From Paludibacter sp. (lineage in GTDB: Bacteria > Bacteroidota > Bacteroidia > Bacteroidales > Paludibacteraceae), in NCBI GenBank assembly GCA_028690665.1, contig JAQVAV010000002.1, positions 62,001-126,000 of the forward strand: a stretch of 64,000 nt of DNA, given 5' to 3'. The notes beneath the pieces were generated by a model. That model saw only the letters and a program-made list of their open reading frames with translations, had not been told where the DNA came from and did no database searches. The position numbers were made by a program, and so were the translations under genes. Below are positions 1-64,000 of this stretch, in pieces. The stretch's first letter is position 1; each line of letters opens with the position of its first letter.

Positions 1-1
1 T

Positions 2-553
2 GGCGATGGAGTTATTGATAAATATGACATTGTTTATATCGGAAACTCAAATCCGTTACTGATTGGTGGTTTTGGTTTTAATATCTCTTATAAAAACTGG
101 GGTCTTGTGGCTAACTTTCATGGTCGTATAGGTCAGAAGGTTATCAATCAGGTACGTATGAATAACGAATATATGTATGGGAAAGATAATCAGAGTGTGG
201 CTGTTTTAAGACGTTGGCGTCAGGAAGGAGATGACACCGATATTCCACGTGCACTTTACAACCGAGGATACAACAATCTTGGATCTGATCGCTATGTGGA
301 AGATGCTTCATTCCTGAGAATGAAAACACTCACGCTTAAATATGATTTTCCAAAATCACTTATCAATAAATTTAAGATACAAAGATTGCAGGTGTATCTG
401 ACAGGTTACGATATGCTCACATTTACGAAATATACCGGGCAAGATCCTGAAATTAATTTATCGTGGGTGAACAGCATTTATCCTGTTTATGTGGATAAAG
501 CTTCAACCCCAAAACCCCTTAGGATGGCATTTGGTTTAAACTTAGGTTTGTAA
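2..553 (+). CDS. SusC-family TonB-dependent outer membrane receptor, C-terminal part (cut by window edge)
   Basis: This is the last 183 residues or so of a SusC/RagA-type TonB-dependent transporter. The frame is open from base 2, so the gene begins upstream of the window. Visible features are the GDG-VID-YD calcium-loop-like start, the NWGLVANFHGRIGQKV strand, the WRQEGDDTDIPRA motif, RYVEDASFLRMKTLTLKYDF, and a final beta-strand ending in FGLNLGL, with the aromatic/hydrophobic C-terminus usual for a beta-barrel. SusC proteins form the barrel under the SusD lid and import oligomers with TonB energy. The SusD gene follows after 13 bases, so the two form one operon. The family is certain; the substrate cannot be read from the sequence. 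Confidence 0.93.
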   Translation, partial: GDGVIDKYDIVYIGNSNPLLIGGFGFNISYKNWGLVANFHGRIGQKVINQVRMNNEYMYGKDNQSVAVLRRWRQEGDDTDIPRALYNRGYNNLGSDRYVEDASFLRMKTLTLKYDFPKSLINKFKIQRLQVYLTGYDMLTFTKYTGQDPEINLSWVNSIYPVYVDKASTPKPLRMAFGLNLGL

Positions 554-566
554 AGAAGTTAATATT

Positions 567-2048
567 ATGAAGATTAGTAAAATATTTATATCGTTTATAA
601 TGCTCGCCACTTCTTTTGTTTCGTGTGACGATTATTTGACTGTTTTACCCGAAAACAATCAAAGTATGTACGATTACTGGAAGACCAAAGAAGAGGTAGA
701 GGCTGTCCTGGGTGCAGGATATGTAAAACTACGCGATGCGCAGGAGTACCTTTTTTTATGGGGCGAAGCGCGCGGTAATGGAGTCTTGTTCTATAATGAT
801 GGTAGTGATGGCGAAAAAGCAGCCAAAAAACTTCGCCAAATGGAAATTTTGGAAACAAATGCCCTTGCTAAATGGGATAAGTTATACGCCGTTATCAATA
901 TGGCTAATTCGGTAATTAAGTATGGTCCGGATGTGGTTGATAGAGACGAATCGTTTAATGTGAATGTTATGCATTCTTATCTTTCAGAAGCTTATTTTCA
1001 ACGGGCTCTGGCTTATTTTTACTTAGTTCGTTTGTGGAAAGATGTGCCTTTTGTAAAAGAACCTTATGTCGATGACTCGGCTCCCTATATGTTGGCTGCA
1101 ACAGATGGAAATACTATTCTGGAAAGTTGCCTGACCGATTTGTATTCGGCACTTGATGCGGCCAAAGAAGTTTTTCCCGAAACAGACAATGAAAATCCGA
1201 TTAATACCAAAGGACGTGCAACAAAATGGGCGATTTATTCGCTGATTGCAGATATTCAGCTATGGTTGGGCGATTATGATAATTGTATTTCGGCCTGTGA
1301 GTCGGTGATGAACTCAAATCGGGTTGGTCTCTTAAACGGAACATTATGGTTTTCAAATTTTTATCCGGGTAATAGTAACGAAAGTATTTTTGAAATCCAG
1401 TATAGTTATTCTTTAAGTCAGACAAATTCATTTTTATCTTGGTTCTATACCAATATTAATTATACAATTTCTCCTTATATGCAGGAATTATATGAACAGA
1501 ATCAAGGTGATATTCGAGGCTTGGATGCTTCATATACCGAAGATTTATTGATTTGGAAATATATCGGAATTTCGGCATCAACAGCAAGAAATTCTAGTCA
1601 GCAGAATGATCAGAACTGGATTATTTACCGAATGGCGGATATTTACCTGATGGAAGCCGAAGCTTATATAATGAAAGGCGGGGAGGAGAATATGTCGAAG
1701 GCAATTGATCTGATAAATGATATTCGGAACAGGGCTGGTCTTGTAGATGAAAATGCCGGTACCAATCAGTTGGATATGATTAAAATTTTATTGGCAGAAC
1801 GCCAGCGGGAATTTTTTGCAGAAGGTAAAAACTGGTTCGACCTGATGCGTATTGGCAAACGTGATGTGGATGGATTTAAAAATCTATTTATCGACGAAGT
1901 GCTACAGGTTGCTTCGGCCAGTAATAAAGGAATGATACGTGCCAAACTTGAGGATGAGAACTCACGGTATTTGCCAATACATGCAGATGAACTTTTGGTA
2001 AATACCTTATTGGAACAGAATCCTTATTATTTGAATTTGGGTAATTAA
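567..2048 (+). CDS. SusD/RagB-family nutrient-binding outer membrane lipoprotein
   Basis: A surface lipoprotein of 493 residues that would sit as the lid on the SusC barrel and bind the incoming nutrient. The signal peptide ends in a lipobox with Cys20 (SFVSC), followed by DDYL, typical of SusD. TPR-like helical content is seen around LSEAYFQRALAYFYLVRLWKDVPF (residues about 138-160), a SusD hallmark. The C-terminal signature includes INDIRNRAGL, LLAERQREFFAEGKNWFDLMRIGK and a late YYLNLGN. Length is normal for the family. It lies 13 bases after the partial SusC and 21 bases before the first fasciclin protein, so the genes are probably co-transcribed. The substrate is unknown and no enzyme is linked. 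Confidence 0.93.
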   Translation: MKISKIFISFIMLATSFVSCDDYLTVLPENNQSMYDYWKTKEEVEAVLGAGYVKLRDAQEYLFLWGEARGNGVLFYNDGSDGEKAAKKLRQMEILETNALAKWDKLYAVINMANSVIKYGPDVVDRDESFNVNVMHSYLSEAYFQRALAYFYLVRLWKDVPFVKEPYVDDSAPYMLAATDGNTILESCLTDLYSALDAAKEVFPETDNENPINTKGRATKWAIYSLIADIQLWLGDYDNCISACESVMNSNRVGLLNGTLWFSNFYPGNSNESIFEIQYSYSLSQTNSFLSWFYTNINYTISPYMQELYEQNQGDIRGLDASYTEDLLIWKYIGISASTARNSSQQNDQNWIIYRMADIYLMEAEAYIMKGGEENMSKAIDLINDIRNRAGLVDENAGTNQLDMIKILLAERQREFFAEGKNWFDLMRIGKRDVDGFKNLFIDEVLQVASASNKGMIRAKLEDENSRYLPIHADELLVNTLLEQNPYYLNLGN

Positions 2049-2069
2049 CGTTTAAAGCAGATTACGAAA

Positions 2070-3656
2070 ATGAAAAAATCAGTTTTTATCATATTAATTA
2101 TTGCTGTAATTTTTACGGCCTGTGCCGATCCATTTGCGGATAATGCATTCTCGACTGAAGAAGCAAGTCAGCCGGCGGCTACATATATGGAAAATCACGA
2201 TTCGCTGGACGTTTCGCTTTGGGTTTCGTTACTCAAACATGCCGATTTGTTCAATACATTAAATCTTCAGTCAGGTTATACCTGCTTTGTCCCGGATAAT
2301 GAGGCAATGCAGGCCTTCCTTACCAGAAAAGGGTATGCGTCGGTTGATGATATTTCGGTTGCTGATGCCAAATTGCTGATAAGATACCATACCATTCCGA
2401 ATGTAAAATATAGTTCGGTTGATTTCGAAGAGGGCTTAATTTCAGACTCTACAGCTACAGGTGATTATTTATCAACTACTTTTCTTGATAACGGCGGGCA
2501 GGTTCAGATTAATACCGAAGCTGTTATCGAAAAAACAGTTCAGGTTACAAATGCTTATATTCATGTGATTGATGCGGTGTTAACTCCTGTGACCGAAACA
2601 ATTTGGGATAAGCTTCAGTATGATGGGTTCAGCATTTTTCGTCAGGCTGTTGAAGCTACTGGTTTCAAAGAAAAACTGAACACAATATACACAACCGAAA
2701 CGGCCAATGATATTACATTACTGCTCCGGTATCGTTATACATTATTTGCTGTTCCTGATTCGGTTTTTGAAGCTTCTGATATTACCAGTCTTGCAGTATT
2801 GGCCGACTCTCTCAAAGCTGGCAATGATTATACTGCAACCGATAATAAACTTTATCAATACGTTGCTTATCATTTGCTGAATCAGCAAGAGTCGTATTAT
2901 GATTTGTCCTATTTTTCCGAGACAGATGATACCCGATCCAAAAATTTGAATACAATGGCTGAAAATCAGCTGATTAATGTTTCGGAGGATAACAAAACTA
3001 TTTATATCAATTACCATTCGGATACCGAAACCGGCATTGAGCTGATAAAACTCAATATGAATTGTAAAAACGGTGTAATGCATGTGGTAAACGGGCTCAT
3101 GAAGGTTGAGTCTCCTACGCCTACCACACTCACTTGGGAACTGACAGATTATCCTGATTTATCTGCAATATCGTTCTATCGGGTTGCAGCGGGCACCAGT
3201 ACAAAAATGGAATATCTGAGCGAAGATGCTTTTACCTGCTATACATGGCTTACGGTTCCCGAATCGCGTGCCGGGTTGGCCTATTTACTGGCTAACAAAA
3301 ACGAATCTGTTATGAAAAGTTCTTTGAATTCCGATTATCTGGTATTGTCGTTGGGTATGTATGGTTGGGTCGAAATGGAATCGCCTGCAATTATTGCAGG
3401 AACATATAAAGTTTATATCAAGCACTATAATCCGAAAAATACAGAGCTGCTGGGTAAACTGTCGTTCATTTTTGATGGTGAGTATTTGGGAAGTCAGATT
3501 ACTACTATTGGCAACTCAAAAACAACAGACAAGTTTGTGAAGACTTTGATTGGGGAAATAACATTTACTGAAACGACAACTCATACTTTAAGAATTCTGG
3601 CAGGTGACACTTATGATTCTTATCTTGACTGCCTGACTTTTGAACCGGTTAATTAA
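2070..3656 (+). CDS. Fasciclin-domain lipoprotein 1 of the Sus locus
   Basis: A secreted lipoprotein of 528 residues with Cys18 in the lipobox (IFTAC). Two FAS1 (fasciclin) modules can be recognised. The first (about residues 40-175) has the YTCFVPDNEAMQAFL H1-like motif and ends in NAYIHVIDAVLTP. The second (about 185-345) has TLFAVPDSVFEA and closes with NGVMHVVNGLMKV, both matching the classic H1 and H2 boxes. The last 180 residues look like a beta-sandwich (IIAGTYKVYIKHYN, THTLRILAGD) and may bind ligand. FAS1 domains mediate adhesion or protein-protein contact. The position between two SusCD pairs suggests an accessory surface glycan-binding role, which is inference. The stop codon overlaps the longest reading of the next ORF. 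Confidence 0.85.
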   Translation: MKKSVFIILIIAVIFTACADPFADNAFSTEEASQPAATYMENHDSLDVSLWVSLLKHADLFNTLNLQSGYTCFVPDNEAMQAFLTRKGYASVDDISVADAKLLIRYHTIPNVKYSSVDFEEGLISDSTATGDYLSTTFLDNGGQVQINTEAVIEKTVQVTNAYIHVIDAVLTPVTETIWDKLQYDGFSIFRQAVEATGFKEKLNTIYTTETANDITLLLRYRYTLFAVPDSVFEASDITSLAVLADSLKAGNDYTATDNKLYQYVAYHLLNQQESYYDLSYFSETDDTRSKNLNTMAENQLINVSEDNKTIYINYHSDTETGIELIKLNMNCKNGVMHVVNGLMKVESPTPTTLTWELTDYPDLSAISFYRVAAGTSTKMEYLSEDAFTCYTWLTVPESRAGLAYLLANKNESVMKSSLNSDYLVLSLGMYGWVEMESPAIIAGTYKVYIKHYNPKNTELLGKLSFIFDGEYLGSQITTIGNSKTTDKFVKTLIGEITFTETTTHTLRILAGDTYDSYLDCLTFEPVN

Positions 3657-3669
3657 AAATATAAGCATT

Positions 3670-5262
3670 ATGAAAAAGGCACTTATATATTTATTTGTAT
3701 TAATTTTAATATTTTCGTCCTGCAATGATAAGTGGGATGACTATTACAACTCTTCAGCTTCCGAGGAGGAGCTTTCTCAGACATTAACGGAATTTTTTAC
3801 CGAGCATATCGAGTATTCCGAATTTTATAATATGATTAAACAAACCGGATTGGATGCATATTTAAATAAAGATCAGGAACTTACAGTGTGGGTGGTAAAT
3901 AATACCAACATGGAGCAATCCGGTATTGAGGCAACCGATACACTCCGTATGGAGTATCATATTAACCATTTGCCGTTTATTCGCTCGGATCTCAAAACCG
4001 GATTGCGTATTCAGTCGCTTAACGGAATCTATTTTCAGATAACTAAAAAAAATGATAGTATCTGGACAAATTCTTCGCGGGTTCTGAAATCATTTCGTTT
4101 GAAAAATGGCGTGGTACATGAAATCAATTCTTTGATGAAATCACGTATTAATATGTATGATTATCTGAAACAACTGGACGATGATTATTCCATTATTCGT
4201 GATTCTATTTTTAAGTACAATGTACAGCTCTTCGATAAATCGAATTCAATTCCAATCGGGGTTGATAAAACAGGAAATACTCTTTATGATTCAGCATTTT
4301 ATGTTTATAATCCACTTTTCGAAAGAGTAGAGTTTAACTCGGAGTTTAAGCAGTTTACTGCTTTTGTCCCAAGCAATGAGGTGATAACCAATTGTTTTGA
4401 AGCATTGGCAGCGCAATATGCTAAAATGGGAAAGACAGTAACCCAGTCAGATACGCTATTGGCCATGCAATGGATTGAAGAAGCTATGTTTTACAATGGA
4501 GAATTGACCGATTTTTCTGCGGAGGATATTCATTCGGCATTTGGGCGTGTATGGCGAACCACGGTTCAGGAAATAAATGAAGACAGTAAGGTTGAATTAA
4601 GTAATGGTTTGCTTTATGATATGAAAAAGGTAAAAATACCGAATAATGTTATTATATCGCGTATCAAATCTTTGGTTGAGTACTGGCAATATCAGGATAA
4701 AGTTTATCCTGACGCTTCAGACTTATATGTTTTTAAAGGAGTGTTGGGAAATCCGTCTATTTATGTAGGGGATGCTACTCCTAAACCGGCTATTCTGCCA
4801 AATTATATTCTTTTACAACTTTCAGGTGATCCTGATTCGAACGATGAATTTTCTGTAGAATTTCCTCCGCTTGAAAAGTATGAGGAAGATGGAAAAACAA
4901 AAGTTCGTGTTATGGAGGTCCCAACCGGAGAATACACTCTTTATATGGGATTTCGTAGCTCTGCCCATCCTTATGTAAATGTTTATTTCAATGGTGAATT
5001 AATTAAATCCAGTGTTCAGGCTAGTTTGTCAACTCCGTATAACTACGATCGTGTTAATGAAACAGCGCACGATCTTGATCCGGTAAATGGTACTAAAAAA
5101 TGGGATGGACTTGGAGGAGCGATTGGAACAGTCACAATACCGGGTGATGGAATGGCTTCGTTCCGCATAAAAGTAGAGTTTGATAAGTTGGAATCGGCAG
5201 GAGCAAAGAAAACGATGCAGATTTATCATTGGACACTGAAACCAACTGAAAATAATTATTAA
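3670..5262 (+). CDS. Fasciclin-domain lipoprotein 2 of the Sus locus
   Basis: A second fasciclin-type lipoprotein, 530 residues from the chosen start. The ATG at 3670 is preferred over the in-frame ATG at 3640 because it gives a normal lipoprotein signal (MKKALIYLF, Cys18 in IFSSC) and avoids overlap with the preceding gene. FAS1-like boxes appear as ELTVWVVNNTNM with NGVVHEINSLMKS (first module) and FTAFVPSNEVI with SNGLLYDMKKVKIP (second module). The H1 box of the first module is degenerate. The C-terminal third (IILLQLSGDPDS to the end) is beta-rich and similar in layout to the C-terminus of the preceding protein, so the two probably arose by duplication followed by strong divergence. The next SusC begins 15 bases downstream. 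Confidence 0.82.
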   Translation: MKKALIYLFVLILIFSSCNDKWDDYYNSSASEEELSQTLTEFFTEHIEYSEFYNMIKQTGLDAYLNKDQELTVWVVNNTNMEQSGIEATDTLRMEYHINHLPFIRSDLKTGLRIQSLNGIYFQITKKNDSIWTNSSRVLKSFRLKNGVVHEINSLMKSRINMYDYLKQLDDDYSIIRDSIFKYNVQLFDKSNSIPIGVDKTGNTLYDSAFYVYNPLFERVEFNSEFKQFTAFVPSNEVITNCFEALAAQYAKMGKTVTQSDTLLAMQWIEEAMFYNGELTDFSAEDIHSAFGRVWRTTVQEINEDSKVELSNGLLYDMKKVKIPNNVIISRIKSLVEYWQYQDKVYPDASDLYVFKGVLGNPSIYVGDATPKPAILPNYILLQLSGDPDSNDEFSVEFPPLEKYEEDGKTKVRVMEVPTGEYTLYMGFRSSAHPYVNVYFNGELIKSSVQASLSTPYNYDRVNETAHDLDPVNGTKKWDGLGGAIGTVTIPGDGMASFRIKVEFDKLESAGAKKTMQIYHWTLKPTENNY

Positions 5263-5277
5263 CCGACAAAGTTTGAT

Positions 5278-8200
5278 ATGAATATGAAAAGATATAAAAT
5301 ATTAGCAGTTACACTACTACTGGCTATAATGTCGGCATGGGCTCAGAGTCCGGTACAGTTAAAGGGGGTTGTGCTTGATCCTTATGGTAACCCTATTGAG
5401 GGGGCTATTGTAAGTGTTTCCGGTCTGGAATCTGAAATTAATACGGATAGAGATGGCCAGTTTACCGTTGAACTAAAAGCTTTAAAGGGAAGTGTAAATG
5501 TGTGGTTTCCGGGGTATTATACCAATGTAAGGGCTATTGCCGGTAAGAGTGACTTAAAAATTTATATGATTGAAGAAAATAAAACAGGTTATGCTGAAAA
5601 TATGCTTCTTCCGTTTAAGGGAATGACTAATATTCGTGAAAAACAATCAAGCCTGAGCGCTGTGCAAAAAAGTGGTATAGGTCTGAACCAAAATGATATA
5701 GAACAGTCTTTGTTGAATGTTCCTGGATTACAAATTATTGAAAAAAGCGGTATGCCGGGTGAAGGAAGTTATTTCAGCATTCGTGGAAATAATACCATTA
5801 CAGCCGGAACTTCTCCATTGATTGTAATAAACGGGGTTCCCTACATGCCTGATATGAGTGAATCCGGAATTATCGGCGGTTTTTCGAAAGATATTTTTAA
5901 TGTGATAAATTCCCGGGATATTCAGAATGTAACTATTCTGAAGGGAGCTGATGCCGCGGTGTATGGTTCTCTTGGGTCGAACGGGGTGATTATGATTGAA
6001 ACGGATAAAGCTGTCGACCTTGATACAAAAGTTGAACTTTCCACCCAGTTCGGGATGGATATGAATCAGTCGACTTTACCGGTAATGGGCGTAAAAGACT
6101 ATAAAAGTTATATTGGCAACGTGGCTTTGACAAAATATGAAGATATGGCTGATGTTCTGACTAAGTTTTCTTATCTGGTTGATGATCCCGATTATTATTA
6201 CAATTATTTGTATAATAACAATACCGATTGGCAAAGTCTGATTTACAGTCCGGGATTTACTACCGATAATGTCCTGAAAATTAAGGGAGGTGACGCTATA
6301 GCCAAATACGATTTGTCAATAGGGTATAAAAGTAAAGATGGACAAATAAGTGGTACTAACTATAGTAAGTATTATACCCGAATCAATTCCGATGTGAATC
6401 TGAGTCGCAAAATATCGTTGTTTTCATCTATTTCGATGGCTTATATGAAATATAAAGTACAGGAGCAGGGAATGCTTGATGGAACAAATCCTGTTTTGGC
6501 TTCCCTTAAGAAAGGGCCTATTTTTGCTGCCTACGAAAAAGATGCCGATAATAATTTATTGCCTGATTATGCTTCAATCCGGGATGCCGATGGTAATTTG
6601 TATGAAAATAATGAAGTCTCAAACCCCAAAGCGATTGTCGATTTAATGAATGGAGATGATCATGCTTACGATATCCAGATAAATGGAGGTTTGAAGTATA
6701 AGCCAAACGAATATTGGGATGTTACAGGAATTTTTGGCTTGAATTATTATCTGAGTCGTCAGAAATTATTTATTCCCGGGGTGACTAATACGAGTTTTAT
6801 GCCTAATTTATACGGAGTGGCCGAGAACACTGTACGTGATGCTGAAGGTACTACATACAACCGCTATTTCAGTCTCAATGGAAATTATAACCGTACTTTT
6901 AATGATATTCATGCAATATCCGCTTCACTCGGAGGACAAGTACTTATGGATTATAACGAATACGATGCCGGTACCGGTTATAATACAGCAAATGATTTTT
7001 ACAAGACTCTTGGAAATGTAACATCATCCGGGCGGATTTATTTTGGTTATAATAATGCCTGGAACTGGATGAATTTCAATGCCAATGCGAAGTATACTTA
7101 TAATAATCAGTTTGCGGCAGGGGTGACAATGACTGTTGATGCTTCTTCTTCTACCGGTCCGGATGCTGCATTATTTCAGTTTTATCCTGCACTCGACCTT
7201 GCCTGGATGACTAAAAACTCCGTTTTGAAGAATGCCGACTTTATCAATAAACTGAATATTCGTGCCGAAATGGTGAATACGGGAAACAGCCGTTTTTCTT
7301 CTTCGTTGGGCAAATACTATTATGTTAACAAAGTGTTTCGTGATTTATCTGGGCTTACACGAGCTGGTATCCCGAATACTGAAATTGTTCCAGAAAGGAA
7401 TACAACTTTTGATTTAGGCTTGGATGCTTCATTATTCAACAACCGTTTGGATTTGACATTTGATGCTTACACTACAAAAAATACAAATTTAATTATGCCG
7501 GTTGAAATTTCGGCAGCTTATGGTGTAAACTATTTGTACCAGAATGCAGGTTCAAGCCGGAATACCGGTGTTGAATTCGGAATGCAGTGTGCTGTTTTTA
7601 AAACAAAAGATTTTAAATGGTATGTGGGGGGAACTATTTCTGCAGATAAGTCAGAAATTTTCTCACTGGGTGATCAGGATCAGTTAATACTTACTATGAA
7701 TGATGGCTCAGCTATTATTTCCGAAGTTGGAAAGTCAGTTTCCAGTTTCTATGGTTACGAATCGCTTGGAGTATTTTCCACAACCGAAGAAGCTGAAGAT
7801 GCAGCCTTGACCAATGTTGCGGGAGAAGCATTTGAGGCCGGAGATATTCATTTTAAAGATGTGGATGACAATCATATTATTGATGATCGCGACCGGGTAA
7901 ATCTTGGTTCTGCCGCTCCTGACTTCTACGGATCGTTTAACACCTCCGTACAATATAAAGCGTTTACCCTATCAGCTCAGTTCACTTACTCAGTGGGCAA
8001 TCAAATGTACAATGCTGTACGCAGAAGCATGGAGTCGATGTCGGATTTCACAAACCAACTGGTTTCTGTAAATCGCCGCTGGATGACCGAAGGGCAGATT
8101 ACCGATATTCCGCGTGCAACTTATGACGATCCAATGGGAAACAGTCGTTTTTCCAATCGTTGGATTGAAGATGCAGCATATATGAAGCTGAAACAACTTA

Positions 8201-8394
8201 TGCTGTCGTATGATTTTAAATTCATGTCGGGGTCAACGGTTTATGTTGCCGGCGACAACTTGTTTACAGTAACGGATTATCTTGGACTTGATCCTGAAAC
8301 CATGTATTCTTATGATGCTTCGTTGCGGGGATTTGATTATGCCAAAACAGCATTACCACGTTCATTTAAATTAGGTCTGAAAGTTCAATTCTAA
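5278..8394 (+). CDS. SusC/RagA-family TonB-linked outer membrane receptor
   Basis: A full-length SusC-type transporter of 1038 residues. It has a signal peptide (to WAQS), an N-terminal carboxypeptidase-D regulatory-like domain (VQLKGVVLDPYGNPIEGAIV, residues about 27-100), a plug domain with SLLNVPGLQII, FSIRGNNTI and the VTILKGADAAVYGSLGSNGVIMI motif (about 140-245), and a 22-strand-type barrel to the C-terminal LGLKVQF. There are two near-adjacent in-frame ATGs (5278 and 5284), and either fits. The linker between the regulatory domain and the plug lacks an obvious canonical TonB box, so energisation details are unclear. It pairs with the SusD 12 bases downstream. The protein is shorter than many SusC proteins with N-terminal STN domains, and no STN domain is present. 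Confidence 0.95.
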   Translation: MNMKRYKILAVTLLLAIMSAWAQSPVQLKGVVLDPYGNPIEGAIVSVSGLESEINTDRDGQFTVELKALKGSVNVWFPGYYTNVRAIAGKSDLKIYMIEENKTGYAENMLLPFKGMTNIREKQSSLSAVQKSGIGLNQNDIEQSLLNVPGLQIIEKSGMPGEGSYFSIRGNNTITAGTSPLIVINGVPYMPDMSESGIIGGFSKDIFNVINSRDIQNVTILKGADAAVYGSLGSNGVIMIETDKAVDLDTKVELSTQFGMDMNQSTLPVMGVKDYKSYIGNVALTKYEDMADVLTKFSYLVDDPDYYYNYLYNNNTDWQSLIYSPGFTTDNVLKIKGGDAIAKYDLSIGYKSKDGQISGTNYSKYYTRINSDVNLSRKISLFSSISMAYMKYKVQEQGMLDGTNPVLASLKKGPIFAAYEKDADNNLLPDYASIRDADGNLYENNEVSNPKAIVDLMNGDDHAYDIQINGGLKYKPNEYWDVTGIFGLNYYLSRQKLFIPGVTNTSFMPNLYGVAENTVRDAEGTTYNRYFSLNGNYNRTFNDIHAISASLGGQVLMDYNEYDAGTGYNTANDFYKTLGNVTSSGRIYFGYNNAWNWMNFNANAKYTYNNQFAAGVTMTVDASSSTGPDAALFQFYPALDLAWMTKNSVLKNADFINKLNIRAEMVNTGNSRFSSSLGKYYYVNKVFRDLSGLTRAGIPNTEIVPERNTTFDLGLDASLFNNRLDLTFDAYTTKNTNLIMPVEISAAYGVNYLYQNAGSSRNTGVEFGMQCAVFKTKDFKWYVGGTISADKSEIFSLGDQDQLILTMNDGSAIISEVGKSVSSFYGYESLGVFSTTEEAEDAALTNVAGEAFEAGDIHFKDVDDNHIIDDRDRVNLGSAAPDFYGSFNTSVQYKAFTLSAQFTYSVGNQMYNAVRRSMESMSDFTNQLVSVNRRWMTEGQITDIPRATYDDPMGNSRFSNRWIEDAAYMKLKQLMLSYDFKFMSGSTVYVAGDNLFTVTDYLGLDPETMYSYDASLRGFDYAKTALPRSFKLGLKVQF

Positions 8395-8406
8395 TACATT
8401 GGAAAT

Positions 8407-10125
8407 ATGAAAAAATATATATATTCGATAGCGTTATTTTTTGTGGTAATAACCTTTTCTGCCTGCGATGATTTTTTCAATCCGGATACAAATGAAATTT
8501 TGCCGGAGTCAGAATATGTAGGTTCTTATGACGAGCTTTATTCCGGCTATATGGGTATTGCTGCAAGTGTTCAGACCGTTGCCGACCAGGCTTCTTTCCT
8601 CGAAGGACTGCGTGGTGATTTACTTGAACCCACATCTAATGCCGGTCGTGAAGTATGGGATGTTTATAATCACGAATCGCTTGATGGAAATAGTTTTGCC
8701 AGTCCGGTTGGCTATTACAATATAATTATGAATGCCAATGATTATCTGGAACATGTTTTTGAATATCGTGAAGTAAACCCTACGGTGTTGAGCGATGACG
8801 ATTATGAAGGTCTCATTGGCGGTGTTATTCGTTATAAAGTATGGGCTTACTTAATGCTTGCCAAAATTTATGGCGAAGCCGTTTATTTTGACGATGCTCT
8901 TACTTCGTATCAGGATATTTCAAATTATCCGGTGTTGAATTTCGATCAGATCATTGAAAAATGCCGCTCTTTGATGATTGATGGTGAAAATGGGGTTGAT
9001 GGACTGGGCACTATAAAATGGTCTACAGAACTTTTCCCGAATCAGTCTGCATCTGCTACAAATTTAATGTGGGATAGAATTTGTCCTCCATCCGAATGCT
9101 TGTTGGCTGAGATTTATTTATATCAAAATAAGTTTCAGAAAGCATGGGAACAATGTGTATCCATTATCAAAAACGGTGGAGAACAGGAAGCTTCGTATCA
9201 GCTTAATTTGAGTGAATATAATGGAGAATGGAAACAATTTGGTTATACCTTTGTCCGCAAAGAACAGATCTGCGTAATGTTTTACGATTATTCGCTGAAA
9301 CAAACAAACCGTTATATTCAGTATTATTCCAATACTTATCCTAACGAATATATTCTGCGCCCAACCGAAGTTGCGATGGATCGTTTTGCCAATCAAAAAA
9401 CTTCAGCCAACATTGCCGGTGATAAGTATCGTGGTTCGGGTATAACCTATAAGTATGTGAATAGCGACTGGGTGCTGGAGAAATTTCTACTTGGAAACGA
9501 AACTTCAGATAAAATTTATACCAATGATGTCCAGATTTCTTTATACCGTGCAGCCGAAATCCACATGTTTTTGGTTGAATCTCTTATTGGCTTGGGGCGT
9601 TTTGAAGAAGCTCTGGCATTTTTGAACGATGGAGTCGGCTCATATTATAATGCTACAGTTGGTAAATTTAATGCTCCGTTCGAAGATTATCCATCCTGTT
9701 TGTACCAGACTTCGTCTACCAGCGAAAAGGCCAACCGAGGTATTCGGGGACGTGTTGATCTGGCTAAAGTCGGAGAGTTTGCCCTCACATCAGCTACTGC
9801 TTTAGATACGCTTGTCAATATGCGCCGGCTCGATTCTCTGATTGTGGAAGAAACCAGTCTTGAACTGGCAGGCGAAGGAAAAGCTTTTTATGCAATGAAT
9901 CGTATGGCACGCCGTTGGAGTACTACCTCCGATAAAAGCTGGGCGCAGCAGTGGATCGACGAAACGGGTTCAGCAAATCCCGGTAATCTCTGGGGAATCG
10001 ATGTTCAAAATGTTTGGGCCGAGAAAATAGGAGCTAAGTACACTAATGGGAAAGGAGCTGCTGTTACTTCAGAACTGGAATCTTCGTTGGACAACTGGTT
10101 CATAAAGTATGACCTGTCAGAATAA
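8407..10125 (+). CDS. SusD/RagB-family outer membrane lipoprotein
   Basis: The partner lipoprotein of the preceding SusC, 572 residues. The signal peptide carries Cys20 in FSAC, followed by DDFFNP. SusD features include the early helical repeat region IRYKVWAYLMLAKIYGEAVYFDD (about 138-160), DVQISLYRAAEIHMFLVESLIGLGRFEEAL (about 380-405, a TPR-like pair) and the C-terminal RRLDSLIVEETSLELAGEGKAFYAMNRMARRW, which is the family end motif with substitutions. It is longer than average because of insertions in the last third. It is the last gene of the + strand operon, and a strong terminator follows 24 bases after the stop. The SusD family is secure; the ligand is unknown. Confidence 0.92.
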   Translation: MKKYIYSIALFFVVITFSACDDFFNPDTNEILPESEYVGSYDELYSGYMGIAASVQTVADQASFLEGLRGDLLEPTSNAGREVWDVYNHESLDGNSFASPVGYYNIIMNANDYLEHVFEYREVNPTVLSDDDYEGLIGGVIRYKVWAYLMLAKIYGEAVYFDDALTSYQDISNYPVLNFDQIIEKCRSLMIDGENGVDGLGTIKWSTELFPNQSASATNLMWDRICPPSECLLAEIYLYQNKFQKAWEQCVSIIKNGGEQEASYQLNLSEYNGEWKQFGYTFVRKEQICVMFYDYSLKQTNRYIQYYSNTYPNEYILRPTEVAMDRFANQKTSANIAGDKYRGSGITYKYVNSDWVLEKFLLGNETSDKIYTNDVQISLYRAAEIHMFLVESLIGLGRFEEALAFLNDGVGSYYNATVGKFNAPFEDYPSCLYQTSSTSEKANRGIRGRVDLAKVGEFALTSATALDTLVNMRRLDSLIVEETSLELAGEGKAFYAMNRMARRWSTTSDKSWAQQWIDETGSANPGNLWGIDVQNVWAEKIGAKYTNGKGAAVTSELESSLDNWFIKYDLSE

Positions 10126-10149
10126 TAAATTTATATAGTTTGAAGAGAA

Positions 10150-10187
10150 AATGCCTGAAATTGCAAAAGCAGTTCAGGCATTTTTTT
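10150..10187 (+). terminator. Rho-independent terminator of the Sus operon
   Basis: A perfect 10-base-pair stem (AATGCCTGAA with TTCAGGCATT) with a 13-base loop runs straight into a T-rich tract. It lies 24 bases after the SusD stop codon, and the A-tract on its 5' side could also work in the other direction. Confidence 0.9.
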
Positions 10188-10293
10188 GTTTATGATAAAG
10201 TTATTCTAATTATTTTCAGCTAATTAACACGCAGCTTATAACTTGTTTTTTCGAATTTATGAGCAAGACTTAGTACTGTTTGAAGTGAGGTGC

Positions 10294-10537
10294 AATTCCC
10301 CGTTCTTCCGGATTTACGAAATAATTTTCGCACTCGTATGAGGGGTTTTGTAAACCCCTCGTAATGTATTATATCCCGATAACTATCGGGATTGTAATGC
10401 GAAATATTTCTATTAAGCAAAGATATGATTTTATTTGAAAAATAAGCGGAATGCAATTCCTTATAACATAGAAAGGTGTGATTGCAAATCACACCCGACG
10501 AACGCCATCATTTGCTCATTGAATAAATATATCCGAA
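10294..10537. repeat. Hairpin-rich interspersed repeat, copy 1
   Basis: About 240 bases that recur in diverged form at 11982-12218. Four short hairpins follow one another: 10340-10360 (9-bp stem with a 3-base loop), 10373-10392 (8-bp stem), 10448-10460 (5-bp stem) and 10475-10495 (8-bp stem). The strings GGATTTACGA, TGTAATGCGAAA, TTAAGCAAAGATAT and TGATTGCAAATCACACC are shared between copies. No protein frame is conserved, so this is a non-coding repeat, possibly REP/BIME-like DNA of the kind moved by REP-associated tyrosine transposases. No transposase is in the window. Confidence 0.75.
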
Positions 10538-10647
10538 TTGACGGGGCAATTTTACACCTGCCATTTTCCCTCTTAGTATTTAATCTATATCATTGATAAT
10601 AAGATGTATATTGTTTTGTTGCCAGATTTGATACATAACCACAAACC

Positions 10648-11082
10648 TTAGTATTTACGATGGGTCACCAAATAATAAACTCCACTTTGTGGATCTTTAC
10701 GAAAAACATAAAAAGAGTCGGTATTTGCTTCCTTTACTATTGAATCACTTATTTGCAATTTGTAATTTTGATCCCCACTATCAATTAAGTTAATTCCATT
10801 TTTTAGTTTGCATCTGTAAGAGGCACTTCTCAATTCAATATGCTCTGTTACAACAGAATGAATTTCTGATTGTATAAATAGGTTTTCTATATGAGTATTC
10901 ACCGATTGAATAATTGCAATCCTAATCCCAAAGTATATGATGGCATATGCAACAATTACCCACTTCTTGTCGAAAAGATTTTTCGAAACCAGGCTAAGAA
11001 TATACATTATTCCAAACAATGTTACTAAAGTAAATAAAAAGCTCCACCCTGAGAGATCATATATGAAATAGTATATATCCAT
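10648..11082 (-). CDS. Small membrane protein of unknown function
   Basis: An open frame of 144 residues on the minus strand, not recognised as a known family. Two hydrophobic segments lie at about residues 12-33 (WSFLFTLVTLFGIMYILSLV) and 41-60 (KWVIVAYAIIYFGIRIAII). A soluble tail of about 80 residues follows with alternating beta-like patterns (ASYRCKLKNGINLIDSG, YKLQISDSIV, SFYVFRKDPQSGVYYLV). Residue composition is protein-like and the frame is uninterrupted. It stands alone between two repeat clusters, with no co-directional partner. Function cannot be assigned; it may be an accessory gene brought in with the repeats. Confidence 0.6.
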   Translation of the reverse strand: MDIYYFIYDLSGWSFLFTLVTLFGIMYILSLVSKNLFDKKWVIVAYAIIYFGIRIAIIQSVNTHIENLFIQSEIHSVVTEHIELRSASYRCKLKNGINLIDSGDQNYKLQISDSIVKEANTDSFYVFRKDPQSGVYYLVTHRKY

Positions 11083-11097
11083 AATTTAAATATTAAA

Positions 11098-11346
11098 CCC
11101 CCGTTCCCCGTAGCGTAAAAACCAATGCATCCCGATGTTTGGCGAAGCGTCCCCCGTTCCCCGTAGCGTATAAAACTTGTGCATCCGTTGTTTGGCGAAG
11201 CGTCCCGCTTCGTCAAAGCTAAAAGGAAAGCTCCCGCTTTCCATATTCATTTCCCCCCCATTCTTCGTAGCGTAAAAACCAATGCATCCCGATGTTTGGC
11301 GAAGCGTCCCGCTTCGTCATTGCTAAAATAAAAGCTCCCGCTTTTA
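11098..11346. repeat. Array of three direct repeats with palindromic tails
   Basis: Three head-to-tail units begin CCCCGTTCCCCGTAGCGTA or a close variant: 11098-11152 (shortened), 11153-11242 and 11254-11346. All share GTTTGGCGAAGCGTCC, and the two longer ones continue through GCTTCGTCA to a terminal hairpin (GGAAAGC-TCCC-GCTTTCC in unit 2, TAAAAGC-TCCC-GCTTTTA in unit 3). The arms differ between units but pairing is kept, which points to selection on the hairpin. I see no coding frame. It resembles REP-type repeat DNA. Confidence 0.75.
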
Positions 11347-11374
11347 ATATTATATTTGAATATGCAAGTCGGAA

Positions 11375-11514
11375 GACTTGCTTTTAGCTTCGACATAGCG
11401 AGACGCTATGCCGAACATTCGATATCAACCTACGTTCAACGTGGGACTTGCTTTTATCCACGACCAAGCGAAGACGCTTGGCCGAACATCCTATCTTTCC
11501 AACCTACGCTCAAC
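11375..11514. repeat. Two tandem copies of a second palindromic repeat
   Basis: Two units of about 70 bases (11375-11440 and 11445-11514) share GACTTGCTTTTA, CGAC, GCCGAACAT and CAACCTACG.TCAAC. Each contains a hairpin at the same place: CATAGCG-AGA-CGCTATG in the first and CCAAGCG-AAGA-CGCTTGG in the second, so the arms changed together. A further GCAAGTC-GGAA-GACTTGC hairpin sits at 11363-11380, at the left edge. This is likely a member of the same class of non-coding palindromic repeats as the array to its left. Confidence 0.72.
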
Positions 11515-11681
11515 AGGGGGAACCAAAAAGTTGAAATCTTCTAATTTTAGCCCTGTTATACTCAGAAACTGAACCGGTCGATTTTTAATCTTGTCGTATT
11601 GCATTATTCATATCAGTTAAAAATATGAATAGTCAACGAAAAATACAAATAAATATTGTTGATAAACAATCATATAACAAA

Positions 11682-11906
11682 TTAATTCAAATAATCTCTA
11701 ATACATACTTGTATGAGCTTATGAGGAGGCATTATATAAGTATCTTTAGGAACATCTAATATAGATATGTAAATTTTTTGCAAATCTAATATGTTGATAT
11801 TTTGAATAAACCGACTATATATTCTGGAAACATAAAGAAATTCGCGTCCATATTGGATTTGTTTTTCTTTATTGTCAAAACCTATTTCTAAAAATAATTT
11901 TCTCAT
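11682..11906 (-). CDS. Short ORF of unknown function (doubtful)
   Basis: A frame of 74 residues starting MRKLFLEIGFDNKEKQI on the minus strand. The composition is plausible for a small soluble protein (many I, K, Y and L residues), but AT-rich non-coding DNA gives similar frames and I recognise no family. It directly follows a 20-codon protein-like tail on the same strand (11924-11986), so it might be a second gene of a decayed small operon. Given its repeat-rich setting, it may be a remnant rather than an active gene. Confidence 0.3.
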   Translation of the reverse strand: MRKLFLEIGFDNKEKQIQYGREFLYVSRIYSRFIQNINILDLQKIYISILDVPKDTYIMPPHKLIQVCIRDYLN

Positions 11907-11923
11907 GATATATCGAGTTAATT

Positions 11924-11986
11924 TTAAGGACGTTTTTGCATAGGTGGTCTTTCTCCATAAATTCTTATGTATTCGTCAACTAATTC
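11924..11986 (-). pseudogene. Possible C-terminal tail of a gene truncated by the repeat
   Basis: Reading the minus strand from the edge of repeat copy 2 gives the protein-like string ELVDEYIRIYGERPPMQKRP and then a stop codon. Nothing coding continues beyond the repeat boundary at about 11982. It may be the end of a gene interrupted when the repeat inserted, or coincidence. No start or domain is visible. Confidence 0.25.
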
Positions 11987-12218
11987 CCCCCGTCCTTTCG
12001 GATTTACGAGTAAAATTTCGCACACGTCTGAGGTGATTTGCAATCACCTTGTAACTGGATTATCAGCATTTGTAATGCGAAACATTGTTTTATTAAGCAA
12101 AGATATAAATCTTTTTTTATAAGTAAATTGGATTTTAAATCCTTATAAAGCAGAAGGGTGTGATTGCAAATCACACCTAACGAACGTCACCTTTTACTTG
12201 CAGAATGAACATATCCGA
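11982..12218. repeat. Hairpin-rich interspersed repeat, copy 2
   Basis: The diverged second copy of the element at 10294-10537, in the same orientation. The first hairpin (12031-12049) has arms completely different from those in copy 1 (AGGTGATT/AATCACCT against GGGGTTT/AAACCCC) but sits at the same place, so pairing has been kept. The second hairpin of copy 1 is missing. The third is rewritten (12130-12142) and the fourth is identical in its core (12157-12177). Nothing coding is supported inside it. Confidence 0.75.
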
Positions 12219-12541
12219 AAGGATATGGCTTTCCTAAAATATAGATTGTTTTACATATTAAAAAGAAAATTGTTGGAAAAATATTATATACATAGTTAAA
12301 AATAAGTACTCATAAATAATAGAAAATCAATATGTTATAAATACTATAATTAACATTTATATATACAAAGTGTTTTTGGCGTAAAAATGGAGAAAATTTA
12401 TGGCTATTTTAACTGGCCGGAGGGCGCGAAAAATATATAAGAAACCAAATAGTTTTTTATAAAAAATGTGGGAATTGTGCAAAAAACAAGAATGTAAATT
12501 TATATAAAAAAGAATTTGGGGGACTGAGGCCGTTTTATTTT
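12219..12541. other. AT-rich gap with no gene seen
   Basis: This stretch between repeat copy 2 and the surE cluster is very AT-rich. I see no credible coding frame, tRNA or strong hairpin. It lies downstream of the minus-strand genes and carries no convincing terminator for them. Confidence 0.6.
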
Positions 12542-12832
12542 TTACAGCATAAAGAAACTTGGAATAAGATACAAAATGCCACTTATCATAAAGCCTGTAG
12601 CCAGTTTAAAACTATCCTGCTTATAAAATACGAAAACCAGCACAAGATTGGGCATAACCGACAACATAAGTAATTTGCCCATGAGTGCAGTAGGAAAAAT
12701 AGTTTTCAGTATTTCCTGAATGGACGAATCTCCGGGATAGAACTGGTTGAGGTATAGCCATATAAACAGTGGTGGCAATAAAAGCCCTGGAATAAATCCG
12801 AACAGAAATTTGTTGAATTTTTCTATGGACAT
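12542..12832 (-). CDS. Small integral membrane protein downstream of surE
   Basis: A protein of 96 residues with three predicted membrane helices: about residues 9-28 (LFGFIPGLLLPPLFIWLYL), 50-68 (LMGKLLMLSVMPNLVLVFVF) and 76-95 (LATGFMISGILYLIPSFFML). Short proteins of this kind often follow surE in Bacteroidota, but I cannot give it a named family with confidence. It begins 13 bases after the surE stop on the same strand and probably shares its transcript. A supporting role in the membrane is all that can be inferred. Confidence 0.7.
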   Translation of the reverse strand: MSIEKFNKFLFGFIPGLLLPPLFIWLYLNQFYPGDSSIQEILKTIFPTALMGKLLMLSVMPNLVLVFVFYKQDSFKLATGFMISGILYLIPSFFML

Positions 12833-12845
12833 AAAAGCAGCTTGT

Positions 12846-13616
12846 TTATAAATTCCAGTTTTCTATTGTTTCAAGCATATCGTAGGCTGTCAGGTCTATT
12901 TTTGTGGGTACTACCGAAATATAACCATTAGCCAATGCCCATTCATCCGTGTTTTGCGCATCGGGTTCATGGTTTTCGAAGTGCCCGGTTAGCCAGAAGT
13001 ACGAACGGCCGGCCGGATCAATTCTTTTAGCGAATTCTTTGGTCCAGTGACCTTCACATTGCCGGGTTATCCTAACTCCTTTAATAGTGCCGATCGGAGC
13101 ATTGACATTCAGGCAGATGCCGTAGGGCAAACCTTGTTCCAGAACCGTTTTTGTAATTTTCAGAATATATGGTTCGAATATAGAAAAATCTGCATTATAA
13201 GAATGATCGCACAGTGAAAAGCCGATGGAAGTAATTCCATTTTCACAACCTTCGAGTACTGCTCCCATTGTGCCAGAGTAAATTACATTAATGGCCGAGT
13301 TCGATCCGTGATTGATTCCGGAAACCAATAAATCCGGTTTGCGCTCCAATATCTCATTTAAAGCTAATTTTACACAGTCGGTTGGCGTTCCCGTGCAGGA
13401 ATAGCGGGTCAAACCCTCTGTCTTTTCCAGCAGTCTGTACCGGACTGGCTGAGTTACTGTTATCGCATTCGATTGTCCGGAGCGAGCTCCATCAGGAGCC
13501 ATTACTATTACATCTCCAAGTTCACACATCAACCGTGTCAGTACACTAATACCATTGGCCATATCTCCATCATCGTTTGTTATCAATATCAATGGCCTTT
13601 TTATAATTTGTTTCAT
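12846..13616 (-). CDS. surE: 5'/3'-nucleotidase SurE
   Basis: SurE removes phosphate from nucleoside 5'- and 3'-monophosphates using a divalent metal. The 256-residue protein has the family N-terminus ILITNDDG (metal ligands Asp15 and Asp16), the RSGQSNAIT loop with Ser46, TGTPTDCVKLAL, and SGINHGSN with Asn102 as a further metal ligand. SIGFSL and the NVNAP segment of the Rossmann-like core are also present. Length is typical. The gene lies 10 bases after gldF and 13 before a small membrane-protein gene, all on the minus strand, so the three form a likely operon. No oddities in the active site. Confidence 0.95.
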   Translation of the reverse strand: MKQIIKRPLILITNDDGDMANGISVLTRLMCELGDVIVMAPDGARSGQSNAITVTQPVRYRLLEKTEGLTRYSCTGTPTDCVKLALNEILERKPDLLVSGINHGSNSAINVIYSGTMGAVLEGCENGITSIGFSLCDHSYNADFSIFEPYILKITKTVLEQGLPYGICLNVNAPIGTIKGVRITRQCEGHWTKEFAKRIDPAGRSYFWLTGHFENHEPDAQNTDEWALANGYISVVPTKIDLTAYDMLETIENWNL

Positions 13617-13626
13617 AAAAATTTTT

Positions 13627-14352
13627 TTAATTCTTTGAGATTTTTCTTTCCGTCGCTATCAGAAAGATAAATGATACAATGACAAAATATCCCACATCAC
13701 GCGAATCAATCACACCGCGGCTCATCGATTTGTAATGTGCATTAATGCCAAGGTTTTCAATTATTTCGACAGAGCTTCCTGATTTAAAGAAACTGCCGGT
13801 AATTTCAAAACCGTAAAGCATGAAAAACGAAATTACTACTGCCAGAACAAACGAAATAATCTGATTGTTTGTGAGTGCCGACGAAAAAGTTCCGATGGCA
13901 ATATAAACAGTAGCCAGAAAAATTAGTCCGGCAAATGATCCCCAGAAAGCTCCCGAATCAACATTACCGGCCGGTTCGGCTAAATATGAAACAACCAGAT
14001 AATTGATAATTGTTGGAAGCAGTGCCAGAATAACCAGGGTCCAGCCGGCGAGATATTTTCCCGCAACAATGCCCCATTTTGAAATGGGTTTGGTTATTAA
14101 AAGTTCCCAGGTTCCGGTTTGCTTTTCTTCAGAAAAAGCGCGCATGCTTATAGCAGGGCAAAGGAAGAGGAACAGCCACGGGGTTACATAAAAAAGTCCG
14201 TCAACATTGGCGTAACCCGAATCAGGAATATTGTACTGCCCGGGAATAATCCAAAGCAGCAGTCCTGTAAGTGTCAGAAAAATACCAATTATAATGTAGC
14301 CGGTTGCATTGCTGAAAAATCCGGAAAGTTCTTTTTTATAAACTGAAAACAT
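13627..14352 (-). CDS. gldF: GldF-like ABC-2 transporter permease
   Basis: An inner-membrane permease of 241 residues with six hydrophobic segments (about residues 15-35, 55-72, 100-122, 136-158, 165-186 and 222-238). It begins MFSVYKKELSGFFSNATGYI, contains SMRAFSEEKQTGTWELL, and ends with the INAHYKSMSRGVIDSRDVGYF segment characteristic of gliding-associated GldF. With GldA (ATPase) and GldG, GldF makes an ABC transporter required for gliding in Flavobacterium; its role in non-gliding relatives is uncertain. Here gldG does not follow: surE starts 10 bases later. The gene is first in its cluster and has a TAACTTTG promoter element upstream. Confidence 0.85.
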   Translation of the reverse strand: MFSVYKKELSGFFSNATGYIIIGIFLTLTGLLLWIIPGQYNIPDSGYANVDGLFYVTPWLFLFLCPAISMRAFSEEKQTGTWELLITKPISKWGIVAGKYLAGWTLVILALLPTIINYLVVSYLAEPAGNVDSGAFWGSFAGLIFLATVYIAIGTFSSALTNNQIISFVLAVVISFFMLYGFEITGSFFKSGSSVEIIENLGINAHYKSMSRGVIDSRDVGYFVIVSFIFLIATERKISKN

Positions 14353-14390
14353 CTGTTTGCGTATCTGATGCGTTAAAATAAGATATTTAT

Positions 14391-14398
14391 TATCTTTG
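14391..14398 (+). promoter_or_regulatory. Possible -7 element (TATCTTTG) for the PagL-like gene
   Basis: TATCTTTG matches the Bacteroidota TAnnTTTG consensus on the + strand, about 100 bases before the PagL-like start. No good -33 TTTG is seen. The divergent gldF promoter element lies only a few bases away. Confidence 0.45.
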
Positions 14399-14404
14399 CG
14401 AGGT

Positions 14405-14412
14405 CAAAGTTA
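14405..14412 (-). promoter_or_regulatory. Possible -7 element (TAACTTTG) for the gldF-surE cluster
   Basis: CAAAGTTA on the + strand reads TAACTTTG on the minus strand, 53 bases before the gldF start, fitting the Bacteroidota -7 consensus. It is back to back with a candidate + strand element at 14391. Confidence 0.5.
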
Positions 14413-14499
14413 GCTAATTTTTGTCGTTCCTGCACTTTGGCTTTATGAAACAAATGTGAAAATGAAAATTTCTTTCAGGCATTTTATAGTGGTAATTCA

Positions 14500-15690
14500 A
14501 TGAATAAAAAGATAAACATGTTGCTATTTGCTTTGGCGATGTCATTATGGCCAATTATCGGTCAGACTTCCCGGAATTATTCGTTGAAAGGTGGTTTTAT
14601 TTATGGAAGCGCACTGAAACATACAAAACATTTGGAAAGCTTGGTCAAAGGCCCTGTAACGGGAGGCGAATTCGATATTGAATGGCAAACCCTGCACGAA
14701 AAAAACTGGTATCAGTATATGGGTTTTCCGGAAATAGGGCTTGGCGTTGTCGGTCTTGATTTGGGCAACCCGGAAATGCTTGGACAGTTGTTCGCGGCTT
14801 ATCCTTACCTGAATATAAAGCTGCTTGATTTGAAATTTATGAGGGTAAATATGAAAGGTGGGGCCGGAATAAGTTTTCTGACGAAAACTTTTAATAATAC
14901 AGCTACTGATTTATATGATTTGAATACGGGAAATGCTGCTATCGGTTCCCATTTGAATGTTTATTTCTCAGGAGGAGGTAATCTGGAACTTCCTCTATGC
15001 AGGAATTGGACGGCTGTGGCCGGTTTCGACTGGAATCATGCTTCTAATGGCAGTTTTTACCAGCCTAATTCCGGATTGAATATGCTGAATGCCAGCCTGA
15101 CTTTGAAGTATTATTTCGGCAAAGGAGAGCGTTTTATTCCTCAGAAAAGACAAATTGAAAATATACCGCAGAATTTTACCTTTGAAATTGTGGCTTCGGG
15201 AGGTGCTCGTGAATTGTATTATAAGGACGATAAAATGTACCCGACAGGTTCTTTGGTGTTTGCCGCATATCGCCAGACCGGAAATTTGTTTCGTTTGGGT
15301 TTAGGTGTTGATGCTTTTTACGATGGAGTATATAATGGAAAGACACAATTTAAAAGAACATATCTCACTACGGATGAATTGAAAAATAAAATACGCATTG
15401 GAATCAGTTTTCAGCCGGAAATGGTTTTCGGGCGTTTTTCCGCAGGAATTCATTTTGGACTTTACTTGTATAATCCGTTGAAAAATATTGAACCTTATAC
15501 TGATGCCAGTGAAGGTGTGCTCAATAAACCATTGATTTATGCTTACAACATTGAGGAAGAAGATGGTTGGTTTTATACCCGTGCTGCCTTAAAGTATTCT
15601 TTTTCAAAACATATTTTTGCTTCAATTGGTCTCAAAACCCATTTGCAAAAAGCCGAATTTATAGAATGGGGTCTTGGTTACCGGTTTTGA
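14500..15690 (+). CDS. PagL-like acyloxyacyl hydrolase (lipid A 3-O-deacylase family)
   Basis: An outer membrane protein of 396 residues with a cleavable signal peptide (to IIGQT). The first half has alternating beta-strands and the PagL active-site motif: His180 and Ser182 in NHASNGSFYQPNSGLNM, the H-x-S-N box of lipid A 3-O-deacylases. The rest has repeated amphipathic strands ending in aromatic residues (LGYRF at the C-terminus), as expected for a barrel. It is about twice the length of PagL from enteric bacteria because a second beta-rich half (residues about 215-396) is fused on. It probably removes an acyl chain from lipid A at the cell surface. It stands alone, divergent from gldF. Confidence 0.85.
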   Translation: MNKKINMLLFALAMSLWPIIGQTSRNYSLKGGFIYGSALKHTKHLESLVKGPVTGGEFDIEWQTLHEKNWYQYMGFPEIGLGVVGLDLGNPEMLGQLFAAYPYLNIKLLDLKFMRVNMKGGAGISFLTKTFNNTATDLYDLNTGNAAIGSHLNVYFSGGGNLELPLCRNWTAVAGFDWNHASNGSFYQPNSGLNMLNASLTLKYYFGKGERFIPQKRQIENIPQNFTFEIVASGGARELYYKDDKMYPTGSLVFAAYRQTGNLFRLGLGVDAFYDGVYNGKTQFKRTYLTTDELKNKIRIGISFQPEMVFGRFSAGIHFGLYLYNPLKNIEPYTDASEGVLNKPLIYAYNIEEEDGWFYTRAALKYSFSKHIFASIGLKTHLQKAEFIEWGLGYRF

Positions 15691-15790
15691 GAATAATGCC
15701 AGTCAACGGCTATGAGCAAAACTGTGAATTCGCAGAAATCTTGCCAATTGTTCATAGTCGGGTGTTAGCAGTTCGCCTGTTTGCCTCTTT

Positions 15791-16369
15791 TTATCCTTTT
15801 CCGTTTGCTGGCTGAACTAATGACCAGTGACTATGGATAATTTGCCACTGTTGATCAGAATTTTGCCTGTAAACTTCCGTGCATTTTTCTCGAAACACCT
15901 CGCTTCCGATATGTGATACTAAATTATAACTCAATATCGCTATGTTGCCAGATACTTGCACTATAGGGTTAATCATTTCATAATGTTCCACATAAACCGT
16001 TCCCTGCAAACTGTTATAAAATGTCTGTACCGTTTTTAATCCATCGAATCGTTTTTCCTGGAAAGGGTCAAAATAGGTAATATCTTCTGAGTAAATTTTC
16101 AAATAGCCGGAAGGATTTCCTTTATTCAATTCTTCTAATGCGGCTTTTTCCATTACAATAATGGTTTTTGATATATTTTCCTGATTCATATCTGTTGTTT
16201 TAGGCGGTGTCATATTTTTATTTTTGGAGCTGTCTTGAGCACAACTACACAAACAAATACTAATTGCCGAAAAATAGATAAATTTCTTCAAAATCAATCT
16301 CGTTTTGTTTTTCTGTATTGTAGTTTCTTCTGTGTCCCTTTTTCTGCTTATATTCCAGTATTTTGCCAT
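15791..16369 (-). CDS. SnoaL/NTF2-like fold lipoprotein
   Basis: A protein of 192 residues with a likely lipoprotein signal (hydrophobic FIYFSAISICL then Cys41 or Cys43) preceded by an unusually long charged N-terminus of about 28 residues, so the true start may be internal or use a rare codon. The mature part (residues about 65-190) follows the NTF2/SnoaL-like or DUF4440 pattern: helices with ALEELNKGNPSGYLKIY, strands DITYFDPFQEKRFDG, VYVEHYEMINPIV, NIAILSYNLVSHIG and a final WQIIHSHWSLVQP. Such domains bind small ligands or act as calcium/calmodulin kinase II association-like domains. The actual role is unknown. It converges with the PagL-like gene. Confidence 0.75.
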   Translation of the reverse strand: MAKYWNISRKRDTEETTIQKNKTRLILKKFIYFSAISICLCSCAQDSSKNKNMTPPKTTDMNQENISKTIIVMEKAALEELNKGNPSGYLKIYSEDITYFDPFQEKRFDGLKTVQTFYNSLQGTVYVEHYEMINPIVQVSGNIAILSYNLVSHIGSEVFREKCTEVYRQNSDQQWQIIHSHWSLVQPANGKG

Positions 16370-16668
16370 AAAATTTAATTTTGTATCACTCAGCTAAATT
16401 TCTTGGAAGTATTTCATTGATCTAAAATTTTTCAAAGATACAAAATAGATTTTAATGGATAAGTGGCTCATTTCAACGGGTAGGTTTGATGTTTTTAATA
16501 GATTAAAATATCCCCATACGCTCTGGATGATGAAATTTTATACTGTGCTGATTCGGGTTTGCTGGAAAGGGAATATGGAATGTGGAACATTACTCCCTAA
16601 ATAATTGATAAAAGTGTATATAGAGTTGTATTTGCTAAATTTGTATTCAATAGTCACTTCAAGCATAA

Positions 16669-16706
16669 AAAAGCCGGAATCTGTATTTCAAATTCCGGCT
16701 TTTCTG
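16669..16706 (-). terminator. Terminator of the rimP-nusA-infB operon
   Basis: A perfect 12-base-pair stem (AAAAGCCGGAAT with ATTCCGGCTTTT) with an 11-base loop lies 16 bases beyond the infB stop. It has A and T tracts on both sides, so it may act in both directions. The 299 bases between it and the start of the SnoaL-like gene hold no gene that I can see. Confidence 0.88.
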
Positions 16707-16721
16707 TTATTTAGGTTGTAA

Positions 16722-19718
16722 CTAGAGTTTCTGCTTTACCTCTGTTTCTTCGTAGCTTTCAATCATATCTCCAACGCGGATGTCGTTGTGATTTTTGATA
16801 TTCAGACCACATTCGAAATTGGTACCAACTTCTTTTACATCTTCCTTGAAACGTTTCAAAGAATCAAGTTCTCCTGTGTAAACTACGATGCCATCGCGAA
16901 TGATACGAACCTTGTTGGCTCGCTTGATTTTACCTTCGCGAACAAGACATCCGGCAATAGTTCCCACTTTCGTAATTTTGAATGTTTCCAGAACTTCGAT
17001 GGTTGCGGTAACTTCTTCTTTGATTTCCGGCGATAGCATACCTTCCATGGCGGCTTTAATCTCCTCAATAGCATCGTAAATAATGGAGTAGAGTCGAACA
17101 TCAATTTCTTCTTTCTCTGCCATCTTACGGGCTGTTGAGGTCGGACGTACCTGAAAACCGCAGATAATCGCATTGGAAGCGGCGGCGAGAAGAACATCCG
17201 AATCGGAAATAGCTCCCACTGCTTTATGAATTACATTGACCTGAATATGTTCCGTTGAAAGTTTTAGCAACGAATCTGAAAGAGCTTCCACTGAACCATC
17301 CACATCTCCTTTTACAATGATATTCAATTCCTTGAAATCTCCAAGAGCAATACGACGACCCAATTCATCAAGCGTAAAGTGTTTCTTGGTACGGAGATCC
17401 TGTTCCCGTTGAAGTTGTTCCCGTTTGTTGGCAATTTCACGGGCTTCCTGTTCTGTTTCCATCACATTGAAATTGTCTCCGGCCTGAGGAGCTCCGTTCA
17501 GTCCTAAAATAAGAACCGGTTCAGCCGGACGGGCAACTTTGATACGTTGGTTACGTTCGTTAAACATGGCACGTACCTTACCGAAGTGAGTCCCTGCCAA
17601 AACAACATCTCCCTGCTGCAAACTTCCGTTTTGAACCAAAACAGTAGAGATATATCCACGACCCTTATCCAATGATGATTCTATGACAGAGCCTACCGCA
17701 CGTTTGTTCGGATTTGCTTTAAGTTCGAGTAATTCGGCTTCGAGCAGAACTTTTTCAAGTAATTCGGCAACGCCAATTCCTTTTTTCGCTGAAATATCCT
17801 GCGACTGGTATTTTCCACCCCATTCTTCAACAAGGTAGTTCATATTGGCCAAAGCCTCTTTAATCTTATCCGGATTAGCTCCCGGTTTATCTATTTTGTT
17901 GATAGCAAATACTATCGGTACATTTGCTGCTGCTGCATGATTAATTGCTTCTATGGTTTGAGGCATGACGCTGTCGTCTGCTGCTACAATGATGATGGCA
18001 ATATCCGTTACCTGTGCTCCACGGGCACGCATGGCTGTAAATGCTTCGTGACCCGGAGTATCTAAGAACGTAATACGCTGGCCATTGTCTAATTTTACGT
18101 TATAAGCCCCAATGTGCTGGGTAATACCACCGGCCTCACCTGCAATCACGTTAGATTTGCGAATATAGTCGAGTAATGACGTTTTACCATGGTCAACGTG
18201 TCCCATGACAGTTACGATTGGCGCACGTGGTTCAAGATCATCTTCGCTGTCCGGTTCTTCTTCTCCGATAGCTTCCACAACATCTGCACTGACAAACTGA
18301 GTTGTAAATCCAAATTCTTCAGCTACTATATTTATGGTTTCGGCATCAAGACGTTGGTTGATAGATACCATCATGCCAATATTCATACATGTAGCAATGA
18401 CCTGAGTTACAGCAACGTCCATCATGACAGCAAGCTCGCTTACCGTTACAAATTCTGTCAGTTTTAATATCTTTTCTTCCGCTTGTTCTCGTTCTGCCTG
18501 TTCTTGCTGACGGGCATTTGCAATTTCCCGTTTGTCCCGACGGTATTTAGCTCCTTTATTTTTCTTGTTTGCTCCTGCCAAGCGGGCAAGAGTTTCTTTG
18601 ATTTGTTTTTGAACCTCTTCTTCGTTTACAACTGTCTTAAGCGGTTTCTTGATTCTTTCTTTGGCAGTCTTGTTATTGTTATGGTTGTTCACCTGCTTGT
18701 TGGGTCTGCCAAGTGACGAGTTTTCCTGCTGGACTTTATTTATATCAACCTTTTGGCTGGTGAATCTTTCTCTTTTTTTCTTTTTCTTAGAGTCCGTATT
18801 TTCAGTGTTGTTGTGAACCGGGCTCTTTTTCTCGCCCAGTGATTGCTGCTGTTTCTTTGCCTCAACGAATTGTTTATTCTTTTCTTCCCGTTCTTTACGT
18901 TTTTGCTCTTTCGTCTTTGGTTTTGGACGTGTACTTTGGTTGAGAAGATCAAGATCAATTGTACCGACAACCACAGGTTTTTTCTCTAAAACAGGCCTTT
19001 TAATGTGGAAAATCTCTTCTTCCTTATTCGCTGGTTTATCTGTGTTTTTTGTTTCCGGATTGTTATCTTTTTTCTCATCTTCTGGCGTTTTTGTGTCGGA
19101 AGTTTCCGGTTTTACCTCTATATCAACTTCTGCTTGCAAAATATTTGCGGAGTCTTCTTCTTTCACAGGTTCTTTTTCAACCGGAGTTTCAACTGCAGGT
19201 TCCTTTGCGGGTATTTCTGCCGGTTCAACAATAACTTCAGTTTCCTTTTCCTCTTCTTTTGTTATTGTGGGTTGAGGTTCTTCATTTTTTGCAACAGGCT
19301 CTTCTACAACAGCTTCTACTTCTGGCTCTTCTGCCTTTTCCGGCATATTCTGTTCCTGCTTTTTATTCAAATTATCAAGATCGATATGACCAACGGACTT
19401 GATATGAGGGATGTGATCTTTCGGTACGGTCGTTTGAATTTCTTCCGCCGGTTTTTCAGCAGGTTTGTTGTTAATATAACCTTCCAAAGCAACTGTGCCC
19501 GCTTTTTCTTTTGAATGACGTTCCTGGCTCAAACGTTCAGATTCTAATTTGAGCGCCATGTCTTTGTTAAATTCTTTAGCAAGTAAAAGGTACAATTCAT
19601 CTGTCAGCTTGACATTGGGATCTGCTGACAGTTTATGACCTTTCTTTGCCAGAAACTCAATGGCGGTGGTTATTCCGACATTCAAATCTTTACAGGCTTT
19701 GCTTAATCTTATGGACAT
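16722..19718 (-). CDS. infB: Translation initiation factor IF-2
   Basis: IF-2 brings initiator tRNA to the ribosome and hydrolyses GTP on subunit joining. The 998-residue protein has an IF2-N domain at the start ([20 protein letters not shown]), a long acidic then basic low-complexity linker (about residues 95-400, rich in E, P, K and N), a second IF2-N domain (about 420-470), and the GTPase with G1 GHVDHGKT (about 507-514), G3 DTPGHEA and G4 NKID. The IF-2 beta-barrels and the C-terminal fMet-tRNA-binding domain follow. The expanded linker is common in Bacteroidota. It is the last gene of the rimP-nusA-infB operon, 86 bases after nusA, and a terminator follows. Confidence 0.98.
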
Positions 19719-19804
19719 ATATATTTTTTTGTAATTTTTAATGGTTTGAGTATTATACTCGTTAGTCGAATTTGTTTACCACAGAATAATAAATGTAATG
19801 CATA

Positions 19805-21058
19805 TTATTCTTCATCTTCAAATTCTGCTTTCAGAATAGATATTAAATCGTCAATTGTTTCTTCTTCAAGGTCTGTACGACGAATTAAATCTTCTCTTGG
19901 AATTGCCAATACACTTTTTGCTGTATCGCATCCGATAGCTTTCAGCGCATCGATAACCCATTGGTCAATTTCATCGCTAAATTCATCTAAGTAAATATCT
20001 TCTTCTTCATCCTCAATGTCGCGGAATACGTCAAGCGTATATCCTGTCAGCATACTTGCTAATTTGATATTTAAACCGCCTTTACCGATAGCCTGTGAAA
20101 CTTCTTCGGGACGAAGATAGATTTCGGCTTTTTTATCAGCTTCACTTAAACGGATAGATGAAATTTTAGCCGGACTAAGAGCACGTGAAATAAATAAACT
20201 TGGATTACTCGTGTAGTTGATTACATCGATGTTTTCGTTACGCAATTCCCGTACGATGCCATGAATACGCGAACCTTTCACACCTACGCAAGCTCCCACC
20301 GGGTCAATACGGTCGTCGTAAGATTCAACAGCAACTTTGGCGCGTTCTCCAGGCATACGGGCAATTTTTTTGATAATGATCAGACCTTCATTAATTTCAG
20401 GTACTTCGAGCTCGAAAAGTCTTTCGAGAAATACAGGAGAAGTACGTGAAAGTATAATTTTAGGATTATTGTTTTTATTATCAACCATAGCCACAACTGC
20501 ACGAACGGTGTCTCCTTTGCGATAAAAGTCGTTAGGAATTTGTTCGGTTTTAGGTAGGTAAAGTTCATTGCCTTCATCGTCAATCAGGAGCATTTCTTTT
20601 TTCCATATCTGGTAAAGTTCTGCACTGACAATCTGACCTACCTTTTCGCTGTATTTATTGTATACATTATCTTTCTGAAGTTCAAGAATTTTGGAAGATA
20701 GGGTTTGACGCAAAGTAAGAATTGCCCGGCGACCAAAACCCATAAAATTAACAGTATCCGTGACTTCTTCTCCTACTTCATAGTCTTCGTCGATTTTTTT
20801 TGCTTCGCTCAACGTAATTTCCATGTTTTCATCCTCCAGTTCGTCGTCTTCAACAACCGTTCTGTTACGATATATTTCAAAGTCGCCTTTGTCGGGGTTG
20901 ATAATCACATCGAAGTTTTCATCAGTTCCGAACATTTTGGTAATAACATTTCGGAATGACTCTTCCAGCACACTAATCAAAGTGCTTCTGTCGATGCTTT
21001 TCAGCTCTTTAAATTCCGAAAAGGTATCGATTAAATTTATAGTTTCCTTTTTGCTCAT
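19805..21058 (-). CDS. nusA: Transcription termination/antitermination protein NusA
   Basis: NusA binds RNA polymerase and nascent RNA to control pausing, termination and antitermination. The 417-residue protein has the N-terminal polymerase-binding domain (IDTFSEFKELKSIDRSTLISVLEESFRNVI, residues about 8-130), an S1 domain (about 135-205, EKVGQIVSAELYQIWKKEM), and KH domains with VGACVGVKGSRIHGIVREL and EVSQAIGKGGLNIKLAS. A short acidic C-terminus contains DALKAIGCDTAKSVLAIPRE and ends in FEDEE. It lacks the two long acidic repeats of E. coli NusA, as is usual outside Proteobacteria. It sits 3 bases after rimP and 86 before infB. Confidence 0.97.
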   Translation of the reverse strand: MSKKETINLIDTFSEFKELKSIDRSTLISVLEESFRNVITKMFGTDENFDVIINPDKGDFEIYRNRTVVEDDELEDENMEITLSEAKKIDEDYEVGEEVTDTVNFMGFGRRAILTLRQTLSSKILELQKDNVYNKYSEKVGQIVSAELYQIWKKEMLLIDDEGNELYLPKTEQIPNDFYRKGDTVRAVVAMVDNKNNNPKIILSRTSPVFLERLFELEVPEINEGLIIIKKIARMPGERAKVAVESYDDRIDPVGACVGVKGSRIHGIVRELRNENIDVINYTSNPSLFISRALSPAKISSIRLSEADKKAEIYLRPEEVSQAIGKGGLNIKLASMLTGYTLDVFRDIEDEEEDIYLDEFSDEIDQWVIDALKAIGCDTAKSVLAIPREDLIRRTDLEEETIDDLISILKAEFEDEE

Positions 21059-21061
21059 GGC

Positions 21062-21529
21062 TTATTTGAATCTGATAATGTATTTTGTATATTTTAAGTC
21101 TGAATAATTAAATGTAGTGCTTTCCTGAACAGTTGTTTTACGTTTGGCCCCTTCCGGTTTTATCGTTTTTTCAATTTGGAGAATAAAACTTTCTGGCTGA
21201 ACACTCGAAATAATACCGGTTAATTTTTTCCCGTCTTTAGTTAGTACTTCTACTTCTTTGCCAATATTTTTTTCGTATTGTTTTACAACTTTAAATGGGG
21301 CTGTTAATCCGGCTGAGCTTACTTCCAGTTCAAAGTCCTCAATGTCCCGGTCGAGTTGTGATTCGATATATTTGTTCAGTTCAATACAAAAATCAAGAGA
21401 GACACCTTCAAAAGAGTCGACTTCGACAGTGATACGATTATCCTGACTAATGTTTAAATCAACTAAATAATATCCGGTGTTTTCTAAATAATTTTCAATT
21501 ATTTGATTTACAGTGTTTTTTGAAATCAT
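21062..21529 (-). CDS. rimP: Ribosome maturation factor RimP
   Basis: RimP helps assemble the 30S subunit. The 155-residue protein has the two-domain layout of the family: an N-terminal alpha/beta domain with GYYLVDLNISQDNRITVEVD, CIELNKYIESQLDRD and FELEVSSAGLTAPFK (the conserved EVSSPGL-type motif, here with Ala), then an Sm-like C-terminal barrel (GKEVEVLTKDGKKLTGIISSV, FNYSDLKYTKYIIRFK). It is the first gene of the operon with nusA and infB, and a clear promoter and a leader hairpin lie upstream. Length is normal. Confidence 0.95.
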   Translation of the reverse strand: MISKNTVNQIIENYLENTGYYLVDLNISQDNRITVEVDSFEGVSLDFCIELNKYIESQLDRDIEDFELEVSSAGLTAPFKVVKQYEKNIGKEVEVLTKDGKKLTGIISSVQPESFILQIEKTIKPEGAKRKTTVQESTTFNYSDLKYTKYIIRFK

Positions 21530-21552
21530 GTGATAGGCTAATTTAACAGCGA

Positions 21553-21570
21553 AGGGGACTGCTGTCCCCT
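21553..21570 (-). other. Leader hairpin between the rimP promoter and rimP
   Basis: A 7-base-pair G/C-rich stem (AGGGGAC-TGCT-GTCCCCT as written on the + strand) with a 4-base loop, in otherwise AT-rich DNA. It would form in the 5' leader of the rimP-nusA-infB mRNA, about 24 bases before the start codon. It has no T tract in the direction of rimP, so it is more likely a stability or regulatory hairpin than a terminator. Confidence 0.6.
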
Positions 21571-21591
21571 CCTCTGTTGTCTAAATCGGCA

Positions 21592-21623
21592 CAAAAATAC
21601 AAAATAATTCTTTAATCTACAAA
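21592..21623 (-). promoter_or_regulatory. Promoter of the rimP-nusA-infB operon
   Basis: On the minus strand a TTTG (-33, at 21620-21623) is followed after 20 bases by TATTTTTG (-7, at 21592-21599), an excellent match to the Bacteroidota consensus TTTG-N(19-21)-TAnnTTTG. It lies about 63 bases before the rimP start. Confidence 0.75.
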
Positions 21624-21652
21624 GAATTATAAAAAAAGTTCAGAGCCCCTAA

Positions 21653-22198
21653 TTATTCATTCAGATTGAAACGTTCCGGAAATTTTCCTTTAATGCCTTT
21701 GTAGAAAGATTGTATTTGTTTGAGATCGTTTTCCTCGTTTCCGGTAGGTTCGAAAATAGTTTTTATTCCCATTTCTTTTTTTGAATAATCAATATAGGCT
21801 ATTTGTATAGGAACTTCGGCTTGTACCGCAATATGGTAAAACCCCATTTTCCATTTATGATTCAGGCTGCGTGTACCTTCCGGGGTTATGGCTAATTGAA
21901 ATTTGTCCCGTTTATTGAACTCTTCGACCATTTGTTGTGTTACCGAATTGCGCTTCGACCGGTCAACCGGGACCCCGCCCATTGATTTGAAAAAAATATT
22001 CAAAGGAAATTTAAACCACGATTTTTTGATCAGGAAGGATGCGTCGCGACCTAATGACCAGTAAGTTAATTTGCCAATCGGGAAGTCCCAGTTGCTGGTA
22101 TGGGGAGCTACACATATAACACTTTTCGAGGGCTCAGGGGCAGATACAATAGTTTTCCAACCAAAAAGTTTCAGGATAAATTTGCTGAATTTTTGCAT
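21653..22198 (-). CDS. PlsC-family 1-acylglycerol-3-phosphate acyltransferase-like protein
   Basis: A lysophospholipid acyltransferase-fold protein of 181 residues. It carries the catalytic H(X)4D box as HTSNWD (His33, Asp38), the FKSMGGVPVDRSKRNS segment (block II/III, glycerol-phosphate binding) and ITPEGTRS (block III), then GFYHIAVQAEVPIQIAYIDY (block IV, with Val-Pro-Ile). It is short and lacks an obvious N-terminal membrane anchor beyond the hydrophobic FILKLFGW, as in the small YihG-like or 1-acyl-sn-glycerol-3-phosphate acyltransferases of Bacteroidota. It probably transfers an acyl chain in membrane lipid synthesis. The exact acceptor is unknown. It is a single gene with a TATCTTTG element upstream. 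Confidence 0.85.
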   Translation of the reverse strand: MQKFSKFILKLFGWKTIVSAPEPSKSVICVAPHTSNWDFPIGKLTYWSLGRDASFLIKKSWFKFPLNIFFKSMGGVPVDRSKRNSVTQQMVEEFNKRDKFQLAITPEGTRSLNHKWKMGFYHIAVQAEVPIQIAYIDYSKKEMGIKTIFEPTGNEENDLKQIQSFYKGIKGKFPERFNLNE

Positions 22199-22218
22199 TT
22201 ATTTATATGTTGAGTTTG

Positions 22219-22226
22219 CAAAGATA
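22219..22226 (-). promoter_or_regulatory. Possible -7 element (TATCTTTG) for the acyltransferase gene
   Basis: CAAAGATA on the + strand reads TATCTTTG on the minus strand, 21 bases before the acyltransferase start codon. It matches TAnnTTTG well; no clear -33 TTTG is present. Confidence 0.5.
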
Positions 22227-22443
22227 TATAATTAACGTGACTTTGACTTGTAAAATATGATAAATACCGGGTTAGATATTAGAAGTAAGAACCGGAATAT
22301 TGGCTTATTAACTCATTGATACATTGAACTTCATAAACCAATAAACTTTATGGATTATGTAAAATAAATTATGTCGAATTTGCATTAATTATATTCGAAT
22401 TCGACTGTTGAAAACTATTTTAGTCCGAAATGGAGCATTTTGC

Positions 22444-22451
22444 TAACTTTG
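22444..22451 (+). promoter_or_regulatory. -7 element (TAACTTTG) for the UvrD/PcrA helicase gene
   Basis: TAACTTTG matches the consensus 75 bases before the helicase ATG. A TTTT-rich segment at 22418-22421 is about 22 bases upstream and may serve as a weak -33 element. The surrounding 22227-22525 gap holds nothing else I recognise. Confidence 0.55.
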
Positions 22452-22525
22452 TATTTTGTGTCACCAAATGCAGTGACCGGTTATTTTTATTGTAAATCAG
22501 TTTTTTATTTGTTTACATTGGCCGA

Positions 22526-24835
22526 ATGGATTTTTTGAATGAACTAAATGATAGTCAGAGGCAGGCGGTGGAATATACCGAAGGAGCTTCGCTGGTGATT
22601 GCCGGAGCCGGATCGGGAAAAACGCGTGTACTGACTTATAAAATAGCTTATCTGTTGAAAATGGGGTATCCGCCTTCAACAATTTTGGCGCTTACTTTTA
22701 CCAACAAAGCAGCTCGGGAAATGAAGGCTCGTATTGCTAATATGGTGGGAGACCGTACAGCCCGTTATCTTTGGATGGGTACTTTTCATTCCGTTTTTTC
22801 ACGAATTTTGAGAAACGAAGCGGAGAAAATCGGATATACTAAGAACTTTACAATTTATGATTCGTCCGACTCCAATAGCCTGATTAAAAGTATTGTAAAA
22901 GAGTTGAAATTAGACGATAAGCAATACAAGCCCGGTTTTGTACATTCGCGTATTTCGTATGCCAAAAACAACCTGATAACTCCCGAAGTTTATCTGGGGA
23001 CTTCTGATTTGATGAAATCGGATATGAATGCGCGCGTTCCAATGATGGCTGACATTTATAAAATTTATTGCAACAGATGCCGGCAGGCCGATGCTATGGA
23101 TTTTGATGATTTGCTTTTGCAAACTAATGTCCTGTTTCGCAATCACCCCGATGTTTTGCAGAAATACAGGGAAGCTTTCGGATATATTTTGGTGGATGAA
23201 TATCAGGATACTAATTTTGCGCAGTACCTGATTGTGAAAAAATTAGCTGAGCAACATGAGCGAATCTGCGTAGTGGGCGACGATGCGCAAAGTATATATT
23301 CTTTTCGCGGAGCTAATATCGACAATATCCTTCAGTTTAAAAATACTTATCACAATGCCCGGATTTTCAAATTAGAGCAGAACTATCGTTCGACCCAGAC
23401 CATTGTCAACGCGGCAAATAGTCTTATTGATAAAAATTCGCAGCAAATCCGCAAAACGATCTTTTCGGAAAAAGAAACCGGTAAGCCGATAAAAATATTG
23501 AATGTGTTTACCGACTTGGAAGAAGGTGCTGTTGTGGCTCAAAATATCCATCGGCTAAAACGATCCGAAAAGTTCGATTATCAGCAGATAGCCGTCCTTT
23601 ATCGTACAAATTCACAATCGCGTGTTTTGGAAGAAGCTTTTCGAAAAGAAGGCATTCCTTACCGTATCTATGGCGGACTTTCATTTTACCAGCGCAAGGA
23701 AATTAAGGATGTGATCGCTTATTGCCGTCTGATTTGTAATCCGAACGATGAAGAGGCCCTGAAACGTGTTATCAATTATCCGGCGCGGGGAATTGGAGAT
23801 ACAACTGTCGGAAAACTCCTGGAAACAGCTAATTTGCATGCTGTCAGTGCATGGGATGTATTGGGCGATATGTTGAAATACAATTTGCCTGTCAATGCCG
23901 GAACATCCGCAAAGTTGGCTAAGTTCCGGGATATGATTCAGGCTTTTGTGGATCAGATTGACACTCAGAGCGCTTATGATATGGTGAATTCGGTGGTGAA
24001 AGTCACCGGAGTTATCAGTGAAACTTTTCTCGATCGTTCGCCCGAAAATTTGAGTCGACAGGAAAATGTACAAGAATTGCTTAAAGCTATTCATGAGCTT
24101 TGTGAAGCCCGCCAGAATAGTGGTGAAACTGCCTATTTGCCCGATTTTCTCTCCGAAGTGTCGCTGTTGACCGATCAGGATACGGACAAAGAAAGTGACA
24201 GCGAAAAAGTAACTATGATGACAGTACATGCCGCCAAAGGACTTGAATTCCGGGCCGTGTTTATTGTGGGGATGGAAGAAGAATTATTCCCCTCGTCGTA
24301 TACTGTTGCCAGTGAAAGAGAACTGGAAGAGGAGCGAAGATTGTTTTATGTTGCTATTACGCGTGCCGAAGAATTATGTTTTATCAGCTATGCGAAGTCT
24401 CGGTTCCGTAACGGAAAGACAAATTTTTCCAATCCTAGCCGGTTTATTAAGGATATAGATCCTCAATATTTAGATGCGCCTGTCGAAGAGAAGTTTGAGC
24501 CTAAGCAGAACCGTTTTACTGATTGGGATGATGATTTGAATTTTGAACGTGCAAGATTTAGTCAGAATTCTCGGATAACTATGTCAAAGGTCGAATTGCA
24601 TACGCCTCAGCAACCTAAGCGTTTAGTGAAATTAAGTGGAGGAGATGCCGAAAAAACGAAGACAGTTAACAGTGCAATGCCTGTTGGAATATTTGTGAAA
24701 CATGCTGTATTTGGTGTTGGTAAGGTGCTGGAAACAAGTATTGTAAATGGAAATGAAAAAGCGGAAATTGATTTTGGCGAAAAGGGAATAAAGTCTCTTT
24801 TGTTGAAATTTGCCAGACTGGAAATTTTGGAGTGA
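22526..24835 (+). CDS. pcrA: UvrD/PcrA-type ATP-dependent DNA helicase
   Basis: A superfamily 1A 3'-5' DNA helicase of 769 residues. Motifs in order: Q motif LNDSQRQAVEY, Walker A AGAGSGKTRVLTYK (residues about 26-37), motif Ia LTFTNKAAREMKARI, motif II VDEYQDTN, motif III VVGDDAQSIYSFRGA, motif IV LEQNYRSTQTI, motif V VTMMTVHAAKGLEFRAVFI, and motif VI EERRLFYVAITRAEELCF. The C-terminal tail (about 700-769) has the PcrA/UvrD-like Tudor domain (VGIFVKHAVFGVGKVLE). It acts in nucleotide excision and mismatch repair and in removing RecA filaments. The uvrD and pcrA names are hard to separate in this phylum. It is followed by recA 117 bases downstream. Confidence 0.93.
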   Translation: MDFLNELNDSQRQAVEYTEGASLVIAGAGSGKTRVLTYKIAYLLKMGYPPSTILALTFTNKAAREMKARIANMVGDRTARYLWMGTFHSVFSRILRNEAEKIGYTKNFTIYDSSDSNSLIKSIVKELKLDDKQYKPGFVHSRISYAKNNLITPEVYLGTSDLMKSDMNARVPMMADIYKIYCNRCRQADAMDFDDLLLQTNVLFRNHPDVLQKYREAFGYILVDEYQDTNFAQYLIVKKLAEQHERICVVGDDAQSIYSFRGANIDNILQFKNTYHNARIFKLEQNYRSTQTIVNAANSLIDKNSQQIRKTIFSEKETGKPIKILNVFTDLEEGAVVAQNIHRLKRSEKFDYQQIAVLYRTNSQSRVLEEAFRKEGIPYRIYGGLSFYQRKEIKDVIAYCRLICNPNDEEALKRVINYPARGIGDTTVGKLLETANLHAVSAWDVLGDMLKYNLPVNAGTSAKLAKFRDMIQAFVDQIDTQSAYDMVNSVVKVTGVISETFLDRSPENLSRQENVQELLKAIHELCEARQNSGETAYLPDFLSEVSLLTDQDTDKESDSEKVTMMTVHAAKGLEFRAVFIVGMEEELFPSSYTVASERELEEERRLFYVAITRAEELCFISYAKSRFRNGKTNFSNPSRFIKDIDPQYLDAPVEEKFEPKQNRFTDWDDDLNFERARFSQNSRITMSKVELHTPQQPKRLVKLSGGDAEKTKTVNSAMPVGIFVKHAVFGVGKVLETSIVNGNEKAEIDFGEKGIKSLLLKFARLEILE

Positions 24836-24884
24836 AAACATCTGAATGTTAACTCAAATAATTATGAGAATTCAATAAAATTTT

Positions 24885-24892
24885 TACCTTTG
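24885..24892 (+). promoter_or_regulatory. -7 element (TACCTTTG) for recA
   Basis: TACCTTTG fits the TAnnTTTG consensus 61 bases before the recA ATG. The -33 region has only TTATG (about 24862), a weak match. I saw no clear LexA-type palindrome. Confidence 0.6.
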
Positions 24893-24952
24893 TGTGTTTG
24901 TTTTACAACAAAAATATTGATAAAGAATAATAATAAAATACATTAAAAAAAT

Positions 24953-25984
24953 ATGGCAGGAAAATCAGCCGAAGACGCAAAAAAGCCTTCGTTAGAAAAA
25001 CTGAAAGCATTGCAGCTGGCAATGGATAAAATTGAAAAGGACCACGGAAAAGGTACCATTATGAAAATGGGAGACAATAAAGTGGAAGAAATCCCCGTGA
25101 TTTCAACAGGTTCGATCGGATTGAATATTGCTTTGGGAGTAGGAGGGTATCCGCGAGGTCGTGTTATTGAAATTTACGGACCCGAATCATCCGGTAAAAC
25201 TACATTGGCTATTCATGCAATTGCCGAAGCTCAAAAAGCAGGAGGTATTGCTGCGATTATTGACGCAGAACACGCTTTTGACCGTTTCTATGCCGAAAAG
25301 TTGGGCATAAATACTGATGAGTTACTTATTTCGCAGCCCGATAACGGAGAACAGGCACTTGAAATTGTAGATCAGTTGATTCGCTCATCGGCTGTCGACA
25401 TTATCGTTATCGATTCTGTAGCGGCACTTACCCCAAAAGCAGAGCTAGAAGGTGATATGGGTGATTCGAAAATGGGACTTCAGGCCCGGTTGATGTCGCA
25501 GGCATTGCGTAAACTTACAGCCACAATTAATAAAACCAATACAACCTGTATTTTTATCAATCAGTTGCGTGATAAAATCGGGGTTATGTTCGGAAATCCG
25601 GAAACAACAACCGGAGGTAATGCGCTGAAATTTTACGCTTCGGTTCGTTTGGATATACGCAGAATAGGTCAGTTGAAAGATGGAGACGAAGCTGTCGGTA
25701 ACCAGACTCGTGTGAAAGTAGTGAAAAATAAAGTAGCTCCTCCGTTCCGTAAAGCGGAGTTTGATATTATGTTTGGCGAGGGAATCTCGAAAACAGGAGA
25801 AATTCTTGACCTTGGAGTTGAATATGGAATTATCAAGAAAAGCGGTTCATGGTTTAGCTATCAGGACAGCAAATTGGCACAGGGCCGGGATGCTTCAAAA
25901 CAGGTCATCAAAGAAAATCCTGATTTAGCAGCCGAACTTGAAGAAAAAATTGTAGAAGCGATTAAGTCTTCTAAGCCCCAATAA
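24953..25984 (+). CDS. recA: Recombinase RecA
   Basis: RecA forms filaments on single-stranded DNA, drives strand exchange and triggers the SOS response where LexA exists. The 343-residue protein has Walker [30 protein letters not shown], the Walker B stretch [13 protein letters not shown]1-loop area with [22 protein letters not shown], and the L2 region [21 protein letters not shown]. The C-terminal [22 protein letters not shown] is also conserved. Length is typical of Bacteroidota. It has its own promoter element and a very strong terminator. No intein or frameshift is present. Confidence 0.99.
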
Positions 25985-25995
25985 GATCATGCAGT

Positions 25996-26050
25996 TTTAA
26001 AATAATAGACTCCCGTTGAATTCGTTTCGATGGGAGTCTATTATTTTAAA
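25996..26050 (+). terminator. Terminator after recA
   Basis: A 19-base-pair perfect stem (arms 25996-26014 and 26032-26050) around a 17-base loop. The inner part is G/C-rich (GACTCCC with GGGAGTC) and the outer part is A/T-rich, giving T tracts on both sides. It starts 11 bases after the recA stop. Confidence 0.9.
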
Positions 26051-26126
26051 TTAATGTGGGTTTATATTTCGATGGGTGGAAATTGAGGTTGTCAGGCACT
26101 GTTAATCACTATAAACTAATAAATTC

Positions 26127-26160
26127 TTTGTTGCCGATACCTAAGAAAGCCTTAACTTTG
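26127..26160 (+). promoter_or_regulatory. Promoter of the inositol monophosphatase-family gene
   Basis: TTTG (26127-26130) is followed after 22 bases by TAACTTTG (26153-26160), close to the Bacteroidota consensus. It lies 26 bases before the ATG. Confidence 0.65.
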
Positions 26161-26186
26161 TACAACAAATAAAATAAATAAAAATA

Positions 26187-26987
26187 ATGGAACAATCATA
26201 TCGCGAATTATGTATGGCTACGAGCCGGATTGCACGTGAAACCGGGCTTTTTATGGCTTCCGAACGTAAAACTTTTGATGATAGTAAAATTGAAGTTAAA
26301 GGGATGCATGATTTGGTAAGTTACGTTGATAAAACTTCTGAACGGAAAATTATTGAACAACTTTCCGAATTGTTGCCGGAATCCGGATTTATTGCAGAAG
26401 AAGGAACTACTGACAAAAAGGGAGAACGTTTTAACTGGGTGATTGATCCGTTAGATGGAACCACAAATTTTATTCAGGGTTTGCCTCTTTATTGTGTCAG
26501 TATTGGTTTGCTCGATGGAGATGAACTGGTGTTGGGCGTAGTTTATGAAGTTGGGCGGGACGAATGTTTCTATGCATGGAAAGATGGTGGAGCTTACCTT
26601 AACGGAGAACCGATACGGGTTTCGAAACGTGATAGCATGAATGATGCTTTGTTGGCTACGGGATTTCCATATTCAGAATTTAGTCGCATGGATGGATATG
26701 TTGAGTTTTTGAAATGGACTATGCAAAATGCGCGTGGTGTGCGCCGGTTAGGTTCAGCTGCGGCAGATTTGGTGTACGTCGCCTGTGGACGATTTGATGC
26801 ATTTTGGGAGTATGATCTCAAACCATGGGATGTCGCAGCAGGAGCGGTTATTATAAAAGAAGCCGGAGGTACTGTTTCTGATTATTCAGGTGGTAATAAC
26901 TATCTTTTTGGCCGTGAAATTATAGCGACTAATGGTTGTCTGGAGCAAATCATGCTGGCGAAAAATAACGAATATAATTCGTTGTAA
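26187..26987 (+). CDS. Inositol monophosphatase family protein
   Basis: A magnesium-dependent, lithium-sensitive-type sugar phosphatase of 266 residues. The metal-binding signature is complete: Glu in FIAEEGT, DPLDGTTNF (the DPxDGT box), and the second site WDVAAGAVIIKEAGG (the WDxAAG box). DLVSYVDKTSERKIIEQL gives the first Asp ligand. The N-terminal and C-terminal layouts match SuhB/IMPase proteins of normal length. The substrate might be inositol-1-phosphate, a nucleotide 3'-phosphate as in CysQ, or another sugar phosphate. The sequence looks more like IMPase than CysQ, but this is not decided. It has a promoter of its own and is 86 bases before the repeat protein gene. Confidence 0.9.
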   Translation: MEQSYRELCMATSRIARETGLFMASERKTFDDSKIEVKGMHDLVSYVDKTSERKIIEQLSELLPESGFIAEEGTTDKKGERFNWVIDPLDGTTNFIQGLPLYCVSIGLLDGDELVLGVVYEVGRDECFYAWKDGGAYLNGEPIRVSKRDSMNDALLATGFPYSEFSRMDGYVEFLKWTMQNARGVRRLGSAAADLVYVACGRFDAFWEYDLKPWDVAAGAVIIKEAGGTVSDYSGGNNYLFGREIIATNGCLEQIMLAKNNEYNSL

Positions 26988-27073
26988 TTCCAATTCAGCA
27001 AAGAATAACCCAAAATATCATAGTTGTTTTTATTGCCAATAGACTTTAAAATAATAAAAAAGATTATGGATTT

Positions 27074-28372
27074 ATGAAATGTAAGTTGCTGTTTATAGTA
27101 TTGTTGCTTTCGGTTTGGTTACAAACTATTTCTTCACAATCAGTCCGTTATTTTAGAAAGGTTGATATTGGTATTGATTATTTTAAATTTAAGCCCAAAT
27201 ATGAAATTGATAAATCAGTATATCAATATCAGAATTGTTACAAAGTTGAATTTGATAAGAATGGTAAAATAAAATATTTTATCTTTTTGAATAAAGGAAA
27301 ACCTGCTGTTGACCAATATTATAAAGTTTGTTGTATAAAGTTCAGTTATACTCCGAACACAGAAAGTCGTACTTATTATGATACACAAGGTAAACGCATG
27401 TCATACCGGGGTATTTATAAAAAGGTACTTAGCTACAATCAGCCGGATGTGATAGAGACAAGTAATTATAATCTGAGTGATTCTCTTATTGCCAATGAAG
27501 ATAGTGTTATGTTTATTCATTGGAAATTAGATGCTCAAAACCGAATTGTAAGGGAAAGTTATTTTGGTAAAAATAATCGACAGGTTGTTGATAAAAATGG
27601 ATATTATTTTATTTCCTTCAAAAGAAATCAGGATAAGGATGGTATTACATTAGAAAAGAGCTATTTTAATTCAGATTCACAATTAATTACGAATAAATAT
27701 AATTATGCAGTCTCATTATCGAGAATAGAACCTGTAAATGAAGAAATAATCGGAATTAGATATTTTGATGAAAATCACAACCCTAAAAGTTTGGTTTTCA
27801 CAGGAGCTGCAGGTGTATCTAAGTTTTATAATGGCCAGGGATGTCTTATTGAGCAAAATTATTTGGACAAAAATAATAACTTACATGATACTCCTCAAGG
27901 TTATGCAAAAATATGTTTTCAATATAATAGGTTTAATAATCTAACCAATGTGCGTTTTTTTGATCAAAATAATAAACCGACAACTAATGGGAAATCTGTT
28001 GTGGCTGGTTATACTTATCAATATGACGAACAACAGAATCTGACTGAAGAAAGATATTGGAACCTAAACGGTAAATTGATAAATAATTATCAAGGAATTG
28101 CCATGATTAGTTATCAATATAATTCACAAGGCCGAAAAATCAATCAATATTTATATGATGATAAAATGTCATTGATTAAAGATTCTTTTTGCAGAATTCA
28201 TTGGAAATATGATACCCCGGGAAATATGATTGAAGAATCACATTTTGATGCTATGGATAAGTTGGTTGAAAATAAAAATGGGACTGCTATTATTCGATGG
28301 AAATATAATGTTGAAGGAGAGTTGTACCAGACAGAGTATTATGATTCTCAAAATAAATTATTAAATAAATAA
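27074..28372 (+). CDS. Secreted repeat protein of unknown function
   Basis: A protein of 432 residues with a signal peptide (MKCKLLFIVLLLSVW to about residue 22). The rest is made of loose repeats of about 37 residues, of the pattern ..YFD.NNKP....G.A...Y.YN..G.L......, seen for example in NNLTNVRFFDQNNKPTTN, NLTEERYWNLNGKLINN, QGRKINQYLYDDKMSLIK, GNMIEESHFDAMDKLVEN and GELYQTEYYDSQNKLLNK. At least six copies are visible from about residue 220 on, and weaker ones before. They resemble YD/RHS-like beta-hairpin repeats in outline, but no RHS core box or toxin tip is seen. I cannot name the family. It directly precedes the DUF2148 gene with a 1-base gap. Confidence 0.7.
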   Translation: MKCKLLFIVLLLSVWLQTISSQSVRYFRKVDIGIDYFKFKPKYEIDKSVYQYQNCYKVEFDKNGKIKYFIFLNKGKPAVDQYYKVCCIKFSYTPNTESRTYYDTQGKRMSYRGIYKKVLSYNQPDVIETSNYNLSDSLIANEDSVMFIHWKLDAQNRIVRESYFGKNNRQVVDKNGYYFISFKRNQDKDGITLEKSYFNSDSQLITNKYNYAVSLSRIEPVNEEIIGIRYFDENHNPKSLVFTGAAGVSKFYNGQGCLIEQNYLDKNNNLHDTPQGYAKICFQYNRFNNLTNVRFFDQNNKPTTNGKSVVAGYTYQYDEQQNLTEERYWNLNGKLINNYQGIAMISYQYNSQGRKINQYLYDDKMSLIKDSFCRIHWKYDTPGNMIEESHFDAMDKLVENKNGTAIIRWKYNVEGELYQTEYYDSQNKLLNK

Positions 28373-28373
28373 G

Positions 28374-28922
28374 ATGCTCATCAACGAAAGAGATACACGC
28401 CGTGAACGATTGATTCAGGTGGCAAATGAAATGATGACAGCTGCGCGTACAGCGCCAAAAGGAAAAGGAATTGATGTTATCGAGGCCGTTATGGTTACCG
28501 ACGAAACGATAAAGCATTTGTCGGATGCCATGCTGACTTACAGTGCAAAAAGCGGATTGAAATTTTTTTTGAGGGATGCAGAAAATATTTTGCATGCCGA
28601 AGCTATTATACTTATTGGTACCCGGCAACAAGTGCATAGTCTTAATTGTGGTTATTGCGGATTTGAGACCTGTGCCGAAAAAAACGAACATCCGGATGTG
28701 CCTTGTGCTATTAATACAGTTGATGTAGGAATTGCTGTCGGTTCGGCTGTTGCGGTAGCTGCTGACAGGCGTGTGGATAGCCGTGTCATGTTCTCGGTTG
28801 GGAAAGCTGCCGGAGAATTAGGTTTACTGCCCGGTTGTTCATCTATTTATGGAATTCCGATTAGTTGCAGTTCTAAAAATCCGTTTTTTGACCGTGTGTC
28901 AAAAACACCGGCAAGTAAATAA
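28374..28922 (+). CDS. DUF2148 (ferredoxin-like domain) protein
   Basis: A cytoplasmic protein of 182 residues that matches the DUF2148 family. It has the N-terminal helix VANEMMTAARTAPKGKGID, the cysteine cluster LNCGYCGFETC (three Cys, with Cys98, Cys101 and Cys106 by position) followed later by CAIN, the glycine-rich stretch DVGIAVGSAVAVAADRRVD, and GLLPGCSSIYGIPISCSSKNPFFDR. Such proteins are often annotated as ferredoxin-domain proteins and may bind an iron-sulfur cluster, but no function has been established that I know of. The start overlaps no gene and lies 1 base after the repeat protein. Its end is read through by the longest form of the next ORF. Confidence 0.85.
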   Translation: MLINERDTRRERLIQVANEMMTAARTAPKGKGIDVIEAVMVTDETIKHLSDAMLTYSAKSGLKFFLRDAENILHAEAIILIGTRQQVHSLNCGYCGFETCAEKNEHPDVPCAINTVDVGIAVGSAVAVAADRRVDSRVMFSVGKAAGELGLLPGCSSIYGIPISCSSKNPFFDRVSKTPASK

Positions 28923-28959
28923 AGGTTCACTGAATTATTCTCAATTAAAATTTCTGACT

Positions 28960-30162
28960 TTGCCAGCAACTCCTGAAAAACTCTGGACACGGAGTTTCAT
29001 AAGTGCCTGTATCGGTAACTTTTTGTTGTTTTTTGCATTTTACATGCTTGTGCCGGTTTTTCCTTTGCTACTTATCGAAAAGTTCGACGCGTCTAAGTCT
29101 TTAGTCGGGTTAGTACTTGCAAGCTACACCGTAGCAGCGTTACTTATTCGCCCTTTTGCCGGTTTTGTACTCGATATGGTTTATCGAAAGCCGGTTTATA
29201 TTGCAGCATATCTGCTTTTTGTTCTTACTTTTGTTGGTTATCCGTTGGTGCACGCTGTCGGATTATTTTTGTTTTTTCGCATTTTACACGGTTTTACTTT
29301 CGGGTTTGTTACAACGGCCGGAAATAGTCTGGTTGTGGATATTTTACCTTCGGCCCGTCGCGGCGAAGGATTGGGATATTTTGGAGTCGCTAATAATTTG
29401 GCTATGTCAGTTGGCCCAATGTCTGGATTGATGCTCCATGAGAGTTATAGTTTCGATGTGATTTTTTATACAGCTATTGGAGCCGGATTAGCCGGATTTT
29501 TGTTTGCAACGGGAATCAAAGCGCGGAATATGTCCGGACAAAACAAGCAGCAACCCGTTGCGCTCGATCGTTTTTTCCTGGTAAAAGGAACGAAAGCCGG
29601 TATCAGTCTGATGTTTATGGGAGTACCGTATGGAATGCTTGTAACTTATGTCGCGATTTATGGTATGGAAATCGGGATTAAAAGCGGAGCCGGTATCTTT
29701 TTTTCTCTTATGGCTGTAGGTTTAATCATTTCAAGACTTTTTGGCGGAAGGATGGTTGACCGGGGCAAGTTAGTTCTGGCGATCGGAGCTGGAACATTTA
29801 TTTGTGTATTGGCTTTTTTACTTTTGCCTGTCCTGAAATTTTTGAGTAGCCCAATTTTAATCGGGTTTATTTTTTATCTTATCTCTCTGATTATGGGTTT
29901 GGGTTATGGGATGATTTTTCCGGCGTATAATACTCTTTTTGTGAATTTAGCGCCACATAATCGCCGGGCGACTGCCAGTTCAACTTATATGACAAGCTGG
30001 GATATAGGAGTAGGAGTGGGTTTGGTGTCAGGAGGCTGGATTGCCGATTCAGCCGGAGGTTTACAAATGGCTTATTTTACAGGAGGAATTGTTGCTTTAA
30101 TGTCCTTTTTTTATTTTATAAAGATTGCCGGACCGCATTTTTTGAAAAATAAACTAAGATGA
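28960..30162 (+). CDS. MFS-family transporter (start uncertain)
   Basis: A major facilitator protein with about 12 membrane helices starting at FISACIGNFLLFFAFYMLVPV. The MFS signature between helices 2 and 3 is visible as LIRPFAGFVLDMVYRKPVY, and a second one between helices 8 and 9 as SRLFGGRMVDRGKL. Substrate cannot be told. The frame is open from an ATG at 28849, but that start would overlap DUF2148 by 74 bases and its extra 37 residues look like an out-of-frame reading of that gene. The first usable start after the DUF2148 stop is TTG at 28960, giving LPATPEKLWTRSF at the N-terminus, as in related transporters. I prefer it; the ATG remains possible. Confidence 0.85.
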   Translation: MPATPEKLWTRSFISACIGNFLLFFAFYMLVPVFPLLLIEKFDASKSLVGLVLASYTVAALLIRPFAGFVLDMVYRKPVYIAAYLLFVLTFVGYPLVHAVGLFLFFRILHGFTFGFVTTAGNSLVVDILPSARRGEGLGYFGVANNLAMSVGPMSGLMLHESYSFDVIFYTAIGAGLAGFLFATGIKARNMSGQNKQQPVALDRFFLVKGTKAGISLMFMGVPYGMLVTYVAIYGMEIGIKSGAGIFFSLMAVGLIISRLFGGRMVDRGKLVLAIGAGTFICVLAFLLLPVLKFLSSPILIGFIFYLISLIMGLGYGMIFPAYNTLFVNLAPHNRRATASSTYMTSWDIGVGVGLVSGGWIADSAGGLQMAYFTGGIVALMSFFYFIKIAGPHFLKNKLR

Positions 30163-30250
30163 TTCTTATCGTTTTTAATACGATTTCGGTGGTCAAGCTG
30201 CAAATTCTGGCAGCGTGTTTCTGTATATTACATAATGGTGGTTATATAGC

Positions 30251-30296
30251 ACGAAGAATATCAACGGTGGCCTTGCCGCCGGCAGATATTCTTCGT
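30251..30296. other. Two-tier hairpin between MFS and GNAT genes
   Basis: An outer 12-base-pair stem (ACGAAGAATATC with GATATTCTTCGT) encloses an inner GGTGGC-CTT-GCCGCC hairpin. There is no T tract, so it is not a classic terminator, though the two flanking genes converge here. It may be a repeat-derived or RNA structure. The rest of 30163-30391 shows nothing coding. Confidence 0.55.
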
Positions 30297-30391
30297 ATAA
30301 AATTCTAATTATTTTTTCGAATGATTTTTATGAGTTTAGTATTATTTTCTGATCATAAGAAATCACTCCATGCGTAACCCCAGTAAAAGGA

Positions 30392-30958
30392 TTAACAGGG
30401 CTTTTGCATAAAAAATAATTTTTGATTATCGATTGCTACGGCCTTGAAAACATGAAAACCAAACTTGTTAAGTGTTCCTATTTCCGATGCTGTTGAAGTA
30501 TCAAGAAATAAAGTCGCTTTTGTCTGGCTCATTTTTTCAGACATATAGTCAATCAGCTTTTTAGTATAACCTTTTCCTTCCGGTTTTACGGCAATTGCAT
30601 ACAATCGTGCAAAGTTCTGCTTTTCGGGAATACTTGTCTCAAAAATTTTATTTAACCGCAATACACGTATCGTTGAATCGAAACCGAGTTGCAATGTCAG
30701 CTTTATTTCCTGAAAAAATTGGCGGAAACTAAATTTACGTTTATTGCTTGTGTCCCATAATGCAACAGCGGTGTTATCTTCATTCAGGTATATCTCGCCA
30801 CCATGAAAAGCTAAATCAAAAATATATTCCATAGCGGTACGAAGTTTACTTTTATTGATTGTTTTTTTGAGCAGGAAATCCACCTGCGGATTTGAGTGAT
30901 AAGCATCTGTAAGAATGTCTACCACCAGATTTTTGTCTTCCAAACGAGCCTTTTTCAT
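30392..30958 (-). CDS. GNAT-family N-acetyltransferase
   Basis: A protein of 188 residues with the GNAT pattern: an N-terminal KKARLEDKNLVVDILTDAY segment, central strand ARLYAIAVKPEGKGYTKKLIDYM carrying the acetyl-CoA loop (motif A: V-x-P-E-G-K-G, in place of the common R-G-x-G-x-G/A), then ATLFLDTSTASEIGTLNKFGFHVF (motif B). The acyl-CoA loop is Gly-Lys-Gly-Tyr. Target unknown; such proteins acetylate small amines or proteins. It is encoded next to and in the same direction as the Crp/Fnr gene, 143 bases downstream of it, so they may be linked functionally, but I see no strong evidence. Confidence 0.8.
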   Translation of the reverse strand: MKKARLEDKNLVVDILTDAYHSNPQVDFLLKKTINKSKLRTAMEYIFDLAFHGGEIYLNEDNTAVALWDTSNKRKFSFRQFFQEIKLTLQLGFDSTIRVLRLNKIFETSIPEKQNFARLYAIAVKPEGKGYTKKLIDYMSEKMSQTKATLFLDTSTASEIGTLNKFGFHVFKAVAIDNQKLFFMQKPC

Positions 30959-31101
30959 TTTACCTTAAAAATTAGAAAGTTTGACGATAAATAAATTGCT
31001 ATTCAATAACTAAGGTCGTTGCAGTTTAAATGCAATAACACAACAAATTTCGTAAAGAGTATGCAGTTTACATTTGATAAAAGTCAAAAAATAATTGGAA
31101 T

Positions 31102-31674
31102 TTATACAATTTTGGAGCGAATGCGGCTTAATGTTTCCTGTGATATTCCTAAATATGATGCAATATGGCCTAACGAAGCCCGTTTTAGTATTTGAGGATG
31201 GTCTGTTATTAGCTGGAGATAACTTTCTTTGGCATTTTGGAATTGGAGGCTTAACGAATGTTCCATCAGATCGAAATAATATTTTTCCGTTAACAGCCGG
31301 CCTATGTAGTTAAATTCTGGATGTAAGCGATAGATAGTGTTCAAATCGTCGTAATTAATGCCGTAAAGTATCGAATCTTCTATCGCTTCCACGTTTTCGT
31401 AAGCGATTTTTTGGGCAAGGAAAGAATAGGTTGATGTGGCAATGTCGTTTTCAAAAGCAAACCATGTGGTAATTTCACGTCCTTTCTGGTAATGAAATCC
31501 TCGCAAAAATCCTCGTCGGATGAAGTAAAGCTGAGTACATACTTTTCCTTCCGGTATAACTAACTCGCCATGCATGGCAATTCTTTTATATATCCGCTTA
31601 TTAAGGTCTGCTTTAAGTTCCGGACTTAAAGGCATCAACTGATTCAGAAAGCGGAAAAGTTTTTCCATAAACAC
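31102..31674 (-). CDS. Crp/Fnr-family transcriptional regulator
   Basis: A protein of 190 residues with an N-terminal cyclic-nucleotide-binding-like jelly roll (KRIYKRIAMHGELVIPEGKVCTQLYFIRRGFLRGF, about residues 24-60; GREITTWFAFENDIATSTYSF) and a C-terminal winged helix (ASLGHIASYLGISQETLSRIRSKIV, about 166-190). The usual cAMP phosphate-binding box is not conserved, so the effector is unknown, as in most Bacteroidota members. No Fnr-type cysteine cluster is present. It is transcribed away from the MBL-fold gene, and a TATATTTG element lies 40 bases upstream. Confidence 0.88.
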   Translation of the reverse strand: MFMEKLFRFLNQLMPLSPELKADLNKRIYKRIAMHGELVIPEGKVCTQLYFIRRGFLRGFHYQKGREITTWFAFENDIATSTYSFLAQKIAYENVEAIEDSILYGINYDDLNTIYRLHPEFNYIGRLLTEKYYFDLMEHSLSLQFQNAKESYLQLITDHPQILKRASLGHIASYLGISQETLSRIRSKIV

Positions 31675-31713
31675 ATCTTGATTTGTTTATAAAAAAGAAA
31701 ATACATACTCATG

Positions 31714-31721
31714 CAAATATA
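31714..31721 (-). promoter_or_regulatory. Possible -7 element (TATATTTG) for the Crp/Fnr gene
   Basis: CAAATATA on the + strand reads TATATTTG on the minus strand, 40 bases before the regulator start. A similar + strand TATATTTG at 31844-31851 could serve the divergent MBL-fold gene. Confidence 0.45.
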
Positions 31722-31938
31722 GAATAAATATGTAAAAATAAAAGCTCATCAACATAATGATAACATAAAATATTATTTCGTGGATATAGTTTAAATGATT
31801 TTTAATTTTCAGATAATTACTCCTTTTATCGTGTGTTAGTTTATATATTTGTCAATTGTTTTTATAACGAAGTCGTCTTGGTTTTTCGTAATAATTCTTT
31901 ATTTCGAATTATCGGGGTGTTTTTTGTATGGAAAAATA

Positions 31939-31992
31939 CAACATATTAATTTTATCTGACTCAAAGTCAGGACGAACTCAACTAATATGTTG
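31939..31992. promoter_or_regulatory. Nested inverted repeat over the MBL-fold gene start
   Basis: An outer 10-base-pair repeat (CAACATATTA with TAATATGTTG) encloses a 6-base-pair CTGACT-CAA-AGTCAG hairpin. The right outer arm contains the first ATG (31987) of the MBL-fold gene. In mRNA it would hide that start; the ATG at 31996 lies just outside. It could be a translation control element or an operator. Confidence 0.6.
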
Positions 31993-32706
31993 AATATGAC
32001 AATAAGAAAGATGATTTGTGCTGTGTTGCTGTTTGTTTCAATAAATATTTTTTCTCAAAAGCAGCAACCTCAATTTTTCCCGGTTCAGCATGCAAGTTTT
32101 GTAATAAAAATTGCAGGTATGACGATTATGGTGGATCCGGTAGGCGATGAAGCGGATTATGCCGGTTTTGGCGTCCCGGATGTAATACTTATAACCCATG
32201 AGCATATCGATCATTTTGATCCGGTACTTTTGCATAAATTAAAGGCTAAGAAAACTACGGTTATTTGTACAGCTCTGGTTTCGCAAAAGGCAGGATTGGG
32301 TACGGTGCTAAGAAATGGAGAAGAAAAACAAGTTGGCCAGCTCCGTATTCAGGCCATTCCTGCTTATAATACAACTCCCGAACGATCGAAGTTTCATCCT
32401 AAAGGTGTAGGTAACGGGTATGTTTTGATCATAGGCGGAAACCGTATTTATATTTCCGGAGACACGGAAGATATTGCAGATATGCGTGTCTTGAAAAATA
32501 TCGACTATGCTTTTGTTTGCATGAATTTACCCTACACCATGAGTGTTAATCAGGCGGCTTCGGCTATTCGTGCCTTTAAACCAAAGGTTGTATTTCCGTA
32601 CCATTATCGAAATCAGGATGGAACTATGAGTGATGTTGGACTTTTGCAGAAGCTTTTGAAACCAGAGGAAAACATTCGTGTTGAATTGCTGAAGTGGTAT
32701 AAATAA
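31987..32706 (+). CDS. Exported metallo-beta-lactamase-fold hydrolase
   Basis: A protein of 239 residues with a signal peptide (MIRKMICAVLLFVSINIFSQ-like; ends near SQKQQ). The MBL metal-binding motif is THEHIDHFDP (HxHxDH), preceded by VDPVGDEADYAG and ILIT. Downstream are the ISGDTEDIADM strand with a metal Asp, and FPYHYRNQDG with a late His. It belongs to the UPF0173-like/UlaG-like MBL-fold hydrolases, many of which act on small substrates and carry no signal peptide, so periplasmic export here is notable. The substrate is unknown. Two ATGs (31987 and 31996) are possible; the first lies inside an inverted repeat. Confidence 0.82.
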   Translation: MLNMTIRKMICAVLLFVSINIFSQKQQPQFFPVQHASFVIKIAGMTIMVDPVGDEADYAGFGVPDVILITHEHIDHFDPVLLHKLKAKKTTVICTALVSQKAGLGTVLRNGEEKQVGQLRIQAIPAYNTTPERSKFHPKGVGNGYVLIIGGNRIYISGDTEDIADMRVLKNIDYAFVCMNLPYTMSVNQAASAIRAFKPKVVFPYHYRNQDGTMSDVGLLQKLLKPEENIRVELLKWYK

Positions 32707-32747
32707 TCGGACAGAAATTCTGAAATGAAAAGGAGAATGTTTGAAAC

Positions 32748-32848
32748 TTTTTTGAACGCAAATTATCCGAAATTTACTAAGTGTAAATATTTTATTTTTT
32801 GAGTTTTACAGAAAAAATCATTTGTCAGGGTAATTTACGTTCAAAAAA
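32748..32848. repeat. Inverted repeat of about 100 bases between convergent genes
   Basis: Arms 32748-32765 and 32831-32848 pair over 18 bases with one mismatch (TTTTTTGAACG.AAATTA). An extra 6-base-pair hairpin lies inside (32772-32788). It sits between the ends of the MBL-fold and DapB genes. The layout could be a small MITE-like repeat or a long bidirectional terminator. Confidence 0.55.
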
Positions 32849-32868
32849 ATTGTGGTTCAGAGACTTAT

Positions 32869-33630
32869 TTAATTCTTAGAATTGTTGAAATACGGAGTAA
32901 GAATATCTTCATAGTTGTAATATCCTTTCTTTTTGTCGATAAGATTATGAGCAGCAAACAGTACTCCCGTGCCAAATGCTTCTCTTGAAATAGATTCATG
33001 GGTAAGTCGCACGGTTTGAAACGGAAATCCAAAGATGATTTCATGTTTTCCCACTATGCCACCTGCTCTTATGGAACTGATTTTTGATGCCTTTACATCA
33101 AGTGCTTCCGCTATTTTTACAGCTGTACCGGAAACCCCTTCTTTTTGTTTAAAATGTTCCTCTACGACTTCAATATCAACAAACGGAGCAATTTTTTTGA
33201 GTGATTTTGAAGCTAATAGAAGATAGTTAACACCGAGCGTGATGTTGGGCGACCAGAAAACAGCCGTTCTTTTTGATAGTTCTTTCAGATAATGAATGTC
33301 TTCTTTTTTATAATGAGAAATGGCCGAAATAATCTTTATCTGTCTTTCAGCAGCTTCTTGCCCATAGGTATAAATTCCTAAGGTAGATGAGAAGTCAATA
33401 ACAAAGTCAACCGGATGCATATCAAAAAGTTCATCAGGTGTAATATGTTCGGTTGAATAGATTCTGCCTTTTTCGTTTTCATCATCAAAACCGAAAAATT
33501 CAGGCAAAGATCTGTTTTCAAGTACGGTTTTTCTTCGTAAAACCCACTCAAGTGTGAATTCTTTGTTTTGAATAATAGTTGATGCAACAGCCTTTCCTGT
33601 TCGTCCAAAGCCAATAAGTCCTACTTTCAT
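32869..33630 (-). CDS. dapB: 4-hydroxy-tetrahydrodipicolinate reductase (DapB family)
   Basis: This enzyme reduces the DapA product on the path to diaminopimelate and lysine. The 253-residue protein has an N-terminal Rossmann fold with GLIGFGRTGKAV as the NAD(P) loop (different from the usual G-x-x-G-R-M-G), VDFVIDFSS, the VFWSPNITLGVNYLL segment (SPNxSxGV), and the catalytic region IEVVEEHFKQKEGVSGTAVKIAE, in which the His and the Lys four residues later match His159 and Lys163 of E. coli DapB and SGTA is the substrate box. IRAGGIVGKHEIIFG and LTHESISREAFGTGV finish the fold. The second His of the usual HH pair is Phe, as in some divergent members. Confidence 0.82.
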   Translation of the reverse strand: MKVGLIGFGRTGKAVASTIIQNKEFTLEWVLRRKTVLENRSLPEFFGFDDENEKGRIYSTEHITPDELFDMHPVDFVIDFSSTLGIYTYGQEAAERQIKIISAISHYKKEDIHYLKELSKRTAVFWSPNITLGVNYLLLASKSLKKIAPFVDIEVVEEHFKQKEGVSGTAVKIAEALDVKASKISSIRAGGIVGKHEIIFGFPFQTVRLTHESISREAFGTGVLFAAHNLIDKKKGYYNYEDILTPYFNNSKN

Positions 33631-33663
33631 TAAAATATGTGTTTATTAGAGATTAAAAAAATG

Positions 33664-33689
33664 TAGTATTCGTTTGGTTTCGAATACTA
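33664..33689. promoter_or_regulatory. Perfect inverted repeat upstream of dapB
   Basis: A 9-base perfect repeat (TAGTATTCG with CGAATACTA) separated by 8 bases lies 34-59 bases before the dapB start. The size fits an operator for a dimeric regulator or a leader hairpin. It might have a partner; none was seen. The remaining DNA to 33988 has no credible gene. Confidence 0.55.
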
Positions 33690-33989
33690 TAGTGAGAAAT
33701 CCGGACATTGACAGGTTTAATTTTATGTCGGATTTTTAAGTGCAGAAATTACAAAGAATTTCAGAACGGAATAAAGTAGCAATTTGCTGAGAATCGAGTG
33801 CTTTATTATTGTCAGTGTTTTTGTTGAAGTTGTGCAACGCTACTTTACCAGTATATCAAGATATATTTTCAGAGGATCTGACATCCTCTTGTTTCGCAAA
33901 TATAATAAAAAAACTTGTTAATCAGGATAGTATGGTGTGTGTTAATGGAAACTTCACATTTAATAAAGCTATTTGGCATATTGTTAGAT

Positions 33990-34024
33990 AAAAAAATCCC
34001 GGAAAATGAATCCCGGGATTTTTT
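33990..34024 (-). terminator. Terminator of the OB-fold T9SS protein gene
   Basis: A 12-base-pair stem (AAAAAATCCCGG with CCGGGATTTTTT) with a 10-base loop, 25 bases beyond the stop of the minus-strand gene. A/T tracts on both sides. Confidence 0.85.
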
Positions 34025-34048
34025 ATTATAAAAAAGATTAAGTTCCTG

Positions 34049-34936
34049 TTATAACATAATTTTTTGAATATTTTTTCCTACACGTACAATATATAAGCCT
34101 TTTGAAAGATTGCTAATGCTTACTTTGCCGGATTCTATAGTCGAAGTCATAACTTTGCTTCCCAATGCAGAATAGATTTCAACTGTACTCGAAGTTGCAT
34201 TGTTAATTAATAAATTCCCCCCATTAATTGTTGCTGAAAATTTATTGACAAGGTTTTCGTTGAAACCTGTAACTATAGAAATGTCATCCGCACTTCTTGG
34301 GATGATTTCGTACATTGAGCCACTCTTATACCACGTTATAATGCCAGTGACATTATAGGAGGTTCCTGTTTCTAATGCTAAATCCTGATAGAGTTGTTTG
34401 TATACGTCCAAATCACCAGACCCGTCGTTTACCATAAAGTTACCAGCACTTGGAGAGCTTCCACAAGTTGCATTTGATACTTTTACAATACAGCTTTCCC
34501 ATTTTTCTGTTGTAGCATCCCCTGTTGTTACCTCATTGATTGTATACGATTTACTTGTTGCGAGTGTAGCGCAAGCAGTGATAGTTCCAAGCTCTGTTAA
34601 TCCGTTATATTCAACAATGGTTCCTGAAACTGTAACAGAATCACCTATAGCACACGTTTCTGCATCTCCAGTTGGAGCTGAACCATAATAAACATATATT
34701 CCATTCCATGCACCAGGGGCATCTTGTACATAAAAACCTTGTCTTACTCCTTTTAAACTTGTATAGATTCCTACGACAGTTCCTGATATAGTAACTGTTT
34801 GATCCACTAATGGTGAAGCGTCATTCTCGGTGTACTGAATGCTATAGATACTTGTTATATCTTTTGTAACTTTCGTTTGAGCTTGTGCAAAAATAACGCA
34901 TACGATCAATGAAAATAATAAAGTAATTTTTCTCAT
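34049..34936 (-). CDS. Secreted OB-fold protein with T9SS sorting domain
   Basis: A protein of 295 residues. A signal peptide (to about residue 19, FAQAQ) is followed by two OB-fold-like units: about residues 40-130 (QTVTISGTVVGIYTSLKG, GFYVQDAPGAWNGIYVYYG, IGDSVTVSGTIVEYNGLTEL) and 140-220 (VKVSNATCGSS, FMVNDGSGDLDVYKQLY, YNVTGIITWYKSGSMYEIIPRSADDI). The DUF5689/YhcR-like OB fold is often found attached to nucleases or lipases. The last 70 residues (TINGGNLLINNATSSTVEIY to the end, GLYIVRVGKNIQKIML) form a type A T9SS C-terminal sorting domain. It is therefore likely exported and attached by type IX secretion. It carries no catalytic domain. Confidence 0.82.
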   Translation of the reverse strand: MRKITLLFSLIVCVIFAQAQTKVTKDITSIYSIQYTENDASPLVDQTVTISGTVVGIYTSLKGVRQGFYVQDAPGAWNGIYVYYGSAPTGDAETCAIGDSVTVSGTIVEYNGLTELGTITACATLATSKSYTINEVTTGDATTEKWESCIVKVSNATCGSSPSAGNFMVNDGSGDLDVYKQLYQDLALETGTSYNVTGIITWYKSGSMYEIIPRSADDISIVTGFNENLVNKFSATINGGNLLINNATSSTVEIYSALGSKVMTSTIESGKVSISNLSKGLYIVRVGKNIQKIML

Positions 34937-34986
34937 ACCTAAATAAAATTTTAATGTTGAATATTTTTTGTTTAACTCAGTTATCG

Positions 34987-34994
34987 CAAAGATA
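34987..34994 (-). promoter_or_regulatory. Possible -7 element (TATCTTTG) for the OB-fold gene
   Basis: CAAAGATA on the + strand reads TATCTTTG on the minus strand, 51 bases before the start. The rest of the gap to 35339 holds a + strand TAAATTTG at 35309-35316 that may serve the glycogen synthase gene, and nothing else recognised. Confidence 0.5.
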
Positions 34995-35339
34995 ATGTAT
35001 AATTATTACAAAAACAATACAGTTTGTGGCGAATTAGGTTATATTATTGTCATTTTGTTTTTAATGATTATTATATGTTGTTGACTTATAGATTCTTAAA
35101 AAAAATAAAGAATATCGATATTCAATTAATAAGCCGATAAGGCTTTCTGTTTTTTAGCCGGATGTTTTTATGTCTATGTTATGGTTCTTGAATGGCCAAA
35201 GTTGATTGGTGGTGTTTTTGCGAATGTTAGATGCTAAAAATGTTGAATTTGAAATAATCTTGTTGAAAACTATGTGTATGAAATCGTGTAATAATTTATT
35301 GGATTGATTAAATTTGCAGTTCTTTTAAAATTGTAATGA

Positions 35340-36986
35340 ATGCTAAGCAAATTGATACCAGAATATATTTTTGAAACGAGTTGGGAAGTTTGCAATATGG
35401 TAGGGGGCATCTATACTGTATTGTCGACTCGTGCTGCTACTCTGCAGGAAAGACTTGGGGATAAGCTGATTTTTATAGGTCCCGATGTCTGGAATGAGAT
35501 CGAGAGCCCTTATTTTAAAGAAGATAGCTCGTTATTTCCTGAATGGATTAGCTATACTTATGCTAATTACGGGTTGAAAATTAGAACCGGGCGTTGGAAG
35601 ATTCCCGGTGAGCCCGTGGCCGTGTTAGTTGATTTCAGACCTCTGATGGAAAAGAAAAATCAGGTATACGGGCATGTTTGGGAAATCGCAGGCGTTAATT
35701 CCATGGTTGCTTACGGTGATTATGATGAGTCTTCGATGTTTGGATATTCTACAGGAATGATTATGGAAAGTTATTATAAATTTTTCAAAATCACGGCCAA
35801 TCAAAACGTGGTAGCTCATTTTAATGAATGGATGACGACTTTCGGAGAATTCTACGTCAGGGAACATCTGCCGGCAGTTGCAACTATTTTTACTACCCAT
35901 GCAACGTCTATCGGACGTTCTATCGCTGGAAATCATAAACCTTTGTATGATTATATGCCGGAATATAACGGAGATCAAATGGCTTATGAATTAAATATGG
36001 TGTCGAAACATTCAACTGAGAAACAAGGTGCAAAACATGCCGATTGTTTTACAACAGTAAGCGATATTACGGCTCGTGAGTGTACGCAATTGCTCGAAAG
36101 AAAACCGGATGTCGTGACTCCAAACGGATTTGAGGATGATTTTGTGCCTAAAGGAAGGGCTTTTACGGCTAAAAGAAAAGACGCTCGTAAATCGTTGAAA
36201 AATGTGGCAGAGACTCTTTTAGGCTATAAACTCGAAGATAATGCCCTTTTTATAGGAACTGCCGGACGTTATGAGTATAAAAATAAAGGTATTGATATAT
36301 TTATCGAGAGTTTGAAACATCTTTATGATTTTCAGGATATGAATCGTCAGGTGGTTGCATTTATTATGGTGCCTGCCTGGGTTAAATCCTCCAGAACTGA
36401 TTTGGCTGAGGCTTTAAAGCAACCCGGAAAATACGTTGATTCGTATAACCGTATTACAACGCACGAATTACATGATTATTATAATGATAACATAATGGGA
36501 GCGCTTCATTGGTTCCATTTCAGAAATCAACCTTCAGAAAAAGTAAAGGTCATTTTTGTTCCTTCCTATTTGAATGGGACTGATGGTATTTTTAATAAAT
36601 CATATTATGATCTTTTGATCGGAATGGATTTTACAGTCTTCCCTTCATATTATGAACCCTGGGGATATACTCCGCTTGAAAGTGTAGCTTTTTCTGTACC
36701 GACTATTACTACGGACCTGTCAGGTTTCGGGCAATGGGTTTCTTCTGCTCCTCAGGATATCCGGAAAGGAGTGGGAATTGTACACCGTTCGGATTATAAT
36801 AGTTATGAAGTAGCGTTGCATATCGCTGAAATGATGCATGAATTTTTGAAATTGAATGAAACTGAAATTAAAAAGGTGCGAAATCAGGCTTTTCTGATAG
36901 CAGAAAAGGCCTTGTGGAAACATTTTATTACTTTTTATGACGATGCATATAATATCGCTATTCGTGCAATGCGTGATAGATTGTGA
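35340..36986 (+). CDS. Glycogen synthase of the eukaryote-like GT3 family
   Basis: A glycosyltransferase of 548 residues similar to GT3 (yeast/animal glycogen synthase) rather than the bacterial GT5 GlgA. Evidence includes the N-terminal FETSWEVCNMVGGIYTVLSTRA, where GT5 enzymes have KTGGLGDV. It also has GMIMESYYKFF, VAHFNEWMT, IFTTHATSIGRSIAG, the VTPNGF box and the C-terminal catalytic DFTVFPSYYEPWGYTPLESVAFSVPTITTDLSGFGQW. It probably extends glycogen from UDP-glucose or ADP-glucose; the donor is not evident. It lies 188 bases before the phosphorylase gene, with a TAnnTTTG element between, so they may have separate promoters in one functional unit. Confidence 0.88.
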   Translation: MLSKLIPEYIFETSWEVCNMVGGIYTVLSTRAATLQERLGDKLIFIGPDVWNEIESPYFKEDSSLFPEWISYTYANYGLKIRTGRWKIPGEPVAVLVDFRPLMEKKNQVYGHVWEIAGVNSMVAYGDYDESSMFGYSTGMIMESYYKFFKITANQNVVAHFNEWMTTFGEFYVREHLPAVATIFTTHATSIGRSIAGNHKPLYDYMPEYNGDQMAYELNMVSKHSTEKQGAKHADCFTTVSDITARECTQLLERKPDVVTPNGFEDDFVPKGRAFTAKRKDARKSLKNVAETLLGYKLEDNALFIGTAGRYEYKNKGIDIFIESLKHLYDFQDMNRQVVAFIMVPAWVKSSRTDLAEALKQPGKYVDSYNRITTHELHDYYNDNIMGALHWFHFRNQPSEKVKVIFVPSYLNGTDGIFNKSYYDLLIGMDFTVFPSYYEPWGYTPLESVAFSVPTITTDLSGFGQWVSSAPQDIRKGVGIVHRSDYNSYEVALHIAEMMHEFLKLNETEIKKVRNQAFLIAEKALWKHFITFYDDAYNIAIRAMRDRL

Positions 36987-37174
36987 TAAATAAAGCTTTT
37001 TTTGTGTTGATTTGTTACTGTTGACCTTAAATAAATATTTAATGCAAACGTTTGAACCAATAATGCATATTTTTAACATTAAAGAGGGCGTCGTTTGATT
37101 ATAATGTGTTACTTTTGCAGCTGACTGACTATATCTTTTTTATGAAATAATAGTGTTAATTAAAGTATAAGTTT

Positions 37175-39739
37175 ATGAGAATTAAGGTTAATAATGTAAA
37201 TGAACCAAACTGGAAGGAAATGAATGTGAAATCTAATTTACCTGACAGCTTGAAAAAATTAGATGAAATTGCTCAAAACCTTTGGTGGGTGTGGGATAGC
37301 CCTGCCAAAAACATGTTCCGTACGATTGATGCCGATGCATGGAAAGAAGCTCATTCAAATCCAATTCAGCTCCTCAATATATTGTCTTATGAAAAATTGT
37401 TAAGTCTTGGACATGATAAAGAGTTTGTGCAGAAATTAGATGCCATATACGATGATTTTAAATCGTATATGAATGTACCGTATAATAAAGAAAAACCTTC
37501 TGTAGCCTATTTTAGTATGGAATACGGTTTAACGGAGGTGCTGAAAATATATTCCGGTGGTCTTGGTGTTTTGGCCGGAGACTATCTTAAAGAAGCGAGC
37601 GATTGTGCTGTCGATATGACTGCAATAGGATTTCTGTATCGTTATGGATATTTTACCCAAACGCTTTCAATGGATGGTCAACAGGTGCCTGTTTATGAAG
37701 CTCAAAATTTTAATTCTTTGCCTATAAAACAGGTGAAAAATGCGGATGATACTCCCTTAATAATTGAAGTTCCGTATCCGGGAAGATTTGTTTATGCATA
37801 TTTATGGAAAGTTTCTGTAGGCCGTATAAGCCTTTATTTACTTGACACCGATAATGATATGAACAGTGAATTTGATCGTCCGATTACACATCAGCTTTAT
37901 GGCGGCGATTGGGAAAACCGTCTGAAACAGGAAATCCTGCTGGGTATCGGAGGAATACTTGCATTGAAGAAACTGGGTATCGAAAAACAGGTTTATCATT
38001 GTAATGAAGGGCATGCAGCTTTAATTAATGTTCAACGGTTACTTGATTATGTGACTGACAAAGGGCTTTCATTTAATCAGGCCTTGGAGGTTGTAAGAGC
38101 ATCTTCTCTTTATACTGTTCATACTCCGGTTCCGGCTGGTCATGATAGTTTCACAGAAGATCTATTTGGAAAATATATGGGTGAATACCCTGCAAAATTA
38201 AGTCTTTCGTGGGATGAGTTTATAGGTATTGGCCGTGAAGATCCTACTGACAAAGGACAAAAATTCAGCATGAGCGTATTTGCCTGCAATACAAGTCAGG
38301 AAGTAAATGGGGTGAGTTGGTTGCATGGAAAAGTTTCTCAGGAAATGTTCAGCCCGATATGGAAGGGCTATTTTCCTCAGGAGCTTCATGTAAATTATGT
38401 AACGAATGGCGTGCATCTTCCAACTTGGACTGCATCTGAGTGGAAGGCTGTTTATGAAAAATACTTTACGAAGAAGTTTTACGACGATCAGTCGAATATG
38501 AAAATTTGGCAGAAGGTATATGAAATTCCCGATCAAGAAATCTGGGATACACGTATGTTTATGAAAAATAAACTGCTGAATTTTATCAAAGTCCAGTTTC
38601 AGGAAAATTGGATGAAAAATCAGGGTGATCCTTCTCGTATTGTGTCTGTATTGGAATCGTTTAATCCAAATGCATTAATCATTGGTTTTGGTCGTCGTTT
38701 TGCAACCTACAAACGGGCTCATTTGTTGTTTACGGATCTTGAAAGACTTGCGCGAATTGTAAACAATCCGGAAAAACCAGTTCAATTTTTGTTTACCGGA
38801 AAAGCTCATCCAGCAGATGGAGGAGGTCAGGGACTTATTAAACGTATCGTAGAAATATCTCGTATGCCACAATTCCTTGGCAAAATTATTTTTCTCGAAA
38901 ATTATGATATGCGTTTGGCTAAACGTCTGATTTCCGGGGTGGATATCTGGTTAAATACTCCGACGCGTCCGCTTGAAGCCTCGGGTACTTCCGGTGAAAA
39001 AGCACAAATGAACGGAGTGCTTAATTTTTCTGTGCTTGATGGCTGGTGGCTTGAAGGTTATGTTAAAGGTGCCGGTTGGGCCATTACGGAAAAGCGTACT
39101 TACGAAAACCAGGATCATCAGGACCAGTTAGATGCAGCAACTATTTACAGTATGCTCGAGAATCAAATTATACCGCTTTATTATGATAAAAATGAAAGTG
39201 GATGTTCGGAAGGTTGGATTAAATATATTAAGAATTCAATTGCTCAGATTACGCCGCGTTATACGACAAAGCGCATGATAGATGACTACATTGAGAAATT
39301 TTATAATAAATTGGCGAAACGTTCGGTTATGTTGAAGGAAAACAATTTCAGCAAAACCAAAGAAATTGTATCCTGGAAGGAAAAAATGGCTGCAAATTGG
39401 GATAATATTGAAATTGTTGATGTTAAGATCCCTGAAAGCCTGATTCATAACCCTCAGGTCGGTGAGGATTATAATTTGAATGTAGTTCTTGATGTAAAAG
39501 ATGAAAATGAAAAAGGAGTAGGAGTAGAGCTTGTTGTGACCAAATTTGATGCGAATAACAAAGTAATGCTTAGTGATGTAGAAGAACTAAATTTGGTAAA
39601 GGCTGAAGGCTCGAAATTATATTTTGCACTGGACTATCAATTAGACAGGGCCGGTTCGTTTAAGTATGCTTTCCGCATGTTCCCTAAAAATGAGGATCTT
39701 CCGCATCGTCAGGACTTCTGTTTTGTTCGTTGGTTTTGA
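37175..39739 (+). CDS. glgP: Alpha-glucan (glycogen) phosphorylase, GT35
   Basis: This enzyme releases glucose-1-phosphate from glycogen. The 854-residue protein has the DUF3417 N-terminal region ([27 protein letters not shown]), then [46 protein letters not shown], the [14 protein letters not shown] segment, and the PLP site [17 protein letters not shown] with Lys609 as the Schiff-base residue. It is the short, MalP-like GT35 type seen in many bacteria and archaea. A C-terminal domain of about 110 residues ([20 protein letters not shown] to the end) looks like a beta-sandwich. A strong terminator follows. Confidence 0.93.
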
Positions 39740-39765
39740 TTCTGAAGAGAAAAGGAAAAAATAGA

Positions 39766-39804
39766 AAAACCTGAAAAGTCTTTATGGCTTTTCAGGTTTT
39801 TTTT
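39766..39804 (+). terminator. Terminator after glgP
   Basis: A perfect 13-base-pair stem (AAAACCTGAAAAG with CTTTTCAGGTTTT) with a 9-base loop and then T residues, 26 bases after the glgP stop. Confidence 0.9.
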
Positions 39805-40341
39805 GATAAAAAACGAAGGTATATCAAAAAATAGTAAAAAAAAGTTTGTCGCAATTATTTTATTTTAGGTAATAGTTCGTATATAATTTGTGACTTTCTG
39901 TTTGTTTTTACTTTAATATAATATTTAAATAATGTTATAATTGTATGGGCTGTTTGTCAATATTAAGCAATACAATAGATGTAAAATATTGATTAATAAT
40001 TGAATTTTAGCTTTTGTAATATGATTTTATATTGAAATTATTAACTTACTATTGTAAATAGTATGATATTATGTGTAATATATTATACTCTATTATTAAA
40101 ATATTTAGATTATATGTATTCTTTATTATATTATGTATGAATATAATATGACTTTGTAGATGATAATGAACAATCCTTTAATGAAAAGTGAATTGTAATG
40201 TTGTAGTAGAAAATATGTTTATGAAGTTATAATTTTATTTTTATAAATAATTATAAAGGCATGTTTTTATTATATAAATTTGAAAAAAGAAATATAGCTG
40301 GTATTATAAGGCTAATTGTCACAGTTTATAAAATATAAAAC
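39805..40341. other. Extremely AT-rich gap before the signalling and surface locus
   Basis: About 537 bases with long runs of A and T and almost no G/C pairs between 39870 and 40330. I see no coding frame, tRNA or hairpin of note. Such DNA often acts as a promoter/bending region or marks the edge of acquired DNA. It forms the left border of the signalling and surface-protein locus. Confidence 0.6.
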
Positions 40342-41268
40342 ATGAGCATTATGAGAACAATCAGTACAAAATTATTTATTTTGCTAATAATAAGTGCTTT
40401 ACCGATGTTGTGCCTAAATAGTCAGGTTAAAGTGGGAACTGTTTTTACGGTAAAGGGAAATACGACAAGTTATTATGATGTAACCTGGCTAATAACATAT
40501 CCAGAAACGTCGAATAGTTTTGATAACGGGTATGATGCCTTTAAAATAAATAGTTCGACTTCAGAAAATGCTCCCAGTATCTATTCGGTAGGCACTGATG
40601 GTATTTACCAGATTCAAACAACTTCAGATGTAAATAATATTGAATTAGGCTTTAATGCCGGAATTGACAGCAGCTATACAATATCCATCACGCAATACGA
40701 TGCTGATTTAGTGTATAATAAATTAGTGCTATTGGATCGAATAACCGGAATTGAAACCGATATTTTAAAAGAGGGAACGACTTATACTTTTTTATCAGAA
40801 AATGGAAGTTCTGTCAATCGGTTTTTAATTTATGCTACAAAACTTGGCGCTGCCGATGAAGTAACAGACTCAACGGAAACAGATGGAGTGGTGGACGAAA
40901 GTGAGGATGTAGATTCTATTCCGGCAAACCCACAACAAGATTCTATTGATACAGAAATTCCGGATTCACTTCCGACTGATAGTGCTATAGATAATCAATC
41001 CGGTAATGCTAAAGATAAATATAAGCATGAAAATAAGGCGAAAAAAGTAAAAATAAAAAAACACGGGCACGAGATAGAAATTGAAAATATAACTAATGAA
41101 AAAGGCTATGTTAATTTGATGGATATTAGAAGAGGGCAAAAAATACAATCACTTGAACTCCCTGCTAACTCGGATATAACAATAGGCAAAAATATAAAAC
41201 AAGGTGCCTATTTGTTGGTCGTAAATATCCGGGACGATATTAGTACAACGAGCATTACAATACAATAA
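40342..41268 (+). CDS. Secreted beta-sandwich protein resembling the C-terminus of the downstream giant
   Basis: A protein of 308 residues with a signal peptide (to about residue 27, CLNSQ; the ATG at 40351 is an equally good start). Residues about 50-165 (NSFDNGYDAFKINSS, IYSVGTDGIYQIQT, VYNKLVLLDRITGIETDIL, TTYTFLSENG) match the pattern near the end of the giant protein at 57226 (EFDNGYDGFKIRGS, LFTVESDGEYQINT, KYDKLYLYDVREN, TQYSFETSD). A linker rich in D, E, S and P follows, then a lysine-rich stretch, and an end (IKQGAYLLVVNIRDDISTTSITIQ) that resembles a degenerate T9SS sorting domain. Function unknown; likely a small surface protein. Confidence 0.78.
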   Translation: MSIMRTISTKLFILLIISALPMLCLNSQVKVGTVFTVKGNTTSYYDVTWLITYPETSNSFDNGYDAFKINSSTSENAPSIYSVGTDGIYQIQTTSDVNNIELGFNAGIDSSYTISITQYDADLVYNKLVLLDRITGIETDILKEGTTYTFLSENGSSVNRFLIYATKLGAADEVTDSTETDGVVDESEDVDSIPANPQQDSIDTEIPDSLPTDSAIDNQSGNAKDKYKHENKAKKVKIKKHGHEIEIENITNEKGYVNLMDIRRGQKIQSLELPANSDITIGKNIKQGAYLLVVNIRDDISTTSITIQ

Positions 41269-41662
41269 CTTTATTCGTAAAATATTATTTTCTGGTATCC
41301 GGGAAGAGATTAGGTAAAACTGCATAAATAACAGCAAGTTCGGTTGAATCCGAAACTGAGTTTATTTGATAAATTGTTAATGTATGTCGTTGGTTTTGCC
41401 CGGATCTTTTTCCGGATATTTTAATTTGTAGACAAATACTTAAATAATTTTAAATAAATGGTTCCTGTGGGTTTACAATCAACTTCCTTTCTTTGACTGT
41501 TTAGAATGGGGATGTTGCTTATTCGTGTGTTAAGTTTATGTGTGAAAAAGTACTTTGATAAAATAAAAAAGCTCTGATTATTAAGTATAAACATATAAGA
41601 TAATAATGTTTTCAAACATGAAAAATCCTATTTAGAATATTCAAAATAACCACTTAATTAAT
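41269..41662. other. Gap between the small secreted protein and the kinase operon
   Basis: I see no gene here. A weak hairpin (CCGGATCTTTTTCCGG, 41400-41415) followed by AT-rich DNA could end the preceding transcript. The candidate promoter of the kinase operon begins at its right end. Confidence 0.5.
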
Positions 41663-41670
41663 TATATTTG
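41663..41670 (+). promoter_or_regulatory. -7 element (TATATTTG) for the signalling operon
   Basis: TATATTTG matches TAnnTTTG and lies 36 bases before the first kinase start. No clear -33 TTTG is seen. It is the only good promoter match before the six closely spaced genes that follow. Confidence 0.55.
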
Positions 41671-41705
41671 TAAATAGATTTTTTATATTCTTAAAATGTG
41701 TTTGT

Positions 41706-44700
41706 ATGTTTGTTGCTTACTCCGGTATAATTTATTTTATACTTACATCTTTATTGGTTCTTCTTGCTGTAACAGTACTTATTGTTAAACATAAGTATTC
41801 GTGGAATAAACTCATAATATTTTCTCCGGTAGGTATATCAACTTATCCGGTAATTGCTTTTACCGTCTTATTCCCAGCAATATTCAGTGTGTTTTATTTG
41901 GTTGGAGGATTAGCCGATTATGGTATATTCACTGCATGGATAATCATAATTATAGATGTTGTACTTTTTTTATTTTGGTTTTTATATAATTTCAGACAGT
42001 TAGCAGTTAAATTCAGATATGCCGATCAGTTGAATTCAACATTAATAGAGATATCCCAAAGTACCAAAAATTCTAAAGTAGACGATCTTGATAATAATAT
42101 AAATGCTAATCTGGGTTTGATTGGCCGTTTTCTGGATTACAGAAGAGTATATATTTATATAAAAGATGATAAAAATAAATTATATCATTTGGAGTATCAG
42201 TGGAGTAATCCGGACGATGATACTAATACTACCAATGCTTTAAATAATAATGTATCATACGAAGCTTTTGACGAAAGAGGTGGAAAATGTGACGATGGGC
42301 AAATTGTAGAATTCGTAGTTCAAAACAGTGCCGATAGTCTAAATTTGCCTTTTAGCAATATACCGGTGAAGAGTTTTGTTTTAATTCCGCTATTACAGGC
42401 CGGACAATGTTTGGGATTTATTGGATTTGATACCTACGTTAAAAAACAAAGAATCCAAAAAAGTGAATTAGAAACTCTTAATGCATATTCGGGTATAATT
42501 TCCAGTACTATTTACAGCAAAAAGTCGGAAAAGGAATTTAGTCGGAGCAAAACTTTGTTTGATGATATTGTTAATACAATTCCCGATTTAGTATGGCTTA
42601 AAGATAAAAACGGATTTTATATCACCTGTAACAAAGCTTTTGAGAATTTTTTCGATGTCAGGTTAAGTGAAATCGTTGGTAAATCTGATTATGATTTTCT
42701 GGACCAGGATTATGCAGACTTTTTTAGATTGAGAGATCGTATTGCTATGGAAAATAATCAGCCCACGGTTAATGAAGAATGGGTCGAATCTAAAAACGGA
42801 GGGCATAAAATATATCTTGAAACAATAAAAACTCCTATGTACGATGCAGCTGGAAATTTGATCGGGGTTTTGGGTATTGGACGGGATATAACAGAAAGGC
42901 ATAGAATAAGAAAACTGTTGCAGGAAAGTAATCTCAGACTGGAAAGAGCTGAATTAGCCAGTAATTCAGGAAATTGGGAAATATATGTTGGAAGTGGAAA
43001 AGTGATTGCATCCAAAGGGGCTTGCCGTATATATGGGATTAAGGATACTGAAAATACGTATGAAATGATAAAAAATATTCCTCTCCCCGAGTACCGCATG
43101 TTGTTAGACGAGCAACTGGAGAGTACAATGAGAGATGGAACTGTATATGATGTAAAATTTAAAATAAAAACTTTTGATACAAAAGAAATAAAAGATATAC
43201 ATTCAACGGCCTTCTATGACCCTGATAAGAAAGTATTGTATGGTATCATTACAGATATTACCCGGGAAGAAGCAACCCAAAAATTGCTCAGGGAACAAGA
43301 TGAGAGATTTAAGAATATTTTTCAACGGTCAATCGTTGGTATGTCATTAACTACTATTGATGGAAACTTGAGTGTAAACGAAGCTTTTGTTAAGATGCTC
43401 GGTTATAAAAAATCGGAAATTGAGAATATAAATTGGCGGCAAATAACTTATCCTGAAGATATTGAATACAATGAAATAGTTGTAAAAGATATATTAAACG
43501 GGAAAAAAGATTCAGAGCGTTGGATAAAAAGATATTTTCATAAAAACGGGAATATTGTCTGGGTTGATTTAAGTACTACTGTACATCGGGATGAAAATAA
43601 TAAACCTCTTTATTTTATAACGATATTAGTTGACATAACTAAACAGAAAAATTTCGAAAATCAACTCCGTGAAAGTGAGGGTAAACTAAGAGCTATGTTT
43701 TCGTCGATGACAGAAATGGTTGTGATGCACGAAATGATTTATGACGATGGCGGTAATGCCGTTGATTACCGGATTATTGATTGTAATGAGAGTTTTACTA
43801 AAATTACCGGAATTAAATACGAACAAGCAGTTGGTAAACTTGCGACCGAAGTATATCAGTCGGAGAAAGCCCCTTACATAGATATTTATACAGAAGTGGT
43901 GAAAACTCAGCGACCAAGAGAATATACTGCTTATTACGAACCAATGGATAAGCATTTTATTATTTCGATTGTGTCTCCATCGGAAAATCATTTTGCGACT
44001 ATTACAACTGACATATCGGAAATAAAAACCTATGAGGAACAACTCAAATCGAAGAATTCAGAGCTTGAGAGATATTTGTATGTTGCATCTCATGATTTGC
44101 GTTCTCCGTTAGTAAATATTCAGGGTTTCAGTCTTCGATTGGAAAAACAACTTGAAACAATCAGTGAACTTTATTCAAAAAATAAATCTGTTTTCGAGTC
44201 AAATAAAGAATTATTCGAATTCCCGGAGATAATAACCACAAAGATTCCCAAAACGCTTCATTTTATTCAATCTAATGTTATAAAAATGGATAACCTAATA
44301 TCCAGTTTATTGCAAATTTCGAGGACAGGAAGAGTTGAACTTCATATTGCTAATGTGAATGTAGAAAAATTATTACATACGATTATTACCACAAAAAATT
44401 ATCAGATTTCTGAGTTAAATGCTTCAGTTGTATTTGGAAAAATTGCTGATTGTTATGGGGATGAACAGCAGTTGAACCAACTGTTTTCAAATATAATTGA
44501 TAATGCCCTGAAATATAAGCATCCGGAACGTATCCCTGAAATATGTATATCTTCAACATGTACAATCAACAAAGTTGTTTATTGTATTCAGGATAATGGT
44601 ATTGGAATCAGCGAACGTAATATTAATAAGATTTGGGATGTTTTTTACAGGGTTAATCCAATGAATAATATTCAGGGAGATGGCATTGGACTTAGTCTGG

Positions 44701-44810
44701 CTCAAAGAATTGTGAGTAAGCATAAAGGAAAAATATGGGTTGAATCCCAGTTGGAAGTTGGAAGCAAATTTTATATTGAATTGAATAGAAGCTCTTTTGA
44801 ACCCAATTAG
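41706..44810 (+). CDS. Membrane-bound multi-PAS/GAF sensor histidine kinase
   Basis: A protein of 1034 residues. The N-terminus has about three membrane helices (residues about 6-27, 45-67 and 73-95) without a large periplasmic loop. Then come a GAF-like domain (about 105-270), four PAS units (about 280-397, 405-520, 530-647 and 655-770), the HisKA domain with phospho-His796 in LYVASHDLRSPLVNIQGF, and the ATPase with N, G1 and G2 boxes (NIIDNALKYKH, QDNGIGIS, GDGIGLSLAQRI). It probably senses cytoplasmic or membrane-derived ligands or redox and passes phosphate to a response regulator. The nearest candidate is the single-domain regulator 58 bases downstream. Confidence 0.92.
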   Translation: MFVAYSGIIYFILTSLLVLLAVTVLIVKHKYSWNKLIIFSPVGISTYPVIAFTVLFPAIFSVFYLVGGLADYGIFTAWIIIIIDVVLFLFWFLYNFRQLAVKFRYADQLNSTLIEISQSTKNSKVDDLDNNINANLGLIGRFLDYRRVYIYIKDDKNKLYHLEYQWSNPDDDTNTTNALNNNVSYEAFDERGGKCDDGQIVEFVVQNSADSLNLPFSNIPVKSFVLIPLLQAGQCLGFIGFDTYVKKQRIQKSELETLNAYSGIISSTIYSKKSEKEFSRSKTLFDDIVNTIPDLVWLKDKNGFYITCNKAFENFFDVRLSEIVGKSDYDFLDQDYADFFRLRDRIAMENNQPTVNEEWVESKNGGHKIYLETIKTPMYDAAGNLIGVLGIGRDITERHRIRKLLQESNLRLERAELASNSGNWEIYVGSGKVIASKGACRIYGIKDTENTYEMIKNIPLPEYRMLLDEQLESTMRDGTVYDVKFKIKTFDTKEIKDIHSTAFYDPDKKVLYGIITDITREEATQKLLREQDERFKNIFQRSIVGMSLTTIDGNLSVNEAFVKMLGYKKSEIENINWRQITYPEDIEYNEIVVKDILNGKKDSERWIKRYFHKNGNIVWVDLSTTVHRDENNKPLYFITILVDITKQKNFENQLRESEGKLRAMFSSMTEMVVMHEMIYDDGGNAVDYRIIDCNESFTKITGIKYEQAVGKLATEVYQSEKAPYIDIYTEVVKTQRPREYTAYYEPMDKHFIISIVSPSENHFATITTDISEIKTYEEQLKSKNSELERYLYVASHDLRSPLVNIQGFSLRLEKQLETISELYSKNKSVFESNKELFEFPEIITTKIPKTLHFIQSNVIKMDNLISSLLQISRTGRVELHIANVNVEKLLHTIITTKNYQISELNASVVFGKIADCYGDEQQLNQLFSNIIDNALKYKHPERIPEICISSTCTINKVVYCIQDNGIGISERNINKIWDVFYRVNPMNNIQGDGIGLSLAQRIVSKHKGKIWVESQLEVGSKFYIELNRSSFEPN

Positions 44811-44868
44811 GCGGGTATACGTTTATAAATTATAAATATATTTTAATATTAACCAATACTAGTTTAAA

Positions 44869-45291
44869 ATGAAAGATTTCAAACCAATTGTTATTTTAAT
44901 AGCAGAAGATGATGATGGACATTCTGAATTAATTATTGAAAATTTAATTGATTCCGGAGTAAAAAATAAAATTGAACGGTTCAGCAACGGAAAGGAGTTG
45001 TGGAACTATTTAATTGAGAAAGAAAATAATCGGCATGAAGAAGATTATATTATCCTTTTGGATATAAATATGCCTGTAATGGATGGAATCGAGGTTTTAC
45101 AATTGATAAAATCCAGAGATTCCATGAAAGATATCCCGGTAATTATGCTGACTACAACAGATGACCCACGTGAAATAGACACCTGTTATGAAATAGGTTG
45201 TAATGTGTATATTACTAAACCTGTTGATTTTCATAAATTTATGGAGACACTGATGCGGCTTGGGCTGTTTTTACAGATAATAAAATTATAA
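44869..45291 (+). CDS. Single-domain response regulator (CheY/Rcp1-like)
   Basis: A stand-alone receiver domain of 140 residues. The acid pocket is EDDD (residues 13-16), the phospho-acceptor is Asp65 in LLDINMPVMDG, the Thr/Thr switch is in MLTTTDDP, and Lys117 is in YITKPVD. The fold with IIENLIDSGVKNKIERFSNGKE resembles Rcp1-like regulators that commonly accept phosphate from PAS/GAF phytochrome-type kinases. It has no output domain, so it would act by protein contact or as a phosphate shuttle. It lies 58 bases after the kinase and 17 before the receiver-PAS gene. Confidence 0.93.
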   Translation: MKDFKPIVILIAEDDDGHSELIIENLIDSGVKNKIERFSNGKELWNYLIEKENNRHEEDYIILLDINMPVMDGIEVLQLIKSRDSMKDIPVIMLTTTDDPREIDTCYEIGCNVYITKPVDFHKFMETLMRLGLFLQIIKL

Positions 45292-45308
45292 TTTGAGGCT
45301 GAAACTTT

Positions 45309-47513
45309 ATGACTAAGGAAAAAATACTAATTGTGGAAGATGATGAGGGTTTGAGAGAATTGTTAATTGAAGCTCTTGAAAACTTGGAATATACTTGTTT
45401 AAGTGCCTCCACGGCGAATGAAGCAAAACAATTATGCATTGATTACCAGCCGTTTATGATACTTCTTGATTATCAGCTACCGGATGCTACAGCTAAGGAA
45501 TTTATTGTAGACTTAGAAAATGCAGAGCTGGCTGTTATCCCGCCTTTTGTGTTGACAACCGGTCAGGGTGATGAAAGAATTGCCGTGGAAATGATGAAAC
45601 TTGGAGCGAGAGATTACATCATTAAAGACTCGAGTTTTTTTGAAGTTATTCGTATTGTAATTCCGAAAATAATTCTGGATATCGAAAATGAGCAAAAACT
45701 TAAAAGATCGGAAGAAGCTCTTAGACAAAGCGAAGAAAAATTCCGTGCTATTGTGGAGCAAACAGATGATCTGATTGCAATTTCGGATTCGAAAGGAAAT
45801 GTAATATATGCTTCAACTGCTATTTACAACTTATTTGGCTGGAGTCCTAAGGAAGTATCCGGTATTCCGTTTACAGATATGGTAGATGAAAGCCAGATAA
45901 CGGAAGCCTTTACAGATTTTCAAAATATATTATTTAATGATATTCCATTAAAGGGTAAAGAATTTAAACTTCGTCGGAAAGATGGGAGTTCTTTTTATGG
46001 AGAAATTTTTGGTATCCGGTTTCAACCAGATTCTCTTAACGGGGTTTTGGTAATTATTCATGACGTAACTGAACGAAAAAATTATCTTGAAAAAATAAGA
46101 TTAAGTGAAGAGAAAAGCAGAAAGATTCTGCAAACCGCATTGGATGGTTTTGGGATAATAAATGATAAGCGTGAAATTGTAGAAGTCAATGACAGTATTT
46201 GTAAAATGACCGGGTTTTCGCCGTCAGAATTGTTATCCATGAGAATTGAAGACTTAGATGTCGATGAATCTGTGGAGGATATGGATGCTCATGTTAATAG
46301 TTTAGCGAAGAAAAACTCAGACCGTTTTGAAACGAGGATAAAAAGAAAGGATGGTAGTATTTTCTACGTTGATGTTTCCCTAAATTACATGGAAAGTGCT
46401 TCTTCTAAAGTATTTGCATTTTTAAGAGATATTACAAAACAAAAAGAAACAGAGACATTTTTAAGAACCAGCAAAGAACTGTTACAGAATTTATTGGATA
46501 AAACAAGTTGTTTTATTGAAACTGGAAATGTTGATAATGAGTATGATAATATGTTGAGCTCGATTTGTCAGATAACCGGAGCTCAATATGGATCATTTAA
46601 TTTATATGATGAAAATGGAAGAACTTTTACTACTAAATCATTATACGGACTAGAGCTAGTTATTGATAAACTAACGGCATTAATGGGATTTAACCCTTTA
46701 AATAAGGTTTGGAATTATGATGCGGTCAGGGAAGAAAAAATCAGGGATAGAATTATTACTGAGTTTAAGTCATTCCAGGAGCTTACGGCATTTGCCTTGA
46801 CACAAAAGATTTCGGTCGTGTTGGAAGATACATTCGGCATTGGATCTGTTTATGTAGTCAGGATCGCAAAAAAAAATCATACTGTGGGTGATTTTACATT
46901 GATTTTTAGCCCGGGGAAAAAATTAGAGAACACGGAAATAACAGAATTGTATGTAAACCAGGCGGCTATGTATCTGGAACGTGAAAGTGCCAAGGGAAAA
47001 CTTCAGGAGAGTGAGGAAAAATACAGATATCTGTTTGAATTCAATCCACAACCCATGTATATTTTCGATCAGGAAACCCTTCGGTTTATAGAAGTAAATG
47101 ATGCTATGATTAGACATTATGGATATTCAAAAGAAGAGTTCCTGAAAATGACGCTGAAAGATTTAAAACTACCCGATGATGTTCCGTATTTGTTTGAGCA
47201 GATTGATCAGGCAAACAAAGGAATAAAATATGGACAAGTAAGTCGGCACATATTAAAATCCAAAGAAGTGATAACTATTGAAGTTACCGCTATACCCGTT
47301 TTTTCAAATGGGAGAAAGGCCATGCATTGTATGGTTAATGATATTACAGAAAGAGTAAGAGCAGAATCTGCATTATATCAACAAATGTCTGAAATGACAA
47401 AATTCCATAATCTGACAGTAGACAGGGAGTTGAGAATGATTGAACTTAAAAAAGAAGTGAACAACCTGCTTGTGAACTTGGGGAAAACTGAAAAATATGA
47501 AATAGTTAAATAA
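45309..47513 (+). CDS. Receiver-PAS-PAS-GAF-PAS protein without a kinase domain
   Basis: A protein of 734 residues. It has a receiver domain (about 5-115, Asp54 in MILLDYQLPD), two PAS units (about 140-260 and 270-382), a GAF-like domain (about 390-560), and a third PAS unit (about 570-685). A helical tail ends in LTVDRELRMIELKKEVNNLL, a signature found at the ends of other kinase-less PAS proteins. There is no HisKA, ATPase, GGDEF or HTH domain and no frameshift. It looks like a full-length protein whose role is to relay signal through contact, such as a scaffold or an input-coupling module between the flanking kinases. It lies 14 bases before cheR. Confidence 0.88.
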   Translation: MTKEKILIVEDDEGLRELLIEALENLEYTCLSASTANEAKQLCIDYQPFMILLDYQLPDATAKEFIVDLENAELAVIPPFVLTTGQGDERIAVEMMKLGARDYIIKDSSFFEVIRIVIPKIILDIENEQKLKRSEEALRQSEEKFRAIVEQTDDLIAISDSKGNVIYASTAIYNLFGWSPKEVSGIPFTDMVDESQITEAFTDFQNILFNDIPLKGKEFKLRRKDGSSFYGEIFGIRFQPDSLNGVLVIIHDVTERKNYLEKIRLSEEKSRKILQTALDGFGIINDKREIVEVNDSICKMTGFSPSELLSMRIEDLDVDESVEDMDAHVNSLAKKNSDRFETRIKRKDGSIFYVDVSLNYMESASSKVFAFLRDITKQKETETFLRTSKELLQNLLDKTSCFIETGNVDNEYDNMLSSICQITGAQYGSFNLYDENGRTFTTKSLYGLELVIDKLTALMGFNPLNKVWNYDAVREEKIRDRIITEFKSFQELTAFALTQKISVVLEDTFGIGSVYVVRIAKKNHTVGDFTLIFSPGKKLENTEITELYVNQAAMYLERESAKGKLQESEEKYRYLFEFNPQPMYIFDQETLRFIEVNDAMIRHYGYSKEEFLKMTLKDLKLPDDVPYLFEQIDQANKGIKYGQVSRHILKSKEVITIEVTAIPVFSNGRKAMHCMVNDITERVRAESALYQQMSEMTKFHNLTVDRELRMIELKKEVNNLLVNLGKTEKYEIVK

Positions 47514-47527
47514 AATATCTGAACCAA

Positions 47528-48340
47528 ATGAACAGCCAAAGAATATTAAAATATCTGCTTGAAAAAAGGAATGTTGATTTAAGTGTATATGATGAAAGTT
47601 TTTTAAAAAATGTCGTTGACAGGAGGTTAGAAATTTTAAGCATTGCAGATATTAATGAATACATGAAGTTAATATTTAGAAAAGAAGATGAAATTAATTG
47701 TATTCTTGAATCAATTACGGTTAGTTACAGCGAGTTTTTTAGAAATAGTCTTACATTTGCAGTTCTGGAAAAAATCATTTTACCTCGTTACTTTTCTGAA
47801 AATAAACAGAAGGAATTAATTATCTGGTCTGTTGCCTGTGCAGGTGGACAGGAAGCCTATAGCTTATCTATATTGTTAAATGAGTTGAATGACAGGCTTG
47901 GCAGAGATATTAAATATAGGATATTTGCGTCTGATATTTCAAAAGCTCAGATAAAGAAAGCAATAACTGGTTTTTATAAAATTCATGAACTTGGCAATAT
48001 CAATATTTACACTCTGAATAAGTATTTTCAAAAATATGAAGATGGATATTTTGTAAAAGATTCAATCAAAAAAAATATTGATTTTTCTGTTTTAGATCTA
48101 TTTGACAAAAAGATAACTTGTCCTGCAAATAGTCTTTTTAGTGACTTTGATATAATTATTTGTGCTAATATCTTATTTTATATTAATAAAGCCAAACGGG
48201 CAAAACTAATCGAAAGACTTAGTAACAGTCTGTCTAAGAGTGGTCTGATAATTACAGGAGAAGTCGAACGTGAAATTATACAACAACATAAATTTATTGA
48301 AATCGTGCCGAATTCTGCCATTTTTAAAAGAAAAGAATAA
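47528..48340 (+). CDS. CheR-family protein-glutamate methyltransferase
   Basis: A protein of 270 residues with a CheR N-terminal helical region (NSQRILKYLLEKRNVDLSVY, SYSEFFRNSLTFAVLEKII) and a SAM-binding Rossmann domain (IIWSVACAGGQEAYSLSILL for motif I, FASDISKAQIKKA, the acidic SAM ribose site, and FDIIICANILFYINKAKRAKL). CheR methylates glutamates of chemoreceptors. No CheB methylesterase, CheA, CheW or typical MCP is in the window. The motif I has GGQEAY in place of the usual TGEEPYS, and the CRNVxIYF box is CANILFYI, both common in Bacteroidota homologues. It is joined directly to the hybrid kinase: stop at 48338-48340 and ATG at 48341. Confidence 0.9.
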   Translation: MNSQRILKYLLEKRNVDLSVYDESFLKNVVDRRLEILSIADINEYMKLIFRKEDEINCILESITVSYSEFFRNSLTFAVLEKIILPRYFSENKQKELIIWSVACAGGQEAYSLSILLNELNDRLGRDIKYRIFASDISKAQIKKAITGFYKIHELGNINIYTLNKYFQKYEDGYFVKDSIKKNIDFSVLDLFDKKITCPANSLFSDFDIIICANILFYINKAKRAKLIERLSNSLSKSGLIITGEVEREIIQQHKFIEIVPNSAIFKRKE

Positions 48341-51319
48341 ATGAAACTGAAAGATCTAAGTATTGGGAAACAATTAATTATCAATTTTTCGATAATGTTT
48401 TTAATGGTTATCACGCTTGTAACTGTTTCGTATGTTGAATCGAGCCACGTGAAAATTCACTTTACAACTCTTTATGAACATCCATATCAAATACGAAGAA
48501 CGGTAGCCACGTTACGAAACGATATTTCGGTAATGCGTTTATCATCAAGAGATCTTATGCTGGCCAGTACTCCGGAAGAAACTCAGAAAGCCATAGAAAT
48601 AATGAATATGGCAGATGCGGATGCCCGTATTCAATATGATATAATTACAAGAAATTATTTGGGTTCGCCAGTTGATGTTGATAATGCCTACAAGGCTTTT
48701 CTGAATTGGAATGAAGCAAGAAAAGTAAATACCCAACTTGCTTTGCAAAAAAATGGTATTGAAGAAATAAAGAGAAGCATTCGTGAAGATGGGAAAGTTG
48801 GTCTTTTAAGAGCAGAGATGTTGAAACGTTTAGATGATATTGATGATTTTGCCGAAAAAAAAGGTATTGAAATTTATACTGCTTCCCACAAAATAATAGA
48901 TACTCAATACAATCTATTTTGGATAACAATTTTTTGTTTTATAATTTTGGAAATCATTGTAAATTTAGTTTTACTTAAAAATATACGGAACCCATTAAAA
49001 GTATTGACAAATACAGTGCGGAATTTTAAAAATGGGGATGTTAATGTCCGGTGCGAATATGCTTCTAAAAATGAACTTGGTGTTTTATCCAAATCATTTA
49101 ATGATTTGATTTTGTTTGTAAATAATGACCGTGAATTAAACGAAAAAATGAAAATTCTCAATGAGTCAATGTTAATCACGGAGAATTCACATTCATTTTT
49201 TAAAGAACTCCTGCCAATATTAAATGATTTGACAAATTCACAAATGTCCGCAGTTTATTTGTTGGATGACGATAATCAATATTATTATCACTATGAATCG
49301 GTAGGACTTTCGGAAGATGCCACAAAATTCAAATTCAGGGCAGATACTCAGGAAGGTGAGTTCGGAACAGTGCTCAATACAAAAAAGATTCATCATATTG
49401 CACAAATTCCCATTGATACACAGTTTATATTTCACACAGTAACAGGTAATTATATTCCCCGGGAAATTGTGACGATTCCAATCGTAAGTGGTAAAGATGT
49501 ATTAGCGATAATTTCGCTATCATCCCTCAGAAGATATTCTGAGGTATCGAATACTCTGATTGAGAAAACTTATGATGTTCTTACCGCTCGAATTGAAGGT
49601 ATACTTACATATCGGAGATTGAGGCGCTTTGCTAAAAGGCTTGAAGAGCAAAATTATCTTTTGGATACTCAGAAGTCTGAATTATCGGCTCAATCGATAG
49701 AATTGCTGGAACAAAATTCAGAACTTGAAATTCAAAAAAATCAGCTGAATGAAGTTAGCCGTCTGAAAACGAATTTCCTATCAAATATGAGTCACGAATT
49801 AAGAACTCCACTTAATTCGGTAATTGCCCTCTCGGGTGTGTTGGGACGAAAATTGGTTAATAAAATTCCAGTTGAAGAATATAGCTATATTGAAGTAATC
49901 GAACGAAATGGCAAAAATTTGCTTACTCTGATTAATGATATTCTTGATATTGCAAGAATTGAAGCCGGGCGTGAAGAAATAAATATTCAGAGATTTAATT
50001 TGAATGAATTAATTGTTGAGTTAGGTTCATTGCTGAATCCATTGGCCCAACAAAAGAAAATTAAACTTAAGATTGAGGAATCTCCAACTGAGTCTTTTGT
50101 ACAAAGCGACCCAGATAAAATTCGGCATATTATTCAGAATCTGATAGGCAATGCCATAAAATTTACTGAGAAGGGGGCTGTGACAGTAAAGGTGAACATC
50201 AATCAGGATGGATTTGAGATTGCTGTAATTGATACAGGTATTGGTATAAGTCAGGAACATATTGATTTGATTTTTGATGAGTTTATACAGGAGGATGGAA
50301 GTACTGCCCGCAAATATGGAGGTACGGGTCTTGGATTGTCAATTGCACGGAAATATGCCAATCTGTTAGGAGGAGATATTGAAGTTAAAAGTAAAAAAAA
50401 TAAAGGGTCTGAATTTAAACTAGTTATTCGGGTACAGGAAGAAAAATTGGCAAAAACCAATTATGAAGCTAATGAGTTGAGGTCAAAACATAATGTAGAT
50501 AAATCAGATCTCAATAAAAAATATTTTAATAAAAAGATATTGCTGGTTGAAGACAGTGAACCTTCAGTAATTCAGATAAGGGACTTTCTATCAAAATCAG
50601 GATTCGAAATAGATAATGCGCCCAATGGACAGAAGGCGATTGATAGACTAAAAGAAAAATTGCCGGATGCTATTATTCTTGATTTAATGATGCCTGATGT
50701 TGACGGTTTTCAGTTTTTAAATGAAATAAGGGCAGATGAGCGCACCGCGGAAATTCCGGTTTTGATACTTACAGCCAAGCAAATAACTCATGATGATTTG
50801 GCCGTACTTAAGAAAAATCATGTTCATCAATTAATTCAGAAAGGAGATGTTAAAAGAGATGAATTGCTTCAGGCTGTAATTTCAATGGTGATTGGAAGTA
50901 ATCTTCCTAAGAGCAAGATAACCGAATCAATTGTGAAACCGGTTGATGGAACTTCTAAAACAATTTTAATAGTTGAGGATAATGTTGATAATATGCTTAC
51001 TGTTAAGGCAATTATTGGAGACACTTATAAAACCATTGAAGCTGTAGATGGGAAAGAAGCTATCAGAAAAACAAGTGAATTTTTGCCCGATTTAATATTA
51101 ATGGATCTTTCGTTACCGCTAGTAAGCGGTATTGAGGCTTTTAAAGCTATTCGAAATGATCGTAAAACAAGTCATATCCCGATAATTGCTTTAACCGCCA
51201 GTGCAATGGCTTCTGATAAAGATATTATTTTGCAAATTGGATTTGATGGATATTTGGCAAAGCCAATTAATGAAAAAGTGTTTTTTGAGACTATAAATGT
51301 TACATTAAATGGTAGATAA
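48341..51319 (+). CDS. Hybrid histidine kinase with MCP-like periplasmic four-helix region
   Basis: A protein of 992 residues. Two membrane helices (about 11-31 and 193-213) bracket a helical periplasmic domain of about 160 residues that resembles the four-helix-bundle MCP or CHASE3-type sensors. Then come a HAMP domain (about 213-265), a GAF domain (about 280-425), a coiled coil (430-475), HisKA with His485 in SNMSHELRTPLNSV, the ATPase (about 585-700; NAIKFTE, DTGIGIS, GGTGLGLSIARKY), and two receivers: one with Asp781 in LDLMMPDVDG and one with Asp922 in LMDLSLPLVSG. It overlaps the next gene by 11 bases. The receptor-like sensor and the joined CheR gene suggest methylation control, which is inference. 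Confidence 0.93.
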   Translation: MKLKDLSIGKQLIINFSIMFLMVITLVTVSYVESSHVKIHFTTLYEHPYQIRRTVATLRNDISVMRLSSRDLMLASTPEETQKAIEIMNMADADARIQYDIITRNYLGSPVDVDNAYKAFLNWNEARKVNTQLALQKNGIEEIKRSIREDGKVGLLRAEMLKRLDDIDDFAEKKGIEIYTASHKIIDTQYNLFWITIFCFIILEIIVNLVLLKNIRNPLKVLTNTVRNFKNGDVNVRCEYASKNELGVLSKSFNDLILFVNNDRELNEKMKILNESMLITENSHSFFKELLPILNDLTNSQMSAVYLLDDDNQYYYHYESVGLSEDATKFKFRADTQEGEFGTVLNTKKIHHIAQIPIDTQFIFHTVTGNYIPREIVTIPIVSGKDVLAIISLSSLRRYSEVSNTLIEKTYDVLTARIEGILTYRRLRRFAKRLEEQNYLLDTQKSELSAQSIELLEQNSELEIQKNQLNEVSRLKTNFLSNMSHELRTPLNSVIALSGVLGRKLVNKIPVEEYSYIEVIERNGKNLLTLINDILDIARIEAGREEINIQRFNLNELIVELGSLLNPLAQQKKIKLKIEESPTESFVQSDPDKIRHIIQNLIGNAIKFTEKGAVTVKVNINQDGFEIAVIDTGIGISQEHIDLIFDEFIQEDGSTARKYGGTGLGLSIARKYANLLGGDIEVKSKKNKGSEFKLVIRVQEEKLAKTNYEANELRSKHNVDKSDLNKKYFNKKILLVEDSEPSVIQIRDFLSKSGFEIDNAPNGQKAIDRLKEKLPDAIILDLMMPDVDGFQFLNEIRADERTAEIPVLILTAKQITHDDLAVLKKNHVHQLIQKGDVKRDELLQAVISMVIGSNLPKSKITESIVKPVDGTSKTILIVEDNVDNMLTVKAIIGDTYKTIEAVDGKEAIRKTSEFLPDLILMDLSLPLVSGIEAFKAIRNDRKTSHIPIIALTASAMASDKDIILQIGFDGYLAKPINEKVFFETINVTLNGR

Positions 51320-54300
51320 GCAAAAAATAAAGATTCTCGCCGTAGATGATAATCAGGATAATCTTATAACAATCAAAGCCTTAATTTATGAGGGCTTCCC
51401 GAGCGCAGAAGTCAGTATTGCAACAGATGGATACATTGCGTTCGAAAAGGCTGTTGAGATTATACCAGATGTTATTCTTTTAGATATTATAATGCCAGGT
51501 ATAGATGGCTTTGAAACTTGTAAAAGGATAAAACAACATAAAGAATTATCAGATACTCCGATCATTTTTGTAACAGCCCTTAAAGGAGACAGCGAAAACA
51601 GGGTTAAAGCATTAAATTGTGGAGCTGAGGCTTTTTTATCCAAACCTATTGATTCGAGTGAACTTTATGCTCAAATCAGGGCAATGATGAAAATAAAAAA
51701 GGCAAATACTCAGACTAAAAATGAAAAGGAACGCCTGAAATCACAAGTTGAGGAACGAACAAAAGAACTTAGAAAAACCCATATTGCAACCTTAAATTTA
51801 TTAGAGGATTTAAAAAGGGAAATTGATGCAAGAAAACAAACCGAAGAGGCATTAAAAACGAGTGAGGCCCTTTATCGTTCAGTATTAAATGCCTCTCCTG
51901 ATACAATAACAGTTTCTGACTTAAATGGGAAAATCCGTATGGTATCCAGAAAAGGAGTCGAATTGTTGGGATTTAGTGCCGAAAAAAAAATTATAAATAG
52001 TAATATTTTTGATTTTCTCAGGCCTGAAGATGTTTCCAGAGCTAAAAAAATTTTAGAAAGGTTCTTTAGTGGAGAACAAACGACTTCCTCAAATTTTTTA
52101 ATACGAAAAGCTGATAATACTTATATACACACGGAAATAAATGCAGAATTTATAGAGGAATCAAATGGAAGTTCTGCCGGGTTCGTATTTGTCATCAGGG
52201 ATATCTCAGACAGGATACACGCTCAGGAAAGAATTCGGGAAAGTGAGCGGAAATACAGATTGATAACTGAAAAGATCAGTGACGTTGTTTGGATTATGGA
52301 TTTACACGGGAAAAGCATTTTCGTGTCACAATCTATTGAAAAATTTACCGGTTACACAGTAGAAGAGTATCTTAGACAAACTATTAAAGACAGGTTCACT
52401 CCAGAATCAGGACAGATTGCGCATAAGTCACTACAAACTGAAGTTGAATACTACATTGAAAATCCGGATAAGATTTATAGTTTCAGAAAAATACTTTGCC
52501 TTGATTATTTGTGTAAAGATGGGAGTATAAAAACAGGTGAATTATTAGTTACCCCTTATATAGACAATGGTGAGTTAATAGGTTTGCATGGAGTTACCAG
52601 AGATATAACCGAACGAAAACAAAGTGAACTTGCTCTTGAAGCCAGTGAGAGAAAATACCGGGAACTATTAGACAATTCTCCTGAAGGGATAACAATATAT
52701 GTAAACGGAATGATTGCATATATTAATAATGAGGCTACCCGGATGATGGGAACAAATGACAAAAGTCTACTTTTAGGAAAAACCATCGTTGATTTTATTG
52801 CTCCCGAGAATATAGAATTGGTTCTGGAAAGAATGAAATTCGTAGCGAATGCTCCTTTGAATATGCCTTTGCCGGCGGTTGAGGAAAAATATGTAAGGCT
52901 TGATGGTACTGAATTCTATGTTGAGATAAAACCGATGGTAATAATCTTTGATGGGAAAAAGGCGGTTCAGTTAGCCGGAAGAGACATTACCGAACGGAAA
53001 ATAGCGGAGAGTATTATCAAACGATCGGAAGTAGAGTTTAGAACTGTTTGGGAAAATTCAGCTAATGGGTTGAGGCTGGCCAATGCTAAGGGTCGCATTA
53101 TCCGAGTTAATAATTCATTTGCTAAAATAGTTAACATGTCGGTTGATGATCTGGAAGGTCAATCAGTAAATGATATATATAGTCGTAGTTTTCGCAAAAA
53201 TCTACTGGATGTTTACACTCAACGGTTTGCCGAAGGAAAAATAATTCCCAGTATAGAAAAAGAAGTTCAACTCTGGAATAATAAAAAAATTTGGTTGCAA
53301 ATCGAAAATTCATTTTTAAATATTGAAAATGAAGAGCCGTTATTGCTTTCGATTTTTACCGATATTACCGAAAGAAAAGTTAATGAGTCAAGAGTTAGGC
53401 ATTTAACCCGTTTATATGCCCTGTTGAGTCAGATAAATCAGGCTTTTGTCAGATATCAGAATTTGGATGAATTGTTCCAACGAATTTGTGATATTGCTAT
53501 TGAATATGGAAAATTCAGGATGGCATGGATCGGTCGATACGATTATATCGAAAATAAAATAAGACCATTTTCGTATGCAGGACATGAAGCTGGTTATTTG
53601 AATATTATTAGCGATGTATTAGACAATATTGATCTTTATGATGGGCCCACCGGTTTGGCTATTAAAAAAGGAAAACTTGTATTTAGCAGTGATATTGCGA
53701 ATGATGTTAATCTAGAACGATGGAAAGATGAAGCATTGAATAGAGGTTATTTGTCCGCAGTATCAGTACCTTTGATTAGAAATGGGAAAATATATGGTAC
53801 CTTAAATCTTTATGCGTCAGAACAGGACTTTTTTGACGAAGATGAACAGAAGCTCTTGGTTGAGATTGGAGAAGATGTTTCATTTGCAATAACGGCATTG
53901 GATGCTGAAGAAGAGAGAAAGAAAACAGAAGAGGCATTGATTGAGAGCGAAAATAGGTATAATACATTCATAAATAATAATGTAGATATGATATTTGTGA
54001 AAGATGAAAACCTGAGATACCTTATCGCCAATGACGCCCTGGCCAAATTTTTCAAACAACCAATTGAAAATATAATATTTAAAACAGATGATGAACTTGG
54101 TTCTAATAATATAATTAAACCCTGTAAATCAACTGATATAAAAGCGTTAAGTTCCGATCGTCCGGTAAGTAGCATTGAAGTCTTAGACGGCAGATATTAT
54201 GAATCGACAAAATTTCGGATGCCATTGAAAAACGGAAAGTTTGGGGTTGGAGGAATACTTCATGATATAACTGAACGCAGAGAATCGGAAATAGCATTAG

Positions 54301-55793
54301 AGGAGAGCCGACTTGAGTTAAAAACTATTTATGATAACGCACCGGTAATGATGTGCGTGTTGTCGGAGAATGAGAAAGTTCTATTTACAAATGATGCATT
54401 CAGAGAATATGTTAATCTACCTGGTGACCTGATTGAGGGGAAGCGTTTTGGTGATATTGTAGTTTGTATTGAGTCGTTAAAAAAGGGTTGTGGTAATGGT
54501 GCTTATTGTAAAAAATGCGTACTAAATACTGCTATTAAAAGTACGTTTAGAGAACAATCAGGAAAGCAGAATATTGAATATCATGCTCGTATCATAGATA
54601 ATGGTATAGAAAAAGAGGTGTATTTGTTAGGCTCAACTGCATTAATAGACTATAATGCAGATAAAAAACTATTATTATGTTTGTATGATATTACGGGAAG
54701 GAAGACGATAGAAAAAGCTTTAGAGAAAAGCGAGATGTTTTTAAGAACATTTATCGATAATGCTCCTTTCCAGATATGGTCAAGAGATCGGAATAATGTA
54801 GGAATTCTTGAAAATAAAATGCTAAAAGACCGATTTGGATCAATTCTTAATAAGGATATTTATCAACTTACTCATATAACAGAAGAGCAAAAGAAAATAT
54901 GGATTGACATGAATGAGCGAGTTTTTAATGGGGAAATTATAGATGAAGAATTAGAATTTTATACTAAAGAAAAGAAAATAAATTTTCATCAATTGATTTT
55001 TCCGATTAAGGTTAATAATAACATAGAGGCAATCGCCGGATTTAATATTGATATTACTGAAAGAATCAAACAACAACAGATACTGAAAGAATCGCAGGAG
55101 CAATTAAAGCAGTTTGCTGCGCATTTGCAAAATATCAGGGAGGAGGAAAGGGTTGTTCTCGCACGTGAGATTCACGATGATTTGGGACAAATACTTGTTG
55201 CTGTAAAAATGGATCTTGGAATGCTAGGTCTGAAATCTCAGAAATTTATAAAAGAAGAAGCTGCTGGTGAATTTATGGAACAATTTAAGCGTGTTTCGGG
55301 TATGGTTGATAATACAATTAAAACAGCACGTAGAATTATGACAAACCTCAGACCTGAGGTGCTTGATTTATTGGGACTTATAGAAACATTACGGTCTCAT
55401 GTATCATCTTTTGCTGAACGATACCAGATTGATGCTAAATTCGAGACGAATATTGATAAATTCAATATGGAAAATCAAAACTCCGTTGCTATATTTAGAA
55501 TTGTTCAGGAGTCACTAAACAATGTTGCAAAGCACGCAAAAGCAAGTAAGGTACTAGTGTCTTTAAATAAACATAAAAGTTGTATCTTATTGAAGATAAA
55601 GGATAATGGTGTCGGGTTTGATACAACTAATAAACGGAAATTTGATTCATTCGGTCTGATGGGCATGAACGAAAGGGCTTATTTATTAGACGCTGATTTC
55701 GTTATCGAAAGTAAACCGGGGGTAGGTACCGAAGTAAGGCTTTCTATTCCAATCTCAAAAATAGATAATCAATCGGATACTCATAACAAATAG
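51309..55793 (+). CDS. Giant receiver/multi-PAS/GAF NarL-type histidine kinase
   Basis: A soluble protein of 1494 residues, encoded with an 11-base overlap with the previous gene. It has a receiver (about 7-127, Asp59 in LLDIIMPGIDG), a coiled coil (135-185), four PAS units (about 185-305, 312-436, 445-563 and 570-690), a GAF domain (698-865), and three more PAS units (878-990, 1000-1130 and 1140-1252). It ends in a HisKA_3 domain with His1289 in AREIHDDLGQ and a NarX-type ATPase (NVAKHA, DNGVGFD, GLMGMNERA). The sixth PAS unit holds a cysteine cluster, Cys1053, Cys1061, Cys1067 and Cys1070, that may bind metal. Its likely partner is the NarL-type regulator encoded 266 bases downstream. Confidence 0.93.
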   Translation: MVDKQKIKILAVDDNQDNLITIKALIYEGFPSAEVSIATDGYIAFEKAVEIIPDVILLDIIMPGIDGFETCKRIKQHKELSDTPIIFVTALKGDSENRVKALNCGAEAFLSKPIDSSELYAQIRAMMKIKKANTQTKNEKERLKSQVEERTKELRKTHIATLNLLEDLKREIDARKQTEEALKTSEALYRSVLNASPDTITVSDLNGKIRMVSRKGVELLGFSAEKKIINSNIFDFLRPEDVSRAKKILERFFSGEQTTSSNFLIRKADNTYIHTEINAEFIEESNGSSAGFVFVIRDISDRIHAQERIRESERKYRLITEKISDVVWIMDLHGKSIFVSQSIEKFTGYTVEEYLRQTIKDRFTPESGQIAHKSLQTEVEYYIENPDKIYSFRKILCLDYLCKDGSIKTGELLVTPYIDNGELIGLHGVTRDITERKQSELALEASERKYRELLDNSPEGITIYVNGMIAYINNEATRMMGTNDKSLLLGKTIVDFIAPENIELVLERMKFVANAPLNMPLPAVEEKYVRLDGTEFYVEIKPMVIIFDGKKAVQLAGRDITERKIAESIIKRSEVEFRTVWENSANGLRLANAKGRIIRVNNSFAKIVNMSVDDLEGQSVNDIYSRSFRKNLLDVYTQRFAEGKIIPSIEKEVQLWNNKKIWLQIENSFLNIENEEPLLLSIFTDITERKVNESRVRHLTRLYALLSQINQAFVRYQNLDELFQRICDIAIEYGKFRMAWIGRYDYIENKIRPFSYAGHEAGYLNIISDVLDNIDLYDGPTGLAIKKGKLVFSSDIANDVNLERWKDEALNRGYLSAVSVPLIRNGKIYGTLNLYASEQDFFDEDEQKLLVEIGEDVSFAITALDAEEERKKTEEALIESENRYNTFINNNVDMIFVKDENLRYLIANDALAKFFKQPIENIIFKTDDELGSNNIIKPCKSTDIKALSSDRPVSSIEVLDGRYYESTKFRMPLKNGKFGVGGILHDITERRESEIALEESRLELKTIYDNAPVMMCVLSENEKVLFTNDAFREYVNLPGDLIEGKRFGDIVVCIESLKKGCGNGAYCKKCVLNTAIKSTFREQSGKQNIEYHARIIDNGIEKEVYLLGSTALIDYNADKKLLLCLYDITGRKTIEKALEKSEMFLRTFIDNAPFQIWSRDRNNVGILENKMLKDRFGSILNKDIYQLTHITEEQKKIWIDMNERVFNGEIIDEELEFYTKEKKINFHQLIFPIKVNNNIEAIAGFNIDITERIKQQQILKESQEQLKQFAAHLQNIREEERVVLAREIHDDLGQILVAVKMDLGMLGLKSQKFIKEEAAGEFMEQFKRVSGMVDNTIKTARRIMTNLRPEVLDLLGLIETLRSHVSSFAERYQIDAKFETNIDKFNMENQNSVAIFRIVQESLNNVAKHAKASKVLVSLNKHKSCILLKIKDNGVGFDTTNKRKFDSFGLMGMNERAYLLDADFVIESKPGVGTEVRLSIPISKIDNQSDTHNK

Positions 55794-55919
55794 ATGTTTT
55801 CTGAAATAAGAACTACCATTTGTATGTTTCTATATTTCGATGTGGATTCTAAGGTGTGAGATAACTATATAAGTGAAACACTATTGGATTAATAATACTA
55901 ATTTATTAATAAGATAGTA

Positions 55920-55949
55920 TTTGTCTTTATGGATTATTTGTTACATTTG
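55920..55949 (+). promoter_or_regulatory. Promoter of the NarL/LuxR regulator gene
   Basis: TTTG (55920-55923) is followed after 18 bases by TACATTTG (55942-55949), a good match to the Bacteroidota consensus, about 110 bases before the ATG. It gives the DNA-binding regulator a transcription start separate from the kinase operon. Confidence 0.65.
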
Positions 55950-56059
55950 CATAATTAATCTGTTTAAAATCGGATTGTTAATTTGTATTTTGTTATTTTT
56001 AAAGTTAACGAACTATTGTTAGGAGCTTTGCTGATTATCAAATAATTATATAGCTTATT

Positions 56060-56692
56060 ATGATAAAAGTATTTATTGTCGATGACCATGAAATTATCCG
56101 GGAAGGATTGAAAATGATCTTAAAAGAGGCTCCGGATCTCCTCGTTGTAGGTGAAGCTCAGGATGGACTAGAAGCCTTAAAACGGTTGAAAACTACAGAA
56201 TGTGATGTGCTGTTGCTGGATATGAATATGCCAGGAAGAAGTGGTATTGAACTGTTATCTGATATTAAGGCTTTAAAACCGAAATTGCATGTGCTTGTTT
56301 TGAGTATTCATCCTGAAGATAAATTTGCCTTGAAAACATTAAAAGCGGGGGCATCTGGGTATTTATGTAAAGATACGGCTTTAGAGGAGCTGGTCATTGC
56401 TATCAGAAAAATTTACTCAAAAGGTAGATATATAAGTACAACCTTAGCCGAGCAATTGGCTTTTGATGTTATACCGGATAATGAATCTCAACCACATGAA
56501 CTGCTATCTGCCCGTGAACGTGAAATTCTTATAAAGATTGCATCTGGAATTAAAGCGAAAGATATTGCGGCTGAGTTAGGACTCAGCATCAGTACGGTTT
56601 TTACCTACAGATTACGTATTTTTGAGAAATTAAATGTAAAGAATAATGTTGAACTAACACATTATGCAATCAGTAATAAATTGGTAGGTTAA
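56060..56692 (+). CDS. NarL/FixJ-type response regulator
   Basis: A DNA-binding regulator of 210 residues. The receiver domain has the acid pair in FIVDDHEIIREGLKMIL, phospho-Asp54 in LLLDMNMPGRSG and Lys in SGYLCKDTALEEL. The LuxR/GerE helix-turn-helix at about 145-207 reads LSAREREILIKIASGIKAKDIAAELGLSISTVFTYRLRIFEKL. This is the classic partner for NarX-type HisKA_3 kinases such as the preceding 1494-residue protein. It is separated from that gene by 266 bases and has its own promoter. A terminator follows. Its target is not evident; the neighbouring giant surface protein is one candidate. Confidence 0.95.
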   Translation: MIKVFIVDDHEIIREGLKMILKEAPDLLVVGEAQDGLEALKRLKTTECDVLLLDMNMPGRSGIELLSDIKALKPKLHVLVLSIHPEDKFALKTLKAGASGYLCKDTALEELVIAIRKIYSKGRYISTTLAEQLAFDVIPDNESQPHELLSAREREILIKIASGIKAKDIAAELGLSISTVFTYRLRIFEKLNVKNNVELTHYAISNKLVG

Positions 56693-56716
56693 TTTAGTAT
56701 TCTTATATAAGACTTA

Positions 56717-56748
56717 GAAAAGAGTGTCCGGTTGGATACTCTTTTTTT
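56717..56748 (+). terminator. Terminator after the NarL/LuxR regulator gene
   Basis: A 12-base-pair stem with one G-T pair (AAAAGAGTGTCC with GGATACTCTTTT), a loop of 3 bases, then T residues, 25 bases after the regulator stop. It separates regulatory genes from the giant gene. Confidence 0.85.
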
Positions 56749-57167
56749 GTTAATTTATTCATGATCCTAAGATCTTTAATGCGTTTCGTGAACTATGAAA
56801 TTTTATCCGAGTTCACAATTATAGTTATTAAAATACAACGGCGTGTTTTGGTTAGAATGTTATAAAAAATGTTGCGTCCTGTAGAGGTATACGTGCATGT
56901 ATCCTTCAGCCGATTTATTCCCTTTTTTGAATTTTAGAAACCTGCTCTTTCATAATTAAGGTATTAATTCTCATGTAAATCTTAATTGGCGATTTTATTC
57001 TTTTCTGGCAAAGAAAGTTTCTTTCAAGAAAAAGATGATGACGTTTTATAACTGCTTATGCCATTTTGTTAACTAAAAACTGCATGTTTTTACCTGAAAA
57101 TGTTATATTTTGATAAGAATTTATTTATTATGTGATTAAATTTAGATTGTCTTAATGGAATTATATT
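56749..57167. other. Gap before the giant secreted-protein gene
   Basis: About 420 AT-rich bases with no credible coding frame. No clear repeats or tRNA were seen. It probably holds regulatory DNA for the giant gene, since the only promoter-like match (57168) lies at its right end. Confidence 0.5.
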
Positions 57168-57175
57168 TACTTTTG
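57168..57175 (+). promoter_or_regulatory. -7 element (TACTTTTG) for the giant secreted-protein gene
   Basis: TACTTTTG matches TAnnTTTG, 51 bases before the ATG at 57226. A weak ATTG -33 element lies at 57146-57149, 18 bases upstream. Confidence 0.55.
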
Positions 57176-57225
57176 TGTAGTAAAATATATTATATATAAA
57201 GCAACTATTTATTACATAAAAAGTA

Positions 57226-60200
57226 ATGAGATGTATATTTAGGTATTTTGCATTATGGACTGAGTTGCAGAAAAAAAATATATATACCTGTGTATTAAGA
57301 TTTTTATTTGTTCTGTTTCCTCTGATAACCATTTCTGAAACTTATGCGCAGATAAGTTTAGTTGGAAGTGTACAATCAGGGTATGTAGCAAATTCTTCTA
57401 CAATATCAATAAGCAAACCTTCTGGAATTCAGCCGGGGGATGTAATGATTATTAATCTTATTAAACACCGAAGTGGGGATGCTTCAGCACCTACACTTAC
57501 CGGCTGGAATGTTATATCGGGGGGACTCAGCGGAACTACAGATTATATAGGAGCCGTTTTGTACCGAGTTGCGGATGGTACGGAAGGAACTTCATTTACA
57601 ATTAATTTATCCAATAATTCAAGTGTTGATTATGCTGTTGGGGCCCTGAGTGTATATACAGGGGTCGACAGAGTTAATCCGTTTGATATTTCTCCAGGAA
57701 GTATAGCTACAGGAAATAGTACAGGTACCTCCTTGTCAAATGTTTCTTCAATAACTACTCAAACTGCCGAAGCTTATGTGATATTGATGGGGATGAGCTA
57801 CAAAGCAAAAGCGAATAGTACACCAAGTACATTAACTATGTCTGTGACTAATTTGTCTACGAAAAGTGTGTATAATATATCCGGTACTCGTTACGTTTCA
57901 GTAGGATGTGTAGCCGGAACTTTGTCCAATGCTGGTGCTACTGGTTATGGAGTAATCTCAGTAAATAAGACTTCATATTTTGGTGGCATTTTACTTGCAT
58001 TACGTCCCCAGAAAATATTCAGATCTATAAATTCCGGAAACTGGAATGAAATTTCAACGTGGCAACAATCCACAGATGTTGGTTCAACATGGTCTAATGC
58101 AACTTCATTTCCAAATGAGAATGATGGATTAGTTACAATTCAATCCGGTCATGTTGTTTCCTTAATAGAACCTGCTACTTGTAGTAATTTGACATTGTAT
58201 GGAACATTAAATATGAATTCATTTGTTCTTACGGGTACAGACACTTTAATTTCAAATTCAGGGAGTAGTATAAATATCGCCGGAATAAATAATTTTCCAT
58301 CAGGATTTGGTTCTGTTGATTTAAATGAATCAAGTACGGTTAATTATGTTGGGGCAACTCAAACTATATCCCCTCAAACATACGGAAATATTACATTTGC
58401 AGCAGGAACTAAAAATTTATCCGGAGAAACATTTATAAATGGGGCTCTGACTATCAATGCCGGGGTTTTGATAAAACTTGGATCGAACAACCTGACTCTT
58501 GGAAGTTCTTCTCCTGCAATATCAGGAACAACTCAGGCGGATGCAATGATTGTTGCTGATGATACTGGAGAACTGCGAAAACAATTTGCTTCCACCGGAA
58601 GCTATACATTCCCGATTGGAGATAATGCTGATGGAACAGCCAATTATACTCCGTTGACTGTAGTTTTTACCTCTGGGACTTTTGGTGCAGGGGCATATAT
58701 TGGAGTAAAGTTAACAGATGCCAAACAGCCACAAAACATCAGTCAGAATAATTATCTTACAAGATACTGGAGTGTCAGTCAGTCTGGAATAAGTTCATTT
58801 ACAGCCAATATCTCAGCTCTTTATGATTCAGCAGATGATGTTGTTGGTGATCCTTCTTTACAGTACGTTGGTTTGTATTCAAATGGAAGTTGGTTTGCCT
58901 ATTCTCCATTGTCAGATGGATTTACCGCAACTGATATTACAGATTTTGGTGATTTTACAGGAATTTCATTACCTGTTGTCAGCACAAATGTATCATCCGT
59001 ATCTGATTTGAGTTATAATTATGGATATGGTCCTTCTTTGTCACAATCTATTACAATATCGGGAGTTGATTTAGAAGATGATATAGTTATAGTCCCGCCG
59101 GACAACTATGAGATATCTCTTACCGACACAACGGGATTCCAATCAACTCGGCTTACAATTCCGCAGTCGGGAAGAAGTGTAAATGCTGTAAATATATTTG
59201 TTCGCTTAAAAGAGGGGCTGGAGGCTGGGAATTATAATGTGAATATGGAAATAACTTCAACAGGGGCAACAACGAATATAGTTTCTTTGTCTGGTTCTGT
59301 AGCATTACCCGTAGATTACTGTAGTATGTCCGGAAATACAACGTATGAAACGAGTATTACCTCTGTGTCTCTGAATACTTTATTGCAATTAAGTGCAAAA
59401 CCTTCTGGCTACAGTGATTTCACTACAATTTCGACGGACGTTTATAAAGGACAAACATATAATCTTAATGTTAAGGTAAATACTGACGGTAATTATCAGG
59501 TTTATACATGTGCCTGGATTGACTGGAATCACGATGGTGATTTTTCAGATGACGGCGAATATTATGACCTCGGCAGTGCCACAAATACGGCTGATGGATT
59601 AACATCTGCCTCTCCGTGTGCTATTGTTATTCCTATAAATGCTATTTGGGGAACTGTAATTATGAGAATTGCAACTCGGTATAGTCAATACCCAACACTA
59701 TGTGAAACTAACTTTGATGGTGAAGTTGAAGATTACTCTCTGAATATTGTGAAGCCGACAATTACAACCGGTAACATTAGTGGTTCGCCGTTTGCTGCAG
59801 GAGACACTGTAAATGTGCCGTTTACTGTTGACGGTTCGTTTATAGATAGTAATCTGTTTACTTTACAGCTCTCTGATACTCACGGAGATTTTTCATCTCC
59901 TGTAAATATTGGCACATTATCCGGTATAAGTAGTGCAAGTATTCAGGGAAGTATTCCTGTAAATACGTCAACTGGTACCGGCTACAGAATGAGAGTGATT
60001 GGGAATAACCCTGTAATAACTGGGACAGATAACTGGGCCGATATTGTTATCAATGAACTAAGTGGTGTTTATATGTCACCTTCTGCGTTGTCTGGATTTA
60101 CTTATCAGGAAAATCTTGGGCCATCCGATATTCAGAGTTTTACTGCATCTGGCTATTCTTTAAATTCGAATCTCAGATTAGAACTTGTAAATAATAATTT

Positions 60201-63200
60201 TGAGATTTCAACAAGTAATATTGATTTTTCCGGAGTTTCTGTCATAAATTTACCGGTTGTAAGTGGGATCGTAGCTCCAAAAACGGTATATGCCAGACTG
60301 AAATCGGGCTTATCTAATGGAATTTACTCAGACTCAATTAAAATCAGTGCCGATGGATATCCTGCTAAATATTTAGCATTGACCGGAATAGTTACAAAAT
60401 CACCTAATATAACTGTTTCGGAAAGTTCTTTGTCGTTTAGTGCATATAATTTCGGAGGTGGCCCTTCAGATTCTCAGTCGTTTACTTTAAGAGGAAGCTT
60501 GCTTGCCGGTACTGTAATTGTGACGCCAGCTCCCGGTTTTGAGATTGCAACAATATCCGGTGGAACCTATCAATCAACAGAGATGTCTTATTCGCCTGAT
60601 TACGGCGAAGATTCACTTCTTACAAAGACTATCTATGTCCGTATGAAATCCGGATTAAGTGTTGGAATAAATACAGGAGAACTTATTGTGTCGACTGTAG
60701 GTTCAGATTCAAAAGTAATCTTTTGTTCGGGTTTTGTAAATGCAAATGCAACAATACAAAATTCAACATCTTATTTAGGAGCTTTTATTTATACCTATAA
60801 TGAAGGGCCATCGACTATACAAGGATTTAAATTTGATGTAAATAATTTAAGTTCCGGGTCGACAATCACAATTATTCCTCCGGTAACAGGACATTATGAA
60901 ATAGCAGAATCGCGAACTGGGGCATTTAAAGCGGATACTATTCAATATCTGAATTTATCTGAAAATTTTTCGGATTCAATATTTGTCAGACTTGCTTCCG
61001 GATTGTCAGTTGGAATATATGACTCAGAAAGTCTCATATTGAATGCTTCGGGAGCTGTAACGAAAAGCATTGCTTGTACAGGGAAAGTTACATCAGGTGT
61101 TGCAACATTATATACCTCAATTGAAGCTCTGTCTGGTTTCGGTTATCGGTATAGCTCCGGAGAACTTCAGGGGATTGATGCGGGAGGTCCATCTAATGTC
61201 CAGAGTTTTATTCTTGACGGAATATCATTGATCAACAATGTTACGGTAACTGCTCCAGCCAATTTTGAGATATCCAATGCTCAAAGTGGAACTTACAGTT
61301 CTAATATTTTAATTAATACGATAGAGGGGAAAGTTGGGCCTGCTACAATTTATATTCGGTTAAAAGCCGGTTTGGATGTTGGTTTATATTCCGGAAATAT
61401 CACAATAGAAAGCCTGGGCGCAACTACTATATCTGTTGCGTGTCGTTCAGGTCAGGTTTATGCATCTCCTTTAATCTCGGCAGATGGAGGTGGCGATTAT
61501 TGTATTGGTAGTACTGTAAGTCTGACAAGTTCAGGGGATGATATTCAGAATAGATACTGGGAAGGTCCGAATAATTTTTATTCAACGAATCAAAATCTCA
61601 CTTTGTCAACAAATGCAACGGAAAGTATTTCTGGAAATTATGTAGTAACAGGTAATGTCCCGGTCGGTGGAAATCTTATTTTTAATGGAAATTTTGAGTC
61701 TGGAAATGTCGGTTTTGGTAGCGCTTACGGATACCCTGATATTCCATTTACTACAAGCTCATTAGTGCCAGAAGGATTATATGCCGTTACTACAACAGGG
61801 AGTACAGTACATAATAATTTCAATGACACAGTAAATCATACGAGTGGAGGTTCATTGCAAATGATCATTAATGGCAATACAATTGCCGGTGCCGTCGTAT
61901 GGACACAAAGTGCTCCCGTAATTCAAGGGGCTGATTATGAGTTTTCTTACTGGTTACAGACCGTAGTTAATGGGGTGGACCCCGCCCCATCAAAACTTCA
62001 GTTGTATGTAAATGGCGTTGCTGCTGGTGATGTTTACACAGCTAATCCAAATTCCGGAACATGGACTCAGTATATTTATAATATAAATTCCGGAACGAGC
62101 AATATTGTAAATCTGGAACTGATAAATCAAACTACAGAAGCCGGAGGAAATGATTTTGCCTTGGATGATATACAATTCAGACAAGTGCTGTGTGCAAAAG
62201 ATACTGTAACGGTTGCGGTGCAGTCTGAGCAGCCTGTGAGCCTAACTATTTCTACAGAACAGGAAACCGTAATAGAAGGAACTCCGGTAACCTTTACTGC
62301 GTCTCCTGTAAATGGAGGAACAAGTCCGGCTTATACTTGGAAAGTGAACGGGATTGATATATCCAATGAAAATAGTAACACATATACGTATATACCTGCA
62401 ACTGGAGATTCAATTCAATGTATCCTTACTTCAAGTATTGTCTGTGCAACAGGAAACCCGGCAATATCGAACGCGATAACTATGGTAGTAAATGCTGTTG
62501 AAAGACCAAATTATTGGCTTGGAATTACGGATACCAATTGGGCTAATGCAAGCAACTGGACGAATAATACTATTCCGGATGTTGGTGAGAATATAGAATT
62601 TGCCACGATAGCAAACTATGGACAAGATGCTGTGCGAGATTTGTTGGTAGATGATGTCCGAATTGTTGGAAATATTATCAATAGTAGCTCTCATAGATTA
62701 GTAATTCCGGCTGGAACCCAATTGGTTGTTAATAGTAATGTTCAGTTTGGTTCAAACCCAGATTTGATATTAATTAAGGCAGACAGCTTGCTTCCGAATG
62801 GCTCTCTTGTCTATAATAATACTTCAAATAATCCGGTTTATGCTACAGTAGAAATGTATTCTCCCGCAAGCTGGAATTTAAACAATCCGGCTAATAATCG
62901 TTATAACTGGCAGTTTTTTGGAATACCGGTACAATCGTTGAACGCAACACCTACTTTTAATGGTGCTTATATAAGAAAATTACTTGAGTATGAAACCGAC
63001 ACTACAACCCATTGGCAGACACTAAATAATAATTCGGTACTTGAACCATTTTGCGGCTATGAGTTGTGTCAAAAATCCCCCCGCTTTTATACTGTAAAAG
63101 GAAAATTGGTAAACTCAGATTTCGATTCGGGTCAGTTAGCAAAAACATCCGGGGCTTTATATTCTGGTCAGCATTTGTTTGCAAATCCATATACAGCGGC

Positions 63201-64000
63201 AATTAATGTGAAACAAATAGAATTTGGTCCTGATATGGTCGCTACTGTTTATTTGTATAATACAGGTTCTTTCCTTAGTTGGCGGGATTTAGAGGGCTCT
63301 ACGACCAGTTTGGAAACAATCAGGGTTCCTGGTCAATACACAGCAATACCCCAATTAAATGCAGGCGAAATAGGGATTCCCGGTCAGGTGCCATCAATGA
63401 GTTCGATGTTGTTTATGGTGAACTCAGCAGAATCTACGCCAAATTGCTATGTTAACTTGAATTATACTGCAGTTGTTACCAGAAATACCGATCTTTTGAG
63501 GACCAGGTCAACCACAGTTGCTAATAATAAAGTGAGTTTGCGGATTGATGTCGTTGGAAAAAATTATGCCGATCAACTTTGGCTATTTGCAAAAGATTCC
63601 TGCTCCGGTGAGTTCGATAATGGTTATGATGGATTTAAAATAAGAGGAAGTGCTCTCCAGCCTCAATTGTTTACCGTGGAGTCTGATGGAGAGTATCAGA
63701 TAAATACAATTGACAATATAGACAACACGATTATTGGATTTATTCCGGGACAAGACACAAAGTATACATTTACATTTAATGTGGAAAATCTGAATTTAAA
63801 ATATGATAAATTATATTTATATGATGTCCGGGAAAATAGTGTGGCCGATGTAACAGAAAGCGGCACTCAATATTCATTCGAAACATCAGATTCTGATCAG
63901 GATAAATACAGGTTTCGACTTTATGCTAAAATTAATACCGATAATTTTGAAATAAATGATAATGTAAAGGTTTTTGTAGCTGATAAAAAAATAATGATTA
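57226..64000 (+). CDS. Giant secreted multi-domain surface protein, T9SS type (3' end outside window)
   Basis: An uninterrupted frame of at least 2258 residues that continues past the window, so the sorting domain is only partly seen (DNVKVFVADKKIMI at the edge). The ATG at 57226 is the best start and gives a signal-like hydrophobic segment (about residues 24-42, LRFLFVLFPLITI, then YAQ). In order: an N-terminal beta-domain with TVxSGN-like strands; a SGNWNEISTWQ unit (about 270-315); the GEVEDY domain (about 699-842, WIDWNHDGDFSDDGEYYD to GEVEDYSLNI); five repeats of about 105 residues (588-1411); a jelly-roll, carbohydrate-binding-like module (about 1485-1652); an Ig/PKD-like unit (1670-1760); a second WANASNWTNNTIPD-type unit; and a last beta-sandwich module like the protein at 40342. 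Likely adhesin or matrix role. Confidence 0.85.
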   Translation, partial: MRCIFRYFALWTELQKKNIYTCVLRFLFVLFPLITISETYAQISLVGSVQSGYVANSSTISISKPSGIQPGDVMIINLIKHRSGDASAPTLTGWNVISGGLSGTTDYIGAVLYRVADGTEGTSFTINLSNNSSVDYAVGALSVYTGVDRVNPFDISPGSIATGNSTGTSLSNVSSITTQTAEAYVILMGMSYKAKANSTPSTLTMSVTNLSTKSVYNISGTRYVSVGCVAGTLSNAGATGYGVISVNKTSYFGGILLALRPQKIFRSINSGNWNEISTWQQSTDVGSTWSNATSFPNENDGLVTIQSGHVVSLIEPATCSNLTLYGTLNMNSFVLTGTDTLISNSGSSINIAGINNFPSGFGSVDLNESSTVNYVGATQTISPQTYGNITFAAGTKNLSGETFINGALTINAGVLIKLGSNNLTLGSSSPAISGTTQADAMIVADDTGELRKQFASTGSYTFPIGDNADGTANYTPLTVVFTSGTFGAGAYIGVKLTDAKQPQNISQNNYLTRYWSVSQSGISSFTANISALYDSADDVVGDPSLQYVGLYSNGSWFAYSPLSDGFTATDITDFGDFTGISLPVVSTNVSSVSDLSYNYGYGPSLSQSITISGVDLEDDIVIVPPDNYEISLTDTTGFQSTRLTIPQSGRSVNAVNIFVRLKEGLEAGNYNVNMEITSTGATTNIVSLSGSVALPVDYCSMSGNTTYETSITSVSLNTLLQLSAKPSGYSDFTTISTDVYKGQTYNLNVKVNTDGNYQVYTCAWIDWNHDGDFSDDGEYYDLGSATNTADGLTSASPCAIVIPINAIWGTVIMRIATRYSQYPTLCETNFDGEVEDYSLNIVKPTITTGNISGSPFAAGDTVNVPFTVDGSFIDSNLFTLQLSDTHGDFSSPVNIGTLSGISSASIQGSIPVNTSTGTGYRMRVIGNNPVITGTDNWADIVINELSGVYMSPSALSGFTYQENLGPSDIQSFTASGYSLNSNLRLELVNNNFEISTSNIDFSGVSVINLPVVSGIVAPKTVYARLKSGLSNGIYSDSIKISADGYPAKYLALTGIVTKSPNITVSESSLSFSAYNFGGGPSDSQSFTLRGSLLAGTVIVTPAPGFEIATISGGTYQSTEMSYSPDYGEDSLLTKTIYVRMKSGLSVGINTGELIVSTVGSDSKVIFCSGFVNANATIQNSTSYLGAFIYTYNEGPSTIQGFKFDVNNLSSGSTITIIPPVTGHYEIAESRTGAFKADTIQYLNLSENFSDSIFVRLASGLSVGIYDSESLILNASGAVTKSIACTGKVTSGVATLYTSIEALSGFGYRYSSGELQGIDAGGPSNVQSFILDGISLINNVTVTAPANFEISNAQSGTYSSNILINTIEGKVGPATIYIRLKAGLDVGLYSGNITIESLGATTISVACRSGQVYASPLISADGGGDYCIGSTVSLTSSGDDIQNRYWEGPNNFYSTNQNLTLSTNATESISGNYVVTGNVPVGGNLIFNGNFESGNVGFGSAYGYPDIPFTTSSLVPEGLYAVTTTGSTVHNNFNDTVNHTSGGSLQMIINGNTIAGAVVWTQSAPVIQGADYEFSYWLQTVVNGVDPAPSKLQLYVNGVAAGDVYTANPNSGTWTQYIYNINSGTSNIVNLELINQTTEAGGNDFALDDIQFRQVLCAKDTVTVAVQSEQPVSLTISTEQETVIEGTPVTFTASPVNGGTSPAYTWKVNGIDISNENSNTYTYIPATGDSIQCILTSSIVCATGNPAISNAITMVVNAVERPNYWLGITDTNWANASNWTNNTIPDVGENIEFATIANYGQDAVRDLLVDDVRIVGNIINSSSHRLVIPAGTQLVVNSNVQFGSNPDLILIKADSLLPNGSLVYNNTSNNPVYATVEMYSPASWNLNNPANNRYNWQFFGIPVQSLNATPTFNGAYIRKLLEYETDTTTHWQTLNNNSVLEPFCGYELCQKSPRFYTVKGKLVNSDFDSGQLAKTSGALYSGQHLFANPYTAAINVKQIEFGPDMVATVYLYNTGSFLSWRDLEGSTTSLETIRVPGQYTAIPQLNAGEIGIPGQVPSMSSMLFMVNSAESTPNCYVNLNYTAVVTRNTDLLRTRSTTVANNKVSLRIDVVGKNYADQLWLFAKDSCSGEFDNGYDGFKIRGSALQPQLFTVESDGEYQINTIDNIDNTIIGFIPGQDTKYTFTFNVENLNLKYDKLYLYDVRENSVADVTESGTQYSFETSDSDQDKYRFRLYAKINTDNFEINDNVKVFVADKKIMI
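58987..61458 (+). repeat. Five protein-level repeats in the giant surface protein
   Basis: Units at about 58987-59301, 60073-60390, 60409-60740, 60748-61088 and 61108-61458. Each holds the pattern (N/G/H)-(F/Y)-E-I-(S/A) and, 35-55 residues later, I-x-V-R-L/M-x-x-G-L-x-x-G-x-Y. The first unit is separated from the other four by the GEVEDY and an Ig-like domain. They are diverged, so there is no DNA-level repeat instability visible. Confidence 0.75.

Follow-up and report, generated by a model that had tools for sequence, protein, structure and literature searches.

The window, a 64,000-nucleotide stretch of a Paludibacter sp. contig, carries a run of seven intact signalling genes on its forward strand, here called A to G (Table 1). 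Consecutive genes are separated by 58, 17, 14, 0, -11 and 266 bases, spacings that the initial annotation had given and that are exact by ORF coordinates. Its estimate of about 15 PAS or GAF units, five receivers plus one receiver with an HTH, and three kinase cores is borne out by Pfam and our own profiles (15 PAS/GAF units, five REC domains, one REC-HTH, three kinase cores), and the set does include both a CheR methyltransferase and a PAS protein that has no kinase.

Table 1. Features of the locus, in coordinates of the window
Feature	Position	Strand	Size and basis
A: sensor kinase, GAF-PASx4-HisKA-HATPase, SHDLRSP H-box	41706..44810	+	1034 aa; Pfam and own profiles
B: single-domain response regulator (REC)	44869..45291	+	140 aa; Pfam
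C: REC-PASx3, without kinase, conserved C-terminal tail	45309..47513	+	734 aa; Pfam
D: orphan CheR-type protein-glutamate methyltransferase, proposed RsbM-like	47528..48340	+	270 aa; Pfam CheR 3.5e-42
E: hybrid kinase, 4HB_MCP-HAMP-GAF-coiled coil-HisKA-HATPase-REC-REC, proposed RsbK-like	48341..51319	+	992 aa; Pfam and own profiles
Heptad coiled coil of E, residues ~436-472, proposed methyl-accepting helix	49646..49756	+	Q..EL repeats
F: REC, then five PAS and one GAF, HisKA_3-HATPase kinase	51309..55793	+	1494 aa; Pfam and own profiles
Promoter-like site TTTG-N18-TACATTTG, Bacteroidota-type, 5' of G	55920..55949	+	pattern match, weak
G: NarL/UvrY-type response regulator, REC-GerE	56060..56692	+	210 aa; Pfam
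Terminator-like hairpin 3' of G	56716..56747	+	sequence

Kinase-box and phospho-acceptor strings were found in the seven proteins. The HisKA domain of A scores 21.5 bits, below the Pfam cut-off of 26.9, with the H, N and G box strings present, and the N-terminus of A appears hydrophobic by eye; A and B are probably a kinase/receiver pair, with B the partner of A. Domains in the loci of relatives were called with our own profiles, seeded on window and locus proteins, instead of Pfam.

D belongs to the CheR superfamily by domain, fold and core motifs. In the PDB its six sequence matches and its ten leading fold matches are without exception CheRs. Alignment A1 shows no variation at the core CheR residues across its 13 rows. 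In the tree, 90 of 106 CheRs, the window's among them, form one clade with 100/99 support, in which D sits on a long branch (1.24). CheR is normally taken as a chemotaxis enzyme, and D has its fold and core motifs in common with the chemotaxis CheRs of Salmonella (1AF7) and B. subtilis (5FTW), but it reads 'CAN' where the 'CRN' motif is expected, and in its 99.9% complete genome D is the one CheR match, and there are no matches to CheB, CheW or the MCP signalling domain (MCPsignal). Among 41 genomes with a D-like CheR or an E, several of them incomplete, CheB is present in 27; 14 have no CheB match (four of these being only 60-86% complete), 24 no MCP match and 13 neither. The initial annotation, which read the locus as a phosphorelay, had assigned the CheR no role.

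The orphan CheR is locked in gene order to the hybrid kinase E and the REC-first gene F. Relatives were found with alignment A1 as query, a single-protein scan of genome contigs having found none; of the 193 that were confirmed, the best 80 were taken as loci, which tilts the tallies towards near kin, and eight loci (L056, L069, L070, L076, L078, L093, L124 and L125) were left out as repeats of contigs already included through their genomes. In 80 of 85 distinct loci an E lies downstream of CheR on the same strand, either immediately or no more than three genes away, and in 69 of those 80 its kinase domain is in view. The five in which CheR appears without E comprise four at contig ends (L064, L111, L118 and L128) and one clear exception, L067. 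A REC-first F, mostly a PAS-kinase, follows E in 61 of the 65 loci that could be judged, and the CheR-E-F core recurs in relatives across the Bacteroidota and also in MAGs that carry the labels of six further phyla. When 393 genomes of the order were scored (up to three candidates per genome for E-type proteins and up to six in the CheR search), 29 had an E-type kinase, and by coordinates a CheR lay on the same strand within about 4 kb of it in 26; the remaining three (G187, G191 and G254) break at contig ends. By annotation, none of four plasmid CheR regions, from 12 listed of 567 records, adjoins an E-type kinase, and none of the four is an RsbM.

Scattered or random combinations were not seen for the core, and since gene order is kept in relatives, the seven-gene set is no chance pile-up. 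The idea of one conserved system, as first proposed, holds for CheR-E-F, while all seven genes in order were found in one Paludibacter MAG (L077), and A, B, C and G look like optional members. Across the 85 loci we count at least 44 C-type genes, at least 15 B, at least 12 A and at least 4 NarL-type G, which are lower bounds because many loci lie near contig ends. A-B-C stand ahead of CheR in 12 of the 85, and B is 60-63% identical in L033, L034 and L041. C ends in a conserved tail (..TVxRELxMIELKKEVNxLL..KYxIV, at the C-terminus) that directly precedes CheR in 44 of 85 loci by the relaxed form of the pattern (9 of 60 by the strict form), as do seven of the eight best-scoring tail sites in the 393 genomes. 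The tail as a CheR-specific tether was considered and rejected: at the threshold used it is present in 35 of the 393 genomes, of which 14 have an E-type kinase and 21 have none.

The presumed target in E is the coil between its GAF and HisKA domains, which was called from its conserved Q..EL heptads. Three or more consecutive EL heptads occur in 63 of 81 E-type proteins but in only 4 of 80 kinases from these loci that were not labelled E-type, three of these four being E-type proteins that the labels had missed; the E coils are homologous, so these counts are of non-independent events. In the E alignment Glu is kept at positions 440, 447, 454 and 461 in 62, 64, 61 and 62 of 65 rows, respectively, six of the 71 rows with inserted or longer linkers having been left out. 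The window's own E has Leu at 440 and Glu at 447, 454 and 461, with further Glu at 457, 463 and 471. Conserved Glu at a single heptad position may reflect coiled-coil salt bridging alone. None of the 71 E proteins matches the classical MCP methylation consensus or carries an NWETF-type tail, in the forms that we took as test patterns.

The initial annotation knew of no described system with this content, but it had overlooked RsbM and RsbK of B. cereus. RsbM is an orphan methyltransferase, without a cognate esterase, that methylates the S-helix between GAF and HisKA of the adjacent membrane hybrid kinase RsbK, encoded in the same operon (CHASE3-HAMP-GAF-S-helix-HK-CA-REC), and holds the kinase inactive; the proposed mechanism is that the helix, once methylated, draws in the REC and so keeps the kinase off (PMC4574943). 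Another paper cites an association between RsbK and CheR in genomes (PMC12848376). Compared by description, the window likewise has a CheR-type gene adjoining a hybrid kinase (D-E), E keeps the same order of extracytoplasmic helical sensor, HAMP, GAF, coil, HisKA, HATPase and REC, and CheB is likewise unmatched in its genome. In contrast to RsbK, the sensor of E scores as 4HB_MCP_1 rather than CHASE3 and there are two RECs; the REC-PASn kinase F and NarL-type G replace the RsbY phosphatase and sigma-B, genes A, B and C are additional, and the host is a member of the Bacteroidota. A CheR/hybrid-kinase pair of this kind is known from B. cereus, and what differs here is the partner genes; we regard the module as RsbM/RsbK-like in its working and do not class it as a sigma-B Rsb system. 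The methylation sites of RsbK we take to be E439 and E446. E439 is not mentioned in PMC4574943 or PMC12848376.

Other comparisons are less close in content. Kinases next to CheR make up the MAC1/MAC2 class, which reportedly originated with Wuichet and Zhulin in 2010; its likeness to E is by name only, as coiled-coil methyl acceptors outside MCPs. The class is named as methyl-accepting coiled coils in MiST 3.0 (PMC6943060). Sets of CheR, CheB and a hybrid kinase, and CheB-CheR-PAS fusions, also combine CheR with Glu-rich EEL heptads (L044, L051 and the fusions shown), but they carry the CheB for which the window genome has no match, and the CheRs of the L044, L050 and L051 sets fall outside the 90-member clade. 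The hybrid kinase of L050, which directly adjoins CheR and CheB, has no Q..EL-type repeats, so such repeats are not obligatory in neighbours of CheR. F and G resemble NarX/NarL pairs in the HisKA_3 core and the REC-GerE architecture, though both score under the NCBIfam cut-offs for NarX and NarL, and F differs from NarX in having a REC and six PAS/GAF units ahead of its kinase core.

We propose, with a probability of about 0.68, that the seven genes form a sensor-kinase module of the RsbM/RsbK type, controlled by methylation and extended by further inputs and an output of its own, in which CheR probably methylates E and thereby sets its kinase activity. D would use SAM to place methyl groups on glutamates of the coil, neutralisation of charge there would set the state of the kinase, and the 4HB/HAMP/GAF sensor would release it. 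Active E might then pass phosphate to its own RECs and to the N-terminal REC of F, which would gate the HisKA_3 kinase of F, and F would in turn phosphorylate the DNA-binding regulator G, both transfers being suggested by gene order only. Least certain is the place of the A-B pair and of kinase-less C, which may add inputs or a scaffold. Since the genome has no CheB match, methylation of E is probably slow or one-way, and would probably serve as a set point rather than in chemotactic adaptation. Several observations count against the proposal: the MCP consensus is absent from the E proteins, the window's E has Leu at 440, the Glu ladder may be structural, the hybrid kinase beside CheR in L050 lacks the repeats, D sits on a long branch, and 27 of the 41 genomes have CheB.

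Throughout the Bacteroidota and beyond, CheR keeps a fixed order beside one kinase family, despite the lack of MCP and CheB matches here. Should E prove to be the substrate, methylation of proteins would be a general control of two-component kinases, so far described in B. cereus, and the recurrence and small size of the three-gene unit allow a direct test. Tentatively, at somewhat less than even odds, we suggest that orphan CheRs methylating glutamates of sensor kinases, without requiring CheB, MCP or a chemotaxis array, could be a widespread layer of control in Bacteroidota signalling, with CheR-E-F a co-inherited unit, PAS inputs and outputs lineage-specific, and heptad number and charge a tunable one-way set point.

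The locus might instead be a pure multi-input phosphorelay, in which A, E and F feed RECs and finally G, with CheR a passenger or scaffold. The initial annotation favoured a relay ending in the NarL-type regulator, and the gene set on which it was built is real and conserved; REC Asp residues and kinase boxes are present, and in all four loci with a NarL-type G (the window, L035, L036 and L077) F is of HisKA_3 type. A literal multi-step relay is not supported, however, since it requires an Hpt step and no Hpt domain appears in the Pfam results for the seven proteins. The 266-base gap, with a promoter-like site inside it, suggests that G may be outside the F transcript, as a separate transcription unit, although that site is weak because its pattern, which we take to be the Bacteroidota-type consensus, occurs 11 times in the window, where 5.77 occurrences would be expected. 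As CheR is a steady neighbour of E with its core residues kept, unlike a passenger, we consider this explanation unlikely.

Methylation by CheR of some other target, be it the C tail, F or a protein encoded outside the locus, likewise strikes us as doubtful. The position of the conserved tail directly upstream of CheR would suit it, but 41 of the 85 loci have no tail ahead of CheR (some by contig start), the tail is found in genomes without E-type kinases, and the window genome offers no MCP match. Least credible, and very improbable in our view, is that CheR is the relic of a degraded chemotaxis pathway whose other proteins were lost. The missing CheB, CheW and MCP matches and the long branch of D agree with decay, but D falls within the well-supported clade, and the CheR-E pair is widely conserved, also in genomes that do have MCP and CheB matches.

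The seven plus-strand ORFs placed by the initial annotation at 41706-56692, and the lengths of the gaps between them, were identical on re-checking; their proteins, here A to G, carry kinase-box and phospho-acceptor strings, and no Hpt domain appears in the Pfam results for the seven. G may form a transcription unit of its own, since a promoter-like site precedes it (11 such sites were found across the window vs. 5.77 expected) and a terminator-like hairpin follows.

Genes A to G and other features of the locus and its surroundings
Feature	Position	Strand	Content	Basis
A		+	GAF-PAS-kinase	Pfam
B		+	REC	Pfam
C		+	REC-PAS	Pfam
D		+	CheR	Pfam
E		+	4HB_MCP-HAMP-GAF-HisKA-HATPase-REC-REC	Pfam
F		+	REC-PAS/GAF-HisKA_3-HATPase	Pfam
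G		+	REC-GerE	Pfam
C tail	47382-47510		RELxMIELKKEVN..KYxIV, extreme C-terminus, strongly conserved	
Promoter-like site, 5' of G	55920-55949		Bacteroidota type	consensus match
Terminator-like hairpin, 3' of G	56716-56747			
Upstream genes	35340-39739		glycogen synthase, DUF3417/phosphorylase	
Upstream flanking gene	40342-41268		secreted-looking protein	
Downstream flanking gene	57226-63999		giant secreted-looking protein, GEVED domain, continues past window end	

Domains were annotated, by profiles seeded on the window and the loci, in 12 same-genus regions, 8 with other CheRs and 80 named loci (the best 80 of 193); with 8 repeated contigs dropped, 85 loci of the window's CheR family were compared, the window counted. 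The initial annotation had looked to gene order in relatives as its check, and the CheR-E-F core is indeed kept together: E lies downstream of CheR, as the next gene or within three, in 80 of the 85 (kinase domain visible in 69), and in 61 of the 65 judgeable loci the gene after E is REC-first (41 HisKA, 11 HisKA_3, 9 cut or other). E is the last gene of its set in L074, L089, L109 and L114. Four loci lacking E after CheR run into contig ends (L064, L111, L118 and L128, the last two stopping after a small PDDEXK_3 gene), and L067, carried by a MAG labelled Ignavibacteriales, clearly departs from the order. With contigs ending near many loci, a tail-bearing C-type protein lies upstream of CheR in at least 44 of the 85, B occurs in at least 15, A in at least 12 and a G-type gene in at least 4 (the window, L035, L036 and L077); in L077, from Paludibacter sp. 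STB_36, all seven genes are matched in order, at 31-64% identity over the aligned parts. The C tail is present too in genomes without an E-type kinase. A small GxxExxY-type gene directly 3' of CheR in L035, L066, L101, L103, L118 and L128 (Pfam PDDEXK_3 in the two scanned, L118 and L128), of at least two sequence subgroups as judged by eye, looks as if it had been inserted repeatedly at a single type of site. In L041/L124 (genome G017) CheR and E are broken into several frames, by sequencing error or decay.

CheR and E belong together: E-type proteins (up to three candidates scored per genome) occur at E < 1e-90 in 29 of 393 genomes of the same order, with CheR on the same strand within about 4 kb in 26, and the remaining three (G187, G191, G254) break at contig ends. 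Of the 23 other genomes of the genus, 12 hold near relatives of the CheR (E < 1e-50), and at 1e-20 none is found in the order sample's five genomes of other genera of the family; some of the same-genus genomes contain contigs from Paludibacter sp. MAGs, L056, L078 and L124 matching G019, G004 and G017, respectively. Among the named hosts are Bacteroidales, Prolixibacteraceae and Lutibacter, and MAG labels, possibly wrong for single contigs, add Ignavibacteriales, Neomarinimicrobiota, Delongbacteria, Lentisphaeria, Geobacteraceae and Nitrospirae. The window's CheR, which has a long branch (1.24), falls with 89 others of the 106 in a tree into one clade (support 100/99, from a bootstrap that had not settled); outside this clade are L195, L197, the CheRs of four other sets and a group of 10, in which one or two PAS genes often intervene between CheR and E and the E coil consists of EEL..Q repeats in varied number.

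The host genome (4.05 Mb, 29 contigs) has one CheR match and none to CheB, MCPsignal or CheW. Among 41 genomes with a window-type CheR or E (MCP threshold E 1e-3), 14 have no CheB, though G009, G160, G179 and G339 of these are incomplete, 24 no MCP match and 13 neither, one of the 13 being G015, a single contig 99% complete. CheB is present in the other 27, and a CheB-containing gene lies upstream in 7 of the 85 loci (six being CheB-CheR fusions), so demethylation may occur there.

E itself is probably the methylated protein (about 0.7), the presumed acceptor being the coil between GAF and HisKA, a series of heptads in which Q and L have core spacing and Glu comes ahead of L. Glu 440, 447, 454 and 461 are kept in 62, 64, 61 and 62 of 65 rows, respectively, the window's E having Leu at 440. 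At least three EL heptads in a run occur in 63 of 81 E-type kinases vs. 4 of 80 other kinases of the same loci, three of the four (L123, L191, L197) being mislabelled E-type; the rows are homologous and such counts not independent. The conserved Glu may instead serve in salt bridging. Glu-rich EEL repeats recur in CheB-CheR fusions and in CheR-CheB-linked hybrids of L044 and L051, and further hybrids of these loci are without them; the L050 hybrid directly adjoins CheR and CheB yet has no repeats, which counts against the coil as substrate, as does the lack of any match to the MCP methylation consensus in 71 E proteins.

Methylation of such a coil is a known kind of mechanism, given RsbM and RsbK of B. 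cereus and the methyl-accepting coiled-coil proteins named as a class in MiST 3.0 (PMC6943060). According to PMC4574943, RsbM, described there as without a cognate esterase, methylates the S-helix of RsbK (CHASE3-HAMP-GAF-S-helix-HK-CA-REC) and represses it, and 127 RsbK-like kinases occur in 10 phyla. The Bacteroidota wiring (F, G, A-B and C) is the variant, and in a literature search of partial coverage we recognised no treatment of the Bacteroidota locus. Of the scheme as a whole, gene order, domains, motif strings and the lack of partner matches are observed, and the signalling steps are inferred. By analogy with RsbK, methylation might repress E, at even odds; transfer from E to the REC of F has about the same chance, while signalling from F to G is somewhat favoured, as is that from A to B, and C would, tentatively, be a scaffold or input.

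The two secreted-looking proteins bracketing the locus share a common domain (37% over 123 aa) and may be targets. One relative is found immediately 5' of the locus in L043, another near a different CheR match in L021.
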